The position numbers were made by a program, and so were the translations under genes. The notes under the pieces are model-generated. The model searched no databases, was not told where the DNA came from, and worked only from the letters and a program-made list of their open reading frames with translations. Positions 1-64,000 of a stretch of DNA of 64,000 bases are shown here, in pieces (positions within the stretch are counted from its first letter, which is position 1; the number at the start of each line of letters is the position of its first letter). Source of the stretch: Caldimonas caldifontis (GTDB lineage: Bacteria > Pseudomonadota > Gammaproteobacteria > Burkholderiales > Burkholderiaceae_C); contig NZ_PSNX01000003.1 in the NCBI RefSeq assembly GCF_002930615.1, positions 310,001-374,000 of the forward strand, given 5' to 3'.

Positions 1-267
1 CTGGCCAGCCACGCCGACTTCCTGGCCCGCTTGCACGGCGGCCGCATCGACGACCCGACCCATGCGCTGGTGCAGCGTGCCCTGGCCCTGGAGCCCACCC
101 AACCCGTGGCTCTTACGCTGGCCGCCATGGCGGCACAGCAGCGCGGCCAGCACGCGCAGGCCGCGCAGCTCTGGGAGCGGCTGGCGGCCACGATGAAGGA
201 TGACGACCCTTTGCGGGCACAGGTGTTGGAGCGTGCCCGCGCGGCGCACGCGACACGGACATTCTGA
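1..267 (+). CDS. C-terminal end of a TPR protein, CcmI/CycH-like (partial)
   Basis: The reading frame is open from base 1, so the gene begins outside the window; 88 residues and the stop are seen. The fragment has a TPR-like pattern (ALALEPTQPVALTLAAMAA followed by a second helix pair ending WERLAA), which resembles the C-terminal TPR part of CcmI/CycH, the periplasmic-facing factor that presents apocytochrome c to the haem ligation machinery. The assignment rests on the pattern only; no ccm genes follow, so the gene would be the last of its cluster. Any other TPR protein is possible. Confidence 0.5.
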   Translation: MASHADFLARLHGGRIDDPTHALVQRALALEPTQPVALTLAAMAAQQRGQHAQAAQLWERLAATMKDDDPLRAQVLERARAAHATRTF

Positions 268-345
268 AACCATGTCCCCGTGGCGTCGCCGCAGTGCATG
301 ACCCTACAATGCCGCGCACACCTACACATGCCCAGGGAGGGCGCC

Positions 346-810
346 ATGACGACACTCGTACCGCCGTATGTCGAAGACGGGCAATTGCTCTTCGACGCGT
401 CCGAGACGCGGCAGATCCTTCTGTTCTTCTGGCCCACGCGTTCTGACGACATCAACGCGATGCCGGTCGACAACCCCCTGCGGCGATTCGCCCAGTCCAT
501 CCTCATTGCGGCGATCGACGCCAGCTATGCCATGGGCTACCTGCATCGGCTGGGCAAGACGGTGGCCAATCCCCGTGGAGGCCTGAAGGCCATGGGGCAG
601 AAGCTGGCCAGGCACTACCTGCAGCATTGGTGGCGCCATGCCAAGGTGACGGACCTGGAAGACGTGAAGATCTATGAAACGGTGCGCCGTGAGGTGGCCC
701 GCGTGTATCTGCACCGGCTGAACATGCACCGAGACGGCGTGGCGAACACCCAGCCACTGTCACCCTTCGTTCTTGCAGGCATGGCGCCCGATGCCGCCGC
801 ATGGGCCTGA
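346..810 (+). CDS. Hypothetical protein, 154 residues
   Basis: The ATG at 346 is preceded by a good ribosome-binding site (AGGGAGG about 7 bases upstream), which is why it is preferred over an in-frame start at 280. The protein is soluble-looking, with no signal peptide or membrane segment, and has a basic central stretch around KLARHYLQHWWRHAK. I do not recognise the family. Its end overlaps the start of the following ankyrin gene by 10 bases, so the two are probably translated together from one message. Confidence 0.7.
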   Translation: MTTLVPPYVEDGQLLFDASETRQILLFFWPTRSDDINAMPVDNPLRRFAQSILIAAIDASYAMGYLHRLGKTVANPRGGLKAMGQKLARHYLQHWWRHAKVTDLEDVKIYETVRREVARVYLHRLNMHRDGVANTQPLSPFVLAGMAPDAAAWA

Positions 811-1349
811 CGATGCGCGCCGCCTGGAAATGGCTGGTCCTCGCTTTGGCCGTGGGCATCCTGGGTGTGGCCGGCGCTGTGGCCTACACCTTCAGCAAAG
901 ACACCCTTCTGGACTTGCAGAGTTGCGTCGACAAACCCAAGTTCACTGGCATGGGCTGGGTGTGCGGCCGCCTCATGGCAATCACCGAACCGAGCGCCGA
1001 TGAGATCGCTTTTCTGAACAGCATCGCTGGCGCGGGGGCCATCGTCGGAACGCACGACGCCGCCACCGCGCGCCACCTGATGAAGCGCTACCTCGCCTCC
1101 GGGCTCGACGTGAACGCCGTCGATCAGCGCAGCGACCACCTGTGGACGGCCTTGCACTTCGCAGCGCTCAGCGCCCGCACCGACGAAGCGCGCCTGCTGC
1201 TGGAGTTTGGCGCCGACCCGTCGCGCCGCGACGCCCAAGGGCGTACACCCGCCGACGTGGCGAGGGAGGGCGCACAACGGCGCCCCAACGACGCGGAGCA
1301 GTATCTTGATCTGGCGCGGCTGATCGACGCTGCGTCGGCCAGGCCATAG
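801..1349 (+). CDS. Ankyrin-repeat protein with an N-terminal membrane anchor
   Basis: The protein has 182 residues. A hydrophobic segment at about residues 9-30 (LVLALAVGILGVAGAVAYTF) should act as a signal anchor, leaving the rest in the periplasm. Residues 100-175 carry ankyrin repeats: an N-terminal-type GLDVNAVDQRSDHLWTALHF unit and the unit LLLEFGADPSRRDAQGRTPA, which has the usual G-AD-P turn. Ankyrin repeats bind partner proteins; no enzyme domain is present, so the role is unknown. ATG codons at 801 and 813 are both possible starts; 801 overlaps the upstream stop. Confidence 0.75.
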   Translation: MGLTMRAAWKWLVLALAVGILGVAGAVAYTFSKDTLLDLQSCVDKPKFTGMGWVCGRLMAITEPSADEIAFLNSIAGAGAIVGTHDAATARHLMKRYLASGLDVNAVDQRSDHLWTALHFAALSARTDEARLLLEFGADPSRRDAQGRTPADVAREGAQRRPNDAEQYLDLARLIDAASARP

Positions 1350-1376
1350 CAGCGCCACCGGCTTGCACAATAGGCC

Positions 1377-1895
1377 ATGGCCCCCCAAGCAGTTTCCCCA
1401 AGCCGCACCTCCAGCGTCGTAGCCGCCACCCTGCCGCGCGGGGCGCTGCTCGCGGCCTATGCCGAAACGCAGGCCTACACCGATTGCTACTCGGTGACGG
1501 TGACGCGCCCGGTGTCGTTCGCCGAATTCATCGAAGCCTTCTACACGACACCCCCGTTCAAGCTCGAGCGCTGGCTTCTCGGCCGGCTGGCCGGGTTCCC
1601 CTCCACCGACGCCGAGGCCCGGATTCTGGCGCAGGGCCAGGTGAGCCGCTTCGCGGCATGGCACGTTGAAGCCCGCGAGCCCCACCAGGCGATCCTGGCC
1701 GCGGGCAGAACACGCTCGTGGCTCATGGTGGGCCCCCAGCCAGCCGAGCCCGACACAACAACAACGCTCTTCTTCGGCTCGGCGGTGGTGCCGCGCCAGC
1801 GGGGCGGCATGGACGACGGAGCCACCACCTCGCAGTGCCAGCCGAGCGCGGCGACGTGGCGCTGCAGCACGAACCCGCAGGGGCCGGCCTCGTAG
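1377..1895 (+). pseudogene. Hypothetical protein with its 3' end replaced by an IS110 remnant
   Basis: The first 140 or so residues read as a coherent protein (TDCYSVTVTRPVSFAEFIEA, then KLERWLLGRLAGFPSTDAEA, then TRSWLMVGP and LFFGSAVVPR). After SAVVPR, near base 1800, the frame becomes low-complexity and ends in unrelated sequence that is the antisense of an IS110 transposase. I recall related proteins continuing about 30 more residues after the SAVV segment, so this copy is probably truncated. The family function is unknown to me. The remaining frame could still make a shortened protein. Confidence 0.6.
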
Positions 1896-2080
1896 ACGAT
1901 GTGCAGCCGGTGGCCGGCACTCACCAGCCGGCGCAGCGCCTTGGTGACAGCGGCCGTGCCGCCCGCTACAGTGCCCAGGCGGCGCACCTCGACCTCGCGC
2001 GCGGCCTCGGGCGGCGCCTTGTGGCTCGGCACACCCACGGTGCGCAATCCACGGTAGTCCCGGAGGCGGGCCGCCTCAAG
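1805..2080 (-). mobile_element. IS110-family transposase remnant
   Basis: On the minus strand, from about 2080 down to 1805, the translation reads like an internal slice of an IS110 DEDD transposase: EVRRLGTVAGG, then ALRRLVSAGHRLHIVYEAGP, then CGFVLQRHVAALGWHCEVVA followed by PSSMPPR. The YEAGPCG and VVAPS(x)PP/R motifs are characteristic of the family, where the next residues would be GDRVKTDRRDA. The remnant has lost its N-terminus, with a stop in frame at 2081-2083, and everything after PPR. About 80 codons survive and no ends or target duplication are recognisable. Confidence 0.75.
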
Positions 2081-2109
2081 TCAAGCCATCTTGTCTAGGC
2101 TTCACGTTC

Positions 2110-2442
2110 GTGACCGAAGATCTCGCAACCCCAGATCGCATTGCTGCTCGTGTGGCTGAGTTCTCTGCCATGTCAGACGAGCAGCTTGTCGCCGAGGTCT
2201 CACGCTCATTGCCAGGCTATGCGGCGCATGCCGCCGCTTCGCAACTCTTGTTCGCTCGCCGCGAACGTTCGGAACGCAAGCGCTTCTGGCTCAACTTCAT
2301 TGCTGCAGCTCTTGCCGCGTTACTGGCGGGCGCATCGCTCTACTTCCAGGTCTTTTCGCCCTCCAGTACCGCCACGTCCGCGGTGCCCACCACAACCAAG
2401 GCTGTCCCTGCGGGCGCTGGCACAGCCAGTCGCACGCCCTAG
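2110..2442 (+). CDS. Hypothetical single-span membrane protein
   Basis: The protein has 110 residues and starts at GTG 2110. Residues 1-60 are soluble and partly helical (SDEQLVAEVSRSLPGYAAHA). A transmembrane segment lies at about 62-82 (FIAAALAALLAGASLYFQVF), and an alanine/threonine-rich tail follows. The family is unknown to me. It sits between the IS110 remnant and an atypical low-GC HNH gene, so it may be part of acquired DNA. The start codon is uncertain because no clear ribosome-binding site is seen. Confidence 0.55.
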   Translation: MTEDLATPDRIAARVAEFSAMSDEQLVAEVSRSLPGYAAHAAASQLLFARRERSERKRFWLNFIAAALAALLAGASLYFQVFSPSSTATSAVPTTTKAVPAGAGTASRTP

Positions 2443-2456
2443 CATGTCCTATCGCG

Positions 2457-3239
2457 GTGAAGCCTAACTCAAACGTTGAGCGTCTCATCATGCTGACCAA
2501 ACTCTTCGAGGCCGTTCAAGAAGTAGCTGCAACGCTCTCGCAGGGCGATCGCGAGGTTCTGAAAGCACTTGTGGCTGCCCCACATCACGCAGCAAGCGCG
2601 GGGCAACTGCGAACAACCCTCGGTCTCGGAGCCGTTGTTCAAGTGAATAGCGCGATGGGTCGCATCGGGCGCAAAGTGCATCAAGCCTTAGGTGGCCATC
2701 CTGAGGGTCTTCCAGTCGGTGCCTTCGAGTGGTGGCACGTAATCGCTACTGGCACGAGAACAGACGATCAGGGCTTCGTATGGCGACTCCGGGAAGAAGT
2801 AGTTGCCGGTCTGGCCGCCTCGGGCTACGCCAAGGCTAGTACAACGCAGCCGAATGAGCTCAGTAGGGCAGAAGCTCTAACAGAGGGTGCGGTGCAACAG
2901 GTACTGGTCGATGCATACGAACGGAATCCTATTGCCCGGGCTCGCTGTATCGAGGCGTTCGGAGCACAGTGTTATATCTGCGGCTTCGACTTCGGTACGG
3001 TTTATGGGCCGTCAGCAGCTGGCTTCATTCATGTGCATCACACCAAGCCCCTCGCATCCATTGGTGAACAACACGAAGTCAACCCACTTGAAGACCTTCG
3101 ACCACTTTGCCCAAACTGCCATGCGGTGGTTCACATGACCAATCCGCCTCGCTCCATTCAAGAGGTCAAGGCGCTGCTGCGTGCGAGCAAGACGCCCAAC
3201 CCCTCCTATATGGACTCCCCCGCAACGGCAAGGACCTGA
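2457..3239 (+). CDS. HNH endonuclease
   Basis: The C-terminal third holds a zinc-ribbon HNH nuclease: C172-x2-C175 (CYICGFDF), the HVHH core at 192-195, C218-x2-C221 and the closing histidines (CPNCHAVVH). The layout (CxxC, HxHHTKPL, LRPLCPNCHAxxH) matches McrA-like HNH nucleases. Residues 10-110 may be a DNA-reading domain but I cannot name it. The gene starts at GTG 2457 or, more conservatively, ATG 2490. Its base composition is visibly lower in GC than its neighbours, suggesting recent transfer. A defence (restriction-like) role is plausible but is an inference; no methylase or partner gene is adjacent. Confidence 0.8.
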   Translation: MKPNSNVERLIMLTKLFEAVQEVAATLSQGDREVLKALVAAPHHAASAGQLRTTLGLGAVVQVNSAMGRIGRKVHQALGGHPEGLPVGAFEWWHVIATGTRTDDQGFVWRLREEVVAGLAASGYAKASTTQPNELSRAEALTEGAVQQVLVDAYERNPIARARCIEAFGAQCYICGFDFGTVYGPSAAGFIHVHHTKPLASIGEQHEVNPLEDLRPLCPNCHAVVHMTNPPRSIQEVKALLRASKTPNPSYMDSPATART

Positions 3240-3689
3240 TCGATGAGGGCTGTGGGGGGGAAGCACCTGCAGTCGTATATCCGGCATCTGGTGTGGGATC
3301 GAAGGTGTCCCGTGCCGACATGGAATCTGCATCACCGAGGCGCCACACGATGCAAGCGGCAGGCGAAGCTGCCGGAAGAGTGATCGGCGTTGCGCGGTGT
3401 GGGAGGGCTCCCGTTGGGCCATGAGGGTCGATCAGATCCATCGCAAGTGGTGGTGGGGTGAACAGAGGAGGCAGCCCGTGCGGGGTTCAGGCGGGCAGGG
3501 CAACGCTCTGAGGGCGGCCGACGCACTGTCCGTTTCCTTTGCGCCCTGCGCCACAGAACATCGACATCAAAACCCGGCGTTCCAGCATCGCTGCCATCGA
3601 GCCGCGCACTGCCGCACAATGCGCCAGGCTGGCAGCATGGCCGCTGCCGGCGGCAGGCCTCCACTCAAGGAAAGATCAGGAGACAGTCC
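3240..3689. other. Intergenic stretch with no recognised gene
   Basis: About 450 bases between the HNH gene and the VOC gene. Short open frames exist on both strands but none has a start signal or family-like composition. The last 30 bases contain the ribosome-binding site (AGGAG) of the VOC gene. No RNA gene or repeat was seen. Confidence 0.5.
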
Positions 3690-4082
3690 ATGTTCAGTCA
3701 CGTGATGGTCGGGTCCAACGACATCGAACGTTCGAAGAAGTTCTATGACGCCGTGCTGGGTGTGCTCGGCGCGGGGGAGCCCTTCCGGAACCAGAACCGC
3801 ACCGGTCAGACGCGGTTGTTCTACCGGCACAACGGCGCGACGTTCTGCGTGAGCGAGCCGATCGACGGGGCGCCGGCCACGGCAGCCAATGGTGGGACCA
3901 TCGGGTTCAAGTGCGAGTCGCCCGAGCAGGTGCGCCAGTTCCACGACACGGCGCTTGCGCACGGTGGAACGTCGATCGAAGACCCGCCGGGCCTGCGCGA
4001 AGACAAGCTGGGCGCCATGCACCTGGCCTATGTGCGGGACCCGGACGGCAACAAGCTCTGCGCCTTGCACAGGGTGAAGTAA
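3690..4082 (+). CDS. VOC-family (glyoxalase/bleomycin-resistance fold) protein
   Basis: 130 residues, the normal length for a single VOC unit made of two beta-alpha-beta-beta-beta modules. The start FSHVMVGSNDIERSKKFYDA and the end YVRDPDGNKLCALHR are the signature opening and metal-ligand-bearing closing strands of the fold. Members range from lactoylglutathione lyase-like enzymes to antibiotic-binding proteins, and the substrate cannot be read from sequence. A clear AGGAG precedes the ATG. It is followed after 12 bases by a LysE exporter gene, with which it may be co-transcribed. Confidence 0.85.
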   Translation: MFSHVMVGSNDIERSKKFYDAVLGVLGAGEPFRNQNRTGQTRLFYRHNGATFCVSEPIDGAPATAANGGTIGFKCESPEQVRQFHDTALAHGGTSIEDPPGLREDKLGAMHLAYVRDPDGNKLCALHRVK

Positions 4083-4094
4083 GCTCGCGCAAAC

Positions 4095-4721
4095 ATGCTC
4101 ACCCCCGAACAGTTCTTCGGCTTCCTGCTGGCCGCCCTCCTCATCACCGCCTCGCCGGGCCCGGACAACCTCATGGTGCTGGGCATGGGCATCTCCAAGG
4201 GGCGGCGCCACGGGGTGGCGTTTGGCCTGGGGTGTGCGCTGGGCTGCCTGAGCCACACGGCGCTGGCCGTCATCGGCGTGAGCGCGGTGATTGCGGCCTC
4301 GCCCACGGCCTTCCTGGTGCTGAAGATCGGCGGCGGGCTCTACCTGATCTGGCTGGGCATCCAGGCGCTGCGCAGCCGCGGCGGCGCGCAGGTGGCGCGT
4401 GACGGCCTGGGGGAGGAATCGCTGGCGAGGCTCTTCTTCAAGGGCGTGTTTGCCAACGCCATCAACCCCAAGGTCGTGCTGTTCTTCCTGTCCTTCCTGC
4501 CGCAGTTCGTGGTGCCGGCCAACGGCCAGGTGGGCTGGCAGATGGCGCAGCTGGGCCTCGTCTTCACCGCACAGGCCGCCCTCCTGTTTTCGCTGCTGGG
4601 GCTGTTCTCGGGCACCATCGGCCAGTGGCTGCAGAAGACGCCGCGCATCGGCCTGTGGCTCGACCGCATCGCCGGCGTCGTCTTCGTGGGGCTGGGGCTG
4701 CGGCTGATCGTCTCGCGCTGA
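4095..4721 (+). CDS. LysE/RhtB-family amino-acid exporter
   Basis: 208 residues with about six hydrophobic segments. The N-terminal LLITASPGPDNLMVLGMGIS is the classic LysE/RhtB signature (xxPGPxx in the first helix pair), and the mid-protein NAINPKVVLFFLSFLPQFV is the second conserved block. Members of this family export neutral or basic amino acids such as homoserine, threonine, lysine or arginine from the cytoplasm; which one is not predictable here. It lies 12 bases after the VOC gene. Confidence 0.9.
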   Translation: MLTPEQFFGFLLAALLITASPGPDNLMVLGMGISKGRRHGVAFGLGCALGCLSHTALAVIGVSAVIAASPTAFLVLKIGGGLYLIWLGIQALRSRGGAQVARDGLGEESLARLFFKGVFANAINPKVVLFFLSFLPQFVVPANGQVGWQMAQLGLVFTAQAALLFSLLGLFSGTIGQWLQKTPRIGLWLDRIAGVVFVGLGLRLIVSR

Positions 4722-4761
4722 GCGGGGAGGGAGCTGTCACCGAACCGTCACACGCCGCCCT

Positions 4762-4786
4762 TATGATTCGATAATCATCGAAACAT
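4762..4786 (+). promoter_or_regulatory. Probable ArsR operator and promoter of the arsenic operon
   Basis: An inverted repeat with core TTCGAT-AATC-ATCGAA (4767-4782) extends to 10-base arms with one mismatch (4763-4786). It lies 16 bases before the first gene of the arsenic operon. TATGAT at 4762-4767 is a good -10 hexamer overlapping the left arm; no convincing -35 is seen at standard spacing. ArsR repressors bind such AT-containing palindromes over the promoter and leave when arsenite binds, so this is probably the site used by the ArsR encoded at 7112. Confidence 0.65.
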
Positions 4787-4802
4787 CGACGGATTGCAGA
4801 CC

Positions 4803-5861
4803 ATGAGCGGTTCTTCCTGGCGTGTGGGCATCAACGGCATGGGCCGCATCGGGCGTCTGGCCTTGCGGGCGGCGTTGGGCGCGGCTGAACGGCCGGCCGA
4901 CGACCCGCGGGCCGGCAACCGGCTGGAGGTGGTGCACCTCAACGAGATCAAGGGCGGCGCCGCCGCCACCGCCCACCTGCTGGCCTTCGACAGCGTGCAG
5001 GGCCGCTGGCGCGAGCGCATCGAGGCCGAGGGTGAGGCAGCGGTGCACATCGGCGATCGGCGCCTGGGCTTCAGCGCCCACGCCACGCCGGGCGAGGTGC
5101 CCTGGGGCGATCTGGGGGTGGACGTGGTGCTGGAATGCACCGGCAAGTTCCTCACGCCCGAGACACTGCAAGGCCACCTCGACCGGGGCGCCAAGCGCGT
5201 GATCGTGGCGGCCCCGGTGAAGGTGGGCGAGGTGCTGAACATCGTCGTGGGCGTGAACCACGGCCTGTATGACCCGGCGAAGCACCGCATCGTGACGGCG
5301 GCGAGCTGCACCACCAACTGCCTGGCGCCGGTGGTGAAGGTGGTGCACGAGGCCCTGGGCATCCGCCATGGGCAGATCACCACCATCCACGACCCCACCA
5401 ACACCAACCTCGTGGTGGACGCGCCCCACAAGGACCTGCGCCGCGCCCGCAGCGCGATGCTGAGCCTGGCGCCCACCACCACGGGCAGCGCCACGGCGAT
5501 CGCGCTGATCTACCCCGAACTGAAAGGCAAGCTCAATGGCCATGCGGTGCGCGCCCCGGTGCTCAACGCCTCGCTCACCGACTGCGTGTTCGAGCTGCAG
5601 CGCGCCACCACCCCTGAGGAAGTGAATGCGCTGTTCAAGGCCGCGGCGGCCGGCCCGCTGGCGGGCATCCTGGGCTATGAGGAGCGCCCGCTGGTGAGCG
5701 CCGACTATGCCCGCGACACGCGCAGCAGCATCGTGGATGCACCCAGCACCATGGTGACCGACGGCACGCTGCTGAAGGTCTATGCCTGGTACGACAACGA
5801 GATGGGCTATGCCTGCCGCATGGTGGACCTGGCCTGCCACCTGCACGAGCAGGGGCTGTGA
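4803..5861 (+). CDS. ArsJ-associated glyceraldehyde-3-phosphate dehydrogenase
   Basis: A 352-residue type I GAPDH. The NAD-binding start is [10 protein letters not shown] (10-19), the catalytic segment is AASCTTNC with Cys169, and the end has [15 protein letters not shown]. Standing first in an arsenic operon directly before arsJ, it most likely forms 1-arseno-3-phosphoglycerate from glyceraldehyde 3-phosphate and arsenate; the product is then extruded by ArsJ (established for the GAPDH-ArsJ pair). ATG 4803 is chosen over an upstream TTG at 4794. Its glycolytic activity in this cell cannot be excluded. Confidence 0.92.
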
Positions 5862-5871
5862 GGCGCACCCG

Positions 5872-7098
5872 ATGAATGCCGGTACTCGCAACTACGCCCT
5901 GGTCACTGCATCGTACTGGGGCTTCACGCTCACCGACGGCGCCTTGCGCATGCTGGTGCTGCTGCACTTCTATCAGCTGGGCTACTCGCCCTTCACGCTG
6001 GCTTTCCTCTTCCTGCTGTATGAAGCGGCCGGTGTGGTGGCCAACCTCATCGGCGGCTGGCTGGCCACACGATTCGGCATTGCGCGCATGCTGGCCGTGG
6101 GCCTGGCCACGCAGATCACGGGCTTCCTGCTGCTCTCGGCGCTGTCGCCCACCTGGACGGCCGCGGCCAGCGTGGCCTGGGTGGTGATGGCGCAGGGCAT
6201 CTGCGGTGTGGCCAAGGACCTGACGAAGACGGCGAGCAAATCGGCCATCAAGCTCACGGCGGGCGAGGCCTCGGGCCAGCTCTTCAAGTGGGTGGCCTTC
6301 TTCACCGGCAGCAAGAACGCGATGAAGGGCGTGGGCTTCTTCCTGGGCGGTGTGCTGCTGCAGTCGCTGGGTTTCCAGCACTCGCTGTGGCTGATGGCGG
6401 CGCTGCTGGCGGTGGTGTTCGTGGGCGTGGTGGCGTTCGTGCCGCCGCTGATGGGCAAGAGCAAAGCCTCGAAGTCGGCGCGCGAGCTGTTTGCCAAGAA
6501 CCGTGGCATCAACCTGCTGGCCGCGGCACGCGTGGCCTTGTTCGGCGCGCGCGATGTGTGGTTCGTGGTGGGGGTGCCGGTGTTCCTGTATGCCTCGGGC
6601 TGGAACTTCACGATGGTGGGCAGCTTCCTCGCGGCCTGGACCATTGGCTACGGCGCCGTGCAGGCCCTGGCCCCGCAGATCGTGCGGCGCAGCGACGACG
6701 GCCTGAGCCACGAGGTGCCGGCGGCGCGCTGGTGGTCGGCCGCGCTGGCGGCCGTGCCGCTGGTGCTGGCCGCGCTCGTGGCGGCCGAGGTGCCGCAGCT
6801 CGAATGGGTGGTGGTGGGCGGCCTCGCGGTGTTCGGCTTTGCGTTTGCCATCAACTCCTCGGTGCACTCCTACCTGGTGCTGGCCTATGCCGGCAGCGAA
6901 AAGGCCGCCGAGGACGTGGGCTTCTACTACGCGGCCAATGCGCTGGGCCGCTTCTTCGGCACGCTGATGTCGGGCCTGCTTTACCAGTGGGGCGGGCTGT
7001 CGTGGTCGCTGGCGGGCTCGGCTGCGATGCTGCTGGCCTGCTGGGCCGTGACCCTCGCGCTGCCCACGTCCACCCACCAGACGGCGCCGGCGCACTGA
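5872..7098 (+). CDS. arsJ: ArsJ, organoarsenical efflux MFS permease
   Basis: 408 residues with about 11-12 membrane spans, starting MNAGTRNYALVTASYWGFTL. The motif block around VAKDLTKTASKSAIKL and the GSKNAMKGVGFFLGG segment are typical of ArsJ rather than of drug-efflux MFS proteins. ArsJ exports 1-arseno-3-phosphoglycerate made by the GAPDH encoded 10 bases upstream, which together gives resistance to arsenate without its reduction. The ATG at 5872 is used because the longer upstream frame overlaps the GAPDH gene and lacks family-like sequence. Confidence 0.92.
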   Translation: MNAGTRNYALVTASYWGFTLTDGALRMLVLLHFYQLGYSPFTLAFLFLLYEAAGVVANLIGGWLATRFGIARMLAVGLATQITGFLLLSALSPTWTAAASVAWVVMAQGICGVAKDLTKTASKSAIKLTAGEASGQLFKWVAFFTGSKNAMKGVGFFLGGVLLQSLGFQHSLWLMAALLAVVFVGVVAFVPPLMGKSKASKSARELFAKNRGINLLAAARVALFGARDVWFVVGVPVFLYASGWNFTMVGSFLAAWTIGYGAVQALAPQIVRRSDDGLSHEVPAARWWSAALAAVPLVLAALVAAEVPQLEWVVVGGLAVFGFAFAINSSVHSYLVLAYAGSEKAAEDVGFYYAANALGRFFGTLMSGLLYQWGGLSWSLAGSAAMLLACWAVTLALPTSTHQTAPAH

Positions 7099-7111
7099 AG
7101 GGAGCATCCCC

Positions 7112-7486
7112 ATGGTCACCATTGCTGCCCCCCGCATCGACACTGTGGACGAGACCGCCGCATTGCTGGCCATGGCCGCCCTGGCCCAGGGCGCGCGGCT
7201 GCGCATCTTCCGCACCCTGGTGGGCGCCGGCCCTGCGGGCATGACCCCGGGCGACCTCGCGGCCACGCTGGGCGTGACGGCCTCGACGCTGTCCTTCCAC
7301 CTGAAGGAGCTCATGCACGCCGGCCTCGTGAGCCAGGAGCGTGACGGGCGCCACCTCATCTACCGCCCCGAGATCGCACGCATGAACGGGCTGCTCGCCT
7401 ACCTCACCCAGCATTGCTGCCAGGGCGAGGACTGCGGGCTCACCCCCGTGGCGGCGCCCCAGGGCCGCGGCTGCACCACCTGTTGA
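7112..7486 (+). CDS. arsR: ArsR-family arsenic-responsive repressor
   Basis: 124 residues with a winged helix-turn-helix (LAATLGVTASTLSFHLKELM, about 49-68, then the wing SQERDGRHLIYR). The usual CxC metal site in the recognition helix is absent; instead Cys102, Cys103 and Cys108 (HCCQGEDC) sit near the C-terminus, with a further pair Cys121 and Cys124. C-terminal vicinal cysteines of this kind bind arsenite in the Acidithiobacillus-type ArsR. It probably represses its own operon through the palindrome at 4763-4786. Confidence 0.9.
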   Translation: MVTIAAPRIDTVDETAALLAMAALAQGARLRIFRTLVGAGPAGMTPGDLAATLGVTASTLSFHLKELMHAGLVSQERDGRHLIYRPEIARMNGLLAYLTQHCCQGEDCGLTPVAAPQGRGCTTC

Positions 7487-7508
7487 CGTCCACAAGCAAA
7501 GGTCCAAC

Positions 7509-8009
7509 ATGAACACGTCCGGCAAGGTCTACAACGTCCTCTTCATCTGCACTCACAACTCGGCGCGCTCGATCATGGCCGAAGGCCTGCTGAACAGCCT
7601 GGCGCGCGGAAGCTTCCGCGCGCACTCGGCCGGCAGCCATCCGGCGGGCTTCGTCCAGCCTCTGGCGCTGCAGACGCTGGCGAAGCTGCAGGTGCCCACC
7701 GACGGGTTCCGCAGCAAGGACTGGTCGGAGTTCGCCCAGCCCGGTGCACCGGTGATGGACTTCGTGTTCACCGTATGCGACCAGGCCGCCGGCGAGGTGT
7801 GCCCCGTGTGGCCCGGCCAGCCCATGACCGCGCACTGGGGCGTGCCCGATCCTTCGCGGGTGCAGGGCACTGAGGAGCAGAAGGCCCGCGCCTACTGGGA
7901 CACCGCCACCATCCTGAAGCGCCGCATCGAGCTGATGCTGGCCCTGCCGCTGGCCTCGCTCGACCGGCTCGCCATCCAGCGCGAGATCACCGACATCGGC
8001 CAGCGCTGA
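7509..8009 (+). CDS. arsC: Arsenate reductase, low-molecular-weight phosphatase type
   Basis: 166 residues. The phosphatase-type P-loop is CTHNSARS with nucleophile Cys14, and the second region [16 protein letters not shown] holds Cys90 and Cys98, compatible with the disulfide cascade cysteines of thioredoxin-linked ArsC. WGVPDPS carries the catalytic Asp114. It reduces cytoplasmic arsenate to arsenite for export by the Acr3 pump encoded 8 bases downstream. The C-terminal extension (about 120-166) is longer than in the smallest ArsC proteins but common in proteobacterial members. Confidence 0.9.
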
Positions 8010-8017
8010 ACGCCGCC

Positions 8018-9043
8018 ATGGGTCTGTTCGAACGCTACCTCACCGTGTGGGTGGGGCTGGGCATCCTGGCCGGCGTGGGGCTGGGGCTGGTCGTGCCCGG
8101 CGCCTTCCGGGCAATTGCCGCGCTGGAGTTCGCGCATGTGAATCTGGTGGTGGCCGTCTTCATCTGGGTGATGATCTATCCGATGATGATCCAGATCGAC
8201 TGGTCGGCCGTGCGTCAGGTGGGCCAGCGGCCGGGGGGGCTGGCCCTCACGCTGGTGGTGAACTGGCTCATCAAGCCCTTCACGATGGCGGCGCTGGGTG
8301 TGTTGTTCTTCGAGCATCTCTTTGCCCCCTGGGTTGATCCGCAATCGGCCAGCGAGTACATCGCCGGGATGATCCTGCTGGGCGTGGCGCCGTGCACGGC
8401 CATGGTCTTCGTCTGGAGCCAGCTCGTGAAGGGCGATGCCGCCTACACGCTGGTGCAGGTGTCGGTGAACGACCTGATCATGGTGGTGGCCTTTGCCCCC
8501 ATCGCCGCCTTGCTGCTGGGCGTGACCGATCTCACCGTGCCCTGGGAAACGCTGGTGCTGTCCACCGTGCTGTACGTGGTGCTGCCGCTGCTGGCCGGCC
8601 TGGCCACACGCCGCGTGCTGCAGCGCCGCTCGCCCCACGCAGTGGGCGACTTCGTGGCCTGGCTCAAGCCCGCGTCGGTGGCGGGGCTGGTGGCCACGGT
8701 GGTGCTGCTGTTCGGCTTCCAGGCCGACACGCTGGTGTCCCAGCCGCTGGTGATCGCGATGATCGCGGTGCCGCTGGTGCTGCAGACCTACGGCATCTTT
8801 GCGCTGGCCTGGGCCGGCGCCCGCCTCATGCGTCTGCCGCACGCGATCGCCGGACCGGCCTGCCTGATCGGCACCAGCAACTTCTTCGAGCTGGCGGTGG
8901 CCGTGGCCGTGTCGCTCTTCGGGCTGAACTCCGGTGCCGCCCTGGCCACGGTGGTGGGGGTGCTGGTCGAGGTGCCGGTGATGCTCTCGCTGGTGTGGGT
9001 GGTCAACCGCAGCCGCCCCCTGGAGCCGGCGCTGGCGGATTGA
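8018..9043 (+). CDS. acr3: Acr3-type arsenite efflux transporter
   Basis: 341 residues with about ten membrane spans. [20 protein letters not shown] contains the conserved cysteine of helix 4 required in Acr3 pumps, and [15 protein letters not shown] and [19 protein letters not shown] are further family blocks. It moves arsenite (and possibly antimonite) out of the cell using the membrane potential, disposing of the product of ArsC. Last gene of the arsenic operon, 8 bases after arsC. Confidence 0.93.
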
Positions 9044-9142
9044 CCGGGTGACACAAATCCTGGCGGGCCGTGTCGATCGCCGCCGGCTTGCTTCGTCGTG
9101 GGAAGGGCAGCTTGAATCCCAACCCACTCAAGGAGAGCGACG

Positions 9143-9595
9143 ATGCGAGTCATGGTGATGGTCAAGGCCACGGCCGAAACCGAGGCCGGTGTGATGCCCA
9201 GCGAGGAAATGTTTGCCGAGATGGGCCGTTTCAACGACGAGCTGGTGAAGGCCGGGGTGATGCTGGCGGGCGAAGGCCTGCACCCCACTTCCCGGGGGGC
9301 GAGGGTGCGCTTCTCGGGGACCGAGCGAACCGTGGTGGATGGGCCGTTTGCTGAAACCAAGGAGCTGGTCGCGGGGTTCTGGATCTGGCAGGTGAAGTCG
9401 TTCGACGAGGCGGTCGCGTGGGCCAAGCGCTGTCCCAACCCCACGGGCGTCCAGGGCGTGCTGGAGCTGCGTCCCATTTACGAGGCCGAAGACTTCGGTG
9501 ACGCCCTCACGCCGGAACTGCGGGCACAGGAAGACCGCCAGCGCGCCGAGATGGAGCGCCAGGCCGCGGCGCGCGCCGCGGCCGCAGGCCAGTAA
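9143..9595 (+). CDS. YCII-related (DGPF-domain) protein
   Basis: 150 residues. The start MRVMVMVKATAETEAGVMPS and the block GTERTVVDGPFAETKELVAG contain the DGPF signature of the YCII-related family, a ferredoxin-like fold of uncertain biochemistry that often stands beside ECF sigma factors. No sigma factor gene is adjacent here. The C-terminal 30 residues are an alanine/glutamine-rich tail. AGGAGAG lies 8-14 bases before the ATG. Function unknown. Confidence 0.8.
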   Translation: MRVMVMVKATAETEAGVMPSEEMFAEMGRFNDELVKAGVMLAGEGLHPTSRGARVRFSGTERTVVDGPFAETKELVAGFWIWQVKSFDEAVAWAKRCPNPTGVQGVLELRPIYEAEDFGDALTPELRAQEDRQRAEMERQAAARAAAAGQ

Positions 9596-9676
9596 CGACG
9601 CCGGTGGCCGGCCCGTTGCGGCGGAGGCCGCGCCGGCGTCGCTGGCGAGTCGCGGGGTTCGGCGGACAATGAAGGG

Positions 9677-11011
<1,335 letters not shown>

Positions 11012-11032
11012 CCGCACCGCACGGCCTGCGCT

Positions 11033-11407
11033 TCAGGTGACCAGCGTCGGCAGGCCGCGGTCCTCCATCACCGGCTCCTGGAACTCCTCGGCCATCGCAA
11101 AGGCCAGCACCAGGGCCGAGCCGGCCAGCACCAGGGTCAGGCCGTAGCGCAGCCATCGGCTGATGCGAGGGGTGAGCGGGGCGTGGTGCGTGCGTTCGGC
11201 CCACCAGTCGCGCGCGGCCAGCATGGCAAAGCCGGCCAGGGCAAACAACGAGAGTGAGAGCGACCACAGCGACCAGCCTGCAAAGAGGGTGCCGGCCGCG
11301 GGCGGGGCCTTGGCGGGCAGGAAGAGGACATCCTGCGCCAGCAGGTAGCCTCCCGCACTGCCCAGGGCGAGCGCCAGCACGACGTTGATGACGATCCGGC
11401 CGAACAT
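11033..11407 (-). CDS. Hypothetical membrane protein, 124 residues
   Basis: Starts [20 protein letters not shown]. Three or four hydrophobic segments can be seen: about 5-25, 44-66, and 87-107 (YGLTLVLAGSALVLAFAMAE), so it should lie in the inner membrane. No motif or family is recognised. The minus-strand frame extends upstream, but the longer product overlaps the next gene with an atypical composition, so the internal ATG at 11407 is chosen. Convergent with chrA. Confidence 0.6.
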   Translation of the reverse strand: MFGRIVINVVLALALGSAGGYLLAQDVLFLPAKAPPAAGTLFAGWSLWSLSLSLFALAGFAMLAARDWWAERTHHAPLTPRISRWLRYGLTLVLAGSALVLAFAMAEEFQEPVMEDRGLPTLVT

Positions 11408-11535
11408 GCCGCCTTGTCTCCTGGGCGATCGATGGGGGCGTGGTGGCCCGATCGTGCACCAGAAGTCTAAAGTGTGCAATATGTCACGAACCGGGGCGGG
11501 CGTGGCGCCCAGGGGTCGCCGCCCCGGCGGGGTGT

Positions 11536-12366
11536 TCAGCGAGCGAGCTCCTGCGCAAACTCCACCAGCGCCCAGCTGCGCAGCGGAGATCGCAGGTCGA
11601 GCTTGGCTCGCAAGGTTTCTCGGCCGGCCTGGCACAGTTCCTGGGCATTGGCGGCACCGATGTTGCCGAAGGCGCGGTAGGCGGTGTCGGGGTCGGGCAT
11701 GCGCTGCCAGCGCGCCTCGGTGGCGCCGGCCAGGGCCTTCTCCAGCAACTGGGCCTGGGTGTCGGTGAGTTGCCGCGGCGCCGGCTGGCCGCGCACCTGG
11801 GCCAGCACCGCACGGCGTTGCACGGCGAAATGGGCTTCCATCTGCTCGGGCGGCAGGGTGCCCAGCCAGGCGCGCTCGATCATCTGCACCTGTTCGGCGC
11901 TGAGGTCGCTCACGATGAGGCGCTTGCAGATGGAGGGCGGGACCCAGCCCATGAGTTCGATGCTGGCACGCAGCAGCCGCTCGATGTCCGCATCGTCCAG
12001 GCGCGCGATGCCCCCGGTGATCAGGGCCAGGCCCGCTTCGGCGAAGTAGCGGGCGCGTTCTTCCTCGCTGAACCGCGCGAGCGCGCTGTCCTCGATCATG
12101 CCGGCCAGCCGGACGGTGACTTCCGGGTTTCCCAGCGTGGCGCGATAGTGCCGGCGGATGACCGAGCGCTGCTCGGCCGACGCACGCGGAAACGAGACCT
12201 GGGCCATGCGCTCGAGGAAGGCCTCGTCCTGGTAGATGCGCAACAGCTCGGCGGCCATGGGCGGCACGGCGGTCTGGGCCGAACTGCCCAGGCTGGTGAG
12301 CGCGAGACCCAGGGCCGTCAGCAAGGCGCGCGAGCAACGCGCAAGGCGGTTGGAACGGGGCAGCAT
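11536..12366 (-). CDS. Hypothetical exported protein
   Basis: 276 residues from MLPRSNRLARCSRALLTALG, a good Sec signal peptide ending near SSAQT. The mature part is helical with conserved-looking blocks SVIRRHYRATLGNPEVTVRL and ELMGWVPPSICKRLIVSDLS. I do not recognise the family and see no catalytic signature. It is probably periplasmic. A longer frame to 12477 exists, but the signal peptide fixes the likely start at 12366. Confidence 0.65.
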   Translation of the reverse strand: MLPRSNRLARCSRALLTALGLALTSLGSSAQTAVPPMAAELLRIYQDEAFLERMAQVSFPRASAEQRSVIRRHYRATLGNPEVTVRLAGMIEDSALARFSEEERARYFAEAGLALITGGIARLDDADIERLLRASIELMGWVPPSICKRLIVSDLSAEQVQMIERAWLGTLPPEQMEAHFAVQRRAVLAQVRGQPAPRQLTDTQAQLLEKALAGATEARWQRMPDPDTAYRAFGNIGAANAQELCQAGRETLRAKLDLRSPLRSWALVEFAQELAR

Positions 12367-12487
12367 CGAGACACTCCGCAAGCCGGTGGACCAGGACGGT
12401 GCCATGGTAGTGCGCCGCCGCCGGGCCTGGCGAGCCCCCGGGTGGAGGGGCATACCTGTGCGTGTGCAATAGCGCACGCGGCCTGTT

Positions 12488-13162
12488 TCACCGGCGTTGT
12501 TCCAGGACCGCGGGCGGGTTGCTCGCGGGTGCGGCGGGCGCGACCATCAGGTCGCGCAGCGAGGCCAGGGCCAGGGCCAGGAAGGCCGCGGCGCACAGCC
12601 GATAGGTGATGCGCGCCCAGCCCGGGCCGGCACGACGGAAGAGCCGGTCCACGATGGCTGCGCACACGAAGCACCACAGCACCGACGAGGCCATGAAGCC
12701 GGAAAGGAAGAGGCCGTAGTCGGCCGCGGTGGGCTGCTGCACGCCCACCGCGCCGAGTGCACTGCCCAGGGCGGCCCAGAAGGCGATGTTGTGGGGGTTG
12801 GTGAGCGACAGCGTCACGCCCGAGCGCAGTGCGCGCGACGCATCGGTGCGCGACGAACCACCGGTGTCCAGATGAAACTCGTGGCTGGCCGAGCGCCAGG
12901 CATCCCAGGACAGCCAGGCCAGGTAGGCCACGCCGGCCAGGCCCACGGGCCAGCGCAAGGCCTCCACCTGCAGCAGCACGCCCACGCCGGCCAGGCCGAG
13001 CACGGCCCAGGTGGCATCGCCCACCAGCGAGCCCACCTGCACCGCAAAGGCCGGGCGGAAGCCCCCGCGCACGCCCTGGCGCACGGTTTCGGCAAAGACG
13101 GCGCCGGGCGCGGCGTTGAAGACGAGGCCCAGCACGAAGGCGGCGGCAAAGAGCGTGAACAT
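12488..13162 (-). CDS. LysE-family amino-acid exporter
   Basis: 224 residues with about six membrane spans. The N-terminal NAAPGAVFAETVRQGVRGGF corresponds to the family's P-G-P block, and SLTNPHNIAFWAALGSALG is the second conserved segment. It exports amino acids or derivatives; the substrate is unknown. The start lies 9 bases after the stop of the GMC oxidoreductase gene, so the two are likely co-transcribed and may handle related compounds. Confidence 0.85.
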   Translation of the reverse strand: MFTLFAAAFVLGLVFNAAPGAVFAETVRQGVRGGFRPAFAVQVGSLVGDATWAVLGLAGVGVLLQVEALRWPVGLAGVAYLAWLSWDAWRSASHEFHLDTGGSSRTDASRALRSGVTLSLTNPHNIAFWAALGSALGAVGVQQPTAADYGLFLSGFMASSVLWCFVCAAIVDRLFRRAGPGWARITYRLCAAAFLALALASLRDLMVAPAAPASNPPAVLEQRR

Positions 13163-13171
13163 GGGGTGATG

Positions 13172-14836
13172 TTAGCGGTTGGCTTCGGCGATCCACTGCG
13201 CGGCGCGCTCGGCGATCATCAGCGTGGGTGAGTTGGTGTTGCCGCTGGTGATGGTGGGCATCACGCTCGCATCCACCACGCGCAGGCCGGCCACGCCACG
13301 CACGCGCAACCGGGCATCGACCACGGCGCCGGGGTCGTTGGCTGCGCCCATGCGGCAGGTGCCCACCGGGTGGAAGATGGTGGTGGCGATGTCGCCGGCC
13401 AGGCGGGCGAGGTCCTCGTCGCTCTGGAACTGCACGCCGGGCTTGACCTCCTGGGGCCGGTACTTCGCCAGCGCCGGCTGGGCCACGATGCGCCGCGTCA
13501 GGCGCAGCGAATCGGCCGCCACCTGGCGGTCTTCGGGGGTGGACAGGTAGTGGGGGGCGATGCGCGGGGCGTCGCGGAAGTCCTGGGAGCGGATGCGCAC
13601 GTGCCCGCGGCTGGTGGGGTTGAGGTTGCACACGCTGGCCGTGAAGGCATCGAAACGGTGCAGCGGCTCGCCGAAGGCATCGAGCGAGAGTGGTTGCACG
13701 TGGTACTCGACGTTGGGCCATGCATGCGCGGGCGATGAGCGTGTGAAGGCACCCAGCTGCGAGGGCGCCATGCTCATCGGCCCGCTGCGCTTGAAGGCGT
13801 ATTCCAGCCCGATGCGCAGCTTGCCCCAGGGGGAACGGGCCAGCGTGTTCAGCGTGGGCACGCCCTGCACCGAGAACACCGCACGGATCTGCAGGTGGTC
13901 CTGCAGGTTCTCGCCCACGCCGGGTAGCTCGTGGCGCAGCTCGATGCCGTGCTCACGCAGCAGCGTGCCGGGCCCGATGCCCGAGAGCTGCAGCAACTGC
14001 GGAGTGCCGATGGCCCCGGCGGTGAGCAGCACCTCGCGCGTGGCCTGCACCTGTTCGACGCCGGTGCGGGTGTGCACCTCCACGCCCTGGGCGCGCAGGG
14101 CGCCGTCGGCGCCGCGCTGCAGCAGCAGCCGGCTCACCTGGGCGTGCGTCCACACGGTGAGGTTGGAGCGGTCGATGGCCGGGCGCAGGAAGGCCTTGTT
14201 GGTGTTCCAGCGCCAGCCGCTGCGCTGGTTCACCTCGAAGTAGCCCACCCCCTCGTTGGTGCCGCGGTTGAAGTCGTCGGTGGCCGGGATGCCGGCCTGC
14301 TGCGCAGCCTGCGCGAAGGCGTCGAGCACCTCCCAGCGCAGGCGCTGCTTTTCCACGCGCCATTCGCCGCCGTGACCGTGCAGTTGCCGGAACCCGGGGT
14401 TGCCAGGGTCGGGGTCGTCCAGCCGCCAGTGGTCTTCGTGCAGCTTGAAGAAGGGCAGGCAGACGTCCCAGCGCCAGGCCTCGTCACGCGTGAGGCGGGC
14501 CCATTCGTCGTAGTCGCGCGACTGACCGCGCATGTAGATCATGCCGTTGATGCTGGAGCAGCCGCCCAGCACCTTGCCGCGCGGGTAGCGCAGGCGGCGA
14601 CCGTTCAGCCCGGCATCGGGCTCGGTCTGGTAGAGCCAGTCGGTGCGCGGGTTGCCGATGCAGTACAGGTAGCCCACCGGGATGTGGATCCAGTGGTAGT
14701 TGTCCCGGCCTCCGGCCTCGATGAGCAGCACGCGCTTGGACGCGTCAGCACTCAGCCGGTTGGCCAGCAGGCAGCCGGCCGTGCCGGCGCCGACGATGAC
14801 GTAGTCGAACTGCAGACCGTTCGTCGTTTGCGACAT
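13172..14836 (-). CDS. GMC-family FAD-dependent oxidoreductase (choline/alcohol dehydrogenase type)
   Basis: 554 residues. The FAD-binding start is DYVIVGAGTAGCLLANRLS (about 10-28). The first GMC signature is GKVLGGCSSINGMIYMRG, and the second is TAGAIGTPQLLQLSGIG. The C-terminal active-site region FHPVGTCRMG ends in SGNTNSPTLMIAERAA. Length and motifs fit choline dehydrogenase-like or AlkJ-like alcohol dehydrogenases, which oxidise an alcohol to an aldehyde and pass electrons to quinone. The physiological alcohol is unknown. A perfect palindrome 85 bases upstream is shared with the mmsA-lysR region (see 45663). Confidence 0.9.
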   Translation of the reverse strand: MSQTTNGLQFDYVIVGAGTAGCLLANRLSADASKRVLLIEAGGRDNYHWIHIPVGYLYCIGNPRTDWLYQTEPDAGLNGRRLRYPRGKVLGGCSSINGMIYMRGQSRDYDEWARLTRDEAWRWDVCLPFFKLHEDHWRLDDPDPGNPGFRQLHGHGGEWRVEKQRLRWEVLDAFAQAAQQAGIPATDDFNRGTNEGVGYFEVNQRSGWRWNTNKAFLRPAIDRSNLTVWTHAQVSRLLLQRGADGALRAQGVEVHTRTGVEQVQATREVLLTAGAIGTPQLLQLSGIGPGTLLREHGIELRHELPGVGENLQDHLQIRAVFSVQGVPTLNTLARSPWGKLRIGLEYAFKRSGPMSMAPSQLGAFTRSSPAHAWPNVEYHVQPLSLDAFGEPLHRFDAFTASVCNLNPTSRGHVRIRSQDFRDAPRIAPHYLSTPEDRQVAADSLRLTRRIVAQPALAKYRPQEVKPGVQFQSDEDLARLAGDIATTIFHPVGTCRMGAANDPGAVVDARLRVRGVAGLRVVDASVMPTITSGNTNSPTLMIAERAAQWIAEANR

Positions 14837-14920
14837 GTTCTCCGCCCTCCACCTCAGTGCGCCAGTCTAGTGCCGCGGCCGCGCCATGGGGGGTGGGGGA
14901 TCGGGTGGATTCCTGACCTC

Positions 14921-14942
14921 ATTGTTCACAGAAACGAACAAT
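14921..14942. promoter_or_regulatory. Palindromic operator candidate, ATTGTTC-N8-GAACAAT
   Basis: A perfect inverted repeat with 7-base arms and an 8-base spacer lies between the divergent GMC oxidoreductase gene (start 14836) and the yhhQ gene (start 14991). The same arms with the same spacing occur at 45664-45685 between mmsA and a LysR gene. A LysR-type regulator binding both is the simplest reading, but this is inference. Confidence 0.55.
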
Positions 14943-14990
14943 CCAGACATTCTTGCTGAAACGCTGCGGCGCGAGACAATGCGCCCTGCC

Positions 14991-15533
14991 ATGTCCATGA
15001 CCCAAGACCTTCGCTTCCTCTGGCGCCCCATCGTGTCGATGGCGGCCGTGATCGTGCTCTCCAACGTGCTGGTCCAGTTCGTCATCAACGACTGGCTCAC
15101 CTGGGGTGCCTTCACCTATCCGCTGATCTTCCTCGTCACCGACCTGACCAACCGGGCCGTGGGCCCGGTGGCTGCGCGCAAGGTGGTGGCGGTGGGGTTT
15201 GTCGTGGCGGTGGCGGTGTCGCTGTGGCTGGCGCCCTGGCGCATCGCGGTGGCCTCGGGGGCGGCCTTCCTTGCGGCGCAGGCGCTGGACATCGCGGTCT
15301 TCAACCGCCTGCGCCAGGCGAGCTGGTGGAAGGCGCCGCTGATCGGCTCGGTGCTCGCTTCGGTCCTCGACACGGCCATCTTCTTCTACATCGCCTTTGC
15401 CGGCAGCGAGTTCGACTGGGTCACGCTGGGCGCGGGGGACCTTGCCGTGAAGTGGCTGATGGCCGTGGTGCTGCTGGCGCCCTACCGCGCCATGCTGCCG
15501 CACCTGCAGGCCTGGGTGCCGGCGGCACGCTGA
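14991..15533 (+). CDS. yhhQ: Queuosine-precursor transporter, YhhQ/VUT family
   Basis: 180 residues with about six membrane spans. FTYPLIFLVTDLTNRAVGPV is the family signature (the TYP-hydrophobic-TDL block), and SVLASVLDTAIFFYIAFAG is the second conserved segment. YhhQ-type proteins import the queuosine precursors preQ0 or preQ1 in E. coli. ATG 14991 is used; 14979 is an alternative. It converges with the SulP gene, leaving only 3 bases between stops. Confidence 0.85.
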   Translation: MSMTQDLRFLWRPIVSMAAVIVLSNVLVQFVINDWLTWGAFTYPLIFLVTDLTNRAVGPVAARKVVAVGFVVAVAVSLWLAPWRIAVASGAAFLAAQALDIAVFNRLRQASWWKAPLIGSVLASVLDTAIFFYIAFAGSEFDWVTLGAGDLAVKWLMAVVLLAPYRAMLPHLQAWVPAAR

Positions 15534-15536
15534 CGC

Positions 15537-17246
15537 TCAGACGGCGCCCAGGGTGCGCCGGGCCTGCTCGAAGGCCTCGTGGGTGCTCAGGTGGATCTGC
15601 CCTTCGAGCGCCTGGCCCAGCGGCGTGCCGCGCAGGCGGTCCATCACCGGGCCCTTGACCTCCGAGAGCGACAACGCGATGCCGCGGCGCGCCAGGCTGC
15701 GCTGCAGCTCGGTGAGCACCCCCAGGGCGGTGGTGTCGATCAGGTTCACGGCCGGGCACACCAGCAGCACCTGGCGGATGCCGGGGTCGGCAGCCAGCCG
15801 TGCCTCGATGCGATCCTCGATCACGTTGGCATTGCCAAAGTACAGGCTTTCGTCCACGCGCAGGGCCAGCAGCCCCGGCACCGTCTCGACCCGGTGGCGC
15901 TCGACGTTGCGGAAATGCTCGGTGCCCGGCACGCGGCCCACCACGGCGATGTGGGGGTGGCTGCTGCGCCACACCAGCACGCCCAGCGAGCAGGCCACGC
16001 CGATGGCGATGCCGGCTTCCACGCCCAGCGCGATCACCCCGGCGGCGGTGGCCAGCAGCGACAGGGCGTCGCCGCGGTCGTAGCGCCAGGCCTCCTTCAG
16101 CGTGTGGGTGTCGATGAGCGAGGTGACCGCCACGACGATGGTGGCGGCCAGCACGGCGTGCGGCAGGTGGTGGAAAAGGCCGGTGAAGGACGCCACCACG
16201 AGCGCCATCAGCGCCGCGGAGATCACGCCGGCCAGCGGCGTGCGGGCGCCGGCCGCGAAGTTCACCACCGAGCGCGCAAAGCCGCCGGTGACCGGGTAGC
16301 CGCCCGACACCGCACTGGCCAGGTTGGCTGCGCCCAGGCCGACCAGCTCGCGGTTGGGACGGATGCGCTCCTGCCGCTTGAGCGCCAGCGACTGCGCCAC
16401 CGACACGCTTTCGACAAAACCCACCAGCGAAATCAGCAGCGCCGGCAGCAGCAGCGGGCCCAGGGTCTCCAGGCTGGGCAGCGGCACCGTCAGCGAGGGC
16501 AGGCCCTGGGGCACGGCGCCCACGATGCGCACCCCCGCACGCTCGGCCAGGCCCAGGCCGGCCACCAGGGCCGTGGTGACCAGCACGGCTGCCATCGGGG
16601 CGAGCTTGGTGAGCAGCTCCGAGGTGCCCGGCGCCAGCCCCAGGCGGGCGAGGCCCCGGGCCAGGAAGCGCCGCGAGAGCCACAGAAAGAGCACGCTGCC
16701 TCCCCCCAGGGCGAGGGTGACGGGCTGGGTCTGCGGCAAGGCGTGCACCAGCGCGGCGAGCGTCTCCCACACGCCATGGGCCTGGATCTTCACGCCCAGC
16801 AGGTGTGGCAGCTGCCCCACGGCGATCACCACGGCCGAGCCGGTGATGAAACCGCTGATGACCGGGTGGCTGAGGAAGTGTGCGAGGAAGCCCAGGCGCA
16901 GTGCACCGAAGGCCAGCAGCATCACCCCGGACAGCAGCGCCAGCTGCATGGCCAGCGCCACGTACTCCGGCGAGCCCGGGGTCGCCAGCGGCTGCAGGGC
17001 GCTGGCCGTCATCAGCGAGGCCACCGCCACGGGCCCGACGGCCAGGGTCATGCTGGAGCCCAGCAGCGCATAGGCCACCAGCGGCAGCAGGCTGGCGTAC
17101 AGCCCCACCTGCGGCGGCAGGCCCGCGAGCAGCGCATAGGCCAGGCTCTGCGGGATCAGCATCACGGTGACGATGAGGCCGGCTGTGAGATCACCCGCGA
17201 ACCATTCGCGGCGGTAGTCTCTCAGCCAGGCGGGCAGGGCGTTCAT
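15537..17246 (-). CDS. SulP-family anion transporter with STAS domain
   Basis: 569 residues. The transmembrane part has the SulP opening YRREWFAGDLTAGLIVTVML with IPQSLAYALLAGLPPQVGLY, and the block NRELVGLGAANLASAVSGGY. The C-terminal STAS domain (about 445-560) contains NVIEDRIEARLAADPG and VNLIDTTALGVLTEL. SulP proteins move sulfate, bicarbonate or other anions. Being downstream of two YeeE/YedE halves and BigR, it may deal with sulfate or sulfite made during sulfide oxidation. Gap to the upstream gene is 13 bases. Confidence 0.9.
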   Translation of the reverse strand: MNALPAWLRDYRREWFAGDLTAGLIVTVMLIPQSLAYALLAGLPPQVGLYASLLPLVAYALLGSSMTLAVGPVAVASLMTASALQPLATPGSPEYVALAMQLALLSGVMLLAFGALRLGFLAHFLSHPVISGFITGSAVVIAVGQLPHLLGVKIQAHGVWETLAALVHALPQTQPVTLALGGGSVLFLWLSRRFLARGLARLGLAPGTSELLTKLAPMAAVLVTTALVAGLGLAERAGVRIVGAVPQGLPSLTVPLPSLETLGPLLLPALLISLVGFVESVSVAQSLALKRQERIRPNRELVGLGAANLASAVSGGYPVTGGFARSVVNFAAGARTPLAGVISAALMALVVASFTGLFHHLPHAVLAATIVVAVTSLIDTHTLKEAWRYDRGDALSLLATAAGVIALGVEAGIAIGVACSLGVLVWRSSHPHIAVVGRVPGTEHFRNVERHRVETVPGLLALRVDESLYFGNANVIEDRIEARLAADPGIRQVLLVCPAVNLIDTTALGVLTELQRSLARRGIALSLSEVKGPVMDRLRGTPLGQALEGQIHLSTHEAFEQARRTLGAV

Positions 17247-17259
17247 GGCGGAGCGTGGA

Positions 17260-17694
17260 TCAGGCGGCCGAGGCGCGTTTCTCGCGCATCAGTTCGCCGG
17301 CTTCGTAGATCGCCATGCCCACCAGCATCGCCACGACGAAGACGAGGGCCTTCGGTTGCAGCGCTCCCAGGGACACCAGCGCCGGGCCCGGGCAGAAGCC
17401 CGCCAGGCCCCAGCCCACGCCGAAGGTGAGGCTGCCCAGCACGAGGCGACGATCGATGTCGCGCCGCTGCGGCAGATGCATGGCGCCGCCCAGGAAGCTG
17501 GTGGTGCGGCGCTTGGCCACCGTGAAGGCCCCCAGGCCCACCAGGATGGCCCCGCCCATCACGAAGGCGAGCGAGGGGTCCCAGGCGCCGAACAGGTCGA
17601 GAAAGCCCAGCACCTTGCCCGGGTCGGTCATGCCCGAGACGATGAGGCCCAATCCGAAGAGCAGGCCCACGGCGAATTCAGTCAGGCGTTGCAT
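17260..17694 (-). CDS. YeeE/YedE-family sulfur transporter, second half
   Basis: 144 residues with four membrane spans, starting MQRLTEFAVGLLFGLGLIVS. GWGLAGFCPGPALVSLGALQ contains the conserved cysteine loop (GxCPGP) of the TsuA-like YeeE/YedE fold. In single-chain members two such halves are fused; here they are adjacent separate genes, as in other BigR clusters. It probably forms a membrane channel with the product of 17717-18151 for a reduced sulfur species. ATG 17694 is chosen because the frame upstream overlaps the previous gene. Confidence 0.85.
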   Translation of the reverse strand: MQRLTEFAVGLLFGLGLIVSGMTDPGKVLGFLDLFGAWDPSLAFVMGGAILVGLGAFTVAKRRTTSFLGGAMHLPQRRDIDRRLVLGSLTFGVGWGLAGFCPGPALVSLGALQPKALVFVVAMLVGMAIYEAGELMREKRASAA

Positions 17695-17716
17695 GGTGAA
17701 GATCCTTTCCAAGCCA

Positions 17717-18151
17717 TCAGGCGAAGAGGTGGCGAACCACGAACACCGTGGCAAAGCCCGTGCCCATGAAGGCAAGCGTGGCCACCAGGGAGCGCGGCGA
17801 CAGGCGCGACAGGCCGCACACGCCGTGCCCGCTGGTGCAGCCGGCGCCGTAGCGGGTGCCCAGGCCCACGAGCAGGCCGGCGATCACCAGCACGCCCCAA
17901 CCGGCGTCGATGCGCACCTCGGGCAGGGTGCCGGCCAGCGCATAGACCGCCGGGGCCGCCAGCAGCCCCAGCAGGAAGGCCAGCCGCCAGCCCGTGTCGC
18001 CCGTGCGGGGCCGCATGAGCCCCGCCACGATGCCGCTGATGCCCAGCACGCGGCCATTGAGCAGGATGAACAGGGCCGAGGCCAGGCCCAGCAGCACGCC
18101 GCCGGCCAGCGACATCCAGGGGGTGAAATGGGTCCAGTCGATGGTGATCAT
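17717..18151 (-). CDS. YeeE/YedE-family sulfur transporter, first half
   Basis: 144 residues with four to five membrane spans. [20 protein letters not shown] carries the GCTSGHG cysteine motif that in TsuA (YeeE) binds thiosulfate. [16 protein letters not shown] is the other family block. It lies 7 bases after bigR and 22 bases before the second half, indicating a single operon. It likely carries thiosulfate or a related sulfur compound through the inner membrane. Confidence 0.85.
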
Positions 18152-18158
18152 GATTGAC

Positions 18159-18470
18159 TCACTTGCAGAATTGGTCGTACAGCACCCCCATCACGGCCAG
18201 GGCCTGGGGGCTGTCGATGCGGTAGTGGATGTGCTTGCCCTCGCGGCGCGTGGCCACCAGGCCTTCGTCGCGCAGCACGCCAAGTTGCTGCGACAGCGTG
18301 GGCTGGGCGATGTCGCACAGGGTTTCCAGTTCCCCCACGCGCCGCTCGCCCTGTGACAACTCGCACAGCAGCAGCAGCCGGTCGGGGTTGGACAGCACTT
18401 TCATCAGGCGGCAGGCCGCATCAGCGGCCGCCCGCACGCGGGCAGGATCGAGAACGGTGTCGGTCTGCAC
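18159..18470 (-). CDS. bigR: BigR/SqrR-type persulfide-sensing ArsR-family repressor
   Basis: 103 residues from GTG 18470, which has GAGAGG about 8 bases upstream; a TTG at 18512 would place the start inside the palindromic operator. The winged helix reads LETLCDIAQPTLSQQLGVLR. Cys36 and Cys102 are 66 residues apart, the same separation as the redox pair of BigR and SqrR, which form a di- or tetrasulfide when sulfide accumulates and then leave DNA. It heads the minus-strand operon (yeeE halves, sulP) and faces the persulfide dioxygenase gene. Confidence 0.88.
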   Translation of the reverse strand: MQTDTVLDPARVRAAADAACRLMKVLSNPDRLLLLCELSQGERRVGELETLCDIAQPTLSQQLGVLRDEGLVATRREGKHIHYRIDSPQALAVMGVLYDQFCK

Positions 18471-18499
18471 GGGGGCCTCTCTATAGTTTCGATGAAGAT

Positions 18500-18534
18500 A
18501 GTATATTGACAAACAGAATATTTGTCAATATAGT
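18500..18534. promoter_or_regulatory. Mirror-image divergent promoters under a BigR palindrome
   Basis: A perfect inverted repeat, TATATTGACAAA (18502-18513) and its complement (18521-18532), with a 7-base spacer. On the plus strand TTGACA (18506-18511), a 17-base spacer and TATAGT (18529-18534) form a near-ideal sigma-70 promoter. On the minus strand TTGACA (18528-18523), 17 bases and TATACT (18505-18500) form the mirror promoter. One bound repressor dimer would therefore cover both -35 elements and silence both operons. Confidence 0.85.
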
Positions 18535-18568
18535 GAAGCCATTGGCAACATCCTTCAGGAGTGCGTCC

Positions 18569-19429
18569 ATGAACCCCAATGTGCAAGCCTTCTTCGATCC
18601 TGCGACCTGGACGGTCAGCTATGTCGTATACGACCGCCCGGGCGGCCACGCCGCCGTGGTCGACTCCGTGCTGGACTACGACCCCAAATCCGGCCGCACC
18701 CGCACCACCTCGGCCGACCGCCTGATCGACTTCGTGCGCGCCCAGAACCTCACGGTGCAATGGATCCTCGAGACCCATGCCCATGCCGACCACCTCTCGG
18801 CCGCCCCCTACCTGCGCCGCGAGCTGGGCGGGCGCATCGCCATCGGGGCGGCCATCACCAAGGTGCAGGATGTCTTCAAGCGAGTCTTCCACCTGGAGCC
18901 GGAATTCCGCACCGACGGTGCCCAGTTCGACCAGCTGCTCAGCGACGGCGAAACCTTCCGCATCGGTGAGCTGGAGGCGAAGGCGATGTCCGTGCCCGGC
19001 CACACGCCGGCGTGCATGGCCTACCAGGTGGGTGACGCCGTCTTCGTGGGCGACACCCTCTTCATGCCCGACGTGGGCACGGCACGCTGCGACTTCCCCG
19101 GCGGAGACGCCCATGCGCTGTACCGATCGGTGCGCAAGCTGCTGAGCCTGCCGCCGGCCACACGGCTTTTCATGTGCCACGACTACCCGCCCGACGGACG
19201 CAAGCCGGCGTGGGAATCCACCGTGGCCGACCAGCGCGCGCACAACATCCACATCCACGACGGTGTGAGCGAGGAGGCCTTCGTCGAGATGCGCACCAAA
19301 CGCGACGCCACACTCGAGATGCCCACCCTCATCCTGCCCTCGGTGCAGGTGAACATCCGCGCTGGTGAGATGCCGCCACCCGAGGCGAACGGTGTGTCCT
19401 ACCTGAAGATCCCCGTCAACGCCTTGTGA
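18569..19429 (+). CDS. blh: Persulfide dioxygenase (ETHE1/Blh type)
   Basis: 286 residues of the metallo-beta-lactamase fold. ETHAHADHLSAAPYLR contains the metal motif HxHxDH (His70, His72, Asp74, His75); SVPGHTPACMAYQ and VGDTLFMPDVGTARCDFPGG carry the later ligands. ETHE1-like enzymes bind one mononuclear iron and oxidise glutathione persulfide to sulfite. Placement opposite bigR is the standard sulfide-detoxification arrangement. AGGAG lies 7 bases before ATG 18569. Confidence 0.92.
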   Translation: MNPNVQAFFDPATWTVSYVVYDRPGGHAAVVDSVLDYDPKSGRTRTTSADRLIDFVRAQNLTVQWILETHAHADHLSAAPYLRRELGGRIAIGAAITKVQDVFKRVFHLEPEFRTDGAQFDQLLSDGETFRIGELEAKAMSVPGHTPACMAYQVGDAVFVGDTLFMPDVGTARCDFPGGDAHALYRSVRKLLSLPPATRLFMCHDYPPDGRKPAWESTVADQRAHNIHIHDGVSEEAFVEMRTKRDATLEMPTLILPSVQVNIRAGEMPPPEANGVSYLKIPVNAL

Positions 19430-19437
19430 GGCAGGCC

Positions 19438-19884
19438 ATGAGCGATTCCCAGGTCACCGTGCACCTGCAACAGCAGCAAGACTACCGCTTCGAGATCGCC
19501 TTCGGCGGCACCGTGCCCGCGCTCATCGGCGACGAACCCCCGCCGCTGGGGGGCGGCACCGGGCCGTCGCCGGTGCAGCTCCTGGCCGCCGCCGTGGGCA
19601 ACTGCCTGAGCGATTCCCTGCTGTTCGCGTTGCGCAAGTACCGCCAGTCTCCCGAGCCACTGAGCGCGCAGGTGACGGCGGAGGTGGGCCGCAACGCCGA
19701 AGGCCGGCTGCGTGTGCTCAAGATGGAGGCGGTGCTGCGCCTGGGCGTGCCCGCTGCGCAGCTTCAGCACCTGGACCGCGTGCTGTCGCAGTTCGAGGCC
19801 TTCTGCACCGTCACGCAAAGCGTGGGCGCCGGCATCCCCGTCGAGGTCCAGGTCATCGACGCCGAGGGCGCGCGCCTCAAGTAG
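19438..19884 (+). CDS. OsmC-family protein
   Basis: 148 residues. GPSPVQLLAAAVGNCLSDSL holds the first conserved cysteine, and FEAFCTVTQSVGAGIPVEV holds the second; these are the peroxidatic and resolving cysteines of OsmC/Ohr-like hydroperoxide reductases. The start is ATG 19438, 8 bases after the persulfide dioxygenase gene, so it belongs to the BigR-controlled operon and may act on persulfides or on peroxides formed during sulfide stress. It overlaps the end of marC by 8 bases. Confidence 0.85.
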   Translation: MSDSQVTVHLQQQQDYRFEIAFGGTVPALIGDEPPPLGGGTGPSPVQLLAAAVGNCLSDSLLFALRKYRQSPEPLSAQVTAEVGRNAEGRLRVLKMEAVLRLGVPAAQLQHLDRVLSQFEAFCTVTQSVGAGIPVEVQVIDAEGARLK

Positions 19885-20512
19885 CCCCGCCCAGCGCCGG
19901 AAAGAGCTTGAGCAGGCCGTCGGCCATGATCTCCACGGCCAGCGCGGCCAGGATCAGCCCCATCAGGCGCGTCATGATGTTGATGCCGGTCTGGCCGAGC
20001 AGCCTGGCGATGCGCCCGGCGGCCGACAGTGCCAGGAAGGCGGCCGCGCCGATCACCAGGCCGTAGCCCATGAGCACGCCCACCTGCCACCAGTGGGTGG
20101 TCTGCTGCGAGTAGATCACCATCGTCGAGATGGTGGCCGGGCCGGTGAGCAGCGGGATGGTCAGCGGCACCACCGCGATGCTCGCGCCCGCATCGGCTTT
20201 CGATTCGCCCTCGTCCACATCTTCCTTGCGCGTCTCGGCGGGCTGGGCCTGCAGCATCTGCAGCGCGCTGATCAGCAGCAGCATGCCGCCGCCCACCTGG
20301 AACGACGCGATGGAGATGCCGAAGAACTCGATGATGCGCAATCCGGCCAGCGCACTGATGGCCACCACCAGGCAGGCGGTGAAGGCGCTCACCCGGATGG
20401 TGCGGCGGCGCTGCTCGGCGGTGAAGCCCTGCGTGAAGTGGATGAAGAAGGGCACCACGCCGATCGGGTTGACGATGGCGAGCAGGGCGATCAGGGGCTT
20501 GAGCAGGTCCAT
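19877..20512 (-). CDS. MarC-family integral membrane protein
   Basis: 211 residues with about six membrane spans. LLAIVNPIGVVPFFIHFTQG is the family opening and VPLTIPLLTGPATISTMVIY is its central signature. MarC proteins were once linked to multiple antibiotic resistance, but their transport role remains unproven. ATG 20512 is taken because the longer frame upstream runs through the neighbouring SDR gene in a shadow frame. It follows that SDR gene by 5 bases and is likely co-transcribed. Confidence 0.88.
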   Translation of the reverse strand: MDLLKPLIALLAIVNPIGVVPFFIHFTQGFTAEQRRRTIRVSAFTACLVVAISALAGLRIIEFFGISIASFQVGGGMLLLISALQMLQAQPAETRKEDVDEGESKADAGASIAVVPLTIPLLTGPATISTMVIYSQQTTHWWQVGVLMGYGLVIGAAAFLALSAAGRIARLLGQTGINIMTRLMGLILAALAVEIMADGLLKLFPALGGAT

Positions 20513-20517
20513 GTGCG

Positions 20518-21267
20518 TCAGCGCCCCCCGCCCACATCGAGGATGGCGCCGGTCGTGTAGCTGGCGGCGTCCGACAGCAGCCAGACGATGGCCTCGGCCA
20601 CCTCCTCGGGCCGCCCGGGGCGCTGCATGGGGATCAGCGGGGCCAACCGCCAGGCCCGGTCGGGCTGGCCGCCGCTGGCGTGGATGCCGGTGTCGGTGAT
20701 GCCCGGGCGTACCCCGTTCACCCGCACGCCTTCGGCGGCCACCTCCTTGGACAGGCCGAGGGTCAGCGTGTCGATGGCCCCCTTGCTGGCGGCATAGTCC
20801 ACGTACTCGCCCGGGCTGCCCAGGCGGGCGGCCACCGAGGAGACATTGACGATGGCCCCACCGGCGCCGCCGTAGCGTGTGCTCATGCGGCGCACCGCCT
20901 GCTGGGCGCACCAGATGCTGCCGTACACATTGGTGGCGAACATGCGCTGCAGCCGCTCGGCATCGACTTCGTCCAGGCGCGCTTTCGCGCCCACGATGCC
21001 GGCGTTGTTCACCAGGCCTGTCAGCGGCCCGGCTTCGCGGTCGATGGTCTCGAAAAGCCGCGCGACATCGGCCTGCACGGCCACATCGGCCTGGGCCAGC
21101 AGGGCCCGCACACCCAGGGCTGTGGCCTGAGTGGCCACCGCTTGCGCGGCCTGCTCGTCGCGGGCGTAGTGGATGACGACGTCATGGCCTTCCCGGGCGC
21201 AGGCCAATGCGGTGGCGGCGCCGATGCCGCGACTGGCGCCGGTGATGAGGGTGAGAGGGCGTGCCAT
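20518..21267 (-). CDS. Short-chain dehydrogenase/reductase
   Basis: 249 residues. The cofactor motif is TGASRGIGAATALA (about 9-22), the structural NNAG motif lies in LVNNAGIVGAKARL, and the catalytic set is Ser in NVSSVAARLGSPGEYVDYAA with YxxxK (YAASK). The C-terminal segment IVWLLSDAASYTTGAILDVG is standard. Such enzymes oxidise or reduce carbonyl/hydroxyl groups with NAD(P)H; the substrate is unknown. The ATG at 21267 gives a normal SDR N-terminus. Confidence 0.9.
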   Translation of the reverse strand: MARPLTLITGASRGIGAATALACAREGHDVVIHYARDEQAAQAVATQATALGVRALLAQADVAVQADVARLFETIDREAGPLTGLVNNAGIVGAKARLDEVDAERLQRMFATNVYGSIWCAQQAVRRMSTRYGGAGGAIVNVSSVAARLGSPGEYVDYAASKGAIDTLTLGLSKEVAAEGVRVNGVRPGITDTGIHASGGQPDRAWRLAPLIPMQRPGRPEEVAEAIVWLLSDAASYTTGAILDVGGGR

Positions 21268-21412
21268 GGCCGCCGATTGTGCCGCGCCTGGCTGGTGCGT
21301 GTTGCGCACGAGGGCCTACGGACAAGCCCGTACAGCCCGGCGACCCGGGCGGCGCTACAGTGAACTGAACAAAAACCTTCGATCTGAACGATCGTCCGAC
21401 AGGAGACACGCC

Positions 21413-22447
21413 ATGAAGCGCCGCAGTTTTCTCGCCGCCTCCACCGCTTCGGTGGGCACCCTGGCCTTTCCCGCCCTGGTGCGCGCGCAAGGATTGGAGA
21501 AGCCCCGGATGACCATCGCCGTGGGCGGCAAGAACCTGCTGTACTACCTGCCGCTGACGGTGGCCGAAACCCTGGGCTACTTCAAGGACGAGGGCCTGGA
21601 TCTGACGATTGCCGACTTCGCCGGCGGCTCGCGCGCTCTGCAGGCCGTGGTGGGCGGCAGCGCCGATGTGGTCTCGGGCGCTTTCGAGCACACCGTCAAC
21701 ATGCAGGCCAAGGGCCAGCGCATGCGTGCCTTCGTGCTGCAGGGGCGCGCGCCGCAGATCGTGCTGGGCGTGAACCCCAAGACCCTGCCCAACTTCAAAT
21801 CGGTGGCCGACCTCAAGGGCAAGAAGATCGGCGTGACTGCACCGGGCTCGTCCACCAACGTGATGGTCAACTTCGTGCTGGCCAAGGCGGGCCTCAAGCC
21901 CAGCGACGTGTCCATCATCGGCGTGGGCGCTGCAAGCGGCGCCGTGGCGGCGATGCGCTCGGGGCAGATCGATGCCATCTCCAATCTCGACCCGGTCATC
22001 ACGCTGCTGCAGCGCTCGGGCGACCTGAAGATCGTCACCGACACCCGCATCGTGAAGGAAGCCGACCAGGTCTTCGGCGGCCCCATGCCGGCCGGCTGCC
22101 TGTATGCCCCGCAGGCTTTCCTCGACAAGAACCCCAACACGGCCCAGGCGCTCACCAACGCCATCGTGCGTGCCAACAGGTGGATCCAGCAGGCCGGCCC
22201 GTCGGACATCGTCAAGGCCGTCCCGGAAAGCTATCTGCTGGGCGACCGCGCGGTCTACATCGACGCCTTCCTGGCCGCCAAGGGCGCGCTCTCGCCCGAC
22301 GGCAGCATCCCCGATGCCGGCGCCGATACGGCGCTGCGGGCCCTGCGCAGCATCGACGAGTCGCTCAACAATGTGCAGTTCGACCTCAAGGCCGTCTACA
22401 CCAACGACTTCGTGAAGAAAGCCAACGCGAAGTACCCGAAGGCATGA
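21413..22447 (+). CDS. ABC transporter substrate-binding protein, NMT1/SsuA type
   Basis: 344 residues with a signal peptide MKRRSFLAASTASVGTLAFP (RR-SFL resembles a Tat signal). ETLGYFKDEGLDLTIADFAG and GKKIGVTAPGSSTNVMVNFV are hallmarks of the nitrate/sulfonate/pyrimidine-precursor binding protein family. It presents substrate to the ATPase and permease encoded immediately downstream. No catabolic gene adjacent identifies the ligand. AGGAGACACGCC precedes the ATG. Confidence 0.9.
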   Translation: MKRRSFLAASTASVGTLAFPALVRAQGLEKPRMTIAVGGKNLLYYLPLTVAETLGYFKDEGLDLTIADFAGGSRALQAVVGGSADVVSGAFEHTVNMQAKGQRMRAFVLQGRAPQIVLGVNPKTLPNFKSVADLKGKKIGVTAPGSSTNVMVNFVLAKAGLKPSDVSIIGVGAASGAVAAMRSGQIDAISNLDPVITLLQRSGDLKIVTDTRIVKEADQVFGGPMPAGCLYAPQAFLDKNPNTAQALTNAIVRANRWIQQAGPSDIVKAVPESYLLGDRAVYIDAFLAAKGALSPDGSIPDAGADTALRALRSIDESLNNVQFDLKAVYTNDFVKKANAKYPKA

Positions 22448-23247
22448 CGGCGCCGGCACTTTCCTTGCAGGACATCACCTGCACCTTCGTCAGCCGCGAG
22501 GACAAGACGCAGCGCTACACGGCGGTGCGTGATGTCACGCTGACCATCGCACCCGGCGAGTTCGTCTCGGTGGTGGGCCCCACGGGCTGCGGCAAGAGCA
22601 CGCTCTTGAACGTGGGGGCGGGCCTGCTGGCGCCCAGCAGCGGGCGGGTCGAGGTCTTCGGCCAGCCGCTTGCTGGCATCAACACGCGCGCCGGCTACAT
22701 GTTCCAGGCCGACTCGCTGATGCCCTGGCGCACGGCGGTCGAAAACGTGATGGCCGGGCTCGAGTTTCGCGGCGTGCCGGATGCGCGCGAGCAGGCCGAG
22801 CACTGGCTCAAGCGCGTAGGCCTGGGCGGCTTCGGCGACCGCTACCCGCATCAGCTCTCGGGCGGCATGCGCAAGCGCACCAGCCTGGCCCAGACGCTGG
22901 TGCTCGACCCCGACATCATCCTGATGGATGAACCCTTCTCGGCCCTGGACATCCAGACCCGCCAGCTGATGGAAAACGAGGTGCTGCAGCTCTGGGCCGA
23001 GAAGAAAAAAGCGGTGCTCTTCATCACCCACGACCTGGACGAAGCCATCGCGATGAGCGACCGCGTGGTGGTGCTCAGTGCCGGCCCTGGCTCGCACCCC
23101 ATCGGCGAATTCACCATCGACCTCGAGCGCCCGCGTGACGTGGCCGAAGTGCGTGTGACCCCGCGCTTCATCGAGCTGCACCAGGCCATCTGGGACGTGC
23201 TGCGCGAAGAGGTCCTCAAGGGCTACCGGCAGCAACTGGCGGCTTGA
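22444..23247 (+). CDS. ABC transporter ATP-binding protein, SsuB/TauB type
   Basis: 267 residues. Walker A is GPTGCGKST (45-53), the signature is LSGGM, Walker B is IILMDEPFSALD and the switch histidine is in FITHDLDEA. The signature is followed by RKRTSLAQTL rather than the usual RQR. The ATG overlaps the stop of the binding-protein gene (ATGA), showing translational coupling. It energises the importer with the permease encoded next. Confidence 0.92.
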   Translation: MTAPALSLQDITCTFVSREDKTQRYTAVRDVTLTIAPGEFVSVVGPTGCGKSTLLNVGAGLLAPSSGRVEVFGQPLAGINTRAGYMFQADSLMPWRTAVENVMAGLEFRGVPDAREQAEHWLKRVGLGGFGDRYPHQLSGGMRKRTSLAQTLVLDPDIILMDEPFSALDIQTRQLMENEVLQLWAEKKKAVLFITHDLDEAIAMSDRVVVLSAGPGSHPIGEFTIDLERPRDVAEVRVTPRFIELHQAIWDVLREEVLKGYRQQLAA

Positions 23248-23252
23248 ACGAT

Positions 23253-24080
23253 ATGTGGAATCTCATCAAACCCAGCCCCCGCAACCTGCGCGTGTGGCAG
23301 GTGGGCGTGCTCGTGGTGGTGTTCGGCTTCTGGCACGTGATGACCAAGCCGGGCCTGCTGCCCAACTTCATCTTCGAGAACGACCAGCAGGCCGCCTTCT
23401 TCTTCGGCGAGCCGCTGAAGATCTTCGGCCGCATCTGGAACTGGTTCTTCGTGGCGGCCGACATCTACCAGCACCTGTGGATCACGCTGGTCGAAACCCT
23501 GCTGGCCTTCGGCATCGGCACGGTCTTCGGTCTGGCCATGGGTTTGTGGCTGGCGCTCAGCCCCATGGCCGCGGCCATTCTCGACCCCTACATCAAGGCC
23601 GCCAACTCGATGCCGCGCGTGATCCTCGCGCCCATCTTCGCCGTGTGGTTCGGCCTGGGCATCGCCTCCAAGGTCGCGCTGGGCGTGACGCTGGTCTTCT
23701 TCATCGTGTTCTTCAACGTCTACCAGGGTGTGAAGGAGGTCAGCCCGGTGGTGCTGGCCAATGCCCGCATGCTGGGCGCCAGTCAGAAGCAGCTGCTGCG
23801 CCATGTCTACCTGCCCAGCGCGATGAGCTGGGTCTTCAGCTCGCTGCACACCTCGGTGGGCCTGGCCTTCGTGGGCGCGGTGGTGGGCGAATACCTCGGC
23901 TCGGCCCGGGGGGTGGGCTATCTCATCCTGCAGGCCGAGGGCAGCTTCGACATCAACACCGTGATGGCCGGCATCCTGGTGCTCACCGCCTTTGCGCTGG
24001 TGCTCGACGCCCTGGTGGGCGTGATCGAGAAGAAGCTGATGAAGTGGCAGCCGAAATCCGGCGAAACTGAAAAACTGTAG
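23253..24080 (+). CDS. ABC transporter permease, SsuC/TauC type
   Basis: 275 residues from ATG 23253; a TTG at 23244 overlapping the previous stop is the alternative, but it lacks a usable ribosome-binding site. About six membrane spans, with the ATPase-contact (EAA) loop NARMLGASQKQLLRHVYLPS. Completes the three-gene importer. A large hairpin follows at 24106. Confidence 0.9.
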   Translation: MWNLIKPSPRNLRVWQVGVLVVVFGFWHVMTKPGLLPNFIFENDQQAAFFFGEPLKIFGRIWNWFFVAADIYQHLWITLVETLLAFGIGTVFGLAMGLWLALSPMAAAILDPYIKAANSMPRVILAPIFAVWFGLGIASKVALGVTLVFFIVFFNVYQGVKEVSPVVLANARMLGASQKQLLRHVYLPSAMSWVFSSLHTSVGLAFVGAVVGEYLGSARGVGYLILQAEGSFDINTVMAGILVLTAFALVLDALVGVIEKKLMKWQPKSGETEKL

Positions 24081-24105
24081 AGCGCCTTGGGTTGCTCACC
24101 ATCGA

Positions 24106-24148
24106 GCGGCACCCCGCGGAGCCGGCGTGGCCGGTCCGCGGGTGCCGC
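24106..24148. terminator. Strong hairpin between convergent operons
   Basis: GCGGCACCCCGCGGA (24106-24120) pairs with TCCGCGGGTGCCGC (24135-24148) with a single bulged C; the loop itself contains CCGG self-complementary halves. It sits between the stop of the plus-strand permease (24080) and the minus-strand binding-protein gene (24157). There is no T run, so it may stop both transcripts by structure or protect their 3' ends. Confidence 0.6.
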
Positions 24149-24156
24149 CGCTGTGC

Positions 24157-25338
24157 TTACTTCGAGACGAGCTCGCGCAAGGTCACCTGCTTGACCTTGC
24201 CGCCCTCGACGGTGGCCACGTAGGTGTTGGCGATGGTGCCGCCCTTCTCGTCGATGCCCTCGATGTCGTGCACGTTGTACTTGGCCGGCAGCGAGCGGTA
24301 GGCCTCGTTCATCTTGGCGCGGATGGCGTGGGCATCAGTCGTGGTGCCGGCCAGACGCATGGCCTGGGCAGTGGCATGGACCGCGATGTAGTTCAGCGAC
24401 ACTTCCGAGCTGGGATCGCGCCCCGGGTTGGCCTTGCGGAAGCGCTCCACGAAGTCCTTGGCGTGCGTGCGAGTGTCATCCACCAGCGGCAGCACACCGA
24501 TCGAGCCTTCCAGCGGGCCGTAGCCGCCCGTGACCTTGGCGATCTCGTCCATCTTGGCCTGGTCGATGATGACGAAGCCACCCTTGAAGCCCAGCTCCCG
24601 TGCCTGCTTGACCACCAGGCCCGTGGGCTCGGAGGCGCCGCCGATGAACATCACGTCGGGCTTGGCGGCCAGCACGCGGCTCACGCCGCTGTAGAAGTCG
24701 GTCGAGCGGTTATACGACATCGGGTTCTCGGCCACCACCTTGCCACCGGCGGCTTCCCAGGCCGGCTTGAAGGCCGCCGTCCAGGCCTTGGCGTAGTCGT
24801 GGTCGGCATTGGCGATGGCCAGGTTCTTGCCGTACTTGCCCATCGCATAGCGGGTGAAGGGCTCGACGTAGCCGGTGAACTCCGGGGGGATGCGGATGGT
24901 GAGCTTGTTGCCGCGCGCGGTGATGGTGGGCACGCTGGTGTACGACAGCAGCAGCACGCCCAGGCGCTCATTGGTGGTCTGCACCGCGAAGCTGCCGCCC
25001 GAGTGCGGGATCAGCACGGCCGGCGTCTTGTGCTCCTGCACCAGGCGCTGGGTGTTGATGGCGCTTTCGGCGGGGTTGTACTTGTCGTCCAGGGCGACGA
25101 GCTCCAGCCGGACCTTCTTGCCGCCCACTTCGAGGCCGTCGGCATTGATCTCGGCCACGGCCATCTCCATGCCGGTGAGCACGTTCTTGCCGTAGAGCGC
25201 GGCGCCGCCGCTCAAGGGGCCCGAGTAGCCGATCTTGACGACCTCCTGGGCGAAGGCGTTGCTGCCCAAGCCCGCCAGGGCCATGGCCGCGGCCACGCTG
25301 CGCAGCACGAAGCGGCGCGATGAAGATGAATGCAACAT
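24157..25338 (-). CDS. livK: Branched-chain amino acid-type ABC transporter substrate-binding protein
   Basis: 393 residues with signal peptide RFVLRSVAAAMALAGLGSNA ending FAQ. Leu/Ile/Val-binding fold of type I: VVKIGYSGPLSGGAALYGKN, then VLIPHSGGSFAVQTTNERLG, then ANADHDYAKAWTAAF. It would feed the LivH/M/G/F complex encoded upstream in the same operon. The ligand could be an amino acid or another carboxylate or aromatic; many such systems in Burkholderiales import non-amino-acid substrates. Confidence 0.88.
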   Translation of the reverse strand: MLHSSSSRRFVLRSVAAAMALAGLGSNAFAQEVVKIGYSGPLSGGAALYGKNVLTGMEMAVAEINADGLEVGGKKVRLELVALDDKYNPAESAINTQRLVQEHKTPAVLIPHSGGSFAVQTTNERLGVLLLSYTSVPTITARGNKLTIRIPPEFTGYVEPFTRYAMGKYGKNLAIANADHDYAKAWTAAFKPAWEAAGGKVVAENPMSYNRSTDFYSGVSRVLAAKPDVMFIGGASEPTGLVVKQARELGFKGGFVIIDQAKMDEIAKVTGGYGPLEGSIGVLPLVDDTRTHAKDFVERFRKANPGRDPSSEVSLNYIAVHATAQAMRLAGTTTDAHAIRAKMNEAYRSLPAKYNVHDIEGIDEKGGTIANTYVATVEGGKVKQVTLRELVSK

Positions 25339-25358
25339 GTCTGCTCTCCTGAGTGAAA

Positions 25359-25379
25359 GCCGGCCTGCACAGGGCCGGC
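25359..25379 (-). terminator. Intercistronic hairpin between livF and livK
   Basis: GCCGGCC (25359-25365) and GGCCGGC (25373-25379) form a 7-base stem with a 7-base loop in the 68-base gap between livF and livK. On the minus strand it is followed only by CTTTC, so it is a weak terminator at best; it may set the ratio of binding protein to membrane components or stabilise upstream RNA. Confidence 0.4.
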
Positions 25380-25406
25380 GTGTGGTGGAACCGAAAGAAA
25401 CTGGGA

Positions 25407-26100
25407 TCAGGCGCCGATGTAGGCCCGGCGCACGGCATCGTTGTTGAGCAGCTCGTCGCGGCTGCCTTCCATCACGATGCGCCCGCCCTCCAGCACATAG
25501 GCGCGGTGGGCGATCTGCAGGGCGGCGTAGGCGTTCTGCTCGGCCAGCAGCACGGTGGTGCCGGCGCGGTTGATGCGCTGGATCACCTCCAGCACCTGCT
25601 TGACCACCAGTGGGGCGAGGCCGAGCGACGGTTCATCGAGCAGCAGCGCCTTGGGCCGGCCCATCAGCGCGCGACCGATGGCCACCATCTGCTGCTGCCC
25701 GCCCGACAGCGAGCCGGCCGCGTCGTCCTTCTTCTCGCGCAGGATGGGGAACATGTCGAAGACCTCATCGAGCAGCTTGGCGTTGCCCTTGCGGTCGCGC
25801 CGGTGCACATAGGCCCCCAGCATCAGGTTCTTGAGCACCGACATGCCGGGAAAGAGCTTGCGGCCTTCGGGGCACAGCACGAGACCTTCTTCCACCAGGC
25901 GCGAAGGCTTGGCGCCGGCCACGTCCTGGCCGCGCAGGCGGATGCGTCCGCCGGCCGCCTTGAGCAGGCCGCTGGCAGTGAGGAAGATCGAGCTCTTGCC
26001 CGCGCCGTTGGCGCCCAGCAGCACCACCAGTTCGCCATCGTTCGCGTGCAGCGACACCTCGTGCAGGGCCTTGAACCCGCCGTAGTGCAGCGACACCTTC

Positions 26101-26114
<14 letters not shown>
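25407..26114 (-). CDS. livF: ABC transporter ATP-binding protein LivF
   Basis: 235 residues, the standard LivF length. Walker A is GANGAGKSS (about 33-41), the signature is SLSGGQQQM, Walker B is [13 protein letters not shown], and [16 protein letters not shown] replaces the usual His-switch segment as in other LivF proteins. The ATG lies 14 bases inside the end of livG, so translation is coupled. Pairs with LivG on the LivHM membrane core. Confidence 0.92.
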
Positions 26115-26893
<779 letters not shown>

Positions 26894-26901
<8 letters not shown>

Positions 26902-27925
26902 GGCCGCCCTCCTGCGCAGAAAGTTGTGCAGACCCCTGCGGCGCAGCCCGCGACGCCGCTGCGGCACGGCGTGAGAGGCGCCGCGCGCGCCACTGCAGGA
27001 CGCTGCCCACCACGCCATAGGGCAAAAAGATCACCAGCATGACGAGCAGCGGGCCGAACACCACGAAGCGGTACTCCTGCAGGAACTGCAGGTACTGCGT
27101 GAGCCAGGGCATGGCCAGCGCCCCCAGCAGTGGGCCGAACATCGTCCCGATGCCGCCGATGAGCATGTACATCGTCATGTCGAAGGTGTGCTCGACGCCG
27201 GCCACGCTGGGGCCCAGAAAGCGCACGAAACCGGCGTACAGGCCTCCAGCCAGGCCGGCATAGAACACCGACAGCACGAAGGCGATCACCTTGGTGCGCA
27301 TCAGGTTGATGCCCAGCGCCTCGGCCAGGTCCTCGCTGTTGCGCACGGCCACGAAGCTGCGCCCCATCAGCGAGTTGACGATGCGGTGCATGGCCCACAT
27401 GCCAACGGCCAGGAAGAACAGCACCAGGTAGTACAGCTCGCGCGGCGATTCGAACTGCAGCGGCCCGATGGGTGAGGGCGAGGGGATGCCGATGATGCCC
27501 ACGGTGCCGTGGGTGAGGCCCTCCCACTTCTCGATCACGAGGTACATGATGTAGCCCACGCACAGCGTGAAGATCGAGAAGTAGTGGCCCTTCAGCCGCA
27601 GCGAGACGATACCGATGAAAAAGCCCAGCACGGCGGCCACCACGCCCGACAGCGCAAACGCCACCCAGAAGGGCACGCCATGGTCCACCGTGAGGATGCC
27701 CACCGTGTAGGCGCCCACGGCCATGAAGCCCGCATGCGCAAGGTTGAACTGCCCCGTGTAGCCGGTGATGAGGTTCAGGCCCACGGTGGCCAGCGCAAAG
27801 ATGTAGGCGGTGGACATCACCGTGAGGTGGTAGTCGTTGCCGGCCACGAAGGGGAAGGCGATGCCGGCGGCCAGCAGCAGGCTCCAGCCGAGCTTGCCGT
27901 GCAGAAGGTCGAAGACGCGGTCCAT
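26894..27925 (-). CDS. livM: ABC transporter permease LivM
   Basis: 343 residues, about nine membrane spans. GLNLITGYTGQFNLAHAGFM is the LivM signature, and RNSEDLAEALGINLMRTKVI is the loop that contacts the ATPases. The C-terminal 40 residues are a basic, alanine-rich tail. The gene starts one base after the livH stop. Confidence 0.92.
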
Positions 27926-27926
27926 G

Positions 27927-28790
27927 TCAGCGCACTCCCTTGGTGAACAGGCCCTCGGGGCGCAACGACAGGATCACGACCAGCAGTGCAAAGGCGATGA
28001 TGTCCTTGTAGTCCGGCGAGATGTAGAAGGCGCCGAAGCTCTCGGCAAAGCCGATGATCAGCCCGCCAACGATGGCACCGGGCACACTGCCCATGCCGCC
28101 CAGGATGATGATCACGAAGGCCTTGGTGATGACCAGGTGGCCCATCGCGGGATAGATGAGGTTGATGGGCGCATACAGCGTGGCGGCTACGGCAGCGAGC
28201 ACGCCCGAGATGGCGAAGGTCAGCATGGCCACGCGGTTCGGGTCGATGCCCACCAGCGCCGCGCCCTGGCGGTTCTGCGCCATCGCGATGATGGTCGAGC
28301 CCATCACCGTCTTCTTCAGGAAGAGATGCAGGGCCACCATCAGGCCAAACGCCGCGCCCACGATCATCAGCCGCTGCACCGGCGCGGTGGCGCCGCCGAT
28401 TTCGACGATGCCGGTGTAAGGTGTGGGCAGGCGGTGGAAGTCAGCCCCCCACACGGCCTGCGCCCCCGCTTCGAGGAACAGCAGCAGGCCGATGGCCGCG
28501 ATCATGTGGTGCAGTCCGGGCGCGTCACGCAGCGGGTGGAACACCAGGCGTTCGGCCAGCACGGCGATCAGAGCCACCGCCACCGCGGCCCCCGCCATGC
28601 CCACCCAGTAGTTGAAGCCCTGCGCGGTGACCAGCCAGAAGGCGGCATAGGCGCCGGCCATGTAGAAGGCGCCATGCGCGAAGTTGGGCACGTGCAGGAT
28701 GCCGTAGACGAGCGTGAGGCCCAGGGCCACGAGGCTGTAGATGCCCCCGAGCGTGAGCCCGTTGAGCACTTGCTGGAAGAACAACTCCAC
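27927..28790 (-). CDS. livH: ABC transporter permease LivH
   Basis: 287 residues from GTG 28790 (product VELFFQQVLNGLTLGGIYSL, the canonical LivH N-terminus). ALGLTLVYGILHVPNFAHGA and AMAQNRQGAALVGIDPNRVA are family signatures. The frame continues upstream to 29069 but that part overlaps the SDR gene in a shadow frame. CGGAG lies about 8 bases before the GTG. Confidence 0.9.
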   Translation of the reverse strand: MELFFQQVLNGLTLGGIYSLVALGLTLVYGILHVPNFAHGAFYMAGAYAAFWLVTAQGFNYWVGMAGAAVAVALIAVLAERLVFHPLRDAPGLHHMIAAIGLLLFLEAGAQAVWGADFHRLPTPYTGIVEIGGATAPVQRLMIVGAAFGLMVALHLFLKKTVMGSTIIAMAQNRQGAALVGIDPNRVAMLTFAISGVLAAVAATLYAPINLIYPAMGHLVITKAFVIIILGGMGSVPGAIVGGLIIGFAESFGAFYISPDYKDIIAFALLVVILSLRPEGLFTKGVR

Positions 28791-28831
28791 GGGAAAGACT
28801 CCGTCAGAAAGAAAGGAGAGGGCGCCAGCGC

Positions 28832-29593
28832 TCAGCGCACCATGTAGCCACCGTCGGCCACGATGGTCTGGCCCGTGATGAAGCGGCCCGCCGCCGAGGC
28901 CAGCATCACCGCGATGCCGCCGATGTCGTCGGGTTCGCCGAAGCGGCGCAGCGGCAACTGGCTCTCGATCAGCGAACGCACGCGCGGGTCGTCCACCAGG
29001 GCCTTGGCGAAGTCGGTGCGCACCACGCCGGGGGCGATGCAGTTCACGCGGATGTTGTCCGGGCCCCATTCCACGGCCAGGTTGCGCGCCAGCTGCATGT
29101 CGGCTGCCTTCGAGATGTTGTAGGCGCCGATCGTGGACGAACCGTGCAACCCGCCGATGGACGAGATGATCACGATGGCGCCGTCCTTCTTCGCCGCCAT
29201 GTCCTCATGCACCAGGTTGCACAGCCAGTGGTTGCTGAGCACGTTGTTGCGCATGACCTTGTCGAAGACCTCGTCGCTCATGCCCGTGGCGGGCCCGTAG
29301 TAGGGGTTGCTGGCCGCGTTGCACACGAGGATGTCGATGGGCCCCCAGTGTTCGCGGGTGCGCGCCACCAGCGCTTCGAGCTGCTCCTTCGAAGAGATGT
29401 TGGCGGGGATGGCGAGGGCCTGGCCGCCTTCGTCGCGGATGGCCTGGGCCACGGCTTCGCAGGCATCGGCCTTGCGGCTGGAGATCACCACCCGGGCCCC
29501 ACAGCGCGCGAGGTTTTCGGCGATGGATCGGCCAATGCCGCGGCTGGAGCCGGTCACAATGGCGACCTTGTTGTCGAGGCGGAAAAGCTGCAT
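28832..29593 (-). CDS. Short-chain dehydrogenase/reductase linked to the Liv transporter
   Basis: 253 residues. Cofactor motif TGSSRGIGRSIAENL, structural VCNAASNPYYGP, catalytic Ser in IIISSIGGLHGSS and YNISK, and the usual end FITGQTIVADGGYMV. Members of this sequence type include DHRS4-like and 3-oxoacyl reductase-like enzymes. Lying 41 bases upstream of livH on the same strand, it is probably the first gene of the transporter operon, suggesting that the imported compound is oxidised or reduced by this enzyme. Confidence 0.88.
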   Translation of the reverse strand: MQLFRLDNKVAIVTGSSRGIGRSIAENLARCGARVVISSRKADACEAVAQAIRDEGGQALAIPANISSKEQLEALVARTREHWGPIDILVCNAASNPYYGPATGMSDEVFDKVMRNNVLSNHWLCNLVHEDMAAKKDGAIVIISSIGGLHGSSTIGAYNISKAADMQLARNLAVEWGPDNIRVNCIAPGVVRTDFAKALVDDPRVRSLIESQLPLRRFGEPDDIGGIAVMLASAAGRFITGQTIVADGGYMVR

Positions 29594-29737
29594 CCGCTGT
29601 CTCCTTCTGATACTGGGTTCGCAAGGTAGGCGCGTCGCACATCAGGGTCAGTCACGCACGAGACAATCTCAGGGTCCACCCTAGGTTTCTAAACGGCCGT
29701 GCACTTCTTCAGGGCACATTCAGCAAGGTGAGGTGTC

Positions 29738-31618
29738 ATGCCCAAGGACTACGAACGCATGGAATGGTCGAACCGCAGCGAACGCGCGGACCTGCGTTCG
29801 TTGTGCGACCTTTCGCGCCGTCGTGTGCTGCAAGGCGGCACGGCCGCGGCGCTCGCCGCGCTGGGTCTTGCGCCTGCGTCGGCGTCATCGTCAGGCCTGC
29901 TCGGCTTTCGCGGTGTGCCTCCGTCCACCGCCGACACCGTGGTGGTGCCCGAGGGCTACGTGGCCCAGGTGATCGCCGCCTGGGGTGAACCGGTGGGCCT
30001 GGCGGGCCACATGCCGCCGTGGCGGTCTGATGCGAGCCACAGCGCCGCCGACCAGGCCGCCCAGCTGGGCATGCACCACGACGGCCTGCACTTCTTCCCC
30101 CTCGAGGGACGCAGCGACCGCGGCCTGCTGGTGATGAACCACGAATACGCCGACGAAGGGCTCCTCCACCCGGACGGCATGACGAACTGGTCGGCCGAGA
30201 AGGTGCGCAAGAGCCAGGCCGCGCATGGCATTTCGGTGGTGGAAGTGGAAGAGCGCGGTGGTCGTTGGCAGCTGGTGCGCCCCTCGCGGTACGCGCGCCG
30301 CCTCACGGCCTTCTCGCCGTTTGCATTGCGCGGCCCCGCAGCCGGCCATCCGATGATGCGTACTGCGGCCGACCCGGCCGGCCGCACCGTGCTCGGCACC
30401 TTGAACAACTGCGCCGCCGGTCTCACGCCCTGGGGCACCTACCTCAGCGGTGAAGAAAACTTCAATGGCTACTTCGCCGCGCCGAAACAGCTCGACGCCC
30501 ACCAGCGCCGCTGGGGCCTGGACGCCGACTGGGGCTACCGCTGGCACGCGTTCGACGAGCGCTTCGATGCCGCACGCCACCCGCACGAACCGAACCGCTT
30601 CGGCTGGATCGTCGAGGTGGACCCCTTCGATCCGCAGTCCGTCCCCGTGAAACGCACGGCCCTGGGCCGGGCCGCGCACGAAGGCGCCACGGTGGCCGTC
30701 ACGCGCGACGGCCGTGCGGTCGTCTACAGCGGCGAGGATGCCCGCTTCGAATACCTCTACAAGTTCGTCTCGCGCGATGCCATCCGTCCCGGTGGCGCGA
30801 AGGTCAATGCCGAGCTGCTCGACCACGGCACCCTCTACGTGGCCCGCTTCGACGCCGACGGCCGCGGCCGCTGGCTGCCCCTGGTGCACGGCCGCGGACC
30901 GCTGACGCCGGCCAACGGCTTTGCCGACCAGGGCCAGGTGCTCATCCAGGCCCGCCAGGCCAGCGACGCGCTGCGGGCCACGCCCATGGACCGGCCCGAA
31001 TGGGTGGCGGTGAACGCCACCACGCGCGAGGTCTTTTGCTCGCTCACCAACAACACCCGCCGTGGCACCGAAGGCCACCCGGGCGTGGACGCCGCCCACC
31101 CGCGCGCGCGCAACAGCATGGGCCACATCATCCGTTGGCGTGAGGAGGGTGACTTCGACGGCGAGACCTTCACCTGGGACGTCTTCCTCCTGGCCGGCGA
31201 CCCCGCCAACCCCCGCCCCGAAGCGCAGGGCAACATCCGCGGCGACGCCTTTGCCAACCCCGACGGCCTGTGGGTCGATGCGCGTGGTGTGCTCTGGATC
31301 CAGACCGACATGAGCGCCAGGGTCATGGGTCGCGGCGAATTCGCGCGGCTCGGCAACAACCAGATGCTCGCCTGCGACCCCACCACCGGCGAAGTGCGCC
31401 GCTTCCTCACCGGCCCCCGCGGCGCCGAAATCACCGGCGCCACCATGACCCCTGACGGCACCTCGATGTTCGTCAACATCCAGCACCCGGGCGAGCCCGA
31501 CAACGACCGGAGCGACCCGGCCGAGCCCACGAAACACTCCCGCTGGCCCGACGGCGGCCGCCCCCGGTCGGCCACGGTCGTGGTGAGGCGCCGGGACGGG
31601 GGGGTGGTGGGAGCGTGA
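29738..31618 (+). CDS. PhoX-family phosphatase (DUF839)
   Basis: 626 residues. A Tat-type signal lies at about 26-50 (SRRRVLQGGTAAALAALGLA), as expected for PhoX, which is exported folded with its iron-calcium cofactor. Family blocks include VMNHEYADEGLLHPDGM, NNCAAGLTPWGTYLSGEENF, FGWIVEVDPFDP and GAEITGATMTPDGTSMFVNI. PhoX releases phosphate from organic esters in the periplasm. No pho-box was recognised upstream. Confidence 0.92.
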   Translation: MPKDYERMEWSNRSERADLRSLCDLSRRRVLQGGTAAALAALGLAPASASSSGLLGFRGVPPSTADTVVVPEGYVAQVIAAWGEPVGLAGHMPPWRSDASHSAADQAAQLGMHHDGLHFFPLEGRSDRGLLVMNHEYADEGLLHPDGMTNWSAEKVRKSQAAHGISVVEVEERGGRWQLVRPSRYARRLTAFSPFALRGPAAGHPMMRTAADPAGRTVLGTLNNCAAGLTPWGTYLSGEENFNGYFAAPKQLDAHQRRWGLDADWGYRWHAFDERFDAARHPHEPNRFGWIVEVDPFDPQSVPVKRTALGRAAHEGATVAVTRDGRAVVYSGEDARFEYLYKFVSRDAIRPGGAKVNAELLDHGTLYVARFDADGRGRWLPLVHGRGPLTPANGFADQGQVLIQARQASDALRATPMDRPEWVAVNATTREVFCSLTNNTRRGTEGHPGVDAAHPRARNSMGHIIRWREEGDFDGETFTWDVFLLAGDPANPRPEAQGNIRGDAFANPDGLWVDARGVLWIQTDMSARVMGRGEFARLGNNQMLACDPTTGEVRRFLTGPRGAEITGATMTPDGTSMFVNIQHPGEPDNDRSDPAEPTKHSRWPDGGRPRSATVVVRRRDGGVVGA

Positions 31619-31634
31619 GGCGCAACGGCGAGCG

Positions 31635-31877
31635 GTGTCGATTCCGGCCCGCGTCAAACGTCGTCCATCCAACCGCACCCCCCTACCGAAAGGCCCCGCC
31701 TCCTACTTCCCGTCCATCGAAAAGAAATACGGCCAGCCCATCGACCACTGGATGGCCGTGCTGAAGCAGGCTGGCCCGCTCAAGCACATGGAGCTGGTGA
31801 ACCACCTGAAGACCGAGCACCAGATGGGGCACGGGCATGCGAATGCGCTGGTGGCGTGGTTCATTGCCAAGCGGTAG
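31635..31877 (+). CDS. DUF4287-like small protein
   Basis: 80 residues. The second half (YFPSIEKKYGQPIDHWMAVL, then LVNHLKTEHQMGHGHANALV) is the DUF4287 pattern, in which a Y-G-Kxx-xW helix precedes a helix with HGHAN; the function is unknown. The N-terminal 25 residues are basic and proline-rich. It starts at GTG 31635, 16 bases after the PhoX stop, so co-transcription is possible. Confidence 0.7.
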   Translation: MSIPARVKRRPSNRTPLPKGPASYFPSIEKKYGQPIDHWMAVLKQAGPLKHMELVNHLKTEHQMGHGHANALVAWFIAKR

Positions 31878-31964
31878 GGGCACACATTGCGGGTGTCCCA
31901 CACCGCCTGGCAATGACCGTGGACGGCGGAGTAGACTTGAACAACTCGCTCCTTGGAGTGCCCT

Positions 31965-32195
31965 ATGCCCGATCTTGTCGCTGAACTGTCTGCCCAGGCG
32001 AAAGCCCTCCCTCCGGAGGATCGTGCTCGGCTTGCGGAAGAGCTCCTTGCAAGCTTGGACCCGCACGAAGCCGACGTCGATGCCGCTTGGGATGCAGAGC
32101 TTCGTCGTCGTATCGACGAAGTGGAACGCGGCATCGTTGAATTGATCCCGGCTGATCAAGCCTTTGCCCAGGTGCGACAAGCCCTCCGGCGGTGA
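31965..32195 (+). CDS. Antitoxin, putative addiction-module component
   Basis: 76 residues from ATG 31965, with TTGGAG 7-12 bases upstream. The sequence LSAQAKALPPEDRARLAEEL, then LLASLD and AAWDAELRRRIDEVERG, is the pattern of the small addiction-module antitoxin family paired with RelE/ParE toxins. It has no DNA-binding domain that I can see. Its stop overlaps the toxin start (GTGA), the usual coupling for such pairs. It should neutralise the toxin by wrapping around it. Confidence 0.85.
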   Translation: MPDLVAELSAQAKALPPEDRARLAEELLASLDPHEADVDAAWDAELRRRIDEVERGIVELIPADQAFAQVRQALRR

Positions 32196-32485
32196 AGTCG
32201 CCCATCTTTCATCCCGACGCTCTGGCCGAGTTGCGGGAACAGGCTGTCTTCTACGAAGAACGGAGTCCCGGCTTGGGGGAGCGGTTTGCAGCGCAGGTTG
32301 AAGCTGCGGTCAGCTTGGCGTGCTCCATGCCCGGCATAGGAAGCCCTTATCGGTATGGGACTCGTCGAGTCTTCCCCAAGGACTTTCCGCACTCTGTGGT
32401 TTACCGGGAAGCAGCGGACTCCCTGATCATCCTTGCCGTCGCACCGTTTCGGCGCAAGCCGGCTTACTGGCGGCAACGCAAGTGA
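32192..32485 (+). CDS. RelE/ParE-family toxin
   Basis: 97 residues from GTG 32192. Pattern of the RelE/ParE fold: FHPDALAELREQAVFYEERS, then GLGERFAAQVEAAVSLA, IGSPYRYGTRRVFPKDFPHS and VVYREAADSLIILAVAPFRR, ending in KPAYWRQR. This subfamily is closer to ParE-like than to ribosome-cutting RelE in its last strand, but the target (gyrase or mRNA) cannot be decided. Forms a toxin-antitoxin pair with the overlapping upstream gene. Confidence 0.87.
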   Translation: MKSPIFHPDALAELREQAVFYEERSPGLGERFAAQVEAAVSLACSMPGIGSPYRYGTRRVFPKDFPHSVVYREAADSLIILAVAPFRRKPAYWRQRK

Positions 32486-32516
32486 CGGTGGAGTGCTGAC
32501 ATCGAACAGGACCGCC

Positions 32517-32888
32517 ATGCAACTCCCCGAGCTGATCGACACCTACTGCCAGGCCTGGAGCGACCCGTCACCCGAGCGGCGCGCTGAGCTGCTCGATACA
32601 GTGTGGGCTCCGGGGGCCACCTACACCGACCCGTCCGTGCACGCGGTGGGCAGCGCCGAACTGCTGGCCCATATTGCGACAGTGCTGGCCCGGCGGCCCG
32701 GCTCGCGGGTCGTTCGCACGAGCCAGATTGACGCGCACCACGGTCTGGCCCGGTTTGCGTGGCATGCCGTGGAAGCCAACGGGAATGCGTTGCCCGAGGG
32801 GATCGACATTGCCTTCCTCTCGGCCGACGGCTCGAAGATCGAGCGCATCATCGGGTTCTTCGGGCCCGTGAAGCGAGACGCGGCGTAA
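32517..32888 (+). CDS. NTF2-like (SnoaL-type) protein
   Basis: 123 residues, the size of a single NTF2-like cone. LIDTYCQAWSDPSPERRAEL begins the helical face; WAPGATYTDPSVHAVGSAEL and FAWHAVEANGNALPEGIDIA are typical strands. Proteins of this fold bind small hydrophobic ligands or act as isomerases or hydrolases; no catalytic residue set is certain. ATG 32517 is chosen because the longer frame overlaps the toxin gene. Confidence 0.75.
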   Translation: MQLPELIDTYCQAWSDPSPERRAELLDTVWAPGATYTDPSVHAVGSAELLAHIATVLARRPGSRVVRTSQIDAHHGLARFAWHAVEANGNALPEGIDIAFLSADGSKIERIIGFFGPVKRDAA

Positions 32889-32930
32889 GGTGCGGCGCCG
32901 GCTCGCGGCCAGGCTCAGGCGTTGCGACAC

Positions 32931-33404
32931 ATGGCCCTGCAAACGACCTCACTCTCGTTCGAAAGCACATTGCGGTGCAGCCGCACCGATCTGTGGAACT
33001 GGATCACCGATCTGCGCTGCCTGCGCAAGGAGATGATGCTGTTCCTGAGGATGACGGCGCCCGCAGGCATCCGCAGGTTGACCGATGTGCAGGTCACGCC
33101 CGGCGTGCCCCTGTTCAAGAGCTGGATCTTCTACCTGGGCTTCTTGCCGCTGGACTACTCGCACATCACGCTGTTGTCGCTCGCGCCCGGGCAGGGGTTC
33201 GTGGAGCAGTCCCCCATGGCTTCGATGCGGAGCTGGCTCCACGAGCGAGAGATCCTTGCGCACCCCAGCGACCCGAATCTGGTGGTTCTGCGGGACACGT
33301 TGACCTTCGAGCCGCGCTTCTTCGCCGGGCTCGCCACCTGGTTGGTGCGCAGGCTCTTCACACATCGACATGCCGTGCTGCGCCGGGAAATGGGTGGCAC
33401 CTGA
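32931..33404 (+). CDS. SRPBCC-like protein
   Basis: 157 residues from ATG 32931. The N-terminal SFESTLRCSRTDLWNWITDL matches the first strand and helix of the START/SRPBCC ligand-binding fold (strand followed by xxVWxxItD), and RDTLTFEPRFFAGLATWLVR matches its long C-terminal helix region. Members bind lipids or polyketide-like ligands. No partner gene suggests a ligand. Confidence 0.65.
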   Translation: MALQTTSLSFESTLRCSRTDLWNWITDLRCLRKEMMLFLRMTAPAGIRRLTDVQVTPGVPLFKSWIFYLGFLPLDYSHITLLSLAPGQGFVEQSPMASMRSWLHEREILAHPSDPNLVVLRDTLTFEPRFFAGLATWLVRRLFTHRHAVLRREMGGT

Positions 33405-33425
33405 ACCGCGACCCCAGGAGCCCAA

Positions 33426-33947
33426 ATGCCCACCCCCGCTGCATTCCCTGCTGAAGGCGGTTGCGACTGTCGCGCCGTACGCTACCGCATGGAAAGTGCG
33501 CCGCTGTTCGTGCATTGCTGCCACTGCCGCTGGTGCCAGCGTGGGTCGGGATCGGCGTTTGCGTTGAACGCGATGATCGAGGCCGACCGGGTGACCAACC
33601 TGGGCGAGCCGCCCGAACTGGTGAACACGCCGTCGCACAGTGGCAGCGGCCAGCTCATCGCCCGGTGCCCCAAGTGCAGGGTGGCCGTGTGGAGCCACTA
33701 CGCCGGCGCCGGGCCGGTGGTGACGTTCGTGCGGGTGGGCACCCTGGACAACCCCGACCTGCTGCCACCCGACATCCACATCTTCACCGCCTCCAAGCAG
33801 CCCTGGGTGGTGCTGCCCGAGGGCGTACCCGCCGTGGCGGAATACTACGAGCGCGAGCACTTCTGGCCCCCCGAAAGCCTGGCGCGGCGCGAAGCCATCC
33901 TGCCGTTGATCGAGGCGTATCAGGCGGCAAAGGCCCGAAAGGCCTGA
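33426..33947 (+). CDS. GFA-family zinc protein (glutathione-dependent formaldehyde-activating enzyme-like)
   Basis: 173 residues. Zinc ligands of the GFA fold are visible: GGCDCRAVRYR, then HCCHCRWCQRGSGSAF, then RCPKCRVAVWSHY. The second block (CHCxxCQxxSGSAF) is the family signature. Although named after the S. xanthineum-type Gfa that was proposed to link formaldehyde to glutathione, most members have unknown roles. It lies 21 bases after the SRPBCC gene. Confidence 0.85.
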   Translation: MPTPAAFPAEGGCDCRAVRYRMESAPLFVHCCHCRWCQRGSGSAFALNAMIEADRVTNLGEPPELVNTPSHSGSGQLIARCPKCRVAVWSHYAGAGPVVTFVRVGTLDNPDLLPPDIHIFTASKQPWVVLPEGVPAVAEYYEREHFWPPESLARREAILPLIEAYQAAKARKA

Positions 33948-33952
33948 AGCCT

Positions 33953-35158
33953 TCAGCGGCCGCCCAACCCCGCCGCCACCGCCTCGGCCAAGCGCATCCA
34001 CTCCATCGACCCGATGCCATAGCGCAGCCCGTTGCGCACCACCACCACCTGGTGCCGGCGCGACACATAGACCAGTTGGCCATGGTTGCCGCGCGCGGCC
34101 ACTTCGTGCAGGCCGTCGTTGCGCCGCAGGCCCCACCAGAGGTCGGCATAGTAGACGTCGGGGTGGTGGGACATCCAGGGCATCCCGGCGTTGTAGTCGT
34201 CCGGTGCGTTGGCGGTGGGCTCCAGCATGGCCTGCATCCAGACCGAGGGCACCACCACCTCGCCGTCGCGCCGGCCATCGTTGAGCACCAGCAGGCCGAG
34301 CTTGGCGAAGTCGATGGCGCGGGCGTTGATGCCACTTTCCAGCTTCTCGAAGCCCGAGGCTTTGCTGTCCAGGCTCCAGGAACCACCGTACGCCATGCCC
34401 ATCGGCGTCCACAGCCGGCGCTGGAGGTAGTCGGTGATGCGCTCGCCGGTGGCGCGCTCCAGGATCAGGCCCAGCAGCAGCGGGTGGTAGTTGTTGTAGA
34501 GGAAGTGCCGGCCGGGCTCGCCGTCGATGCGGGTGTGCTGCAGGGCCAGGGCGCGCAGGTCGGGGTGGTAGTAGGTGCGGGCGTTGTCGCCATGGAAGAA
34601 CGACACCTCGTGGTAGCGGATGCCCGAGGCCATGCGCAACAGGTGGTGCACCGTGATGCGCTCGAAGCGCGCATCGCGCCCGGCCAGTTCGGGGAGGTAT
34701 TGCGTGATCGGGTCGTGGAGGCTGCCGATGCGACGGTCTTCGATGGCCAGGCCCACCAGCACGGCCAGGAAGGACTTGGCCACCGAGAACGAGGTGACCA
34801 CCGTGTCGCGCGAGGCGCCGTGGAAGTAGCGTTCGTACACCACCTGCCCGCGGTGCAACACCAGGAAGGCCTGGGTGCCGGTGTCATTGAGCAATGCATC
34901 GAGCCGCTGCCCCGGCCGCCAGGCCTCGAAGGCGCGTTGCACGGCGTCGTCGTCCAGCGCCTGAGGCAGGTGCTGCGGCCGCGGCGACGCCTGCAGGGTG
35001 CGGGCCGGGAAGCGGTCGACATCGCCCATGTCGGCATCACCCCAGGTCAGCACGCGCCAGAGGTATTCCGGCGGATACCCGGCGCATCCTGACAGTGCGG
35101 CGGTCAGCAGGAGCAGGGCGGCCAGCGGGCCGGGCGATGTGAAGTGGAACCGTCTCAT
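33953..35158 (-). CDS. Serine hydrolase lipoprotein, class C beta-lactamase fold
   Basis: 401 residues. A lipoprotein signal, PLAALLLLTAALSGCAGYPP, has the lipobox LSGC. The SxxK motif is in TSFSVAKSFLAVL and the YxN motif in HFLYNNYHPLLLG. The closing region MSHHPDVYYADLWWGLRRND with GNHGQLVYVSRRHQVVV fits 6-aminohexanoate-dimer hydrolase-like or EstB-like esterases. It is probably anchored in the outer membrane or periplasm and hydrolyses an ester or amide. Convergent with the GFA gene. Confidence 0.88.
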   Translation of the reverse strand: MRRFHFTSPGPLAALLLLTAALSGCAGYPPEYLWRVLTWGDADMGDVDRFPARTLQASPRPQHLPQALDDDAVQRAFEAWRPGQRLDALLNDTGTQAFLVLHRGQVVYERYFHGASRDTVVTSFSVAKSFLAVLVGLAIEDRRIGSLHDPITQYLPELAGRDARFERITVHHLLRMASGIRYHEVSFFHGDNARTYYHPDLRALALQHTRIDGEPGRHFLYNNYHPLLLGLILERATGERITDYLQRRLWTPMGMAYGGSWSLDSKASGFEKLESGINARAIDFAKLGLLVLNDGRRDGEVVVPSVWMQAMLEPTANAPDDYNAGMPWMSHHPDVYYADLWWGLRRNDGLHEVAARGNHGQLVYVSRRHQVVVVRNGLRYGIGSMEWMRLAEAVAAGLGGR

Positions 35159-35201
35159 CGTGCCTCCCCTGGGGTGCCATTCGTGATGCTAGCGTGCGAA
35201 G

Positions 35202-36113
35202 ATGGCATCCGGCTTGCCCGTCCGAAAAAGCTCACGCATGCCGTTCACGCCCCACCCGCCGGTGTGGTCCACCCTCGAGGTCGATGACAACTTCGGCCGC
35301 TGGACGGCCACGATGCACGCTCCGCCCGCGCTGGCCGGTGTCGTGGACGGGTTGTGGCATTTTCGTGGGCGGGTGGCGCATGCGCGCGAGCGGGTGTTTC
35401 CGCACGGGGCGGTCGAGATCATCGTGCATCTGGGCGAGCGCTACCACGGCCACGAGCGCGACGGACTGCAGCACTACCCGGCGCTGTGCCTGAGCGGCCT
35501 GCGCCTGCAGCCGCTGGTGGTCGAGGCTCCCCAGGCGGCCTGCACCGTGCTGGGCCTGCGGCTGAGGCCCACCGCTGCCTGGACGGTGCTGGGCGGTGCG
35601 GCCGGCGAGGCACAGGACCGCACCGTGGACCTGGCTGATGTGCTGGGCGCCGCCGCACGCGAGCTGGGTGAGGCCTGCAACGACGCCCCCGACGCGCGCA
35701 CCTGCCTGCGCCGTGCCGCGACCTGGGTGGCGCAGCGCCTGCGCCAGGGCCGCCCGGCCGATGCGGCGGTGGTGTGGATGGCTCAGGCCATTGCGGCGCG
35801 CCGCGGAGCGGTCTCGATCGAAGGCCTGCGTGAACGCACCGGCTGGTCGCGCAGCCGCATGGCGGCCGTGTTCCAGGCGCAGGTGGGTCTGTCACCTAAG
35901 CGCTATGCGCGGTTGCAGCGCTTTCGGCATGCGCTGGAGCAGCTGCAGCGCCCTGAGGCCGTGCTGGCCGACGTGGCAGGCGCCTGCGGCTATGCCGACC
36001 AGTCGCACATGACGGCGGAGTTCGACGAGATGGCGGGCACCACGCCCGGTGCATTGCTGGCGGCGCTGCGCTACCCCCACAGCCCGAATCTGGCCGAAGG
36101 TGAACGGCGGTAA
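35202..36113 (+). CDS. AraC-family transcriptional regulator
   Basis: 303 residues. The N-terminal half (VVDGLWHFRGRVAHARERVF, then PHGAVEIIVHLGERY) is the sensor type common in regulators next to VOC proteins. The C-terminal AraC DNA-binding domain (about 200-290) has two helix-turn-helices: SIEGLRERTGWSRSRMAAVF and VLADVAGACGYADQSHMTAE. ATG 35202 or 35238 may be the start. It probably controls the VOC gene starting 87 bases downstream. Confidence 0.87.
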   Translation: MASGLPVRKSSRMPFTPHPPVWSTLEVDDNFGRWTATMHAPPALAGVVDGLWHFRGRVAHARERVFPHGAVEIIVHLGERYHGHERDGLQHYPALCLSGLRLQPLVVEAPQAACTVLGLRLRPTAAWTVLGGAAGEAQDRTVDLADVLGAAARELGEACNDAPDARTCLRRAATWVAQRLRQGRPADAAVVWMAQAIAARRGAVSIEGLRERTGWSRSRMAAVFQAQVGLSPKRYARLQRFRHALEQLQRPEAVLADVAGACGYADQSHMTAEFDEMAGTTPGALLAALRYPHSPNLAEGERR

Positions 36114-36200
36114 AGGTCGTCGGGTGGACATTTCTTCAAGACCGGGCCCCGTGGGTCGCCCTAGGCTTGGAGGGTTCCAACGAACGATTGCGAGGAATCC

Positions 36201-36650
36201 ATGACCCAGCCCCCCGTCATTCGCGAAGTCTTCCCCTATTTGCGCGTGCGCCAGGCCCAGGCCGCCGTGGACTTCTACACGCGCGTCTTCGGTGCGAGCG
36301 AGCGCTTCCGCCTGACCGAACCCAGCGGCCGTGTCGGCCACCTGGAAATGCAGCTCGGCCCGGCCACGCTGATGCTGTGCGAGGAGTTCCCCGAGTTCGA
36401 CATCCACGCGCCACCGCCCGAAGGTGTGCAGGGTGTGTCGGTGCACCTGCACCTCGACAACGTGGACGCCGTGGTGACCGCCGCCGTGGCCGCGGGTGCC
36501 ACCCTCGTGCGCCCACCCACCGATCAGTTCTACGGTGAACGCTCCGCCACCCTGCGCGACCCCTTCGGCCATACCTGGCTGCTGGGGCACGAAATCGAGA
36601 AGGTGACGCCGCAGGAGATGCAGCGGCGGTACACGGCGATGTTCGAGTGA
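36201..36650 (+). CDS. VOC-family protein (PhnB/glyoxalase-like)
   Basis: 149 residues. EVFPYLRVRQAQAAVDFYTR and VFGASERFRLTEPSGRVGHL open the fold, and RSATLRDPFGHTWLLGHEIE is its closing signature, typical of PhnB-like VOC proteins. The substrate is unknown. Regulation by the upstream AraC protein is likely from position. A ribosome-binding site GAGGAATCC lies just before the ATG. Confidence 0.88.
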   Translation: MTQPPVIREVFPYLRVRQAQAAVDFYTRVFGASERFRLTEPSGRVGHLEMQLGPATLMLCEEFPEFDIHAPPPEGVQGVSVHLHLDNVDAVVTAAVAAGATLVRPPTDQFYGERSATLRDPFGHTWLLGHEIEKVTPQEMQRRYTAMFE

Positions 36651-36731
36651 CGCCCGCCCATACGTCCGCGACGGCCCGACACTTCACACAGCGTATGCAC
36701 TTCCACCTTACCGTCACCACCCTCGGCGCGC

Positions 36732-36887
36732 TCGAAGATCGACGGGGTGCTGGTCAACGGCGTTGACATCATCCGCTGGAACGAGGCCGGCCAGATCACC
36801 GAGTTCAAGGTGATGCTGCGCCCCCTGAAGGCCATCCACCTCATCCACGAGCGCATGGCGGCGATGTTGCAGAAGCCCGGGCCTTGA
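36732..36887 (+). pseudogene. C-terminal fragment of a SnoaL-like protein
   Basis: The frame ending at 36887 reads SKIDGVLVNGVDIIRWNEAG, then QITEFKVMLRPLKAIHLIHE, then RMAAMLQKPGP. This is the recognisable last 50 residues of a SnoaL-like NTF2-fold protein (VDxIRWxExGxIxEFKVMxRPLKA). Upstream of about 36732 the frame loses similarity and has no start, so the gene has been truncated at its 5' side. No neighbouring intact copy is present. Confidence 0.7.
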
Positions 36888-36896
36888 GGGCCTGGT

Positions 36897-37037
36897 TCAT
36901 CCGATCAGCCGGAACAATCCATAGCCGGCCAGCGCGGCCGATACCAGGCTGAGGGCGGTCCGGGCGGTGCGCCCGCCGGCAAAAGCGGCGATGAGGTTGC
37001 ACACGAGGATGGCGGCAAGGACGTAGGTGAGCTTCAT
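36897..37037 (-). CDS. Small membrane protein, 46 residues
   Basis: A short minus-strand frame from ATG 37037 encodes MKLTYVLAAILVCNLIAAFA, then GGRTARTALSLVSAALAGYG, then LFRLIG. It has two hydrophobic segments joined by a basic GGRTAR turn, and so looks like a small helical-hairpin inner-membrane protein. I do not recognise it. It lies downstream of the Bug-protein gene region and convergent to the SnoaL fragment. Its even composition and clean start make it more likely real than chance. Confidence 0.55.
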   Translation of the reverse strand: MKLTYVLAAILVCNLIAAFAGGRTARTALSLVSAALAGYGLFRLIG

Positions 37038-37081
37038 GCCGCGATGTTAGGGCCACCGCGAAGGGTGGCCCGGGGCGGGTT

Positions 37082-38059
37082 TCAGTCGGCCCGGATGCCG
37101 CGTTCGGCGATCACGCGGCCCCACTTGTCCATCTCGGCCTTCAGGTGGCTGGCCAGTTCGGCCGGGGTGCTGCCGATGGGTTCGGCGCCGATGGCGGCAA
37201 AGCGGGCCTTGACCTCGGGCAGCTGCAGGGCCTTGGTGAGTGCGGCGTGCATGGTGTTCACCTGCGCGGCGGGCGTGCCGGCGGGCATGAACACGGCAAA
37301 CCAGGGCGACAGCTCGTAGCCCTTCACGCCGGCCTCGGCCACGGTGGGCACGTTGGGCAGGGTGGACGAACGCGTGGCGGTGGTGACCGCGATGGCGCGC
37401 AGCTTGCCCGACTCGATGTGCGGGCGTGCCGAGGTGATGCTGTCGAACATGTAGTCGACCTGGCCGCCCAGCAGGTCGGTCACGGCCGGGGCGCTGCCGC
37501 GGTAGGGCACGTGCAGCATGTTCAGCCCGGTCATCGACAGGAAGAGCTCGCCCGCCAGGTGGATGGAGGTGCCGTTGCCGGCCGAGGCATAGGTGATCTT
37601 GCCGGGCGCGGCTTTCGCCTGGGCGATCACCTCGGCCACGGTGGCGGCCTTGTTCTGGGCGGTGTTGGTGACCAGCACATTGGGCACCACGGCCAGCAGC
37701 GAGACGGGCGCAAAGTCCTTCACCGGGTCGTAGGCCAGCTTGCCGTAGAGGAACTTGTTCACCGCCATGCCGTTGGCCACGATGATCATCGTGTGGCCGT
37801 CGGCCGGGGCACGCGCCACGTCGGTGGCACCGATGTTGCCACCGGCGCCGGCCTTGTTCTCGATCACGAAGGTCTGGCCGAGATCGCGGCCCATCTGCTC
37901 GCCCAGGGTGCGCGCGATCACGTCCATCGCGCCACCGGGCGGGAAGGGCACGACCCAGCGCACGGGCTTGGACGGGTAGGCCTGGGCCAGGGCCGCGGTG
38001 GCCGTGCCGAGGGCCAGCAGGGCGGCGAGGGCGGTGCGTGTGAGGGAGCGGACGTTCAT
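37082..38059 (-). CDS. Bug/TctC-family periplasmic binding protein
   Basis: 325 residues with signal peptide TRTALAALLALGTATAALAQ. AYPSKPVRWVVPFPPGGAMD, VENKAGAGGN-type NKAGAGGNIGATDVARAPAD, and GELFLSMTGLNMLHVPYRGS are the signature blocks of the Bug family of Burkholderiales, solute receptors that bind carboxylates. No TctA/TctB membrane genes are adjacent, so it may share a distant transporter or act in sensing. Position 40 bases downstream of catC suggests an aromatic or dicarboxylic ligand. Confidence 0.9.
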   Translation of the reverse strand: MNVRSLTRTALAALLALGTATAALAQAYPSKPVRWVVPFPPGGAMDVIARTLGEQMGRDLGQTFVIENKAGAGGNIGATDVARAPADGHTMIIVANGMAVNKFLYGKLAYDPVKDFAPVSLLAVVPNVLVTNTAQNKAATVAEVIAQAKAAPGKITYASAGNGTSIHLAGELFLSMTGLNMLHVPYRGSAPAVTDLLGGQVDYMFDSITSARPHIESGKLRAIAVTTATRSSTLPNVPTVAEAGVKGYELSPWFAVFMPAGTPAAQVNTMHAALTKALQLPEVKARFAAIGAEPIGSTPAELASHLKAEMDKWGRVIAERGIRAD

Positions 38060-38098
38060 GGTTTGTCTCCGTCTAGAGTCTGTGTAGGGGCGATCGGT

Positions 38099-38389
38099 TC
38101 AACGCTCGTCGTCGTGGAGGGACGAAGGGTGACGACAGAGCGGCAACACCGTGATGTCCATGTAGGGAAAGAGCGGCAGGCGCATGAGGGTGTCGTGCAG
38201 CGTGGCGTGGTCGGGCACGTCGAAGATGCTGACGTTGGCGTACTGGCCGGCGATGCGCCACAGGTGGCGCCACACACCCTCGCGCTGGAGCTGCTGGGCG
38301 AGGGCCTTCTCGCGGGCCTTGAGGTCGGCCGCCACTTCGGTGGGCAGGTCGGCCGGCAGGCGCACAGTCATCTGGACGTGATACAGCAT
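38099..38389 (-). CDS. catC: Muconolactone delta-isomerase
   Basis: 96 residues, exactly the usual CatC length. MLYHVQMTVRLPADLPTEVA, then REGVWRHLWRIAGQYANVSI, then LFPYMDITVLPLCRHPSSLH match the family throughout. It isomerises muconolactone to 3-oxoadipate enol-lactone in the catechol branch of the beta-ketoadipate pathway; the enzyme forms a decamer. It lies 3 bases after catB. Confidence 0.95.
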   Translation of the reverse strand: MLYHVQMTVRLPADLPTEVAADLKAREKALAQQLQREGVWRHLWRIAGQYANVSIFDVPDHATLHDTLMRLPLFPYMDITVLPLCRHPSSLHDDER

Positions 38390-38392
38390 GGT

Positions 38393-39562
38393 TCAGACCT
38401 TGGTGGAAGGCGCGGTCACGCGGATGGAGGTGTGCGTGCGGTCGCGCCGGTAGTGGGCGAGCTTGTCTTCGTCGATCTGCAGGCCCAGGCCGGGGCCGGT
38501 GGGCAGGTGCAGTTCGAAGTCGCGGAAGACAGGGCGTTCGACGACGATGTCGTCCTTCAGCAGCAGGGGGCCGAAGAGCTCGGTGCCCCAGGCCAGCTGC
38601 GGGCAGGTGGCAAAGGTGTGGGCGGCGGCCACGCTGCCGAGGCTGCCTTCGAGCAGGGTGCCACCGTACAGTCCGATGCCCGCGGCGTCGGCCACGGCCG
38701 CGGCACGCAGGGTTTCGCCGGGGCCGCCGGCCTTGGACAGCTTCAGCGCAAACACATCGGCGGCGGCGTTGCGGGCCAGCTCGAAGGCATCGATCGCGTC
38801 GTTGAAACCTTCGTCCGCCATGATCGGCACGTCGAAGCGGGCGCTCAGTCGCGCCAGGGCGCCGCGGTGACGGCGCGAGACGGGCTGTTCGATGAGGCCC
38901 ACGCCCGCGGCTTCGAGGGCGGCGATGGCGCGGGTGGCTTCGGCCTCGTCCCAGGCCTGGTTGGCGTCCACGGTGATCAGCACCTCGTCGCCGAGCGCCC
39001 GCTTGATGGCGGCCACGTGGGCCACGTCAGCGGCTACGTCTCGGCGGCCCACCTTGAGCTTGAAGACCTTGTGGCGGCGCTGCTCGATGAGCGCCAGGGC
39101 CTCGTCGATGTCGCGTGTGCTGTCGCCGCTGGCCAGGGTCCACAGCACCGGCAGCGTCGCTCGCACGGCGCCGCCGAGCAGCGCATGCACGGGCAGGCCG
39201 CGGCGCCGGCCCTCGGCGTCGAGCAGGGCCGTCTCGATCGCCGACTTCGCCAACGACTGGCCCTGGACCGAACGCACGAGCCAGGCCATCGCGGCATTCA
39301 CGTTGGTGGCGTCCAGGCCGATCAGCAGCGGGGCGAGGTAGGTGTCGATCGCGAGCTTGACGCCTTCGGGGCTTTGATCGCCATAGGCCAGGCCGCCGAT
39401 GCTGGTGGCTTCCCCCACGCCTTCGTGCCCGTCGCTGCAGCGCAGGCGCACGATCACCAGGGTCTGCCGGTGCATCACCGTCATCGCCAGCTTGTGGGCG
39501 CGGATGGTGGGCAGGTCGACCAGAAGGGTTTCGACGGCGGTGACGGTGATCGCGGGCTTCAT
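38393..39562 (-). CDS. catB: Muconate cycloisomerase
   Basis: 389 residues from ATG 39562. Enolase-superfamily features are visible: the catalytic lysine region HKVFKLKVGRRD, metal ligands in TVDANQAWDE, in LIEQPVSR and in IMADEGFND, and the later lysine in DVFALKLSKAGG. It cyclises cis,cis-muconate to muconolactone. Slightly longer than typical CatB (about 370-375). With catC it forms a two-gene operon; catA is not in the window. Confidence 0.93.
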   Translation of the reverse strand: MKPAITVTAVETLLVDLPTIRAHKLAMTVMHRQTLVIVRLRCSDGHEGVGEATSIGGLAYGDQSPEGVKLAIDTYLAPLLIGLDATNVNAAMAWLVRSVQGQSLAKSAIETALLDAEGRRRGLPVHALLGGAVRATLPVLWTLASGDSTRDIDEALALIEQRRHKVFKLKVGRRDVAADVAHVAAIKRALGDEVLITVDANQAWDEAEATRAIAALEAAGVGLIEQPVSRRHRGALARLSARFDVPIMADEGFNDAIDAFELARNAAADVFALKLSKAGGPGETLRAAAVADAAGIGLYGGTLLEGSLGSVAAAHTFATCPQLAWGTELFGPLLLKDDIVVERPVFRDFELHLPTGPGLGLQIDEDKLAHYRRDRTHTSIRVTAPSTKV

Positions 39563-39598
39563 GCATTCATCTTGGTTGCCACGGCGCCTCGCGTCCAA

Positions 39599-39621
39599 TA
39601 TCGTTTGTGTCCTGCGCGATA
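39599..39621. promoter_or_regulatory. Candidate CatR-binding site
   Basis: TATCG (39599-39603) and CGATA (39617-39621) form an interrupted inverted repeat in the 73-base gap between the divergent catB and catR genes. LysR-type regulators use such short interrupted dyads near their own start. The match is modest. Confidence 0.4.
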
Positions 39622-39635
39622 CCCAGGAGGTATGG

Positions 39636-40538
39636 ATGGAACTGCGACACCTGCGCTATTTCGAGGCCGTGGCCCGCGAGATGAGCTTCAGCCGTGCGGC
39701 TGAGCGGCTGCACATCGCGCAGCCGCCCTTGAGCCGCCAGATCCGTCAGCTCGAAGACGAGCTGGGCGCGCAACTGATCGACCGCCAGGCGCGCCCTCTG
39801 CAGCTCACACCGGCCGGGCGCTTTTTCTACGAGCAGGTGGTACAGCTGCTCGGGCGCGTGAAGGAAGCGGCCGAGGCCACGCGCCGCATCGCCGAGGGCG
39901 AACGGACCTGGTTCGGCATCGGCTTCGTGCCCTCCACGCTGTATGGTTTCCTGCCCGACCTGATCCGGCGCTTTCGCAGCGGATTGCAGGGGGTGGAGGT
40001 GGGGCTGTCGGAGCTGACCACGCTGCAGCAGGCCGAGGCCCTCAAGGCCGGGCGCATCGACGTGGGCTTCGGCCGGCTGGTGCTGGACGACCCGGCCCTG
40101 CACGGCGAGGTGGTGCTGCAGGAGGCCCTGGTGGCGGCCCTGCCCTCGCGCCACAAGCTGCTGGGGCAGGCCCGCGTGAGCCTGGCGCGCCTGGCCGACG
40201 AGCCGCTGGTGCTCTACCCGGCGAGGCCACGGCCCAGCTATGCCGACCACGTGCTCGAGATCTTCCGCACCCGCTCGCTGTCACCCAAGGTGGCCTTCGA
40301 GGCCAACGAGATGCAGACGGCCATCGGCCTGGTGGCGGCCGGTGCCGGCGTGGCCCTGGTGCCCGAGTCGGTGCAGCGCCTGCACCGCGACGACGTGAGC
40401 TACCGGCCGCTCAGTGATGCGGGCGTGAGCTCACCGGTGATCATGAACTGCCGGGCCGACGATCGCTCGCCCTTGCTGGCGCGGCTGCGCGCGCAGCTGC
40501 GTACACAGGCGCGGGCCCAGGAGCGCCGGCGCTCCTAG
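39636..40538 (+). CDS. catR: LysR-family regulator, CatR/BenM type
   Basis: 300 residues from ATG 39636, with AGGAGG 6-11 bases upstream. MELRHLRYFEAVAREMSFSR and AAERLHIAQPPLSRQIRQLE are the characteristic N-terminus of CatR/BenM/CatM proteins. These activate catBC when cis,cis-muconate binds. Divergent position to catB supports the role. Its last 108 bases overlap a small minus-strand gene (40431-40703). Confidence 0.9.
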   Translation: MELRHLRYFEAVAREMSFSRAAERLHIAQPPLSRQIRQLEDELGAQLIDRQARPLQLTPAGRFFYEQVVQLLGRVKEAAEATRRIAEGERTWFGIGFVPSTLYGFLPDLIRRFRSGLQGVEVGLSELTTLQQAEALKAGRIDVGFGRLVLDDPALHGEVVLQEALVAALPSRHKLLGQARVSLARLADEPLVLYPARPRPSYADHVLEIFRTRSLSPKVAFEANEMQTAIGLVAAGAGVALVPESVQRLHRDDVSYRPLSDAGVSSPVIMNCRADDRSPLLARLRAQLRTQARAQERRRS

Positions 40539-40703
40539 CGCACCTTCAGGCGCCTCGTCGAGGAAGCGCGCCTCCGGCACGGTGTCGGACCACGCGCAGG
40601 AGTCCAGGCGGGCCAGGGCCCCCGCCGGCCGGTGGCGTCCCGGGGCCCGCAGGGGCCAGCCGGCGATGCGGGACAGTTCCTGCCACAGCGGGGGTGATTG
40701 CAT
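40431..40703 (-). CDS. Small unknown protein (90 residues) in the repeat-controlled locus
   Basis: The ATG at 40703 has an excellent ribosome-binding site (AAGGAG, 5-10 bases upstream) and the 35-bp element at 40766-40800 lies 62 bases further up, in the same orientation and at nearly the same distance as for the 84-residue gene at 43725. The product begins MQSPPLWQELSRIAGWPLRA and is arginine/proline-rich afterwards; no membrane segment or known domain. The last third overlaps the 3' end of catR antisense, so the C-terminus may be shaped by that constraint. Function unknown. Confidence 0.55.
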   Translation of the reverse strand: MQSPPLWQELSRIAGWPLRAPGRHRPAGALARLDSCAWSDTVPEARFLDEAPEGALGAPALLGPRLCTQLRAQPRQQGRAIVGPAVHDHR

Positions 40704-40765
40704 GACAACTCCTTGATTCGGCAGCGTTGGTTGGCGGTGACGGCAGTGTCCGGCGTCCGGGACGG

Positions 40766-40800
40766 GCTGTCGTCAGGACGCGGTCCGGTTTCGGTCAGGC
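40766..40800 (-). promoter_or_regulatory. 35-bp element, copy 1: three 11-bp direct repeats
   Basis: Read on the minus strand, the units CCTGACCGAAA, CCGGACCGCGT and CCTGACGACAG follow each other at exactly 11-base steps. The whole element recurs at 44031-44065 with 33 of 35 bases identical. It lies between the small gene 40431-40703 and the divergent regulator gene (start 40848). Direct repeats at 11-base steps are the usual target of OmpR/PhoB-type winged helices, the domain carried by that regulator. Confidence 0.75.
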
Positions 40801-40847
40801 GAGTGTGGACGCCCCGTATGACACAGGCATGCGTACCATCTGCACCC

Positions 40848-43718
40848 ATGGACGCCCCGCTGCGCTTCGGCCCCTTCGAACTCGACATCGCCAACGTCCG
40901 CCTGGTGCGGGACGGCCAGCCGGTCAGCCTGCCGCCCAAGGCCTTTGCCCTGCTGGCCTGCCTGGCCGCCCGCCCCGGCCAGCTCGTCAGCAAGGACGAG
41001 CTGCTCGATGCCGTCTGGGGCCGTCGCTTCGTCAGCGAGGGGGTCATCAAGACGGTGGTGAGCGAGTTGCGCGCCGCCCTGGACGACGACCCGCGCCAGC
41101 CCCGGTGGATCGAGACCGTGGCCCGACGCGGCTACCGTTTCGTCGGTGGCGCGGCCGCCGGGGTGGCGCAGGCACCCACCGGTGCACCAGCGGGCCTGAT
41201 CGGCCGGGAGGCGGAACTGAGCGCGCTGCATTCGGCCTGGAAGGCAGCGCAGACGGGCCAGCGCCGCTTCATGTTGGTGGCGGGCGAGCCGGGCGTGGGC
41301 AAGAGCGCCCTGCTGGCGGCCTTCGTGGCCGGCATCGAGCAGGGTCGTGTGGTGTCGGGCCAGTGTGTGGAGGCCTATGGCAGTGATGAGCCTTACCTGC
41401 CGGTGCTGGAAGCCCTGGGCCAGATGTGTGCCGCCGAGCCGGACCTCGTGCCCACCTTGCGCCGCTTTGCACCCACCTGGCTCGTGCAACTGCCCTGGCA
41501 CCTCACCGAGGCCGACCGCGCCACGCTGCAGCGCGAGGTGACCGGCGCCACGCAGGACCGCATGCTGCGCGAGGCCGGCGCCCTGCTCGACCACCTGGGC
41601 CAGGACCAGCCCCTGCTGCTGGTGCTGGAAGACCTGCACTGGGCCGACCCGGCCACGGTGCGATTGCTCGACGTGCTGGCGCGCCGCCGCGCCCCGGCCC
41701 GGCTGATGATCGTCTGCAGCTTCCGGCCAGCCGACGTGGCCATTGCCGACCACCCCTTCGGCGACCTGCGGCGCGAGCTGCGCCTGCACCGCCTGGTGGA
41801 CGAGGTGGTGCTCGAAGGCCTGGATCCGCCCCGCCTGGCCGCGCTGCTGGATCAGCGCTTCGGCCCGCCCGCGCTGCCCCCGACCTTCGTGCAGGCCCTG
41901 CACCAGCACACCGAAGGCCTGCCGCTGTTTGTGCTGGGGGTGCTCGACGAACTGGTGGCCGACAGCGCGCTGGTGCCGCGCGAGGAAGGCGGCTGGCGTC
42001 TGGCGGGCGACCCGACCGCGCCCCTGCCGGTGCCGGCCAGCCTGGCCGGTGTGATCGAGAAGCAGTTCATGCGCCTGCCGCCCGAGGTGCGCGCCCTGCT
42101 GGAAACCGCCGCGCTGGCGGCACCCGAGTTCCAGCACCTGCAGCTTGCCGAGGCCATGGGCCTGCCGGCGGACACCGTGCGCGAGCGGCTGGAGGGCCTG
42201 CTGCGCCGGCAGATCTGGCTGCGCGCTGCCGGAGCAAAAGAACTGCCCGACGGCCGCTGGGCGCTGGGCTGCACCTTCGAGCATGCGCTGATCCGCCACA
42301 CCCTGGCGCGCCGTGTGGGCCCGTCGCTGCGGGTGGAGCGCCACCGCCGCCTGGCCGATGCGCTGGAAGCGGCCTGGGGCGCGCGGGTGGGGGAGATCGC
42401 CACCGAGTTGGCGATGCACGCCGAGCAGGGCCATGAGCCCCTGCGCGCCGCGCGCTACTGCGCCCTGGCGGCACGCAACGCCCTGCAGCGCCGCGCCGCG
42501 CGGGAAGCGCTGGCCATGGCGCGGCGGGGCCTCGACCTGATCGAGCCGCTGGACGCCGCCGCGCGCCGCGAGGCCGAACTGCCCCTGCTGGCGCTGCGCC
42601 TGACCGCCACCATGCTCACCGAAGGCCTGTCGTCGCCTGCGGCCCGCCCGCTGGTGGCCCAGGCGCTGGCCCTGGTGCAGGACCTGCCCGTCACACCCGA
42701 CACCGCTGCGCTGTGGCACGTGGCCCTGCTGGTGCACGTGACCGGCCGCCTGCCGGGCACGGGGGACCTGGCGCAGCGCTTCTTCGAGCGCGCCCAGGCC
42801 GGCGGCGATGCGCAGTGCCGCGCGGCGGCCCACAACATGGTGGGCGCGAACCGGCTGCACGAAGGCCACCTCACCGACAGCATTGCGCAGTTCGAAGCCT
42901 CGCTGGCCCTGGCCGAGGGCTCACCACCACCGGCCGCGCCCATCCTGCTGCGCGACCCGCGCATCGAGGCCCTGTCCTATCTGTGCCTCACCGAAACCGT
43001 GGCCGGGCGCTTTGCACGTGCGCGCGAGCGCAGCGCGGCGCTGGACGCCTTCATCGCCGCCGGCACCGACCTCATCAGCGAGGGCCTGGGCCGCTGGTTC
43101 CAGGTCTATGCGCACGTCTACCGTCGCGACGCGGCGGCGCTCAAGCCCGTCAGCGAACACATCGTGGCCTTGCTGGAAGCGCGCGGCGCTTCGCCCGCCC
43201 TGCAGCCGCACCGCATGGCCCTGGGCTGGGCGCGCGCCCAGCTCGGGGAAGCCGCCGAGGGGGCGGCCCTGGCCGCCGACGCCCTGGCCCGCTACCGCGC
43301 CCAGGGCAGCCGCCAGGGGCTGGTGGGCCTGTGCGCGATGGTGGGCGAGGCCCTGCGCCTGGCGGGTGATCGAGAGGCCGCACTTGCCTGTGTGCGCGAC
43401 GGCGAGGCCGCGGCCGCCGAGCTGGGCGACGCCTATGCCCGGTCGACCCTGATGCGGCTGGCGGCCGACCTGGCGCTGGACGCCGACCCGGACGATGACC
43501 ACGCCGAAGCCGTGCTGCAGGAAGCGGCGGCCCTGGCCAGCCGTCAGGCAGCGGTGCTGATCGAAGCGGGGGTGTGGGTGAGGCTGGCTCCCCTGATGGC
43601 CGGGCGCGGGCGCCGCGAGGCGGCCCGCGAAAGCGTGACACGGCTGATGGCGCGCGCCGAACCGGCGGATGACGCCCCGGTGCTCAGGGACCTGCGCGCC
43701 TGGCTGGCCGGCGCCTGA
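40848..43718 (+). CDS. Winged-helix/AAA ATPase transcriptional regulator, 956 residues
   Basis: Domain order: an OmpR/PhoB-type winged helix at about 5-100 (RFGPFELDIANVRLVRDGQP, then VIKTVVSELRAALDDDP and RGYRFVGG), an AAA/STAND-type ATPase from about 117 (LIGREAELSALHSAW) with P-loop GEPGVGKS (146-153) and Walker B LLLVLEDLHWAD (256-267), and an all-helical C-terminal 400 residues that look TPR-like. No sensor domain for a known ligand is seen. Such MalT/AfsR-like proteins use ATP- and ligand-dependent oligomerisation. ATG 40848 is the last start before the conserved winged helix. Flanking 35-bp elements are its likely targets. Confidence 0.87.
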   Translation: MDAPLRFGPFELDIANVRLVRDGQPVSLPPKAFALLACLAARPGQLVSKDELLDAVWGRRFVSEGVIKTVVSELRAALDDDPRQPRWIETVARRGYRFVGGAAAGVAQAPTGAPAGLIGREAELSALHSAWKAAQTGQRRFMLVAGEPGVGKSALLAAFVAGIEQGRVVSGQCVEAYGSDEPYLPVLEALGQMCAAEPDLVPTLRRFAPTWLVQLPWHLTEADRATLQREVTGATQDRMLREAGALLDHLGQDQPLLLVLEDLHWADPATVRLLDVLARRRAPARLMIVCSFRPADVAIADHPFGDLRRELRLHRLVDEVVLEGLDPPRLAALLDQRFGPPALPPTFVQALHQHTEGLPLFVLGVLDELVADSALVPREEGGWRLAGDPTAPLPVPASLAGVIEKQFMRLPPEVRALLETAALAAPEFQHLQLAEAMGLPADTVRERLEGLLRRQIWLRAAGAKELPDGRWALGCTFEHALIRHTLARRVGPSLRVERHRRLADALEAAWGARVGEIATELAMHAEQGHEPLRAARYCALAARNALQRRAAREALAMARRGLDLIEPLDAAARREAELPLLALRLTATMLTEGLSSPAARPLVAQALALVQDLPVTPDTAALWHVALLVHVTGRLPGTGDLAQRFFERAQAGGDAQCRAAAHNMVGANRLHEGHLTDSIAQFEASLALAEGSPPPAAPILLRDPRIEALSYLCLTETVAGRFARARERSAALDAFIAAGTDLISEGLGRWFQVYAHVYRRDAAALKPVSEHIVALLEARGASPALQPHRMALGWARAQLGEAAEGAALAADALARYRAQGSRQGLVGLCAMVGEALRLAGDREAALACVRDGEAAAAELGDAYARSTLMRLAADLALDADPDDDHAEAVLQEAAALASRQAAVLIEAGVWVRLAPLMAGRGRREAARESVTRLMARAEPADDAPVLRDLRAWLAGA

Positions 43719-43724
43719 TCCGGC

Positions 43725-43979
43725 TCAGACCACGCCGCTCAGGCCCTCGGGGGAACGCCAGGCCGGCGGCGGCTCCTCGGTGGCGGCCTCCACCAGCACC
43801 TGGGCCTGTTCGTGCACCAGGCAGGCCAGCAGGGCCGGACCATTGTCGAAGTCGTGCCGGCGTCCGCTGCTCACATGCTCCAGCCGCCCGCTCAGGCCGC
43901 CAGGCGAGCGCGGGTCGGGCAGATGGAGCTTGATCACGTAGACGCAATCGGACGGGCGGGGGGCGGCGGCGGTGTTCAT
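43725..43979 (-). CDS. Small unknown protein (84 residues) with a repeat-controlled promoter
   Basis: ATG 43979 has AGGA about 8 bases upstream and the second 35-bp element 51 bases further up. The product reads DCVYVIKLHLPDPRSPGGLS, then GRLEHVSSGRRHDFDNGPAL, then LACLVHEQAQVLVEAATEE. The beta-rich core with GRLEHVxSGxxxDF followed by a helix resembles small unnamed proteins I have seen in proteobacteria, with no assigned function. It converges with the regulator gene, 6 bases apart. Confidence 0.7.
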   Translation of the reverse strand: MNTAAAPRPSDCVYVIKLHLPDPRSPGGLSGRLEHVSSGRRHDFDNGPALLACLVHEQAQVLVEAATEEPPPAWRSPEGLSGVV

Positions 43980-44030
43980 GGACGATCCTGGCAGCGAGTC
44001 TGGCCACCAGTCTCTCGCGCCAGGGCCGCC

Positions 44031-44065
44031 GCTGTCGTCAGGGCCCGGTCCGGTTTCGGTCAGGC
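44031..44065 (-). promoter_or_regulatory. 35-bp element, copy 2: three 11-bp direct repeats
   Basis: Minus-strand units CCTGACCGAAA, CCGGACCGGGC and CCTGACGACAG. It differs from copy 1 at only two bases, both in the variable tail of the middle unit and outside the CCKGAC cores. It begins just beyond the stop of mmsA (44070) and sits upstream of the 84-residue gene (start 43979). Confidence 0.75.
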
Positions 44066-44069
44066 CGCC

Positions 44070-45587
<1,518 letters not shown>

Positions 45588-45662
45588 GGCGGTCTCCTGG
45601 TGAAGGGAATGCACCCAGTCTAGGACGCCCGGCCGGCCGATCCAAGCGCCAACGCGTGACTA

Positions 45663-45686
45663 CATTGTTCGCCATGGTGAACAATG
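45663..45686. promoter_or_regulatory. Near-perfect 24-bp palindrome between mmsA and its LysR gene
   Basis: CATTGTTC (45663-45670) and GAACAATG (45679-45686) are perfect arms; the 8-base spacer GCCATGGT is itself nearly symmetric, so 22 of 24 positions agree with dyad symmetry. The core ATTGTTC-N8-GAACAAT repeats the site at 14921-14942 upstream of the GMC oxidoreductase. It is probably bound by the LysR protein starting 25 bases downstream. Confidence 0.7.
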
Positions 45687-45710
45687 GGCAGGCCGAATCC
45701 GGAGACCGTC

Positions 45711-46637
45711 ATGCAAGCCGACCGCATCGAGGCCCTGTGGGGCCATGTCCATGCTCTGGGGGAACTGGCCCGGCAGGGCCGCTACACCGCCGCCGCCCAG
45801 CGCCTGGGCATCTCGAAGGCCGCGATGAGCCAGCGCATTGCCGAGCTCGAGCGGGCCGCCGGCGTGCCGCTGGTGCAGCGCACCACCCGCTCGGTGCGCC
45901 TCACCGAAGCCGGCCAGCAACTGGTGGAGCGCACGCGCGAGGCCTATGCCGAGATCGAGCGCAGCTTTGCCGACGTGCGCGATCTGGCGGGCGAGCCGCG
46001 CGGGCGCCTGCGGGTGACGGTGCCGGTGGCCCTGGGACGCCAGCAGATCGTGCCCCACCTGCCGGACTTCCTGCGCCGCCATCCCAAGGTGCGGCTCGAA
46101 CTCGACCTGGCCGACCGCCTGGTGCCGCTGGCCCAGGAGGGCTTCGACCTGGCCATCCGCCACACCGCGGCCCCGCCCGAAACCCATGTGGCCTGGACGC
46201 TGTGCCCCACGCGCTCTTACCTGGTGGCCAGCCGCGCCTACCTGCGCCGGCGCGGCACACCCAAGCATCCCCAGGAACTGGCCGGCCACGACGCCCTGAG
46301 CTACCCGCGCGCGGGCGACACGCCGAGCTGGTCCTTCGAAGGCCCGGGTGGCGAACGGGTGACCGTGCCCCTGCACGGGCCGCTGGCAGCCAACAACAGC
46401 GAGGTGCTGCGCGAGGCCGCCCTGGCCGGCCTGGGCCTGGCCGTGCTGCCCGACTTCAGCGCCCAGACGGCGCTGCGCACCGGTCGGCTGGTGGAGGTGC
46501 TGCCCGCGTGGCGGCCGGTGGGCGCCTTTGGCGACCACCTCTACGCCATCCGTCCCTACAGCCCCGTGGTGCCGCGCGCGGTGCAGGCCCTGGTGGCCTA
46601 TTTGCGCGAGGCGCTGGCGCGCGGCTTTGCGCCTTGA
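45711..46637 (+). CDS. LysR-family regulator of mmsA
   Basis: 308 residues from ATG 45711. The helix-turn-helix is RYTAAAQRLGISKAAMSQRI, followed by LERAAGVPLVQRTTRSVRLT. The effector domain begins GRLRVTVPVALGRQQIVPHL. Divergent to mmsA with a strong palindrome between them, so it most likely controls mmsA and itself; the second identical palindrome suggests it may also control the GMC oxidoreductase operon at 13172-14836. The effector is unknown. Confidence 0.9.
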   Translation: MQADRIEALWGHVHALGELARQGRYTAAAQRLGISKAAMSQRIAELERAAGVPLVQRTTRSVRLTEAGQQLVERTREAYAEIERSFADVRDLAGEPRGRLRVTVPVALGRQQIVPHLPDFLRRHPKVRLELDLADRLVPLAQEGFDLAIRHTAAPPETHVAWTLCPTRSYLVASRAYLRRRGTPKHPQELAGHDALSYPRAGDTPSWSFEGPGGERVTVPLHGPLAANNSEVLREAALAGLGLAVLPDFSAQTALRTGRLVEVLPAWRPVGAFGDHLYAIRPYSPVVPRAVQALVAYLREALARGFAP

Positions 46638-46639
46638 AC

Positions 46640-46668
46640 AAAAAAACGCCCACCGCAAAGGGTGGGCG
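46640..46668 (-). terminator. Hairpin with A-run, terminator-like on the minus strand
   Basis: CGCCCACC (46647-46654) pairs with GGTGGGCG (46661-46668) across a 6-base loop. Seven A bases precede it (46640-46646), which become a U run for minus-strand transcripts. On the plus strand it follows the LysR stop by a few bases without a U run, so it may end both. Confidence 0.6.
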
Positions 46669-46905
46669 ATGAAGTCCAATGAAGGACGTCGTTGGGAGAC
46701 TGTGATGCTCGATCTGCCGCGTGGGCACCTTCAGGGCGCGCTGTGGACTGCGGCGGATCTCATGTTGGTGTCAAACCCCGTGTGACAGCTCGAAACTCAC
46801 TGTACTGCGGTGCAGGCGCCGCCCCTATCCCTCTGACGGGGGATGACGGCCAAACGGAGGCTGTCAGCGGCTCAACGGTCATCGCGGGGCGTGGTGGCTA
46901 TCATC

Positions 46906-46919
46906 TTGACCGCGATCAA
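46906..46919. promoter_or_regulatory. FNR/ANR-type box upstream of the universal stress gene
   Basis: TTGAC-CGCG-ATCAA differs at one base from the FNR consensus TTGAT-N4-ATCAA. It is centred about 62 bases before the ATG; CATGCT at 46942-46947 could be the -10 for a class II arrangement. Universal stress proteins are common ANR/FNR targets in proteobacteria, so oxygen-responsive control is likely. Confidence 0.6.
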
Positions 46920-46974
46920 GCCTGCGATGGCGGCTTGGTGACATGCTGAAGCCCCTTTCCCTGGAGACCCCGCC

Positions 46975-47397
46975 ATGAAGATTCTCGTTGCCGCGGACGG
47001 CAGTACCTACACCAAACGCATGCTGGGCTATCTCGCCGCCCACGATGAATTGTTTGGCGGTGCCCATGACTACACCGTGCTGACGGCCGTGCCGGCGGTG
47101 CCCCCGCGCGCTGCGGCCGTCATCGACAAGGCCACCCTGGCCGAGTACTACGCCGACGAGGGTGAGAAGGTGCTCAAGCCGGTGCGCACCTTCTTCGAGA
47201 AGCAGGGACTGAAGGCCAAGACCCAGCACAAGGTGGGGCACCCCGGTGAAGTGATCGCCAAGGCGGCCAGTGCCGGCAAGTTTGATCTGGTGGTGATGGG
47301 CTCGCACGGCCACGGCACCCTGGGCAACCTGGTGATGGGGTCGGTGGCGACCTACGTCATCGCCCACTGCAAGACGCCCGTCCTGCTGGTGCGCTGA
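46975..47397 (+). CDS. Universal stress protein, UspA family
   Basis: 140 residues. MKILVAADGSTYTKRMLGYL is the family opening and VVMGSHGHGTLGNLVMGSVA contains the G-x2-G-x9-G(S) nucleotide-binding signature, so this is an ATP-binding type. Its role is persistence under stress or low oxygen. The FNR-like box upstream supports induction under oxygen limitation. A ribosome-binding site CTGGAG lies 10 bases before the ATG. Confidence 0.92.
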   Translation: MKILVAADGSTYTKRMLGYLAAHDELFGGAHDYTVLTAVPAVPPRAAAVIDKATLAEYYADEGEKVLKPVRTFFEKQGLKAKTQHKVGHPGEVIAKAASAGKFDLVVMGSHGHGTLGNLVMGSVATYVIAHCKTPVLLVR

Positions 47398-47427
47398 GGC
47401 GCCCCCGGCCCCGGGGACATCGTGTCC

Positions 47428-48042
47428 TCAGTGGGCCGGCCCACGCAGGCCGTCGAAGCAGGTGGACAGCAGGTACTGGATGATCTGCTCGTCGGTGTGC
47501 TGCCCACCGGCTTTGAGGAAGCCCAGCACCGGGTCACAGGCCCGGGCAAACAGGGTGTAGAGCACCACCTCGGGCGGGAGCCCGGGGTTGAGGTCGCCGG
47601 CGCTCTGGGCTGCCACGATCCACTCGCCCAGCCGGTCGCTGAGCGTGATCAGGCGGTCCATGTACTCGCGATTGCCGATCAAGGCCTGGCGCAGCGTGGA
47701 ATTCTGGGAGGGCAGCGACGGCATCTCGCCGGCCAGTTGCACCTCCATCGTCCAGCGGGCCACAGCGCGCAGTTTGTCCACCGGTGACCGCGTTGCATCC
47801 GCCGCCAGCGGTGCCGTGAAATCGAGGGCCCGCTGAAGCACCCGGATCATCGCCGCCGCCGCCAGTTCTTCCTTCGACGTGAAGTGCTTGTAGAGGCTCG
47901 CCTTGGCGATGCCCACATCGGCGGCGACCTCATCGACCGTCATCACGTCGAAGCCCTTCTCGGCGAGCAGCCGATTGACCGAGGTGACGATGGCGTCCTC
48001 GCGGGCGCGCAGGACTTGTTCCTTGAATGAGATCCGGGCCAT
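47428..48042 (-). CDS. TetR-family transcriptional repressor
   Basis: 204 residues from MARISFKEQVLRAREDAIVT. The helix-turn-helix region is MTVDEVAADVGIAKASLYKH, followed by FTSKEELAAAAMIRVL. The ligand-binding C-terminal half is helical and not diagnostic. A perfect 11-base-arm palindrome lies 53 bases upstream of its start, before the divergent fasciclin gene. It likely represses itself and that gene. Confidence 0.9.
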   Translation of the reverse strand: MARISFKEQVLRAREDAIVTSVNRLLAEKGFDVMTVDEVAADVGIAKASLYKHFTSKEELAAAAMIRVLQRALDFTAPLAADATRSPVDKLRAVARWTMEVQLAGEMPSLPSQNSTLRQALIGNREYMDRLITLSDRLGEWIVAAQSAGDLNPGLPPEVVLYTLFARACDPVLGFLKAGGQHTDEQIIQYLLSTCFDGLRGPAH

Positions 48043-48094
48043 GGCGCCCATTGTAAACCCGGCTGGCACAAACCTGACGGAGGGGTCAAAAACA

Positions 48095-48126
48095 AACTGT
48101 TTCGTCTAATGAAATACGAAACAGTT
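48095..48126. promoter_or_regulatory. Perfect palindrome, probable TetR operator
   Basis: AACTGTTTCGT (48095-48105) and ACGAAACAGTT (48116-48126) are perfect 11-base arms separated by 10 AT-rich bases. The site lies between the divergent TetR gene (start 48042) and the FAS1 lipoprotein gene (start 48240). Arms of GTTTCGT type are frequent operators of TetR/AcrR proteins. Confidence 0.75.
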
Positions 48127-48239
48127 GAAAAAATAAACTGAGCAGTTATATTTCTGCCCATCCGGTCACCGAAGCAATGCAGGTCATGACTTCGGACCCG
48201 GACGGGAGGGGCATCCGGATTCGTTTCAGGAGAACCCCA

Positions 48240-49220
48240 ATGTCTCGATGGCTCAAAAGCATGCTCGTGGCCTCTTCGGTGGCCTTCCTTGCCGCCTGTG
48301 GCGGTGGTGACGATGACGACGATGCCGTGGCATCGCAGAACATCGTCCAGATCGCGCAGGGCAACCCTGCGTTCAGCACCCTCGTTGCGGCCGTCGTGAA
48401 GGCCGACCTCGTGGATGCGCTGTCCGGCGACACCCAGCTGACCGTCTTTGCCCCGACCAACGAGGCCTTCGACGCCGCGGCACAGGCCATCGGCCTGGCC
48501 GATGGCACGGCCCTGGTGGAGACGCTGCCCGCCGACGCGCTGGGCAAGATCCTCACCTACCACGTGGTGGCGGGCGACAACCCCTCCACGTCGCTGACGG
48601 CCGGCACCCTGCCAACGCTCTATACCTTCGAGGACAGCGCCGCCACCCTCGGTCTCAGCCTGACCGGCGGGGTGATCCTCACGGACGCCCTGGGGACCAC
48701 GGCCAACGTCACCACGCCCGACATCGACGCCAGCAACGGCGTGATCCACGTCATCGACAAGGTGCTGGTGCCCCCCGGCGTGCTCGACATCGTGCAGATG
48801 GCGCGGCTCAACCCGACGTTCTCGACCCTGGTCGCGGCTGTCGAGGAAGCCGACCTGGTCGCCACGCTGTCGGGCACGGGCCCCTTCACGGTGTTCGCCC
48901 CGACCAACGACGCCTTTGCCGCGGCGCTGGCCGAGCTGGACCTGACGGCCGAGCAACTGCTGGCCTCGCCGGACCTCGCCGCCATCCTGACCTACCACGT
49001 GGTGGGCGGTGATCTGCGGGCGGCCGACGTGGTGGCCCTCGTCAGCGGTGGCGCGGCCGACGTGACGACCGTCCAGGGCGACACCTTCAATGTGAGCCCC
49101 GCCCTGGTCATTACAGACGGTCGTGCGCGCACGGCCAACCTCGTCGCCACCGACGTGGTGGCCAGCAATGGGGTGATCCATGTGATCGATGCGGTCATTC
49201 TGCCGCCCGTTGCCCCCTGA
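48240..49220 (+). CDS. Fasciclin (FAS1) lipoprotein with two FAS1 domains
   Basis: 326 residues from ATG 48240 (CAGGAGAACC upstream). A lipoprotein signal [20 protein letters not shown] has the lipobox LAAC, so it is lipid-anchored, with a glycine/aspartate linker. Two FAS1 domains follow: [20 protein letters not shown] with [13 protein letters not shown], ending [15 protein letters not shown], and the second [20 protein letters not shown] with [14 protein letters not shown], ending [17 protein letters not shown]1 domains mediate adhesion. Probably repressed by the divergent TetR protein. Confidence 0.92.
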
Positions 49221-49251
49221 GTCCCGTTCCCTTCAACCAAGGAGTCTTTCC

Positions 49252-49707
49252 ATGAAGAAACTGCTGATCGCCACCGCCCTGAGCCTCGGCCTGAGCGCCG
49301 CCGCCTGGGCCAAGGACATCGTCGACACCGCCGTCTCGGCCGGCTCGTTCAAGACCCTGGTCGCCGCTGTCCAGGCCGCGGGCCTGGTCGACACCCTGAA
49401 GGGCCCCGGCCCGTTCACGGTGTTCGCCCCCACCGACGAGGCCTTCGCCAAGATCCCCAAGGCCCAGCTCGACGCGCTGCTGGCCGACAAGGCCAAGCTG
49501 ACGGCCGTGCTGACCTACCACGTCGTGCCGGGCAAGGTCATGGCCGCTGACGTCAAGGCCGGCAAGGTCAAGACCGTGCAGGGCCAGGAACTGACCATCG
49601 GCACGATGGGGGGTGTGACGGTGAACAACGCCCGCGTGACGGCCACGGATGTGACCGCGAGCAATGGTGTGATCCATGTGATCGACACCGTGGTGCTGCC
49701 GCAGTAA
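49252..49707 (+). CDS. Secreted single-domain fasciclin protein
   Basis: 151 residues. A Sec signal peptide ([20 protein letters not shown]) is followed by one FAS1 domain ([20 protein letters not shown] with [31 protein letters not shown] and [14 protein letters not shown]). It lies 31 bases after the two-domain lipoprotein gene and shares its closing motif, so the pair probably arose by duplication and is co-transcribed. Exported to the periplasm or outside; an adhesive or surface role is inferred. A terminator follows. Confidence 0.92.
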
Positions 49708-49753
49708 ACCTCAGGGCAACACGCGGGGCAGCCTGGCGCTGCCCTTCAAGGAC

Positions 49754-49777
49754 CGGCCCGCCACGAGCGGGCCGTTT
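49754..49777 (+). terminator. Rho-independent terminator of the fasciclin operon
   Basis: CGGCCCGC (49754-49761) pairs with GCGGGCCG (49767-49774) over a 5-base loop, followed by TTTCCGTT. It lies 46 bases after the FAS1 stop, and just before the end of a small convergent gene. Confidence 0.75.
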
Positions 49778-49783
49778 CCGTTC

Positions 49784-49990
49784 TCAGACGCCGTAGTGAC
49801 TGAACACGTCCTCGACACGACGCCCCAGGGAGTCGTCGTCGCCGCGGCCGTGGTAGGCCGGCGCCGGGACGGTGCCGCCCAGGCAGGCCTCAAGGCCCAG
49901 CTCGGTGCCGAGGTCGGCCGGGTCGGGTTGGTAGGCCGGCGCCGCAGGCGTCGGGGGCTGGGTCCAGGGGGGCAGCGAGAAGCGGGCCAT
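49784..49990 (-). CDS. Hypothetical small protein, 68 residues
   Basis: ATG 49990 has AAGG 6-9 bases upstream. The product is MARFSLPPWTQPPTPAAPAY, then QPDPADLGTELGLEACLGGT, then VPAPAYHGRGDDDSLGRRVE and DVFSHYGV. Proline-rich start, acidic C-terminal half, no signal peptide or membrane segment. Unknown family. Isolated between two convergent neighbours and the PhoD gene. Confidence 0.6.
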   Translation of the reverse strand: MARFSLPPWTQPPTPAAPAYQPDPADLGTELGLEACLGGTVPAPAYHGRGDDDSLGRRVEDVFSHYGV

Positions 49991-50141
49991 GATGCACCTT
50001 CTTTCGGGCACCGCCACGTGGCCGTGCCTTGTCTCATGCATCGGCAGTTTGCGCCTGCGCTGAAGTCCGCGATATCCCGAGTTGGAGGGGGATGTGGCGC
50101 CTATTGCACGTTCGTGCCCCCTTGGTCGCGGGGTGGGACGC

Positions 50142-51740
50142 TCAGGGCTCGATCGCCGGGGCCGGCGACGGCCCTTCCGGGTGCTCCGCCTGCACGCCGG
50201 CACGCCCGCTCTCCACGGCATAGACCGCTTGCGTGTGCAGCCGTGCCTCGGCGGCCACCGGGAAGCGTGTGGCGCGGAACTCGGCGCGGGCGTGCTGGGC
50301 ATCCAGGCTCAGCAGCACGTAGCCGCGCTCGTCCGAGCGTGCGTGCTTCAGGTCGGGATTGCTCGAGCGCACCAGGCCCTGCGCATAGCCCGGCAGGCCC
50401 CGGGTGGTGATCGACGTCGTGACGAACTCGCTTGCCACCACCGGTGAGCGCGACTCGTTCGGGATCACGCGCAGGTCGGCGGCCACATGGCGATGCACGT
50501 CGCCGCCCAGGGCGATGACGTTGCCGATGCGGGCCTCGGCGATGCCCGCCAGCAGCCGCTCGCGCGCCGCCGGGTAGCCGTCCCAGGCATCGGTGAAGAG
50601 TCGCCGGCCCAAGGGGGTGGCCACGCTCCACGGACTGATCTGGCTGCCCTGGCCGAGCAGCTTCCAGTGCCGCAGGCTGTGGGCCAGCCCCCGCTGCAGC
50701 CAGGCCTCCTGCTCGAAGCCGAGCATGGTGCGCTGCGGGTCCATCAGCTCGGCGCAGGCGCCGCTGATGCGTCCACCAACGGGGCGCTCGGCGCTCGGGC
50801 AGGCATGGGGCGAGCGGAACTGCCGCCCGTCCAGGGTCCACAGCTCGGCCAGCCGGCCCCAGGTGTAGCGGTGGTGGATGCGCATGTCCGGCCCCTGGGG
50901 TGCCATCCAGGGCGCCAGTGGCAGGTGTTCGAAATAGGCCTGGTAGGCCGCCGCACGCAGGGCCAGGAAGGCCTGCGGGTCCCGGTGCAGCGGGCCGCGA
51001 TCGGCTGCGTAATCGTTCTCGACCTCGTGGTCGTCCCAGGTCAGGATCCAGGGGTGGGCGGCATGGGCCGCCCGCAGGTCGGGATCGAGCTTGTACTGGG
51101 CGTGATGGCGTCGGAATCCGGCCAGCGTGGTGGGGCGGGGGCCATGACGGCGCAGCCGGAAGTCGGGGTTGCTGGTCTCGTAGAGGTAGTCGCCCACGAA
51201 GAGCACGACGTCCAGGTCCTGGCGGGCGATCTCGCGGTGCGCGACGAAGTGCCCCTGCTCGTAATGCTGGCAGGAGGCGAGCGCAAGGCGCAGCAGGCCC
51301 ACCTCGGCATCGTCGGGCGGGGCCGTGCGCGTGCGGCCCACCGGGCTGGTGGCACCGCCGCAGTGGAAGCGGTAGTGGTAGACCCGTCCTGGCGGCAGGC
51401 CCTTCACGTCCACGTGCACGGCATGCGCCCGCTCGGGGCCGGTCCACACCTCGCCGCGCTGGCGCACCTGGCCGAAGTGTTCGTCGTCGGCGAGCTCCCA
51501 CTGCAGCTTGACGGCCACGGGCGGCATGCCCCCGCCGGTCTCCAGGGGCTGTGGCGCCAGGCGCGTCCACAGCACCACACCGTCGGGCCGCGGCATGCCG
51601 CTGGCCACACCCAGCGTGAACGGGTCGTCGGTGAAGCGTGGGGCCTCGGGCCGTGCCAAGACCGGGGCGGCCAGGCGGGCCAGGGCCAGGGCGGCGCCGG
51701 CCCGGGCGAGTTGCTGCAAAGTGGCGCGGCGGTCGAGCAT
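50142..51740 (-). CDS. phoD: PhoD-family alkaline phosphatase
   Basis: 532 residues with a signal sequence LARAGAALALARLAAPVLAR. FTLGVASGMPRPDGVVLWTR is the PhoD N-terminal domain opening; LFVGDYLYETSN and TWDDHEVENDYAADR are metal-site blocks, and IALGGDVHRHVAADL and VVASEFVTTSITTRG are late ligands. PhoD is a periplasmic phosphodiesterase/phosphatase using calcium and iron. A second phosphatase besides the PhoX protein in this window. It is followed on the minus strand by nothing closely spaced. Confidence 0.92.
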   Translation of the reverse strand: MLDRRATLQQLARAGAALALARLAAPVLARPEAPRFTDDPFTLGVASGMPRPDGVVLWTRLAPQPLETGGGMPPVAVKLQWELADDEHFGQVRQRGEVWTGPERAHAVHVDVKGLPPGRVYHYRFHCGGATSPVGRTRTAPPDDAEVGLLRLALASCQHYEQGHFVAHREIARQDLDVVLFVGDYLYETSNPDFRLRRHGPRPTTLAGFRRHHAQYKLDPDLRAAHAAHPWILTWDDHEVENDYAADRGPLHRDPQAFLALRAAAYQAYFEHLPLAPWMAPQGPDMRIHHRYTWGRLAELWTLDGRQFRSPHACPSAERPVGGRISGACAELMDPQRTMLGFEQEAWLQRGLAHSLRHWKLLGQGSQISPWSVATPLGRRLFTDAWDGYPAARERLLAGIAEARIGNVIALGGDVHRHVAADLRVIPNESRSPVVASEFVTTSITTRGLPGYAQGLVRSSNPDLKHARSDERGYVLLSLDAQHARAEFRATRFPVAAEARLHTQAVYAVESGRAGVQAEHPEGPSPAPAIEP

Positions 51741-51755
51741 GGGCGCGATGTTGCC

Positions 51756-52676
51756 TCAGACCGGGGCTTGCAGTACCTGACGCGCACCCGCCACGAGGGC
51801 CTGGCCGATGCGGTCGAGCAGGCTGGCCCGCGCCACCGGGCGGCGTTCGTCGCCCAGCCGCCACTGGTGCCAGTGCAAGGCAATGGGCAGCCGCACGTCC
51901 GGGTGCAGCACCTGCAGTTCCCCACGTTCGACGTGGGGCCGCACCTGCAGTTCCGGGGCCACGCCCACCCCCCAGCCCATCACGGCCGCGCGCACATAGG
52001 CGTCGGACGAGGGCACGAAGCGCTCGCGCAACCGAGGCGACCGCACCCCAAAGGCCCGGCTCACCCACTGGGCCTGCATGTCGTCCTTGCGGTTGAACAC
52101 CAGGAAGGGGGTCTCGGCAAAGTTGCGCCGGTGCAGACCGTTGGGCAGCTCACGGTCGAGGAAGGCCGGGCTGGCCACGGCCACATAGGGCATCACGCCC
52201 AGCGGTGTGACGCGGCAGCCCTGCAGGGCCTCGCGCACGGTGCTCACACAGCCCAGCACCGCGCCCTGGCGCAGCCAGTCGTGGGTGAAGTCCTGGTCGT
52301 CCACCACCAGCTCCAGCGACACGCCTTCATGGACCAGGGCGTCAAGGGCCGGCGGCACCCAGGTCGCCAGGCTGTCGGCGTTCACGGCGATCGGCAGCCG
52401 GTCGTCACCCCCGCCGGCCGCGTCGAGCTCGCGCGCCACGTCGGCACGCAGGGCCTGCCATTGACGGGCGAAGCGCAGCAGCACCTTGCCCGATTCGGTC
52501 AGACGCAGGGGCCGCGAACGCACCACCACCGGCTGGCCGAGCTGGGCCTCCAGGGCGCGCAGCCGCTGCGAGACGGCCGACTGGGTGATGGCCAGCCGCG
52601 CGGCGGCGCGCTCGAAGCTGCCTTCGTCCACCAGGGCGGCCAGGCATTCCAGGGCGGCGGGATCGAGGTCTTTCAT
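51756..52676 (-). CDS. argP: LysR-family regulator ArgP/IciA
   Basis: 306 residues from MKDLDPAALECLAALVDEGS. The helix-turn-helix FERAAARLAITQSAVSQRLR, then ALEAQLGQPVVVRSRPLRLT, is characteristic of ArgP. In E. coli ArgP responds to lysine/arginine and activates the exporter ArgO, dapB and others. Here it is divergent from dadA with 122 bases between, so a role in D-amino acid catabolism is possible. Start codons at 52709 and 52676 are available; the latter gives the family N-terminus. Confidence 0.9.
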   Translation of the reverse strand: MKDLDPAALECLAALVDEGSFERAAARLAITQSAVSQRLRALEAQLGQPVVVRSRPLRLTESGKVLLRFARQWQALRADVARELDAAGGGDDRLPIAVNADSLATWVPPALDALVHEGVSLELVVDDQDFTHDWLRQGAVLGCVSTVREALQGCRVTPLGVMPYVAVASPAFLDRELPNGLHRRNFAETPFLVFNRKDDMQAQWVSRAFGVRSPRLRERFVPSSDAYVRAAVMGWGVGVAPELQVRPHVERGELQVLHPDVRLPIALHWHQWRLGDERRPVARASLLDRIGQALVAGARQVLQAPV

Positions 52677-52798
52677 AAGTACTGCTAATGTAATCGGAAC
52701 AATATTCATCCGACTTCACGACGGGGCCGGCCCTGCCCACAATCCCGCCAAGGAGCGGCGCCCGCCATGCGTGCGCCCTGGAATCCAAGGAGTCGATC

Positions 52799-54115
52799 AT
52801 GCGAGTCATCGTTCTGGGCGCCGGCATCGTGGGCATCAGCACCGCCTGGTACCTGCTCGAGGAGGGCCACGAGGTCACCGTGATCGACCGCCAGCCCGAT
52901 GCCGCGCTGGAAACCAGCTTTGCCAACGGCGCGCAGATCTCGGTGAGCTTCTGCGAGCCCTGGGCCAGCGCCGGCGCGCCGCTGAAGGTGCTGAAGTGGC
53001 TGGCGCGCGACGACTCGCCGCTGCTCTTCCGTCCCAGGCTCGACCCGCACCAGTGGCTGTGGGGCCTGAGCTTCCTCACCCAGTGCACCGACGCCGCCTT
53101 CGAGCGCAACGTGCGCCAGCTCGTGGCGCTGGGCCGCTACAGCCATGAGTCGCTGAAGTCGCTGGTGGCCGACACCGGTATCCAGTACGAGCGCCTGGAG
53201 CGCGGCATCCTGCACTTCTTCTCCAGCCAGAAGGACTTCGAGGACGGCGCGGCCGGTGCCGAGCTGATGCGCAAGTACGGCGTGGACCGCCGCGTGCTCA
53301 GCCGCGAGGAGGTCCTGAAGATCGAGCCGGCGCTGGCGGCCTACGGCCCCGGCATCCATGGCGGCACCTACACGCCCAGCGATGAATCGGGCGATGCGCG
53401 CGTCTTCACGCAGCAACTCGCGCGCCGCTGTGCCGAGCGCGGCGCCACCTTCCTGTACGAGCACGACATCCTGGGCCTGGACGTCGCCGGCGGTCAGGTC
53501 AGCGGTGTGCGTGTGGGCGACATGCGCGGCGGCCAGCGCCGCACGCTGGTGGCCGACGCCTACGTGGCCGCGATGGGCTCCTACACCGCGCCGCTGCTGC
53601 GCCCGCTGGGCGTGTCGCTCAACATCTACCCCGCCAAGGGCTACTCGGCCACGCTGCGCCTGAAGCAGCCCGAACGCGCCAGCACCGTGAGCCTGCTCGA
53701 CGACGGCCGCAAGATCGCCATCTCACGCCTGGGCGACTGCGTGCGCATCGCCGGCACGGCCGAACTGGCCGGCTTCGACACCCGCCTGGACACGCCCACC
53801 GCGAAGGTGCGCTGCCAGTCGCTGCTCACGCGCTACGAACAGCTCTTCCCCGGCGTGGCCGACCTGAGCGAGCCCAACTTCTGGACCGGCCTGCGCCCCA
53901 GCACGCCCACCAACATCCCCTACATCGGCCGCACCCGCCTGGGCAGGCTGTGGGTGAATGCCGGTCACGGCACGCTGGGCTGGACCCACGGGGCCGGCTC
54001 GGGCCGCGCCCTGGCCGAGCTCATGAGCGGCAAGCGTCCGGCGCTGGACTTCGGCTTCTGCGGACCGCAGGTCAGCAGTACAAAGTCCGCCCGCTTGCGC
54101 CGCGCCACGGCCTGA
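52799..54115 (+). CDS. dadA: D-amino acid dehydrogenase
   Basis: 438 residues. FAD-binding GAGIVGISTAWYLLEEGHEV begins at about residue 7. Family blocks ETSFANGAQISVSFCEPWAS and YPAKGYSATLRLKQPERAS follow, and the end NAGHGTLGWTHGAGSGRALA is typical of DadA. It deaminates D-amino acids such as D-alanine and passes electrons to the respiratory chain at the inner membrane. The usual partner dadX (alanine racemase) is not adjacent. Confidence 0.93.
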   Translation: MRVIVLGAGIVGISTAWYLLEEGHEVTVIDRQPDAALETSFANGAQISVSFCEPWASAGAPLKVLKWLARDDSPLLFRPRLDPHQWLWGLSFLTQCTDAAFERNVRQLVALGRYSHESLKSLVADTGIQYERLERGILHFFSSQKDFEDGAAGAELMRKYGVDRRVLSREEVLKIEPALAAYGPGIHGGTYTPSDESGDARVFTQQLARRCAERGATFLYEHDILGLDVAGGQVSGVRVGDMRGGQRRTLVADAYVAAMGSYTAPLLRPLGVSLNIYPAKGYSATLRLKQPERASTVSLLDDGRKIAISRLGDCVRIAGTAELAGFDTRLDTPTAKVRCQSLLTRYEQLFPGVADLSEPNFWTGLRPSTPTNIPYIGRTRLGRLWVNAGHGTLGWTHGAGSGRALAELMSGKRPALDFGFCGPQVSSTKSARLRRATA

Positions 54116-55072
54116 TCACCGCGGCGCCGGTGTGCGGCTGCGCTGCCGGGCCTGCCCGGCCTCGACGATGCGCTCGCGCATCCACACATGGGCCGGATGA
54201 CGGTCATGCCGCTGGTGCCACAGCACTTCCACGTGCACCCCCTGCAGGGCCAGCGGGATGGGCTGGATCGCGAGCTCCTCCTCGAAGCCCGTGGCGGGCA
54301 GGAACTCGTAGGGCAGCACGGTGAGCAGGTCTGAGCCCGTGACCACCCGCCCGGCGGTGAAGAACTGGTTGACGGTGAGCACCACACGCCGCGTGCGGCC
54401 CAGCGCGGCCAGGGCTTCGTCCACGAAACCATGCGCCCGGCCCGAGAAGCTCACCAACAGGTGGTGTGCCTCGCAGAAGCGGTCGAGCGTGAGCTCGCCC
54501 TCGGCCAGCGCATGGCCCTTGCGCATCACGCACACGTAGTGCCCGTCATACAGCCGCTGGTGATGGATGGTGGCCTGCCCACCTTCGGCCTCCAGCGCGG
54601 CCACGGCCTGGGGAAAGTAGCCGATCGCGAAATCGGCCTCGCCGCGCTCCAGCCAGGGGCGGGGGTCGCGGGTGGTGAGCGGCAGCACCCGCACATTGGT
54701 CAGGGCCTGGGTGGACTCGATGGCCTGCACCAGGGCCGGCAGCAAGGTGGCGGCTGTGGCGTCGGCCATCGCCAGGCGGAAGGTGGCCTCCTGGGTGCGC
54801 GGGTCGAAGCCGCGCGGCTCGATGGCCTCGCGCAGGCGCTCGAGGGCCGCGCGCACCTCGGGCCACAGGGCCTCGGCCTTCGGCGTGGGCTTCACGCCAA
54901 AGGCGGTGCGGGTGACGAGGTCGTCGCCCAGGGCCTCGCGCAGCCGGCGCAGGGCGTTGCTGACGGCCGGCTGCGTCATGGCCAGGCGTTCGGCGGCGCG
55001 CGTCAGGTTCTGCTCGGCCATGACCTGGTCGAACACGCGCAGGAGGTTGAGGTCGAGCGTGCGGAAGTTCAC
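54116..55072 (-). CDS. LysR-family transcriptional regulator, NodD/PcpR-like
   Basis: 318 residues. MNFRTLDLNLLRVFDQVMAE and RAAERLAMTQPAVSNALRRL form the N-terminal helix-turn-helix of the NodD-like LysR group; VTRTAFGVKPTPKAEALWPE follows. The effector domain is normal length. It converges end to end with dadA, and its start faces an 89-residue unknown gene across a region with the palindrome CTAGGG-N4-CCCTAG. Target unknown. Confidence 0.9.
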   Translation of the reverse strand: MNFRTLDLNLLRVFDQVMAEQNLTRAAERLAMTQPAVSNALRRLREALGDDLVTRTAFGVKPTPKAEALWPEVRAALERLREAIEPRGFDPRTQEATFRLAMADATAATLLPALVQAIESTQALTNVRVLPLTTRDPRPWLERGEADFAIGYFPQAVAALEAEGGQATIHHQRLYDGHYVCVMRKGHALAEGELTLDRFCEAHHLLVSFSGRAHGFVDEALAALGRTRRVVLTVNQFFTAGRVVTGSDLLTVLPYEFLPATGFEEELAIQPIPLALQGVHVEVLWHQRHDRHPAHVWMRERIVEAGQARQRSRTPAPR

Positions 55073-55134
55073 GCCGGCATCATGTCATAACCAACGTGAA
55101 TGTCTGTGATTCCAACAATCCATTGGCGACATAC

Positions 55135-55150
55135 CTAGGGATTACCCTAG
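55135..55150. promoter_or_regulatory. Palindrome CTAGGG-ATTA-CCCTAG
   Basis: Perfect 6-base arms with a 4-base spacer in the 126-base gap between the divergent LysR gene (start 55072) and the 89-residue gene (start 55199). A candidate operator for the LysR protein or another regulator; it ends 48 bases before the plus-strand ATG. Confidence 0.5.
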
Positions 55151-55198
55151 ACTTCCTTCCAACACGTCAAGGACGGCGTGTACTGAAAGGAAAACACC

Positions 55199-55468
55199 AT
55201 GTCTGCCACCACCATCAAGCTCCCGTCGGCCCCGGTTGTCACCGCCGCTCCGCGCGGTGCGGCTTGGGCGGCCAGCATCTTTGCCTCGGTTGTGAACGGT
55301 CTGCGCGCCGTGGGCCGCAACATCGTCGAGCAGCGCCGCCTGTGGGCTGAAACCCGCGCCATCCAGGAGATGCTGCGCCTGGCCGACAGCTATGGCACCA
55401 GCCAGCCCGGCTTTGCCGCGGAACTGCGTGCCGCTGCCGCCCGCCTGCAGACCTCGCGCGACGAGTAA
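55199..55468 (+). CDS. Hypothetical protein, 89 residues
   Basis: ATG 55199 has a good ribosome-binding site (GAAAGGAAA). The product reads MSATTIKLPSAPVVTAAPRG, then AAWAASIFASVVNGLRAVGR, then a helical C-terminus WAETRAIQEMLRLADSYGTS. It has the overall look of small DUF1127-like helical proteins, but the diagnostic arginine motif is not seen. No signal peptide. A terminator follows directly. Possibly regulated by the divergent LysR protein. Confidence 0.7.
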   Translation: MSATTIKLPSAPVVTAAPRGAAWAASIFASVVNGLRAVGRNIVEQRRLWAETRAIQEMLRLADSYGTSQPGFAAELRAAAARLQTSRDE

Positions 55469-55509
55469 GCGCTCACCTGAGGAAGCCTCGCCGGTTGGGC
55501 GGGGGCACG

Positions 55510-55534
55510 AAAAAGCCGCCCGTGGGCGGCTTTT
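55510..55534. terminator. Bidirectional rho-independent terminator
   Basis: GCCGCC (55515-55520) and GGCGGC (55525-55530) form the stem around CGTG, flanked by AAAAA on the left and TTTT on the right, so it can stop both the 89-residue gene (plus) and pckG (minus). Confidence 0.85.
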
Positions 55535-55555
55535 GCCTTTTCGGGACCGGTCGCC

Positions 55556-57393
55556 TCAGGCCGACAGGCGCTGGGTCAGCCGGTCCTTGGTGTCGACCAG
55601 TTCCTGGGGCAGGCGGTGCGAGAGCTGCTCGAACAACTCGTCGTGCAGCTTGAGTTCGTCGCGCCAGGCCTGCAGGTCCAGACTGGTCACCTGCACGTAC
55701 TGGTCGGTGCTGAAGTCCAGGCCGTCCCAGTGCAGGTCGAGGTAGCGCGGGGTGACGCCGAAGATGTGTTCCTCGCCGCGGCCATGGCCCTCGATGCGGT
55801 CGATCATCCACTTCATCACGCGCATGTTCTCGCCAAAGCCGGGCCACACGAAGTTGCCCGCTTCGTCCTTGCGGAACCAGTTGACGGTGTAGATCACAGC
55901 TTCTTGCCCAGGTCGAGCCAGTGCTGGAAGTACTCGGCCATGTTGTAGCCGGCAAAGGGCAGCATCGCGAAGGGGTCGCGGCGCACGACGCCTTGCTGGC
56001 CGAAGGCCGCAGCGGTGGTTTCCGAGCCCATGGTGGCGGCCATGTACACGCCTTCCACCCAGTTGCGTGCCTCGGTCACCAGCGGCACGGTGGTGCTGCG
56101 GCGGCCGCCGAAGATGAAGGCGTCGATGGGCACGCCGGCGGGATCGTCCCAGGCAGGATCGAGTGCGGGGTTGTTGGTGGCCGGCACGGTGAAGCGGGCA
56201 TTGGGGTGGGCGGCCTTGGCGCCGGTTTCCTTGGCGATCTGGGGCGTCCAGTCCTTGCCTTGCCAGTCGATGGCGTGCTCGGGGGCCGGGCCCATGCCTT
56301 CCCACCACACGTCGCCGTCGTCGGTGAGCGCGACGTTGGTGAAGATCACGTTCTCGCGTAGCGAGGCCATGCAGTTGGGGTTGGTCTTCTCGTTTGTGCC
56401 CGGGGCCACGCCGAAGTAGCCGGCTTCGGGGTTGATGGCGTACAGGCGGCCATCCGGGCCGGGTTTGATCCAGGCGATGTCGTCGCCGATGGTCGTGACC
56501 TTCCAGCCCTCGAAGCCCTTGGGCGGGATGAGCATGGCGAAGTTGGTCTTGCCGCAGGCACTGGGGAAGGCCGCAGCGATGTGGTACTTCTTGCCCTGCG
56601 GATTGGTCACGCCCAGGATGAGCATGTGCTCGGCCAGCCAGCCTTGCTCGCGGCCCATCGTGGAGGCGATGCGCAGCGCGAAGCACTTTTTGCCCAGCAG
56701 GGCGTTGCCGCCGTAACCCGAGCCATAGCTCCAGATCTCGCGAGTCTCGGGGTAGTGGACGATGTACTTGGTCTTGTTGCACGGCCAGGCCACGTCTTTC
56801 TGCCCGGGCTGCAACGGGGCGCCCACGGAGTGCACGCAGGGCACGAACTCGCCGTCGGTGCCCAGCACGTCGTACACGGCCTGGCCCATGCGCGTCATGA
56901 TGCGCATGTTCACCGCCACATAGGGGCTGTCGGACAGCTCGATGCCGATGTGGGCGATCGGCGAGCCCAGCGGGCCCATCGAGAAGGGCACCACGTACAT
57001 CGTGCGCCCGCGCATGCAGCCCTTGAACAGGGCGTTCGGCCCGGTTTGCAGCGTGGCGCGCATCTCGTCGGGTGCCATCCAGTTGTTGGTGGGGCCGGCG
57101 TCTTCCTTCTTCGGCGTGCAGATGAAGGTGCGGTCTTCCACGCGGGCCACGTCGCTGGGGTCGGTCACGGCCAGGTAGCTGCCGGGACGCTTGGCGGGGT
57201 TGAGCTTCTTGAAGGTGCCGGCGTCGACGAGTTCCTGGCACAGCCGGTCGTATTCGGCCTGGCTGCCGTCGCACCAGTAGATGCTGTCGGGTTCGGTGAG
57301 GGCGGCGATCTCGGCCACCCAGGCCAGCAGCTTGGCGTTCTTGACGAAGGCGGGGGCATTCAGACGCAGCCCCTGCATCACGGGTTGGTTCAT
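55556..57393 (-). pseudogene. pckG: GTP-dependent PEP carboxykinase split by a frameshift
   Basis: Frame A runs from ATG 57393 ([20 protein letters not shown]) for 499 residues to TGA 55896-55894. It contains the PckG motifs [16 protein letters not shown] (kinase motif with the reactive cysteine), TIGDDIAWI and [11 protein letters not shown], and stops abruptly after [10 protein letters not shown]. Frame B, beginning [20 protein letters not shown] at 55897, continues the family for 113 residues to the normal end at 55556. The junction lacks about five residues usually found there, so a small deletion has shifted the frame. Either gluconeogenic PEP formation by this enzyme is lost, or the base call is wrong. 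The stop-truncated protein lacks the conserved C-terminal lobe. Confidence 0.85.
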
Positions 57394-57866
57394 GGTCACT
57401 CCAAACATTGAAAGCCGAAAAGCGGGATTTGGAGAACCTCGAACGGGAACAGCCAGGAGATGGACGCGCAGGCTGAGGCGCACGGGGCTCGCCAAATGCC
57501 GCAGGGCCAGCCCGCCGGGCCGGGGCGCACGGGCGTGTGCCAGGGCGGGTGGGCTGCTTCGGCCCGTTCGGGCTGCGTTGTGCGCAAGCCGGGCGAGTCG
57601 GAAGCGGCGGCCGGCCGGTGCACCGACTCGCCACCCCTGCGAGGCAGCCGTTCCAGTGTAATCGCGCCGTAACTCAAGGATGGCATGGGGTTATGCAAGT
57701 TCGGAATAGATACATGCCCGGTGCATCGTCCCTTGTGCGCGAGGAGCCCTTGTTTGCGGGGAGGGTGACGCAGTTGACGCAAGGCGCGCCTGTGATGCCA
57801 GGCGGCCTGTGGGCGGCGGGGCGGCGTGGCTAAGATGCCACCTGCGTCGTCCTGCCTTGACTCGCC
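57394..57866. other. Intergenic region upstream of pckG and the TupA-like gene
   Basis: About 470 bases between two divergent genes. It probably holds both promoters. No palindrome, RNA gene or family-like open frame was recognised; the frames present look like chance in GC-rich DNA. Confidence 0.5.
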
Positions 57867-58745
57867 ATGTCCATCCATCGCCTTCCACGTCGTCGCCTCC
57901 TCCAGGCCGCGGCCGCCACCTCGCTGACGGCCTGGCTGGGCCCGGCCCTGGCGCAGCAGCGCCGTCCCCAGACCCAGGCCCTGCTGGTGGGGGTGGCCAC
58001 CTCGCTGCACGACAGCGGCTTTGCCCTGCACATCCGCCGGGCCATCGCGCGCGACACCGGACTGGCCGTGGACAGCACACCGGGCGCCAGTGAGCGCATG
58101 CTTTCATTGTTGGAGCAAGGCGAGGTGGATGTGGCCATCACCCATGTGCCGCAGGCCGAGGAGGCCCTCTTCAAGCAGGGCCTGGTGCATGACCGGCGCT
58201 TCGTGGCCGCCAACCGCTTCGTGCTGGCCGGACCGCTGGAGCGCCCACCCGCACCCGCCAAGGGCCGCAAACCGCCACCGCCCAAGGACCCGCTGGGGCT
58301 GATGGGCGGCAGCGACGCCGCGCAGGCGCTGGCCCAGATCGCCCAGGCCGGGGCCCAGGGCCAGGCGGTCTTCGTGGCCCCGGCCGATCGCTCAGGGGCC
58401 CGCGCCAAGGAGCTGGCTCTGTGGCAGGCGGCCGGCACGTCCCCGTCGGGCGGCTGGTATCAGCGTGCGGCAGGCAGCATGGCGGAAACCCTCGCGCAGG
58501 CCAATGAACTGGGTGCCTACGTGCTGGTGGATCGCGGCGTGTGGCTGGCTTCCCGCCAGCGCGATCGCCTGGGCGTGGTGGTGGAAGGCGATGCCCGGCT
58601 GGCCGATGTCTACCACGCGATGCGCTCCTTCCGCGTCAACCATCCGGCCGGCAAACTGTTCCTCGACTGGCTGACCGGGCCCACCGGCCGCCGTGCGATC
58701 GCGTCGGCCCCGGGCGGCTACAGTGCGGTCGCACCGCGTGCCTGA
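57867..58745 (+). CDS. TupA-like tungstate/molybdate-type binding protein
   Basis: 292 residues with a signal sequence IHRLPRRRLLQAAAATSLTA (RRR-LL, Tat-like). The TupA pattern is clear: VATSLHDSGFALHIRRAIAR, a G-E-VDVAITHVPQ segment, FVAANRFVLAGPLERPP, FVAPADRSGARAKELALWQA, GGWYQRAAGSMAETLAQANE and YVLVDRGVWLASRQRDRLGV. No permease or ATPase gene follows, unlike classic tupABC. It is 3 bases before a MOSC gene, which suggests a link to molybdenum/tungsten cofactor chemistry. Confidence 0.75.
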   Translation: MSIHRLPRRRLLQAAAATSLTAWLGPALAQQRRPQTQALLVGVATSLHDSGFALHIRRAIARDTGLAVDSTPGASERMLSLLEQGEVDVAITHVPQAEEALFKQGLVHDRRFVAANRFVLAGPLERPPAPAKGRKPPPPKDPLGLMGGSDAAQALAQIAQAGAQGQAVFVAPADRSGARAKELALWQAAGTSPSGGWYQRAAGSMAETLAQANELGAYVLVDRGVWLASRQRDRLGVVVEGDARLADVYHAMRSFRVNHPAGKLFLDWLTGPTGRRAIASAPGGYSAVAPRA

Positions 58746-58748
58746 GAC

Positions 58749-59321
58749 ATGGCACGCCGGCTGCTGTCCGTTCAGGTGGGCCGTGCCCGAAGCGTGAGCC
58801 TGCAAGGCCGTTCCGTGCTGAGTGCCTATGGCAAGCAGCCTGTGGCGGGTCCGGTCTGCGTGCGCAACCTCGGTCTGGAAGGCGACGAGCAGGCCGACCT
58901 CAGCGTGCACGGCGGCCTGTCCAAGGCGGTCTATGCCTACCCGGCCGAGCACTACCCGTTCTGGCGCACCGTGCGGGCCCAGGCCCAGGTGGCCGGCTGG
59001 GACGACACCCTGCCGCCGGGGGCGATGGGTGAGAACCTCACGGTCACCGGCTTGCTGGAGGGGGACGCCTGGATCGGTGACGTGCTGCGGTTTCCGCGCT
59101 GCGAACTGGTGATCAGCGAGCCGCGCTTTCCGTGTTTCAAGTTCGAGGCCGCGATGGGCTTCCGGCAGTCGGCCAGGCTGATGGCCCAGTCAGGCTACTG
59201 TGGCTTCTACCTTGCGGTGCGTCACGAGGGTGCACTGGAGGCGGGGGAGGCCTTCGAGCTGATCCCGGGGCCACGTGACGTGAGCATCGCCGAGCTGTTC
59301 GCCGCCCGCATGAAGCGCTGA
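58749..59321 (+). CDS. MOSC-domain protein, YiiM type
   Basis: 190 residues. VRNLGLEGDEQADLSVHGGL is the MOSC opening (GxxGDxQxDxxxHGG), GENLTVTGLLEGDAWIGDVL follows, and SEPRFPCFKFEAAMGF holds the conserved cysteine that ligands the metal cofactor. YiiM-type MOSC proteins reduce N-hydroxylated compounds with molybdenum cofactor. It starts 3 bases after the TupA-like gene, so both are one operon. Confidence 0.9.
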   Translation: MARRLLSVQVGRARSVSLQGRSVLSAYGKQPVAGPVCVRNLGLEGDEQADLSVHGGLSKAVYAYPAEHYPFWRTVRAQAQVAGWDDTLPPGAMGENLTVTGLLEGDAWIGDVLRFPRCELVISEPRFPCFKFEAAMGFRQSARLMAQSGYCGFYLAVRHEGALEAGEAFELIPGPRDVSIAELFAARMKR

Positions 59322-59416
59322 GGCCCCGGGTGGGGTCATCGGCGAGCGGCCTTGCGCGTGGCATGATGGTCCAGCCGTCCCGCCGGGGCGGTTGATCCCA
59401 GAACAGGAGGACATCC

Positions 59417-59923
59417 ATGAGTCTGCTCAAGTTCCTGAAGGACGCTGGCGAGAAGCTCTTCGGTGGCAAGGAGGCCCAGGCGGCCCCGGCGCCCGCGGCC
59501 GACCCCGCAGCGGCCCAGGCGCGCGTCCAGGAAGCCAATGCGAAGGCCGCCGAGGCGATCCGCAAGTACATCGCCTCCCAGGGCCTGACGGCCGATGCGC
59601 TGGAGGTGAGCTTCGACGGCGCCACCACCACCGTCACGGTGTCCGGCGTGGCGGCGGACCAGGCCACCAAGGAAAAAATCGTGCTGTGCTGCGGCAACGT
59701 GGCCGGGGTGTCGGCCGTCAACGACCTGCTCACGGTCGCGGCCCCGCCCGAGCCCGAGTCGCAGTTCCATCTGGTGGCCAAGGGCGACACGCTGTCGGCC
59801 ATTGCGAAGAAGTTCTACGGCAATGCGAACGCCTACATGAAGATCTTCGAGGCCAACCGCCCCATGCTCAGCCACCCGGACAAGATCTACCCGGGCCAGC
59901 TGCTGCGCATCCCGCCGGCCTGA
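59417..59923 (+). CDS. BON-LysM protein, Kbp/YgaU-like
   Basis: 168 residues. A helical alanine-rich N-terminus (LLKFLKDAGEKLFGGKEAQA) is followed by a BON domain (about 55-113, LEVSFDGATTTVTVSGVAAD ... AGVSAVNDLLTV) and a LysM domain (118-167, FHLVAKGDTLSAIAKKFYGN ... HPDKIYPGQLLRIPP). This order is that of E. coli Kbp (YgaU), a cytoplasmic potassium-binding protein; no signal peptide is seen, as in Kbp. AGGAGG is a good ribosome-binding site. Confidence 0.88.
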   Translation: MSLLKFLKDAGEKLFGGKEAQAAPAPAADPAAAQARVQEANAKAAEAIRKYIASQGLTADALEVSFDGATTTVTVSGVAADQATKEKIVLCCGNVAGVSAVNDLLTVAAPPEPESQFHLVAKGDTLSAIAKKFYGNANAYMKIFEANRPMLSHPDKIYPGQLLRIPPA

Positions 59924-61000
59924 TCAGACCAGCCAGCCGCGGCGCGACAGCACGCGATAGAGCGGCCCGGCCAGCAGCACCACGGCCGCCATGCGGGTGA
60001 CGTGAAAGGCCGTGACGATGGGCACGCCGAGTTGCAGCACCTTGGCGGTGATGCACATCTCGGCGATGCCGCCGGGCGACGTGCCCAGCATCACGGTGGC
60101 CGGGTGCAGGTCCACCCATTGCGCGAGCACCCAGGCAAACCCTGCGCACAGCACGATCATGGCCAGGGTTCCGGCGGCCACGGTGGCCAGCCAGCGCGGT
60201 GCGGTGTGGATGAAGGCCGGCGAAAAGCGTGTGCCCAGCGCGACCCCGATGAAGAGCTGGCCGAGGTTGGTCATCCACGTGGGCAGGGCCGACAGCTCGA
60301 TGCCGCTGGCCGTGAGGCCGGCGGCCATCGCCAGCGAGCCCAGCACCCAGGGGGTGGGCCGGCCCAGCCACTGCAGCAGACCCGCGGCCGCACACGTCAG
60401 GACGATGAGCAGCAGCAAGCCGGGGACATGCACCTCGGCGGGGCCTGGCACGAAGGGGTCGAGCCCTCGCAAGCCCAGGCCCTGGAAGCCGAAAGGGATC
60501 ACCAGCACCACCATCAGGATGCGCACGCTGTGTGCCGAAGCCACCAGGTCCACGCGGCCGCCATGGCGCTCGGCCAGCATCGCCATTTCCGAGGCGCCAC
60601 CGATCGCGCTGGCAAAGTAGGTGGTGGCCGAGTCGAGGCCGGTGATCTGCCGGTTCGCACGGGCCAGCACGAGCCCGAAGGCCAGGCCCAGCGCGAGAGC
60701 CCAGGCAATGCCCACCAGGATGGCTGCCGCATGGCCGACCACCACGCCCACCACCTGCGGGGTGAAGTACAGGCCCAGGGCGGTGCCGATGGCCCAGTGG
60801 CCGGCGCTGCGCAGCGTCAGGCTGCCGGTGAGTGGCAGCCCGGCCATGCACCCCAGGGCGGTGGCCAGGAGCGGGCCGATCATCCATGGCAGGGGGGTGC
60901 CGACCCGGCTGCAGACCCAGCCGGCCAGGCCCGCCCAGACCAGGGTGGCGCCGATGCGCAGGGGCCGGAGCCAGGATGACAGCGTGTGCAGGGTGGACAA
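59924..61000 (-). CDS. AbrB-family membrane protein (putative transporter)
   Basis: 358 residues with about ten hydrophobic segments. GTPLPWMIGPLLATALGCMA and its repeat-like counterpart LPTWMTNLGQLFIGVALGTR, with MLGTSPGGIAEMCITAKVLQ near the end, are the marks of the membrane AbrB (PF05145, once misnamed ammonia monooxygenase) family. Its substrate is unknown. It ends at the base next to the stop of the Kbp-like gene, convergent. Confidence 0.87.
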   Translation of the reverse strand: MSTLHTLSSWLRPLRIGATLVWAGLAGWVCSRVGTPLPWMIGPLLATALGCMAGLPLTGSLTLRSAGHWAIGTALGLYFTPQVVGVVVGHAAAILVGIAWALALGLAFGLVLARANRQITGLDSATTYFASAIGGASEMAMLAERHGGRVDLVASAHSVRILMVVLVIPFGFQGLGLRGLDPFVPGPAEVHVPGLLLLIVLTCAAAGLLQWLGRPTPWVLGSLAMAAGLTASGIELSALPTWMTNLGQLFIGVALGTRFSPAFIHTAPRWLATVAAGTLAMIVLCAGFAWVLAQWVDLHPATVMLGTSPGGIAEMCITAKVLQLGVPIVTAFHVTRMAAVVLLAGPLYRVLSRRGWLV

Positions 61001-61109
61001 GGCGAGACCACGAGGACAGCGAAACCCAGCATGCTAGATCAAGTGCTGCGCAGCAGGACAATGCGCGCGATGGCCGCACCGATCCATGCCGTCTTGCGAT
61101 TCGACCACA

Positions 61110-61131
61110 TATAATGCGAATCGTTCTCATT
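61110..61131 (+). promoter_or_regulatory. Fur box over the tonB promoter
   Basis: AATGCGAATCGTTCTCATT (61113-61131) fits the betaproteobacterial Fur box; as a 7-1-7 repeat it is TGCGAAT-c-GTTCTCA. A perfect -10 TATAAT (61110-61115) overlaps its left end. Iron-loaded Fur would block the promoter. Transcription would begin about 61122, only some ten bases before the tonB ATG. Confidence 0.8.
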
Positions 61132-61132
61132 C

Positions 61133-61894
61133 ATGACGCTGCCCGTGAACCCCTCATCCCCTGCCTCGCCGCCCTGGGTTGACCTGGATCCACGCCACCT
61201 GCCCGGTGCCGGGGACTCCGGCCTGGGTCGGCGCGAGCGTGCCTTGGCGCTGGCGGCCGTGGTGGCCGCACACGTGGGGGCGGGCTGGGGCCTGCTCCAG
61301 GTCGAGGCCGTGCGCACGGCCGTGGGGGAGGCGGCACCGATCTTCGTCGAGTTCCTGACGGCCGCACCGCCGCCGCCCGAGCCGGTGCCGCCCCCGCCGC
61401 CCCCGCCGCCTCCGCCCCCTCCACGACCCGAGGTGCGCAAGCCCCCACCGCCAGCGCCGGTGATCACCGCACCCGCGCCCCCCGAGCCCGCCCCCGCACC
61501 GTTTGTGGCGCCTGCGCCACCGGAGGAACCCCCTGCGCCGCCCGAGCCGGTGGTGCCCCTGGCGCCACCCGCCCCGCCGGCCCCGCCGGCGCCCCCGGCG
61601 CCGCAGCCCAAGACCGTGTCGGCCAGTGCCGTGCAGTACCTCACGCCGCCGCGCGTGAACTACCCGCCCCAGTCGCGTCGGCTGGGCGAAAAGGGCCGCG
61701 TGGTGCTGATGGTCCTTGTCGATGAGCAGGGCCGCCCCGTGCAGGCCCGCGTGCAGACGTCCTCGGGCTTCCAGCGCCTGGACGACGCTGCGGTGAACGC
61801 CATGCGCGGCGCACGCTTCCGCCCCTACACCGAAAACGGCATGCCCCAGGCGGTCTGGGTGCCGGCCCCCATCGTCTTCAATCTGGAGAACTGA
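61133..61894 (+). CDS. tonB: TonB energy-transducing protein
   Basis: 253 residues. The cytoplasmic start is followed by the membrane anchor ALALAAVVAAHVGAGWGLLQ (about 37-56), a long proline-rich periplasmic spacer (about 78-165, with an uninterrupted run of prolines) and the C-terminal TonB domain (TPPRVNYPPQSRRLGEKGRV ... GARFRPYTENGMPQAVW). It carries the proton-motive energy of ExbB/ExbD to outer-membrane receptors. The ATG lies nearly at the predicted transcription start and no ribosome-binding site is visible, so a later GTG (61145) may be used. Confidence 0.92.
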   Translation: MTLPVNPSSPASPPWVDLDPRHLPGAGDSGLGRRERALALAAVVAAHVGAGWGLLQVEAVRTAVGEAAPIFVEFLTAAPPPPEPVPPPPPPPPPPPPRPEVRKPPPPAPVITAPAPPEPAPAPFVAPAPPEEPPAPPEPVVPLAPPAPPAPPAPPAPQPKTVSASAVQYLTPPRVNYPPQSRRLGEKGRVVLMVLVDEQGRPVQARVQTSSGFQRLDDAAVNAMRGARFRPYTENGMPQAVWVPAPIVFNLEN

Positions 61895-61896
61895 AC

Positions 61897-62637
61897 GTGA
61901 ACCCCGAAAACGCACTGGGCTTCGGCCACTTCATCGCCCAGGCCGATGCCGTGGGCAAAAGCCTGCTCGTCGTGCTGCTGCTGATGTCGGCCATCTCGTG
62001 GTACCTGATCGTCATGAAGGGCATCACGGCCTTCGTGCGCAAGCGCCGCAGCGAGGCCTTCCTGAACTTCTTCTGGAACGCCAGCTCGCTCGAGCAGGTG
62101 CAAAACGAGATCGCCACCCACGGCGTGCGCGACCCGTTCTCCCACCTCACGGCCCACGCCATGCACGCGCAGGCCCACCACGCCAAGTACGGGGCCGCCA
62201 AGCTGGAAGAGGCCGGCAGCGCGCAGGACTTCCTCACGCGCACGATGAAGAAGGTGCTGGACGAAGAGAACACACGGCTGGAGAACGGCCTGACGGTGCT
62301 GGCCACCGTGGGCGCCACCGCCCCCTTCGTGGGCCTCTTCGGCACCGTGTGGGGCGTGTATCACGCGCTGGTGGCCATCGGCATGAGCGGTGCCGGCACG
62401 CTCGACAAGGTGGCCGGCCCCGTGGGCGAGGCGCTCATCATGACCGGCCTGGGTCTGGCCGTGGCCATTCCCGCGGTGATGGGCTACAACTGGCTCACAC
62501 GCAGCAACCGCGTGCTCACGGCCAAGCTCGACTCCTTCGCTTTCGACCTCTTCGCCTTCCTGTCCACCGGCCAGGCGCTGGGCGGCGGCGGCCGCCAGGA
62601 AAACGTGCGCCCGCTCAAGCCGGCCGCCAAGGCCTGA
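61897..62637 (+). CDS. exbB: ExbB biopolymer transporter
   Basis: 246 residues from GTG 61897, 2 bases after the tonB stop. Three membrane spans: about 20-40 (LLVVLLLMSAISWYLIVMKG), then ATVGATAPFVGLFGTVWGVY and EALIMTGLGLAVAIPAVMGY. GATAPFVGLFGTVWGV is the MotA/TolQ/ExbB signature. With ExbD it forms the proton channel that drives TonB. Confidence 0.93.
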   Translation: MNPENALGFGHFIAQADAVGKSLLVVLLLMSAISWYLIVMKGITAFVRKRRSEAFLNFFWNASSLEQVQNEIATHGVRDPFSHLTAHAMHAQAHHAKYGAAKLEEAGSAQDFLTRTMKKVLDEENTRLENGLTVLATVGATAPFVGLFGTVWGVYHALVAIGMSGAGTLDKVAGPVGEALIMTGLGLAVAIPAVMGYNWLTRSNRVLTAKLDSFAFDLFAFLSTGQALGGGGRQENVRPLKPAAKA

Positions 62638-62656
62638 CAGCGCAAGGAGCCCCGCG

Positions 62657-63079
62657 ATGGCCTTCGGCAGTTTTGACAACAAGTCCTCGGGCGCGGCGAT
62701 GTCCGAGATCAACATGGTGCCGCTCATCGACGTGATGCTGGTGCTGCTGGTGATCTTCATCGTCACCGCCCCCTTGCTCACGCATTCGGTGAAGCTGGAC
62801 CTGCCCCAGGCCAGCGCGCAGGAGAACCAGCTCAAGCCCGAGCGCATCGAGTTCGCCATCGACGCGGCCGGCACGCGCTACTGGAACGGTGAGGTGGTCA
62901 CGCGCGAGCAGGCCATCGAGCGTTTCCAGGCCGAGGGCACCCGACCCCAGGCCCAGCGCCCCGAGGTGCACCTGCGCGCCGACCAGGCGGTGCCCTACCG
63001 CTTCGTCGCCGAAACCCTGGCCGATGCCTCGAAGGCCGGCCTGAGCAAGATCGGCTTCATCAGCCAGCCCGAGCAATAG
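62657..63079 (+). CDS. exbD: ExbD biopolymer transporter
   Basis: 140 residues. The single membrane span is VPLIDVMLVLLVIFIVTAPL with the conserved proton-carrying aspartate in PLIDVMLVLL. The periplasmic part has ENQLKPERIEFAIDAAGTRY and the C-terminal VPYRFVAETLADASKAGLSK. It pairs with ExbB. It lies 19 bases after exbB in the Fur-controlled operon. Confidence 0.93.
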   Translation: MAFGSFDNKSSGAAMSEINMVPLIDVMLVLLVIFIVTAPLLTHSVKLDLPQASAQENQLKPERIEFAIDAAGTRYWNGEVVTREQAIERFQAEGTRPQAQRPEVHLRADQAVPYRFVAETLADASKAGLSKIGFISQPEQ

Positions 63080-63084
63080 ACCCC

Positions 63085-63107
63085 GCGGGGGAAGCCCCGC
63101 ACCCTTT
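63085..63107 (+). terminator. Hairpin between exbD and the siderophore receptor gene
   Basis: GCGGGG (63085-63090) pairs with CCCCGC (63095-63100) across GAAG, then ACCCTTTT follows. It may end or attenuate the tonB-exbBD transcript so that the receptor is partly uncoupled. The stretch after it contains CGGACCCAGGC twice. Confidence 0.6.
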
Positions 63108-63187
63108 TCGTCGGACCCAGGCCCCGCACGCGTTGCGTGACGGACCCAGGCAAAACCAGAACAACAGCCTTGTGTTGGAGCTTTGCC

Positions 63188-64000
63188 ATGCCTGCGTCCT
63201 TCCGTCCTGCCCTGCGCGCCGCGCCGTGCGCCTGCCTGCTCGCCCTGGTCCTGCCCGCAGCTGCCCAGGCCCCTGCGGCCGAGGCCTTGCCCGAGGTCAC
63301 CGTCAGCGCCGAGCGTGAGCGCGAGACGGCTACCAGCCCGGTGCCCGGCTACACGCCGCGTCGCGCGGTCAGCGCCACCAAGACCGACGCGGCCTTGTCG
63401 GAGACGCCCCAGTCGATCACCATCGTCACGCGCGACCTCATCACTGACACCGGTGCCACCGGGCTGCAGGACGCGCTCAACTACGCCGCCGGCGTGCGCT
63501 CCGATGCCTACGGGCTGGATTCGCGCACGGACTCGGCCCGCATCCGAGGCACCGATGCCGCTGAGTATCTGGACGGCCTGCGCAAGCACCTGAGCGGCTA
63601 CTACACCAGCAACACGCGCACCGACCCCTACACGCTCGAACGCATCGAGGTGCTGCGCGGCCCCTCGGCGATGCTCTTCGGCCAGGGCAGCGTCGGCGGC
63701 CTCGTCAACATGGTCAGCAAACGTCCGCTGGACGAGGTCCAGCGCGAAGTGGGTGTGCAGTTCGGCAGCTTCAACCGCCAGCAGCTGCAGGCCGACCTGA
63801 CCGGCCCGCTCACCGAGGACGGCCAGTGGCTCTACCGCCTGGTGGCCGTGGGCCGTGACAGCGACACGCAGGTGGATTACGTGCGCGACGACCGCAAGCT
63901 GGTGGCGCCCTCGCTGACCTGGCGCCCGAACGCCAGCACCTCGCTCACGTTGCAGGCGCTGTGGCAGGAAGACAAGACGGGCTCCACCGCGCAGTTCTTC
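63188..64000 (+). CDS. TonB-dependent siderophore receptor (5' part)
   Basis: The frame is open from ATG 63188 (GGAG upstream) to the window edge, 271 residues. A signal peptide (CACLLALVLPAAAQA) precedes the TonB box area LPEVTVSAERE. The plug domain includes TDAALSETPQSITIVTRDLI, LQDALNYAAGVRSDAYGLDS, ERIEVLRGPSAMLFGQGSVG and GLVNMVSKRP. It resembles the FhuA/FpvA group for hydroxamate or mixed siderophores. The barrel begins and continues beyond the window. Confidence 0.93.
   Translation, partial: MPASFRPALRAAPCACLLALVLPAAAQAPAAEALPEVTVSAERERETATSPVPGYTPRRAVSATKTDAALSETPQSITIVTRDLITDTGATGLQDALNYAAGVRSDAYGLDSRTDSARIRGTDAAEYLDGLRKHLSGYYTSNTRTDPYTLERIEVLRGPSAMLFGQGSVGGLVNMVSKRPLDEVQREVGVQFGSFNRQQLQADLTGPLTEDGQWLYRLVAVGRDSDTQVDYVRDDRKLVAPSLTWRPNASTSLTLQALWQEDKTGSTAQFF

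Follow-up and report, generated by a model that had tools for sequence, protein, structure and literature searches.

A STAND-type winged-helix regulator of Caldimonas caldifontis recurs with predicted 11-bp direct-repeat promoters and a small gene

The regulator and the systems closest to it

Activators of the MalT/LAL type are one-component STAND proteins with a TPR-like sensor region, and MalT carries a LuxR-type DNA-binding domain at its C-terminus. The response regulators PhoB and OmpR have a winged helix of the Pfam family Trans_reg_C, and PhoB occupies tandem 11-bp repeats (pho boxes) near the -35 position. In the AfsR-afsS system, afsS is a small gene. AfsR itself, a large SARP of Streptomyces that belongs to the STAND family, places its OmpR-type domain on two 11-bp repeats overlapping the -35 position, and its NOD and TPR domains inhibit it until ATP binds; as a rule, SARP direct repeats lie 11 or 22 bp apart, with the 3' repeat 8 bp from the -10 element (PMC10936776).

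The regulator described here is encoded in Caldimonas caldifontis, in a stretch of 64,000 nucleotides that was analysed as a whole ("the window", to which all positions refer). The features of the locus are the following:

40431..40703, minus strand: 90-aa ORF, a doubtful gene that overlaps the 3' end of a convergent LysR gene; good ribosome-binding site, weak codon signal
40745..40750, minus strand: GACACT, predicted as the -10 hexamer for element 1; the first unit starts 46 bases earlier
40766..40800, minus strand: predicted operator/promoter element 1, reading away from the regulator; matrix score 24.0
40848..43718, plus strand: regulator, 956 aa; OmpR/PhoB-type winged helix at residues 23-98, AAA_16 STAND-type ATPase at 117-289, C-terminal TPR-like region
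43725..43979, minus strand: 84-aa small gene, the founding query of a family of about 70 aa; core YVxKL...GRLExxxSGxxxxF...LL
44009..44014, minus strand: GAGACT, predicted as the -10 hexamer for element 2 (family consensus TANNNT); the first unit starts 47 bases earlier
44031..44065, minus strand: predicted operator/promoter element 2, three 11-bp units with the third over the -35 position; matrix score 26.9

As the original prediction had it, the 956-aa protein between the elements combines a winged helix with a STAND-type ATPase: it matches both Trans_reg_C (1e-21) and AAA_16 (1.9e-25) in Pfam, and only a short stretch separates the end of the winged helix (residue 98) from the start of AAA_16 (residue 117). 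The window regulator itself has no Pfam TPR match, and its TPR region is visible only through the regulator family profile, which gives a TPR-type match at positions 613-797. Trans_reg_C and AAA_16 are both present in 50 of 50 aligned family members, among which TPR_12 occurs in 36, NACHT in 9, NB-ARC in 3 and TPR_MalT in 9; the P-loop residues G149, G151 and K152 are invariant in the alignment. With a P-loop core of the AAA/NACHT/NB-ARC type and sensor repeats, this is a family of STAND ATPases.

AfsR is the closest studied design, since the AfsR-afsS system shares with the window family an OmpR-type winged helix, a nucleotide-binding STAND core, a TPR region, 11-bp repeats at -35 and a target gene (PMC10936776). 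The window family differs in lacking the BTA domain, which defines SARPs; this domain is absent among the 25 of 26 Pfam families listed for the 50 members. Its repeats comprise three units, the last over -35, whereas those of AfsR comprise two, both between -40 and -19, and its last unit begins 24 bp before the -10 element, a spacing that seems to depart from the 8 bp of the SARP rule (PMC10936776). Its hosts are mostly proteobacteria among the 80 named loci (the best 80 of 119 relatives), whereas AfsR belongs to actinomycetes. The small family, compared through Pfam, NCBIfam and PHROG, has no convincing match there. Because of the missing BTA domain and the third repeat unit, the family would appear, by analogy, to work like AfsR without being a SARP.

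The comparison with PhoB and OmpR is limited to the winged helix, as no receiver domain is among the Pfam matches listed for the window protein and the 50 members, and the winged helix is instead fused to the STAND ATPase and TPR region. The window family resembles MalT/LAL proteins in its sensor (hence TPR_MalT in 9 of the 50 members), but its DNA-binding domain is N-terminal and of the OmpR type. Among the papers listed in a literature survey, none dealt with this family. Two other assignments were tried and rejected: an anti-phage STAND system, as PADLOC gave no match for the three window proteins at E<=0.01, and a plasmid origin, which received no support, with three partial matches at 35-36% for the regulator and none for two small proteins.

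Beside the regulator, at 38099-40538, lie genes for a muconate cycloisomerase (TIGR02534) and a muconolactone isomerase (assigned by eye) and the LysR gene. FAD hydroxylase genes of aromatic catabolism also stand beside the regulator in Pseudomonas (L115) and Rivibacter (L100, by eye), and such neighbours may hint at an aromatic signal. Farther along the window, at 48177-49707, neighbouring ORFs, two in number, contain 140-nt repeats in common (three copies overall), as in repeated-domain proteins.

The two repeat elements and the ORFs behind them

A repeat search of the window recovered the two elements in the same orientation, identical at 33 of 35 positions (94%) and 3265 bp apart from start to start. 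On the minus strand, each consists of three units at 11-bp steps, CCTGAC-N5-CCGGAC-N5-CCTGAC, with 0 mismatches, and the two differences between the elements (CGCGT versus CGGGC) fall outside the hexamers. With up to three mismatches allowed, this pattern matches the window twice, as against 0.17 times expected from shuffles. Position, orientation, identity and unit pattern agree with the original prediction, as do the start codons, with an ATG at 40703, 62 nt downstream of element 1, and another at 43979, 51 nt downstream of element 2. The good ribosome-binding sites claimed for both genes hold for the 90-aa ORF (5/6 to AGGAGG), whereas that of the 84-aa gene is moderate (4/6).

Element 2 agrees at 14 of 14 positions with GACC-N7-GACC-N7-GACGAC, 54 nt before the ATG of the 84-aa gene, whose coding score exceeds those of all 315 out-of-frame windows. 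The element lies 4 bp past the stop codon of a methylmalonate-semialdehyde dehydrogenase gene (44070-45614, minus strand; TIGR01722), and because so little room separates them the 84-aa gene may well need its own promoter. Both predicted -10 hexamers of the window depart from the family consensus, so the window promoters may be weak or decaying.

The 90-aa ORF behind element 1 is doubtful as a gene. It has no homologue among the ORFs of 84 regulator loci, and its outside matches in 200 family genomes are weak (best E 1.1e-4). One of these (G604) sits in another frame of a long ORF, judged by eye, with a similar match in G506 (longer stretches L263 and L264). Scored over its first 55 codons, it ranks lower than 62 of 63 true windows in codon usage but higher than about 95% of the 315 false ones. 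This ORF occupies the place that a divergent small gene takes in relatives, and element 1 lies in the region of their divergent operator; the element may thus be an older, divergent promoter that lost its small gene or had it replaced. The proposal that three genes form one system therefore needs to be narrowed: regulator, operators and small gene recur together, but membership of the 90-aa ORF, with no homologue found and a poor coding signal, is not supported.

Operators and small genes in relatives

When 399 genomes drawn from the order were searched with the 84-aa protein, its best outside matches were those in G376 and G192. There the small gene adjoins a regulator relative of full length (37-39% identity), and repeats with this same period lie upstream of it; G192 has a second small gene on the opposite side of one regulator. 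Named genomes were then scanned with a four-row regulator alignment, giving 80 loci. Adding the window and three loci of G376 and G192 brings the total to 84 loci, or 82 once the duplicates L082 and L111 are dropped. In a FastTree tree of 77 regulators, that of the window joins those of L080 and L079 (support 100) within a group of 20, and 11 of these keep the divergent small gene. In the same tree, the regulator of a Klebsiella pneumoniae MAG (L152) groups with that of a Deltaproteobacteria MAG (L147), and the contig of the former may be misbinned.

An iterated profile at E<1e-3 found 60 small-family ORFs in 57 of the 84 loci, which, without duplicates, become 57 ORFs in 55 of 82 loci that had been picked by their regulator. 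Forty of the 57 lie downstream of the regulator on the same strand, 15 are divergent and upstream, one is upstream on the same strand, and one, that of the window, is convergent, a placement unique among them. In 47 of the 57, the small gene is within 400 bp of the regulator. The family gave no convincing match in Pfam, NCBIfam or PDB, nor in PHROG for the two members tried there. Weak matches to beta-lactamase models (best E 9e-4, in 4 of 42 members) and to others, and a match to an anti-CRISPR structure (E 0.25), were taken as chance.

A separate search with the small-family profile at E<=1e-6, covering 369 genomes drawn independently from the class, returned the family in five genomes besides that of C. 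caldifontis, and beside such a regulator in one of the five (G835). No site of at least 10 bits lies near any of these five matches, one of which (G774) is on a 4.3-kb contig near efflux-type genes with no regulator visible there. The other three of the five (L270, L271 and L272, from G777, G721 and G887, respectively) share the core YIVRIYRRD..GRVENxESG, with no such regulator or site nearby; judging from this core, they look like a wider family of distant kin.

GACC-N7-GACC-N7-GACGAC, matched at 12 or more of 14 positions, is found upstream of 47 of the 60 small genes, or 45 of 57 once duplicated contigs are set aside. The opposite strand has it in 2 of 60, and taking the best of 20 shuffles for each gene gives 4 of 60. 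A count made independently of any pattern, over 36 non-redundant upstream regions, gave 45 GAC pairs at a distance of 11 and 17 at a distance of 22; across 500 random draws, pairs at distance 11 averaged 1.8 and never exceeded 9. We built a 30-column matrix from 45 sites and scanned 1.09 Mb with it, obtaining 124 matches at a threshold of 14 bits and none with the mirrored matrix; about one third of the 124 are training sites, and three pairs are overlapping registers of one site (L078, L083, L091). A TANNNT hexamer follows in 109 of the 124, starting at column 46 in 99 and at column 47 in 10, against a background of 0.0016 per position, in columns that lay outside the matrix. This conserved hexamer 46-47 bases from the first unit identifies the sites as predicted promoters with their third unit over -35.

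These sites cluster around the regulator, with 112 within 2.5 kb of it (379 kb searched) and 12 farther off (477 kb). Among the 82 loci, some of them short, cut stretches, 20 lack sites of 14 bits or more, 27 show no detectable small gene and 14 have neither; 13 have sites and no small gene. The small gene follows 46 of the 124 sites, and a gene of a cluster labelled NodT-type (outer-membrane efflux subunit) after its one tested member (L115) follows 36; behind another 39 lie diverse ORFs, some of which are probably not genes, and three have no ATG ORF behind them. The expectation that the element would stand only before small genes thus fails in relatives, where the 36 and 39 sites precede efflux and other genes.

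In most Pseudomonas loci with sites, the two sites are about 330 bp apart, and in L115 the second heads genes for an OMF, an MFP and an RND permease. Single tested genes behind other sites encode a PHA synthase (L265), an AI-2E permease (L129), an amidohydrolase (L086), DUF3141 and CoA transferase proteins (L100) and a DUF4148 protein (L128). At about 10.0-10.4 kb in L123 and L129, back-to-back repeat promoters separate the small gene from a divergent AI-2E permease gene (Pfam in L129). A 14.5-kb stretch of Ramlibacter monticola (L091) has five matrix matches at 3394-12940, which are four distinct sites, one of them in two overlapping registers. They precede genes that cluster with the DUF3141, DUF4148 and OMF genes of other loci, as well as a gene for a small exported protein (by eye), and this set appears from its sequence to be a local regulon. 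The near relative L079 (5893-9861) has three repeat promoters round one regulator, one before the regulator gene itself, one before a 187-aa gene whose product resembles, by eye, an ECF-type sigma factor, and one before the small gene that is weaker, at 10/14.

How the module may work

The elements are conserved across these loci at a fixed spacing from the -10 hexamer and are linked to regulator and small gene. On sequence grounds, the recurrence of winged-helix ATPase regulator, predicted 11-bp direct-repeat operators and small gene as one module is well supported. We consider it probable that the regulator is a one-component STAND activator of its own dedicated promoters, with the small gene as its principal target and the small protein as its partner; DNA binding, activation and ATP control by the regulator, and the partner role, are what we infer from this arrangement. 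At rest, the ATPase and TPR parts would keep the winged helix inactive, until a signal, with ATP binding, frees it. Winged-helix protomers would then occupy the 11-bp repeats in head-to-tail order, with the final protomer covering the -35 position, and would bring RNA polymerase to the -10 element 17-18 bp past that position. The small protein of about 70 aa encoded next to the regulator would be the main product and could serve as a feedback or output factor. In the window, one promoter would drive the 84-aa gene, while the other would fire into the region of the ORF at 40431-40703, where relatives have their divergent small gene.

The same positions would suit a repressor: its protomers, once bound, would keep the -35 region closed until the ATPase set them free. 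The third unit covers -35, the -10 hexamer fits TANNNT in most relatives, and position alone does not give the sign of control. However, no good -35 hexamer is visible by eye under the repeats. PhoB is an activator on its direct repeats. AfsR likewise activates from repeats of this type (PMC10936776), and we regard repression as unlikely.

Another conserved regulator might occupy the element, with the STAND protein a linked neighbour or itself a target, and the site before the regulator gene in L079 and the 13 loci with sites and no small gene would agree with this. It seems improbable, as the sites track the regulator and not the genus and the 11-bp period suits an OmpR-type winged helix. The strict form GACC-N7-GACS-N7-KACGACT has 38 sites in 21 of 28 regulator genomes, being absent from the other 7, and none in 30 other genomes, in which only weak or partial regulator relatives were found and eight of which are of the window's genus; read backwards, it has 6 matches in all 59 genomes. 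Since the sites of C. caldifontis end in A, its genome has none in this form. Tightened slightly, the pattern returned 7 sites, spread over 5 of the order's 399 genomes (reversed pattern: 11), four in two regulator genomes (G192 and G065) and three as singletons in genomes with no such regulator. Seven genomes of this draw have a regulator relative that contains the winged helix or is cut by a contig end, and the strict form is present in two and missing from five, C. caldifontis included. The element thus follows the regulator type, as the original prediction supposed, if not always in front of small genes, and the dispersal away from the regulator that would have told against it was not seen, with three strays among 399 genomes, a number not above that of the reversed pattern.

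That the elements are a dispersed repeat or debris of a mobile element is scarcely credible. In favour of this reading, they are two near-identical copies 3.3 kb apart, and their likeness barely extends beyond the element itself. Yet perfect GACC-N7-GACC-N7-KACGAC occurs at only two places in the 3.64-Mb genome, both in the window beside the regulator, which also argues against another binder and is why we do not consider the element a dispersed repeat. One further place has one mismatch, and the 40 places with two are at chance level (184 for the same pattern read backwards). Conservation across genera with a fixed -10 spacing also speaks against debris.

Beyond activation as such, we suggest tentatively that the module is a counterpart of AfsR-afsS in Burkholderiales, Pseudomonas, Shewanella and others. 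Its activator, of winged-helix, STAND and TPR parts with no BTA domain, would have its own three-unit promoter, and a family of proteins of about 70 aa would bind and tune it; in some hosts, it might control genes of RND efflux along with others of membrane or storage function.

Although STAND regulators hold a central place in signalling, the promoters they act on and the inducers they answer to are known for few of them. For the present family, dozens of loci offer a target promoter predicted at single-base level, in many cases accompanied by a second site ahead of an efflux operon. This opens to direct test whether the regulator binds, which sign the control has, what the inducer is and what the small proteins, a family without a name, do. 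The family suggests that an AfsR-like design exists outside actinomycetes and without the BTA domain, and the repeated association of regulator, promoter and very small partner gene points to a control module that is widespread yet undescribed.
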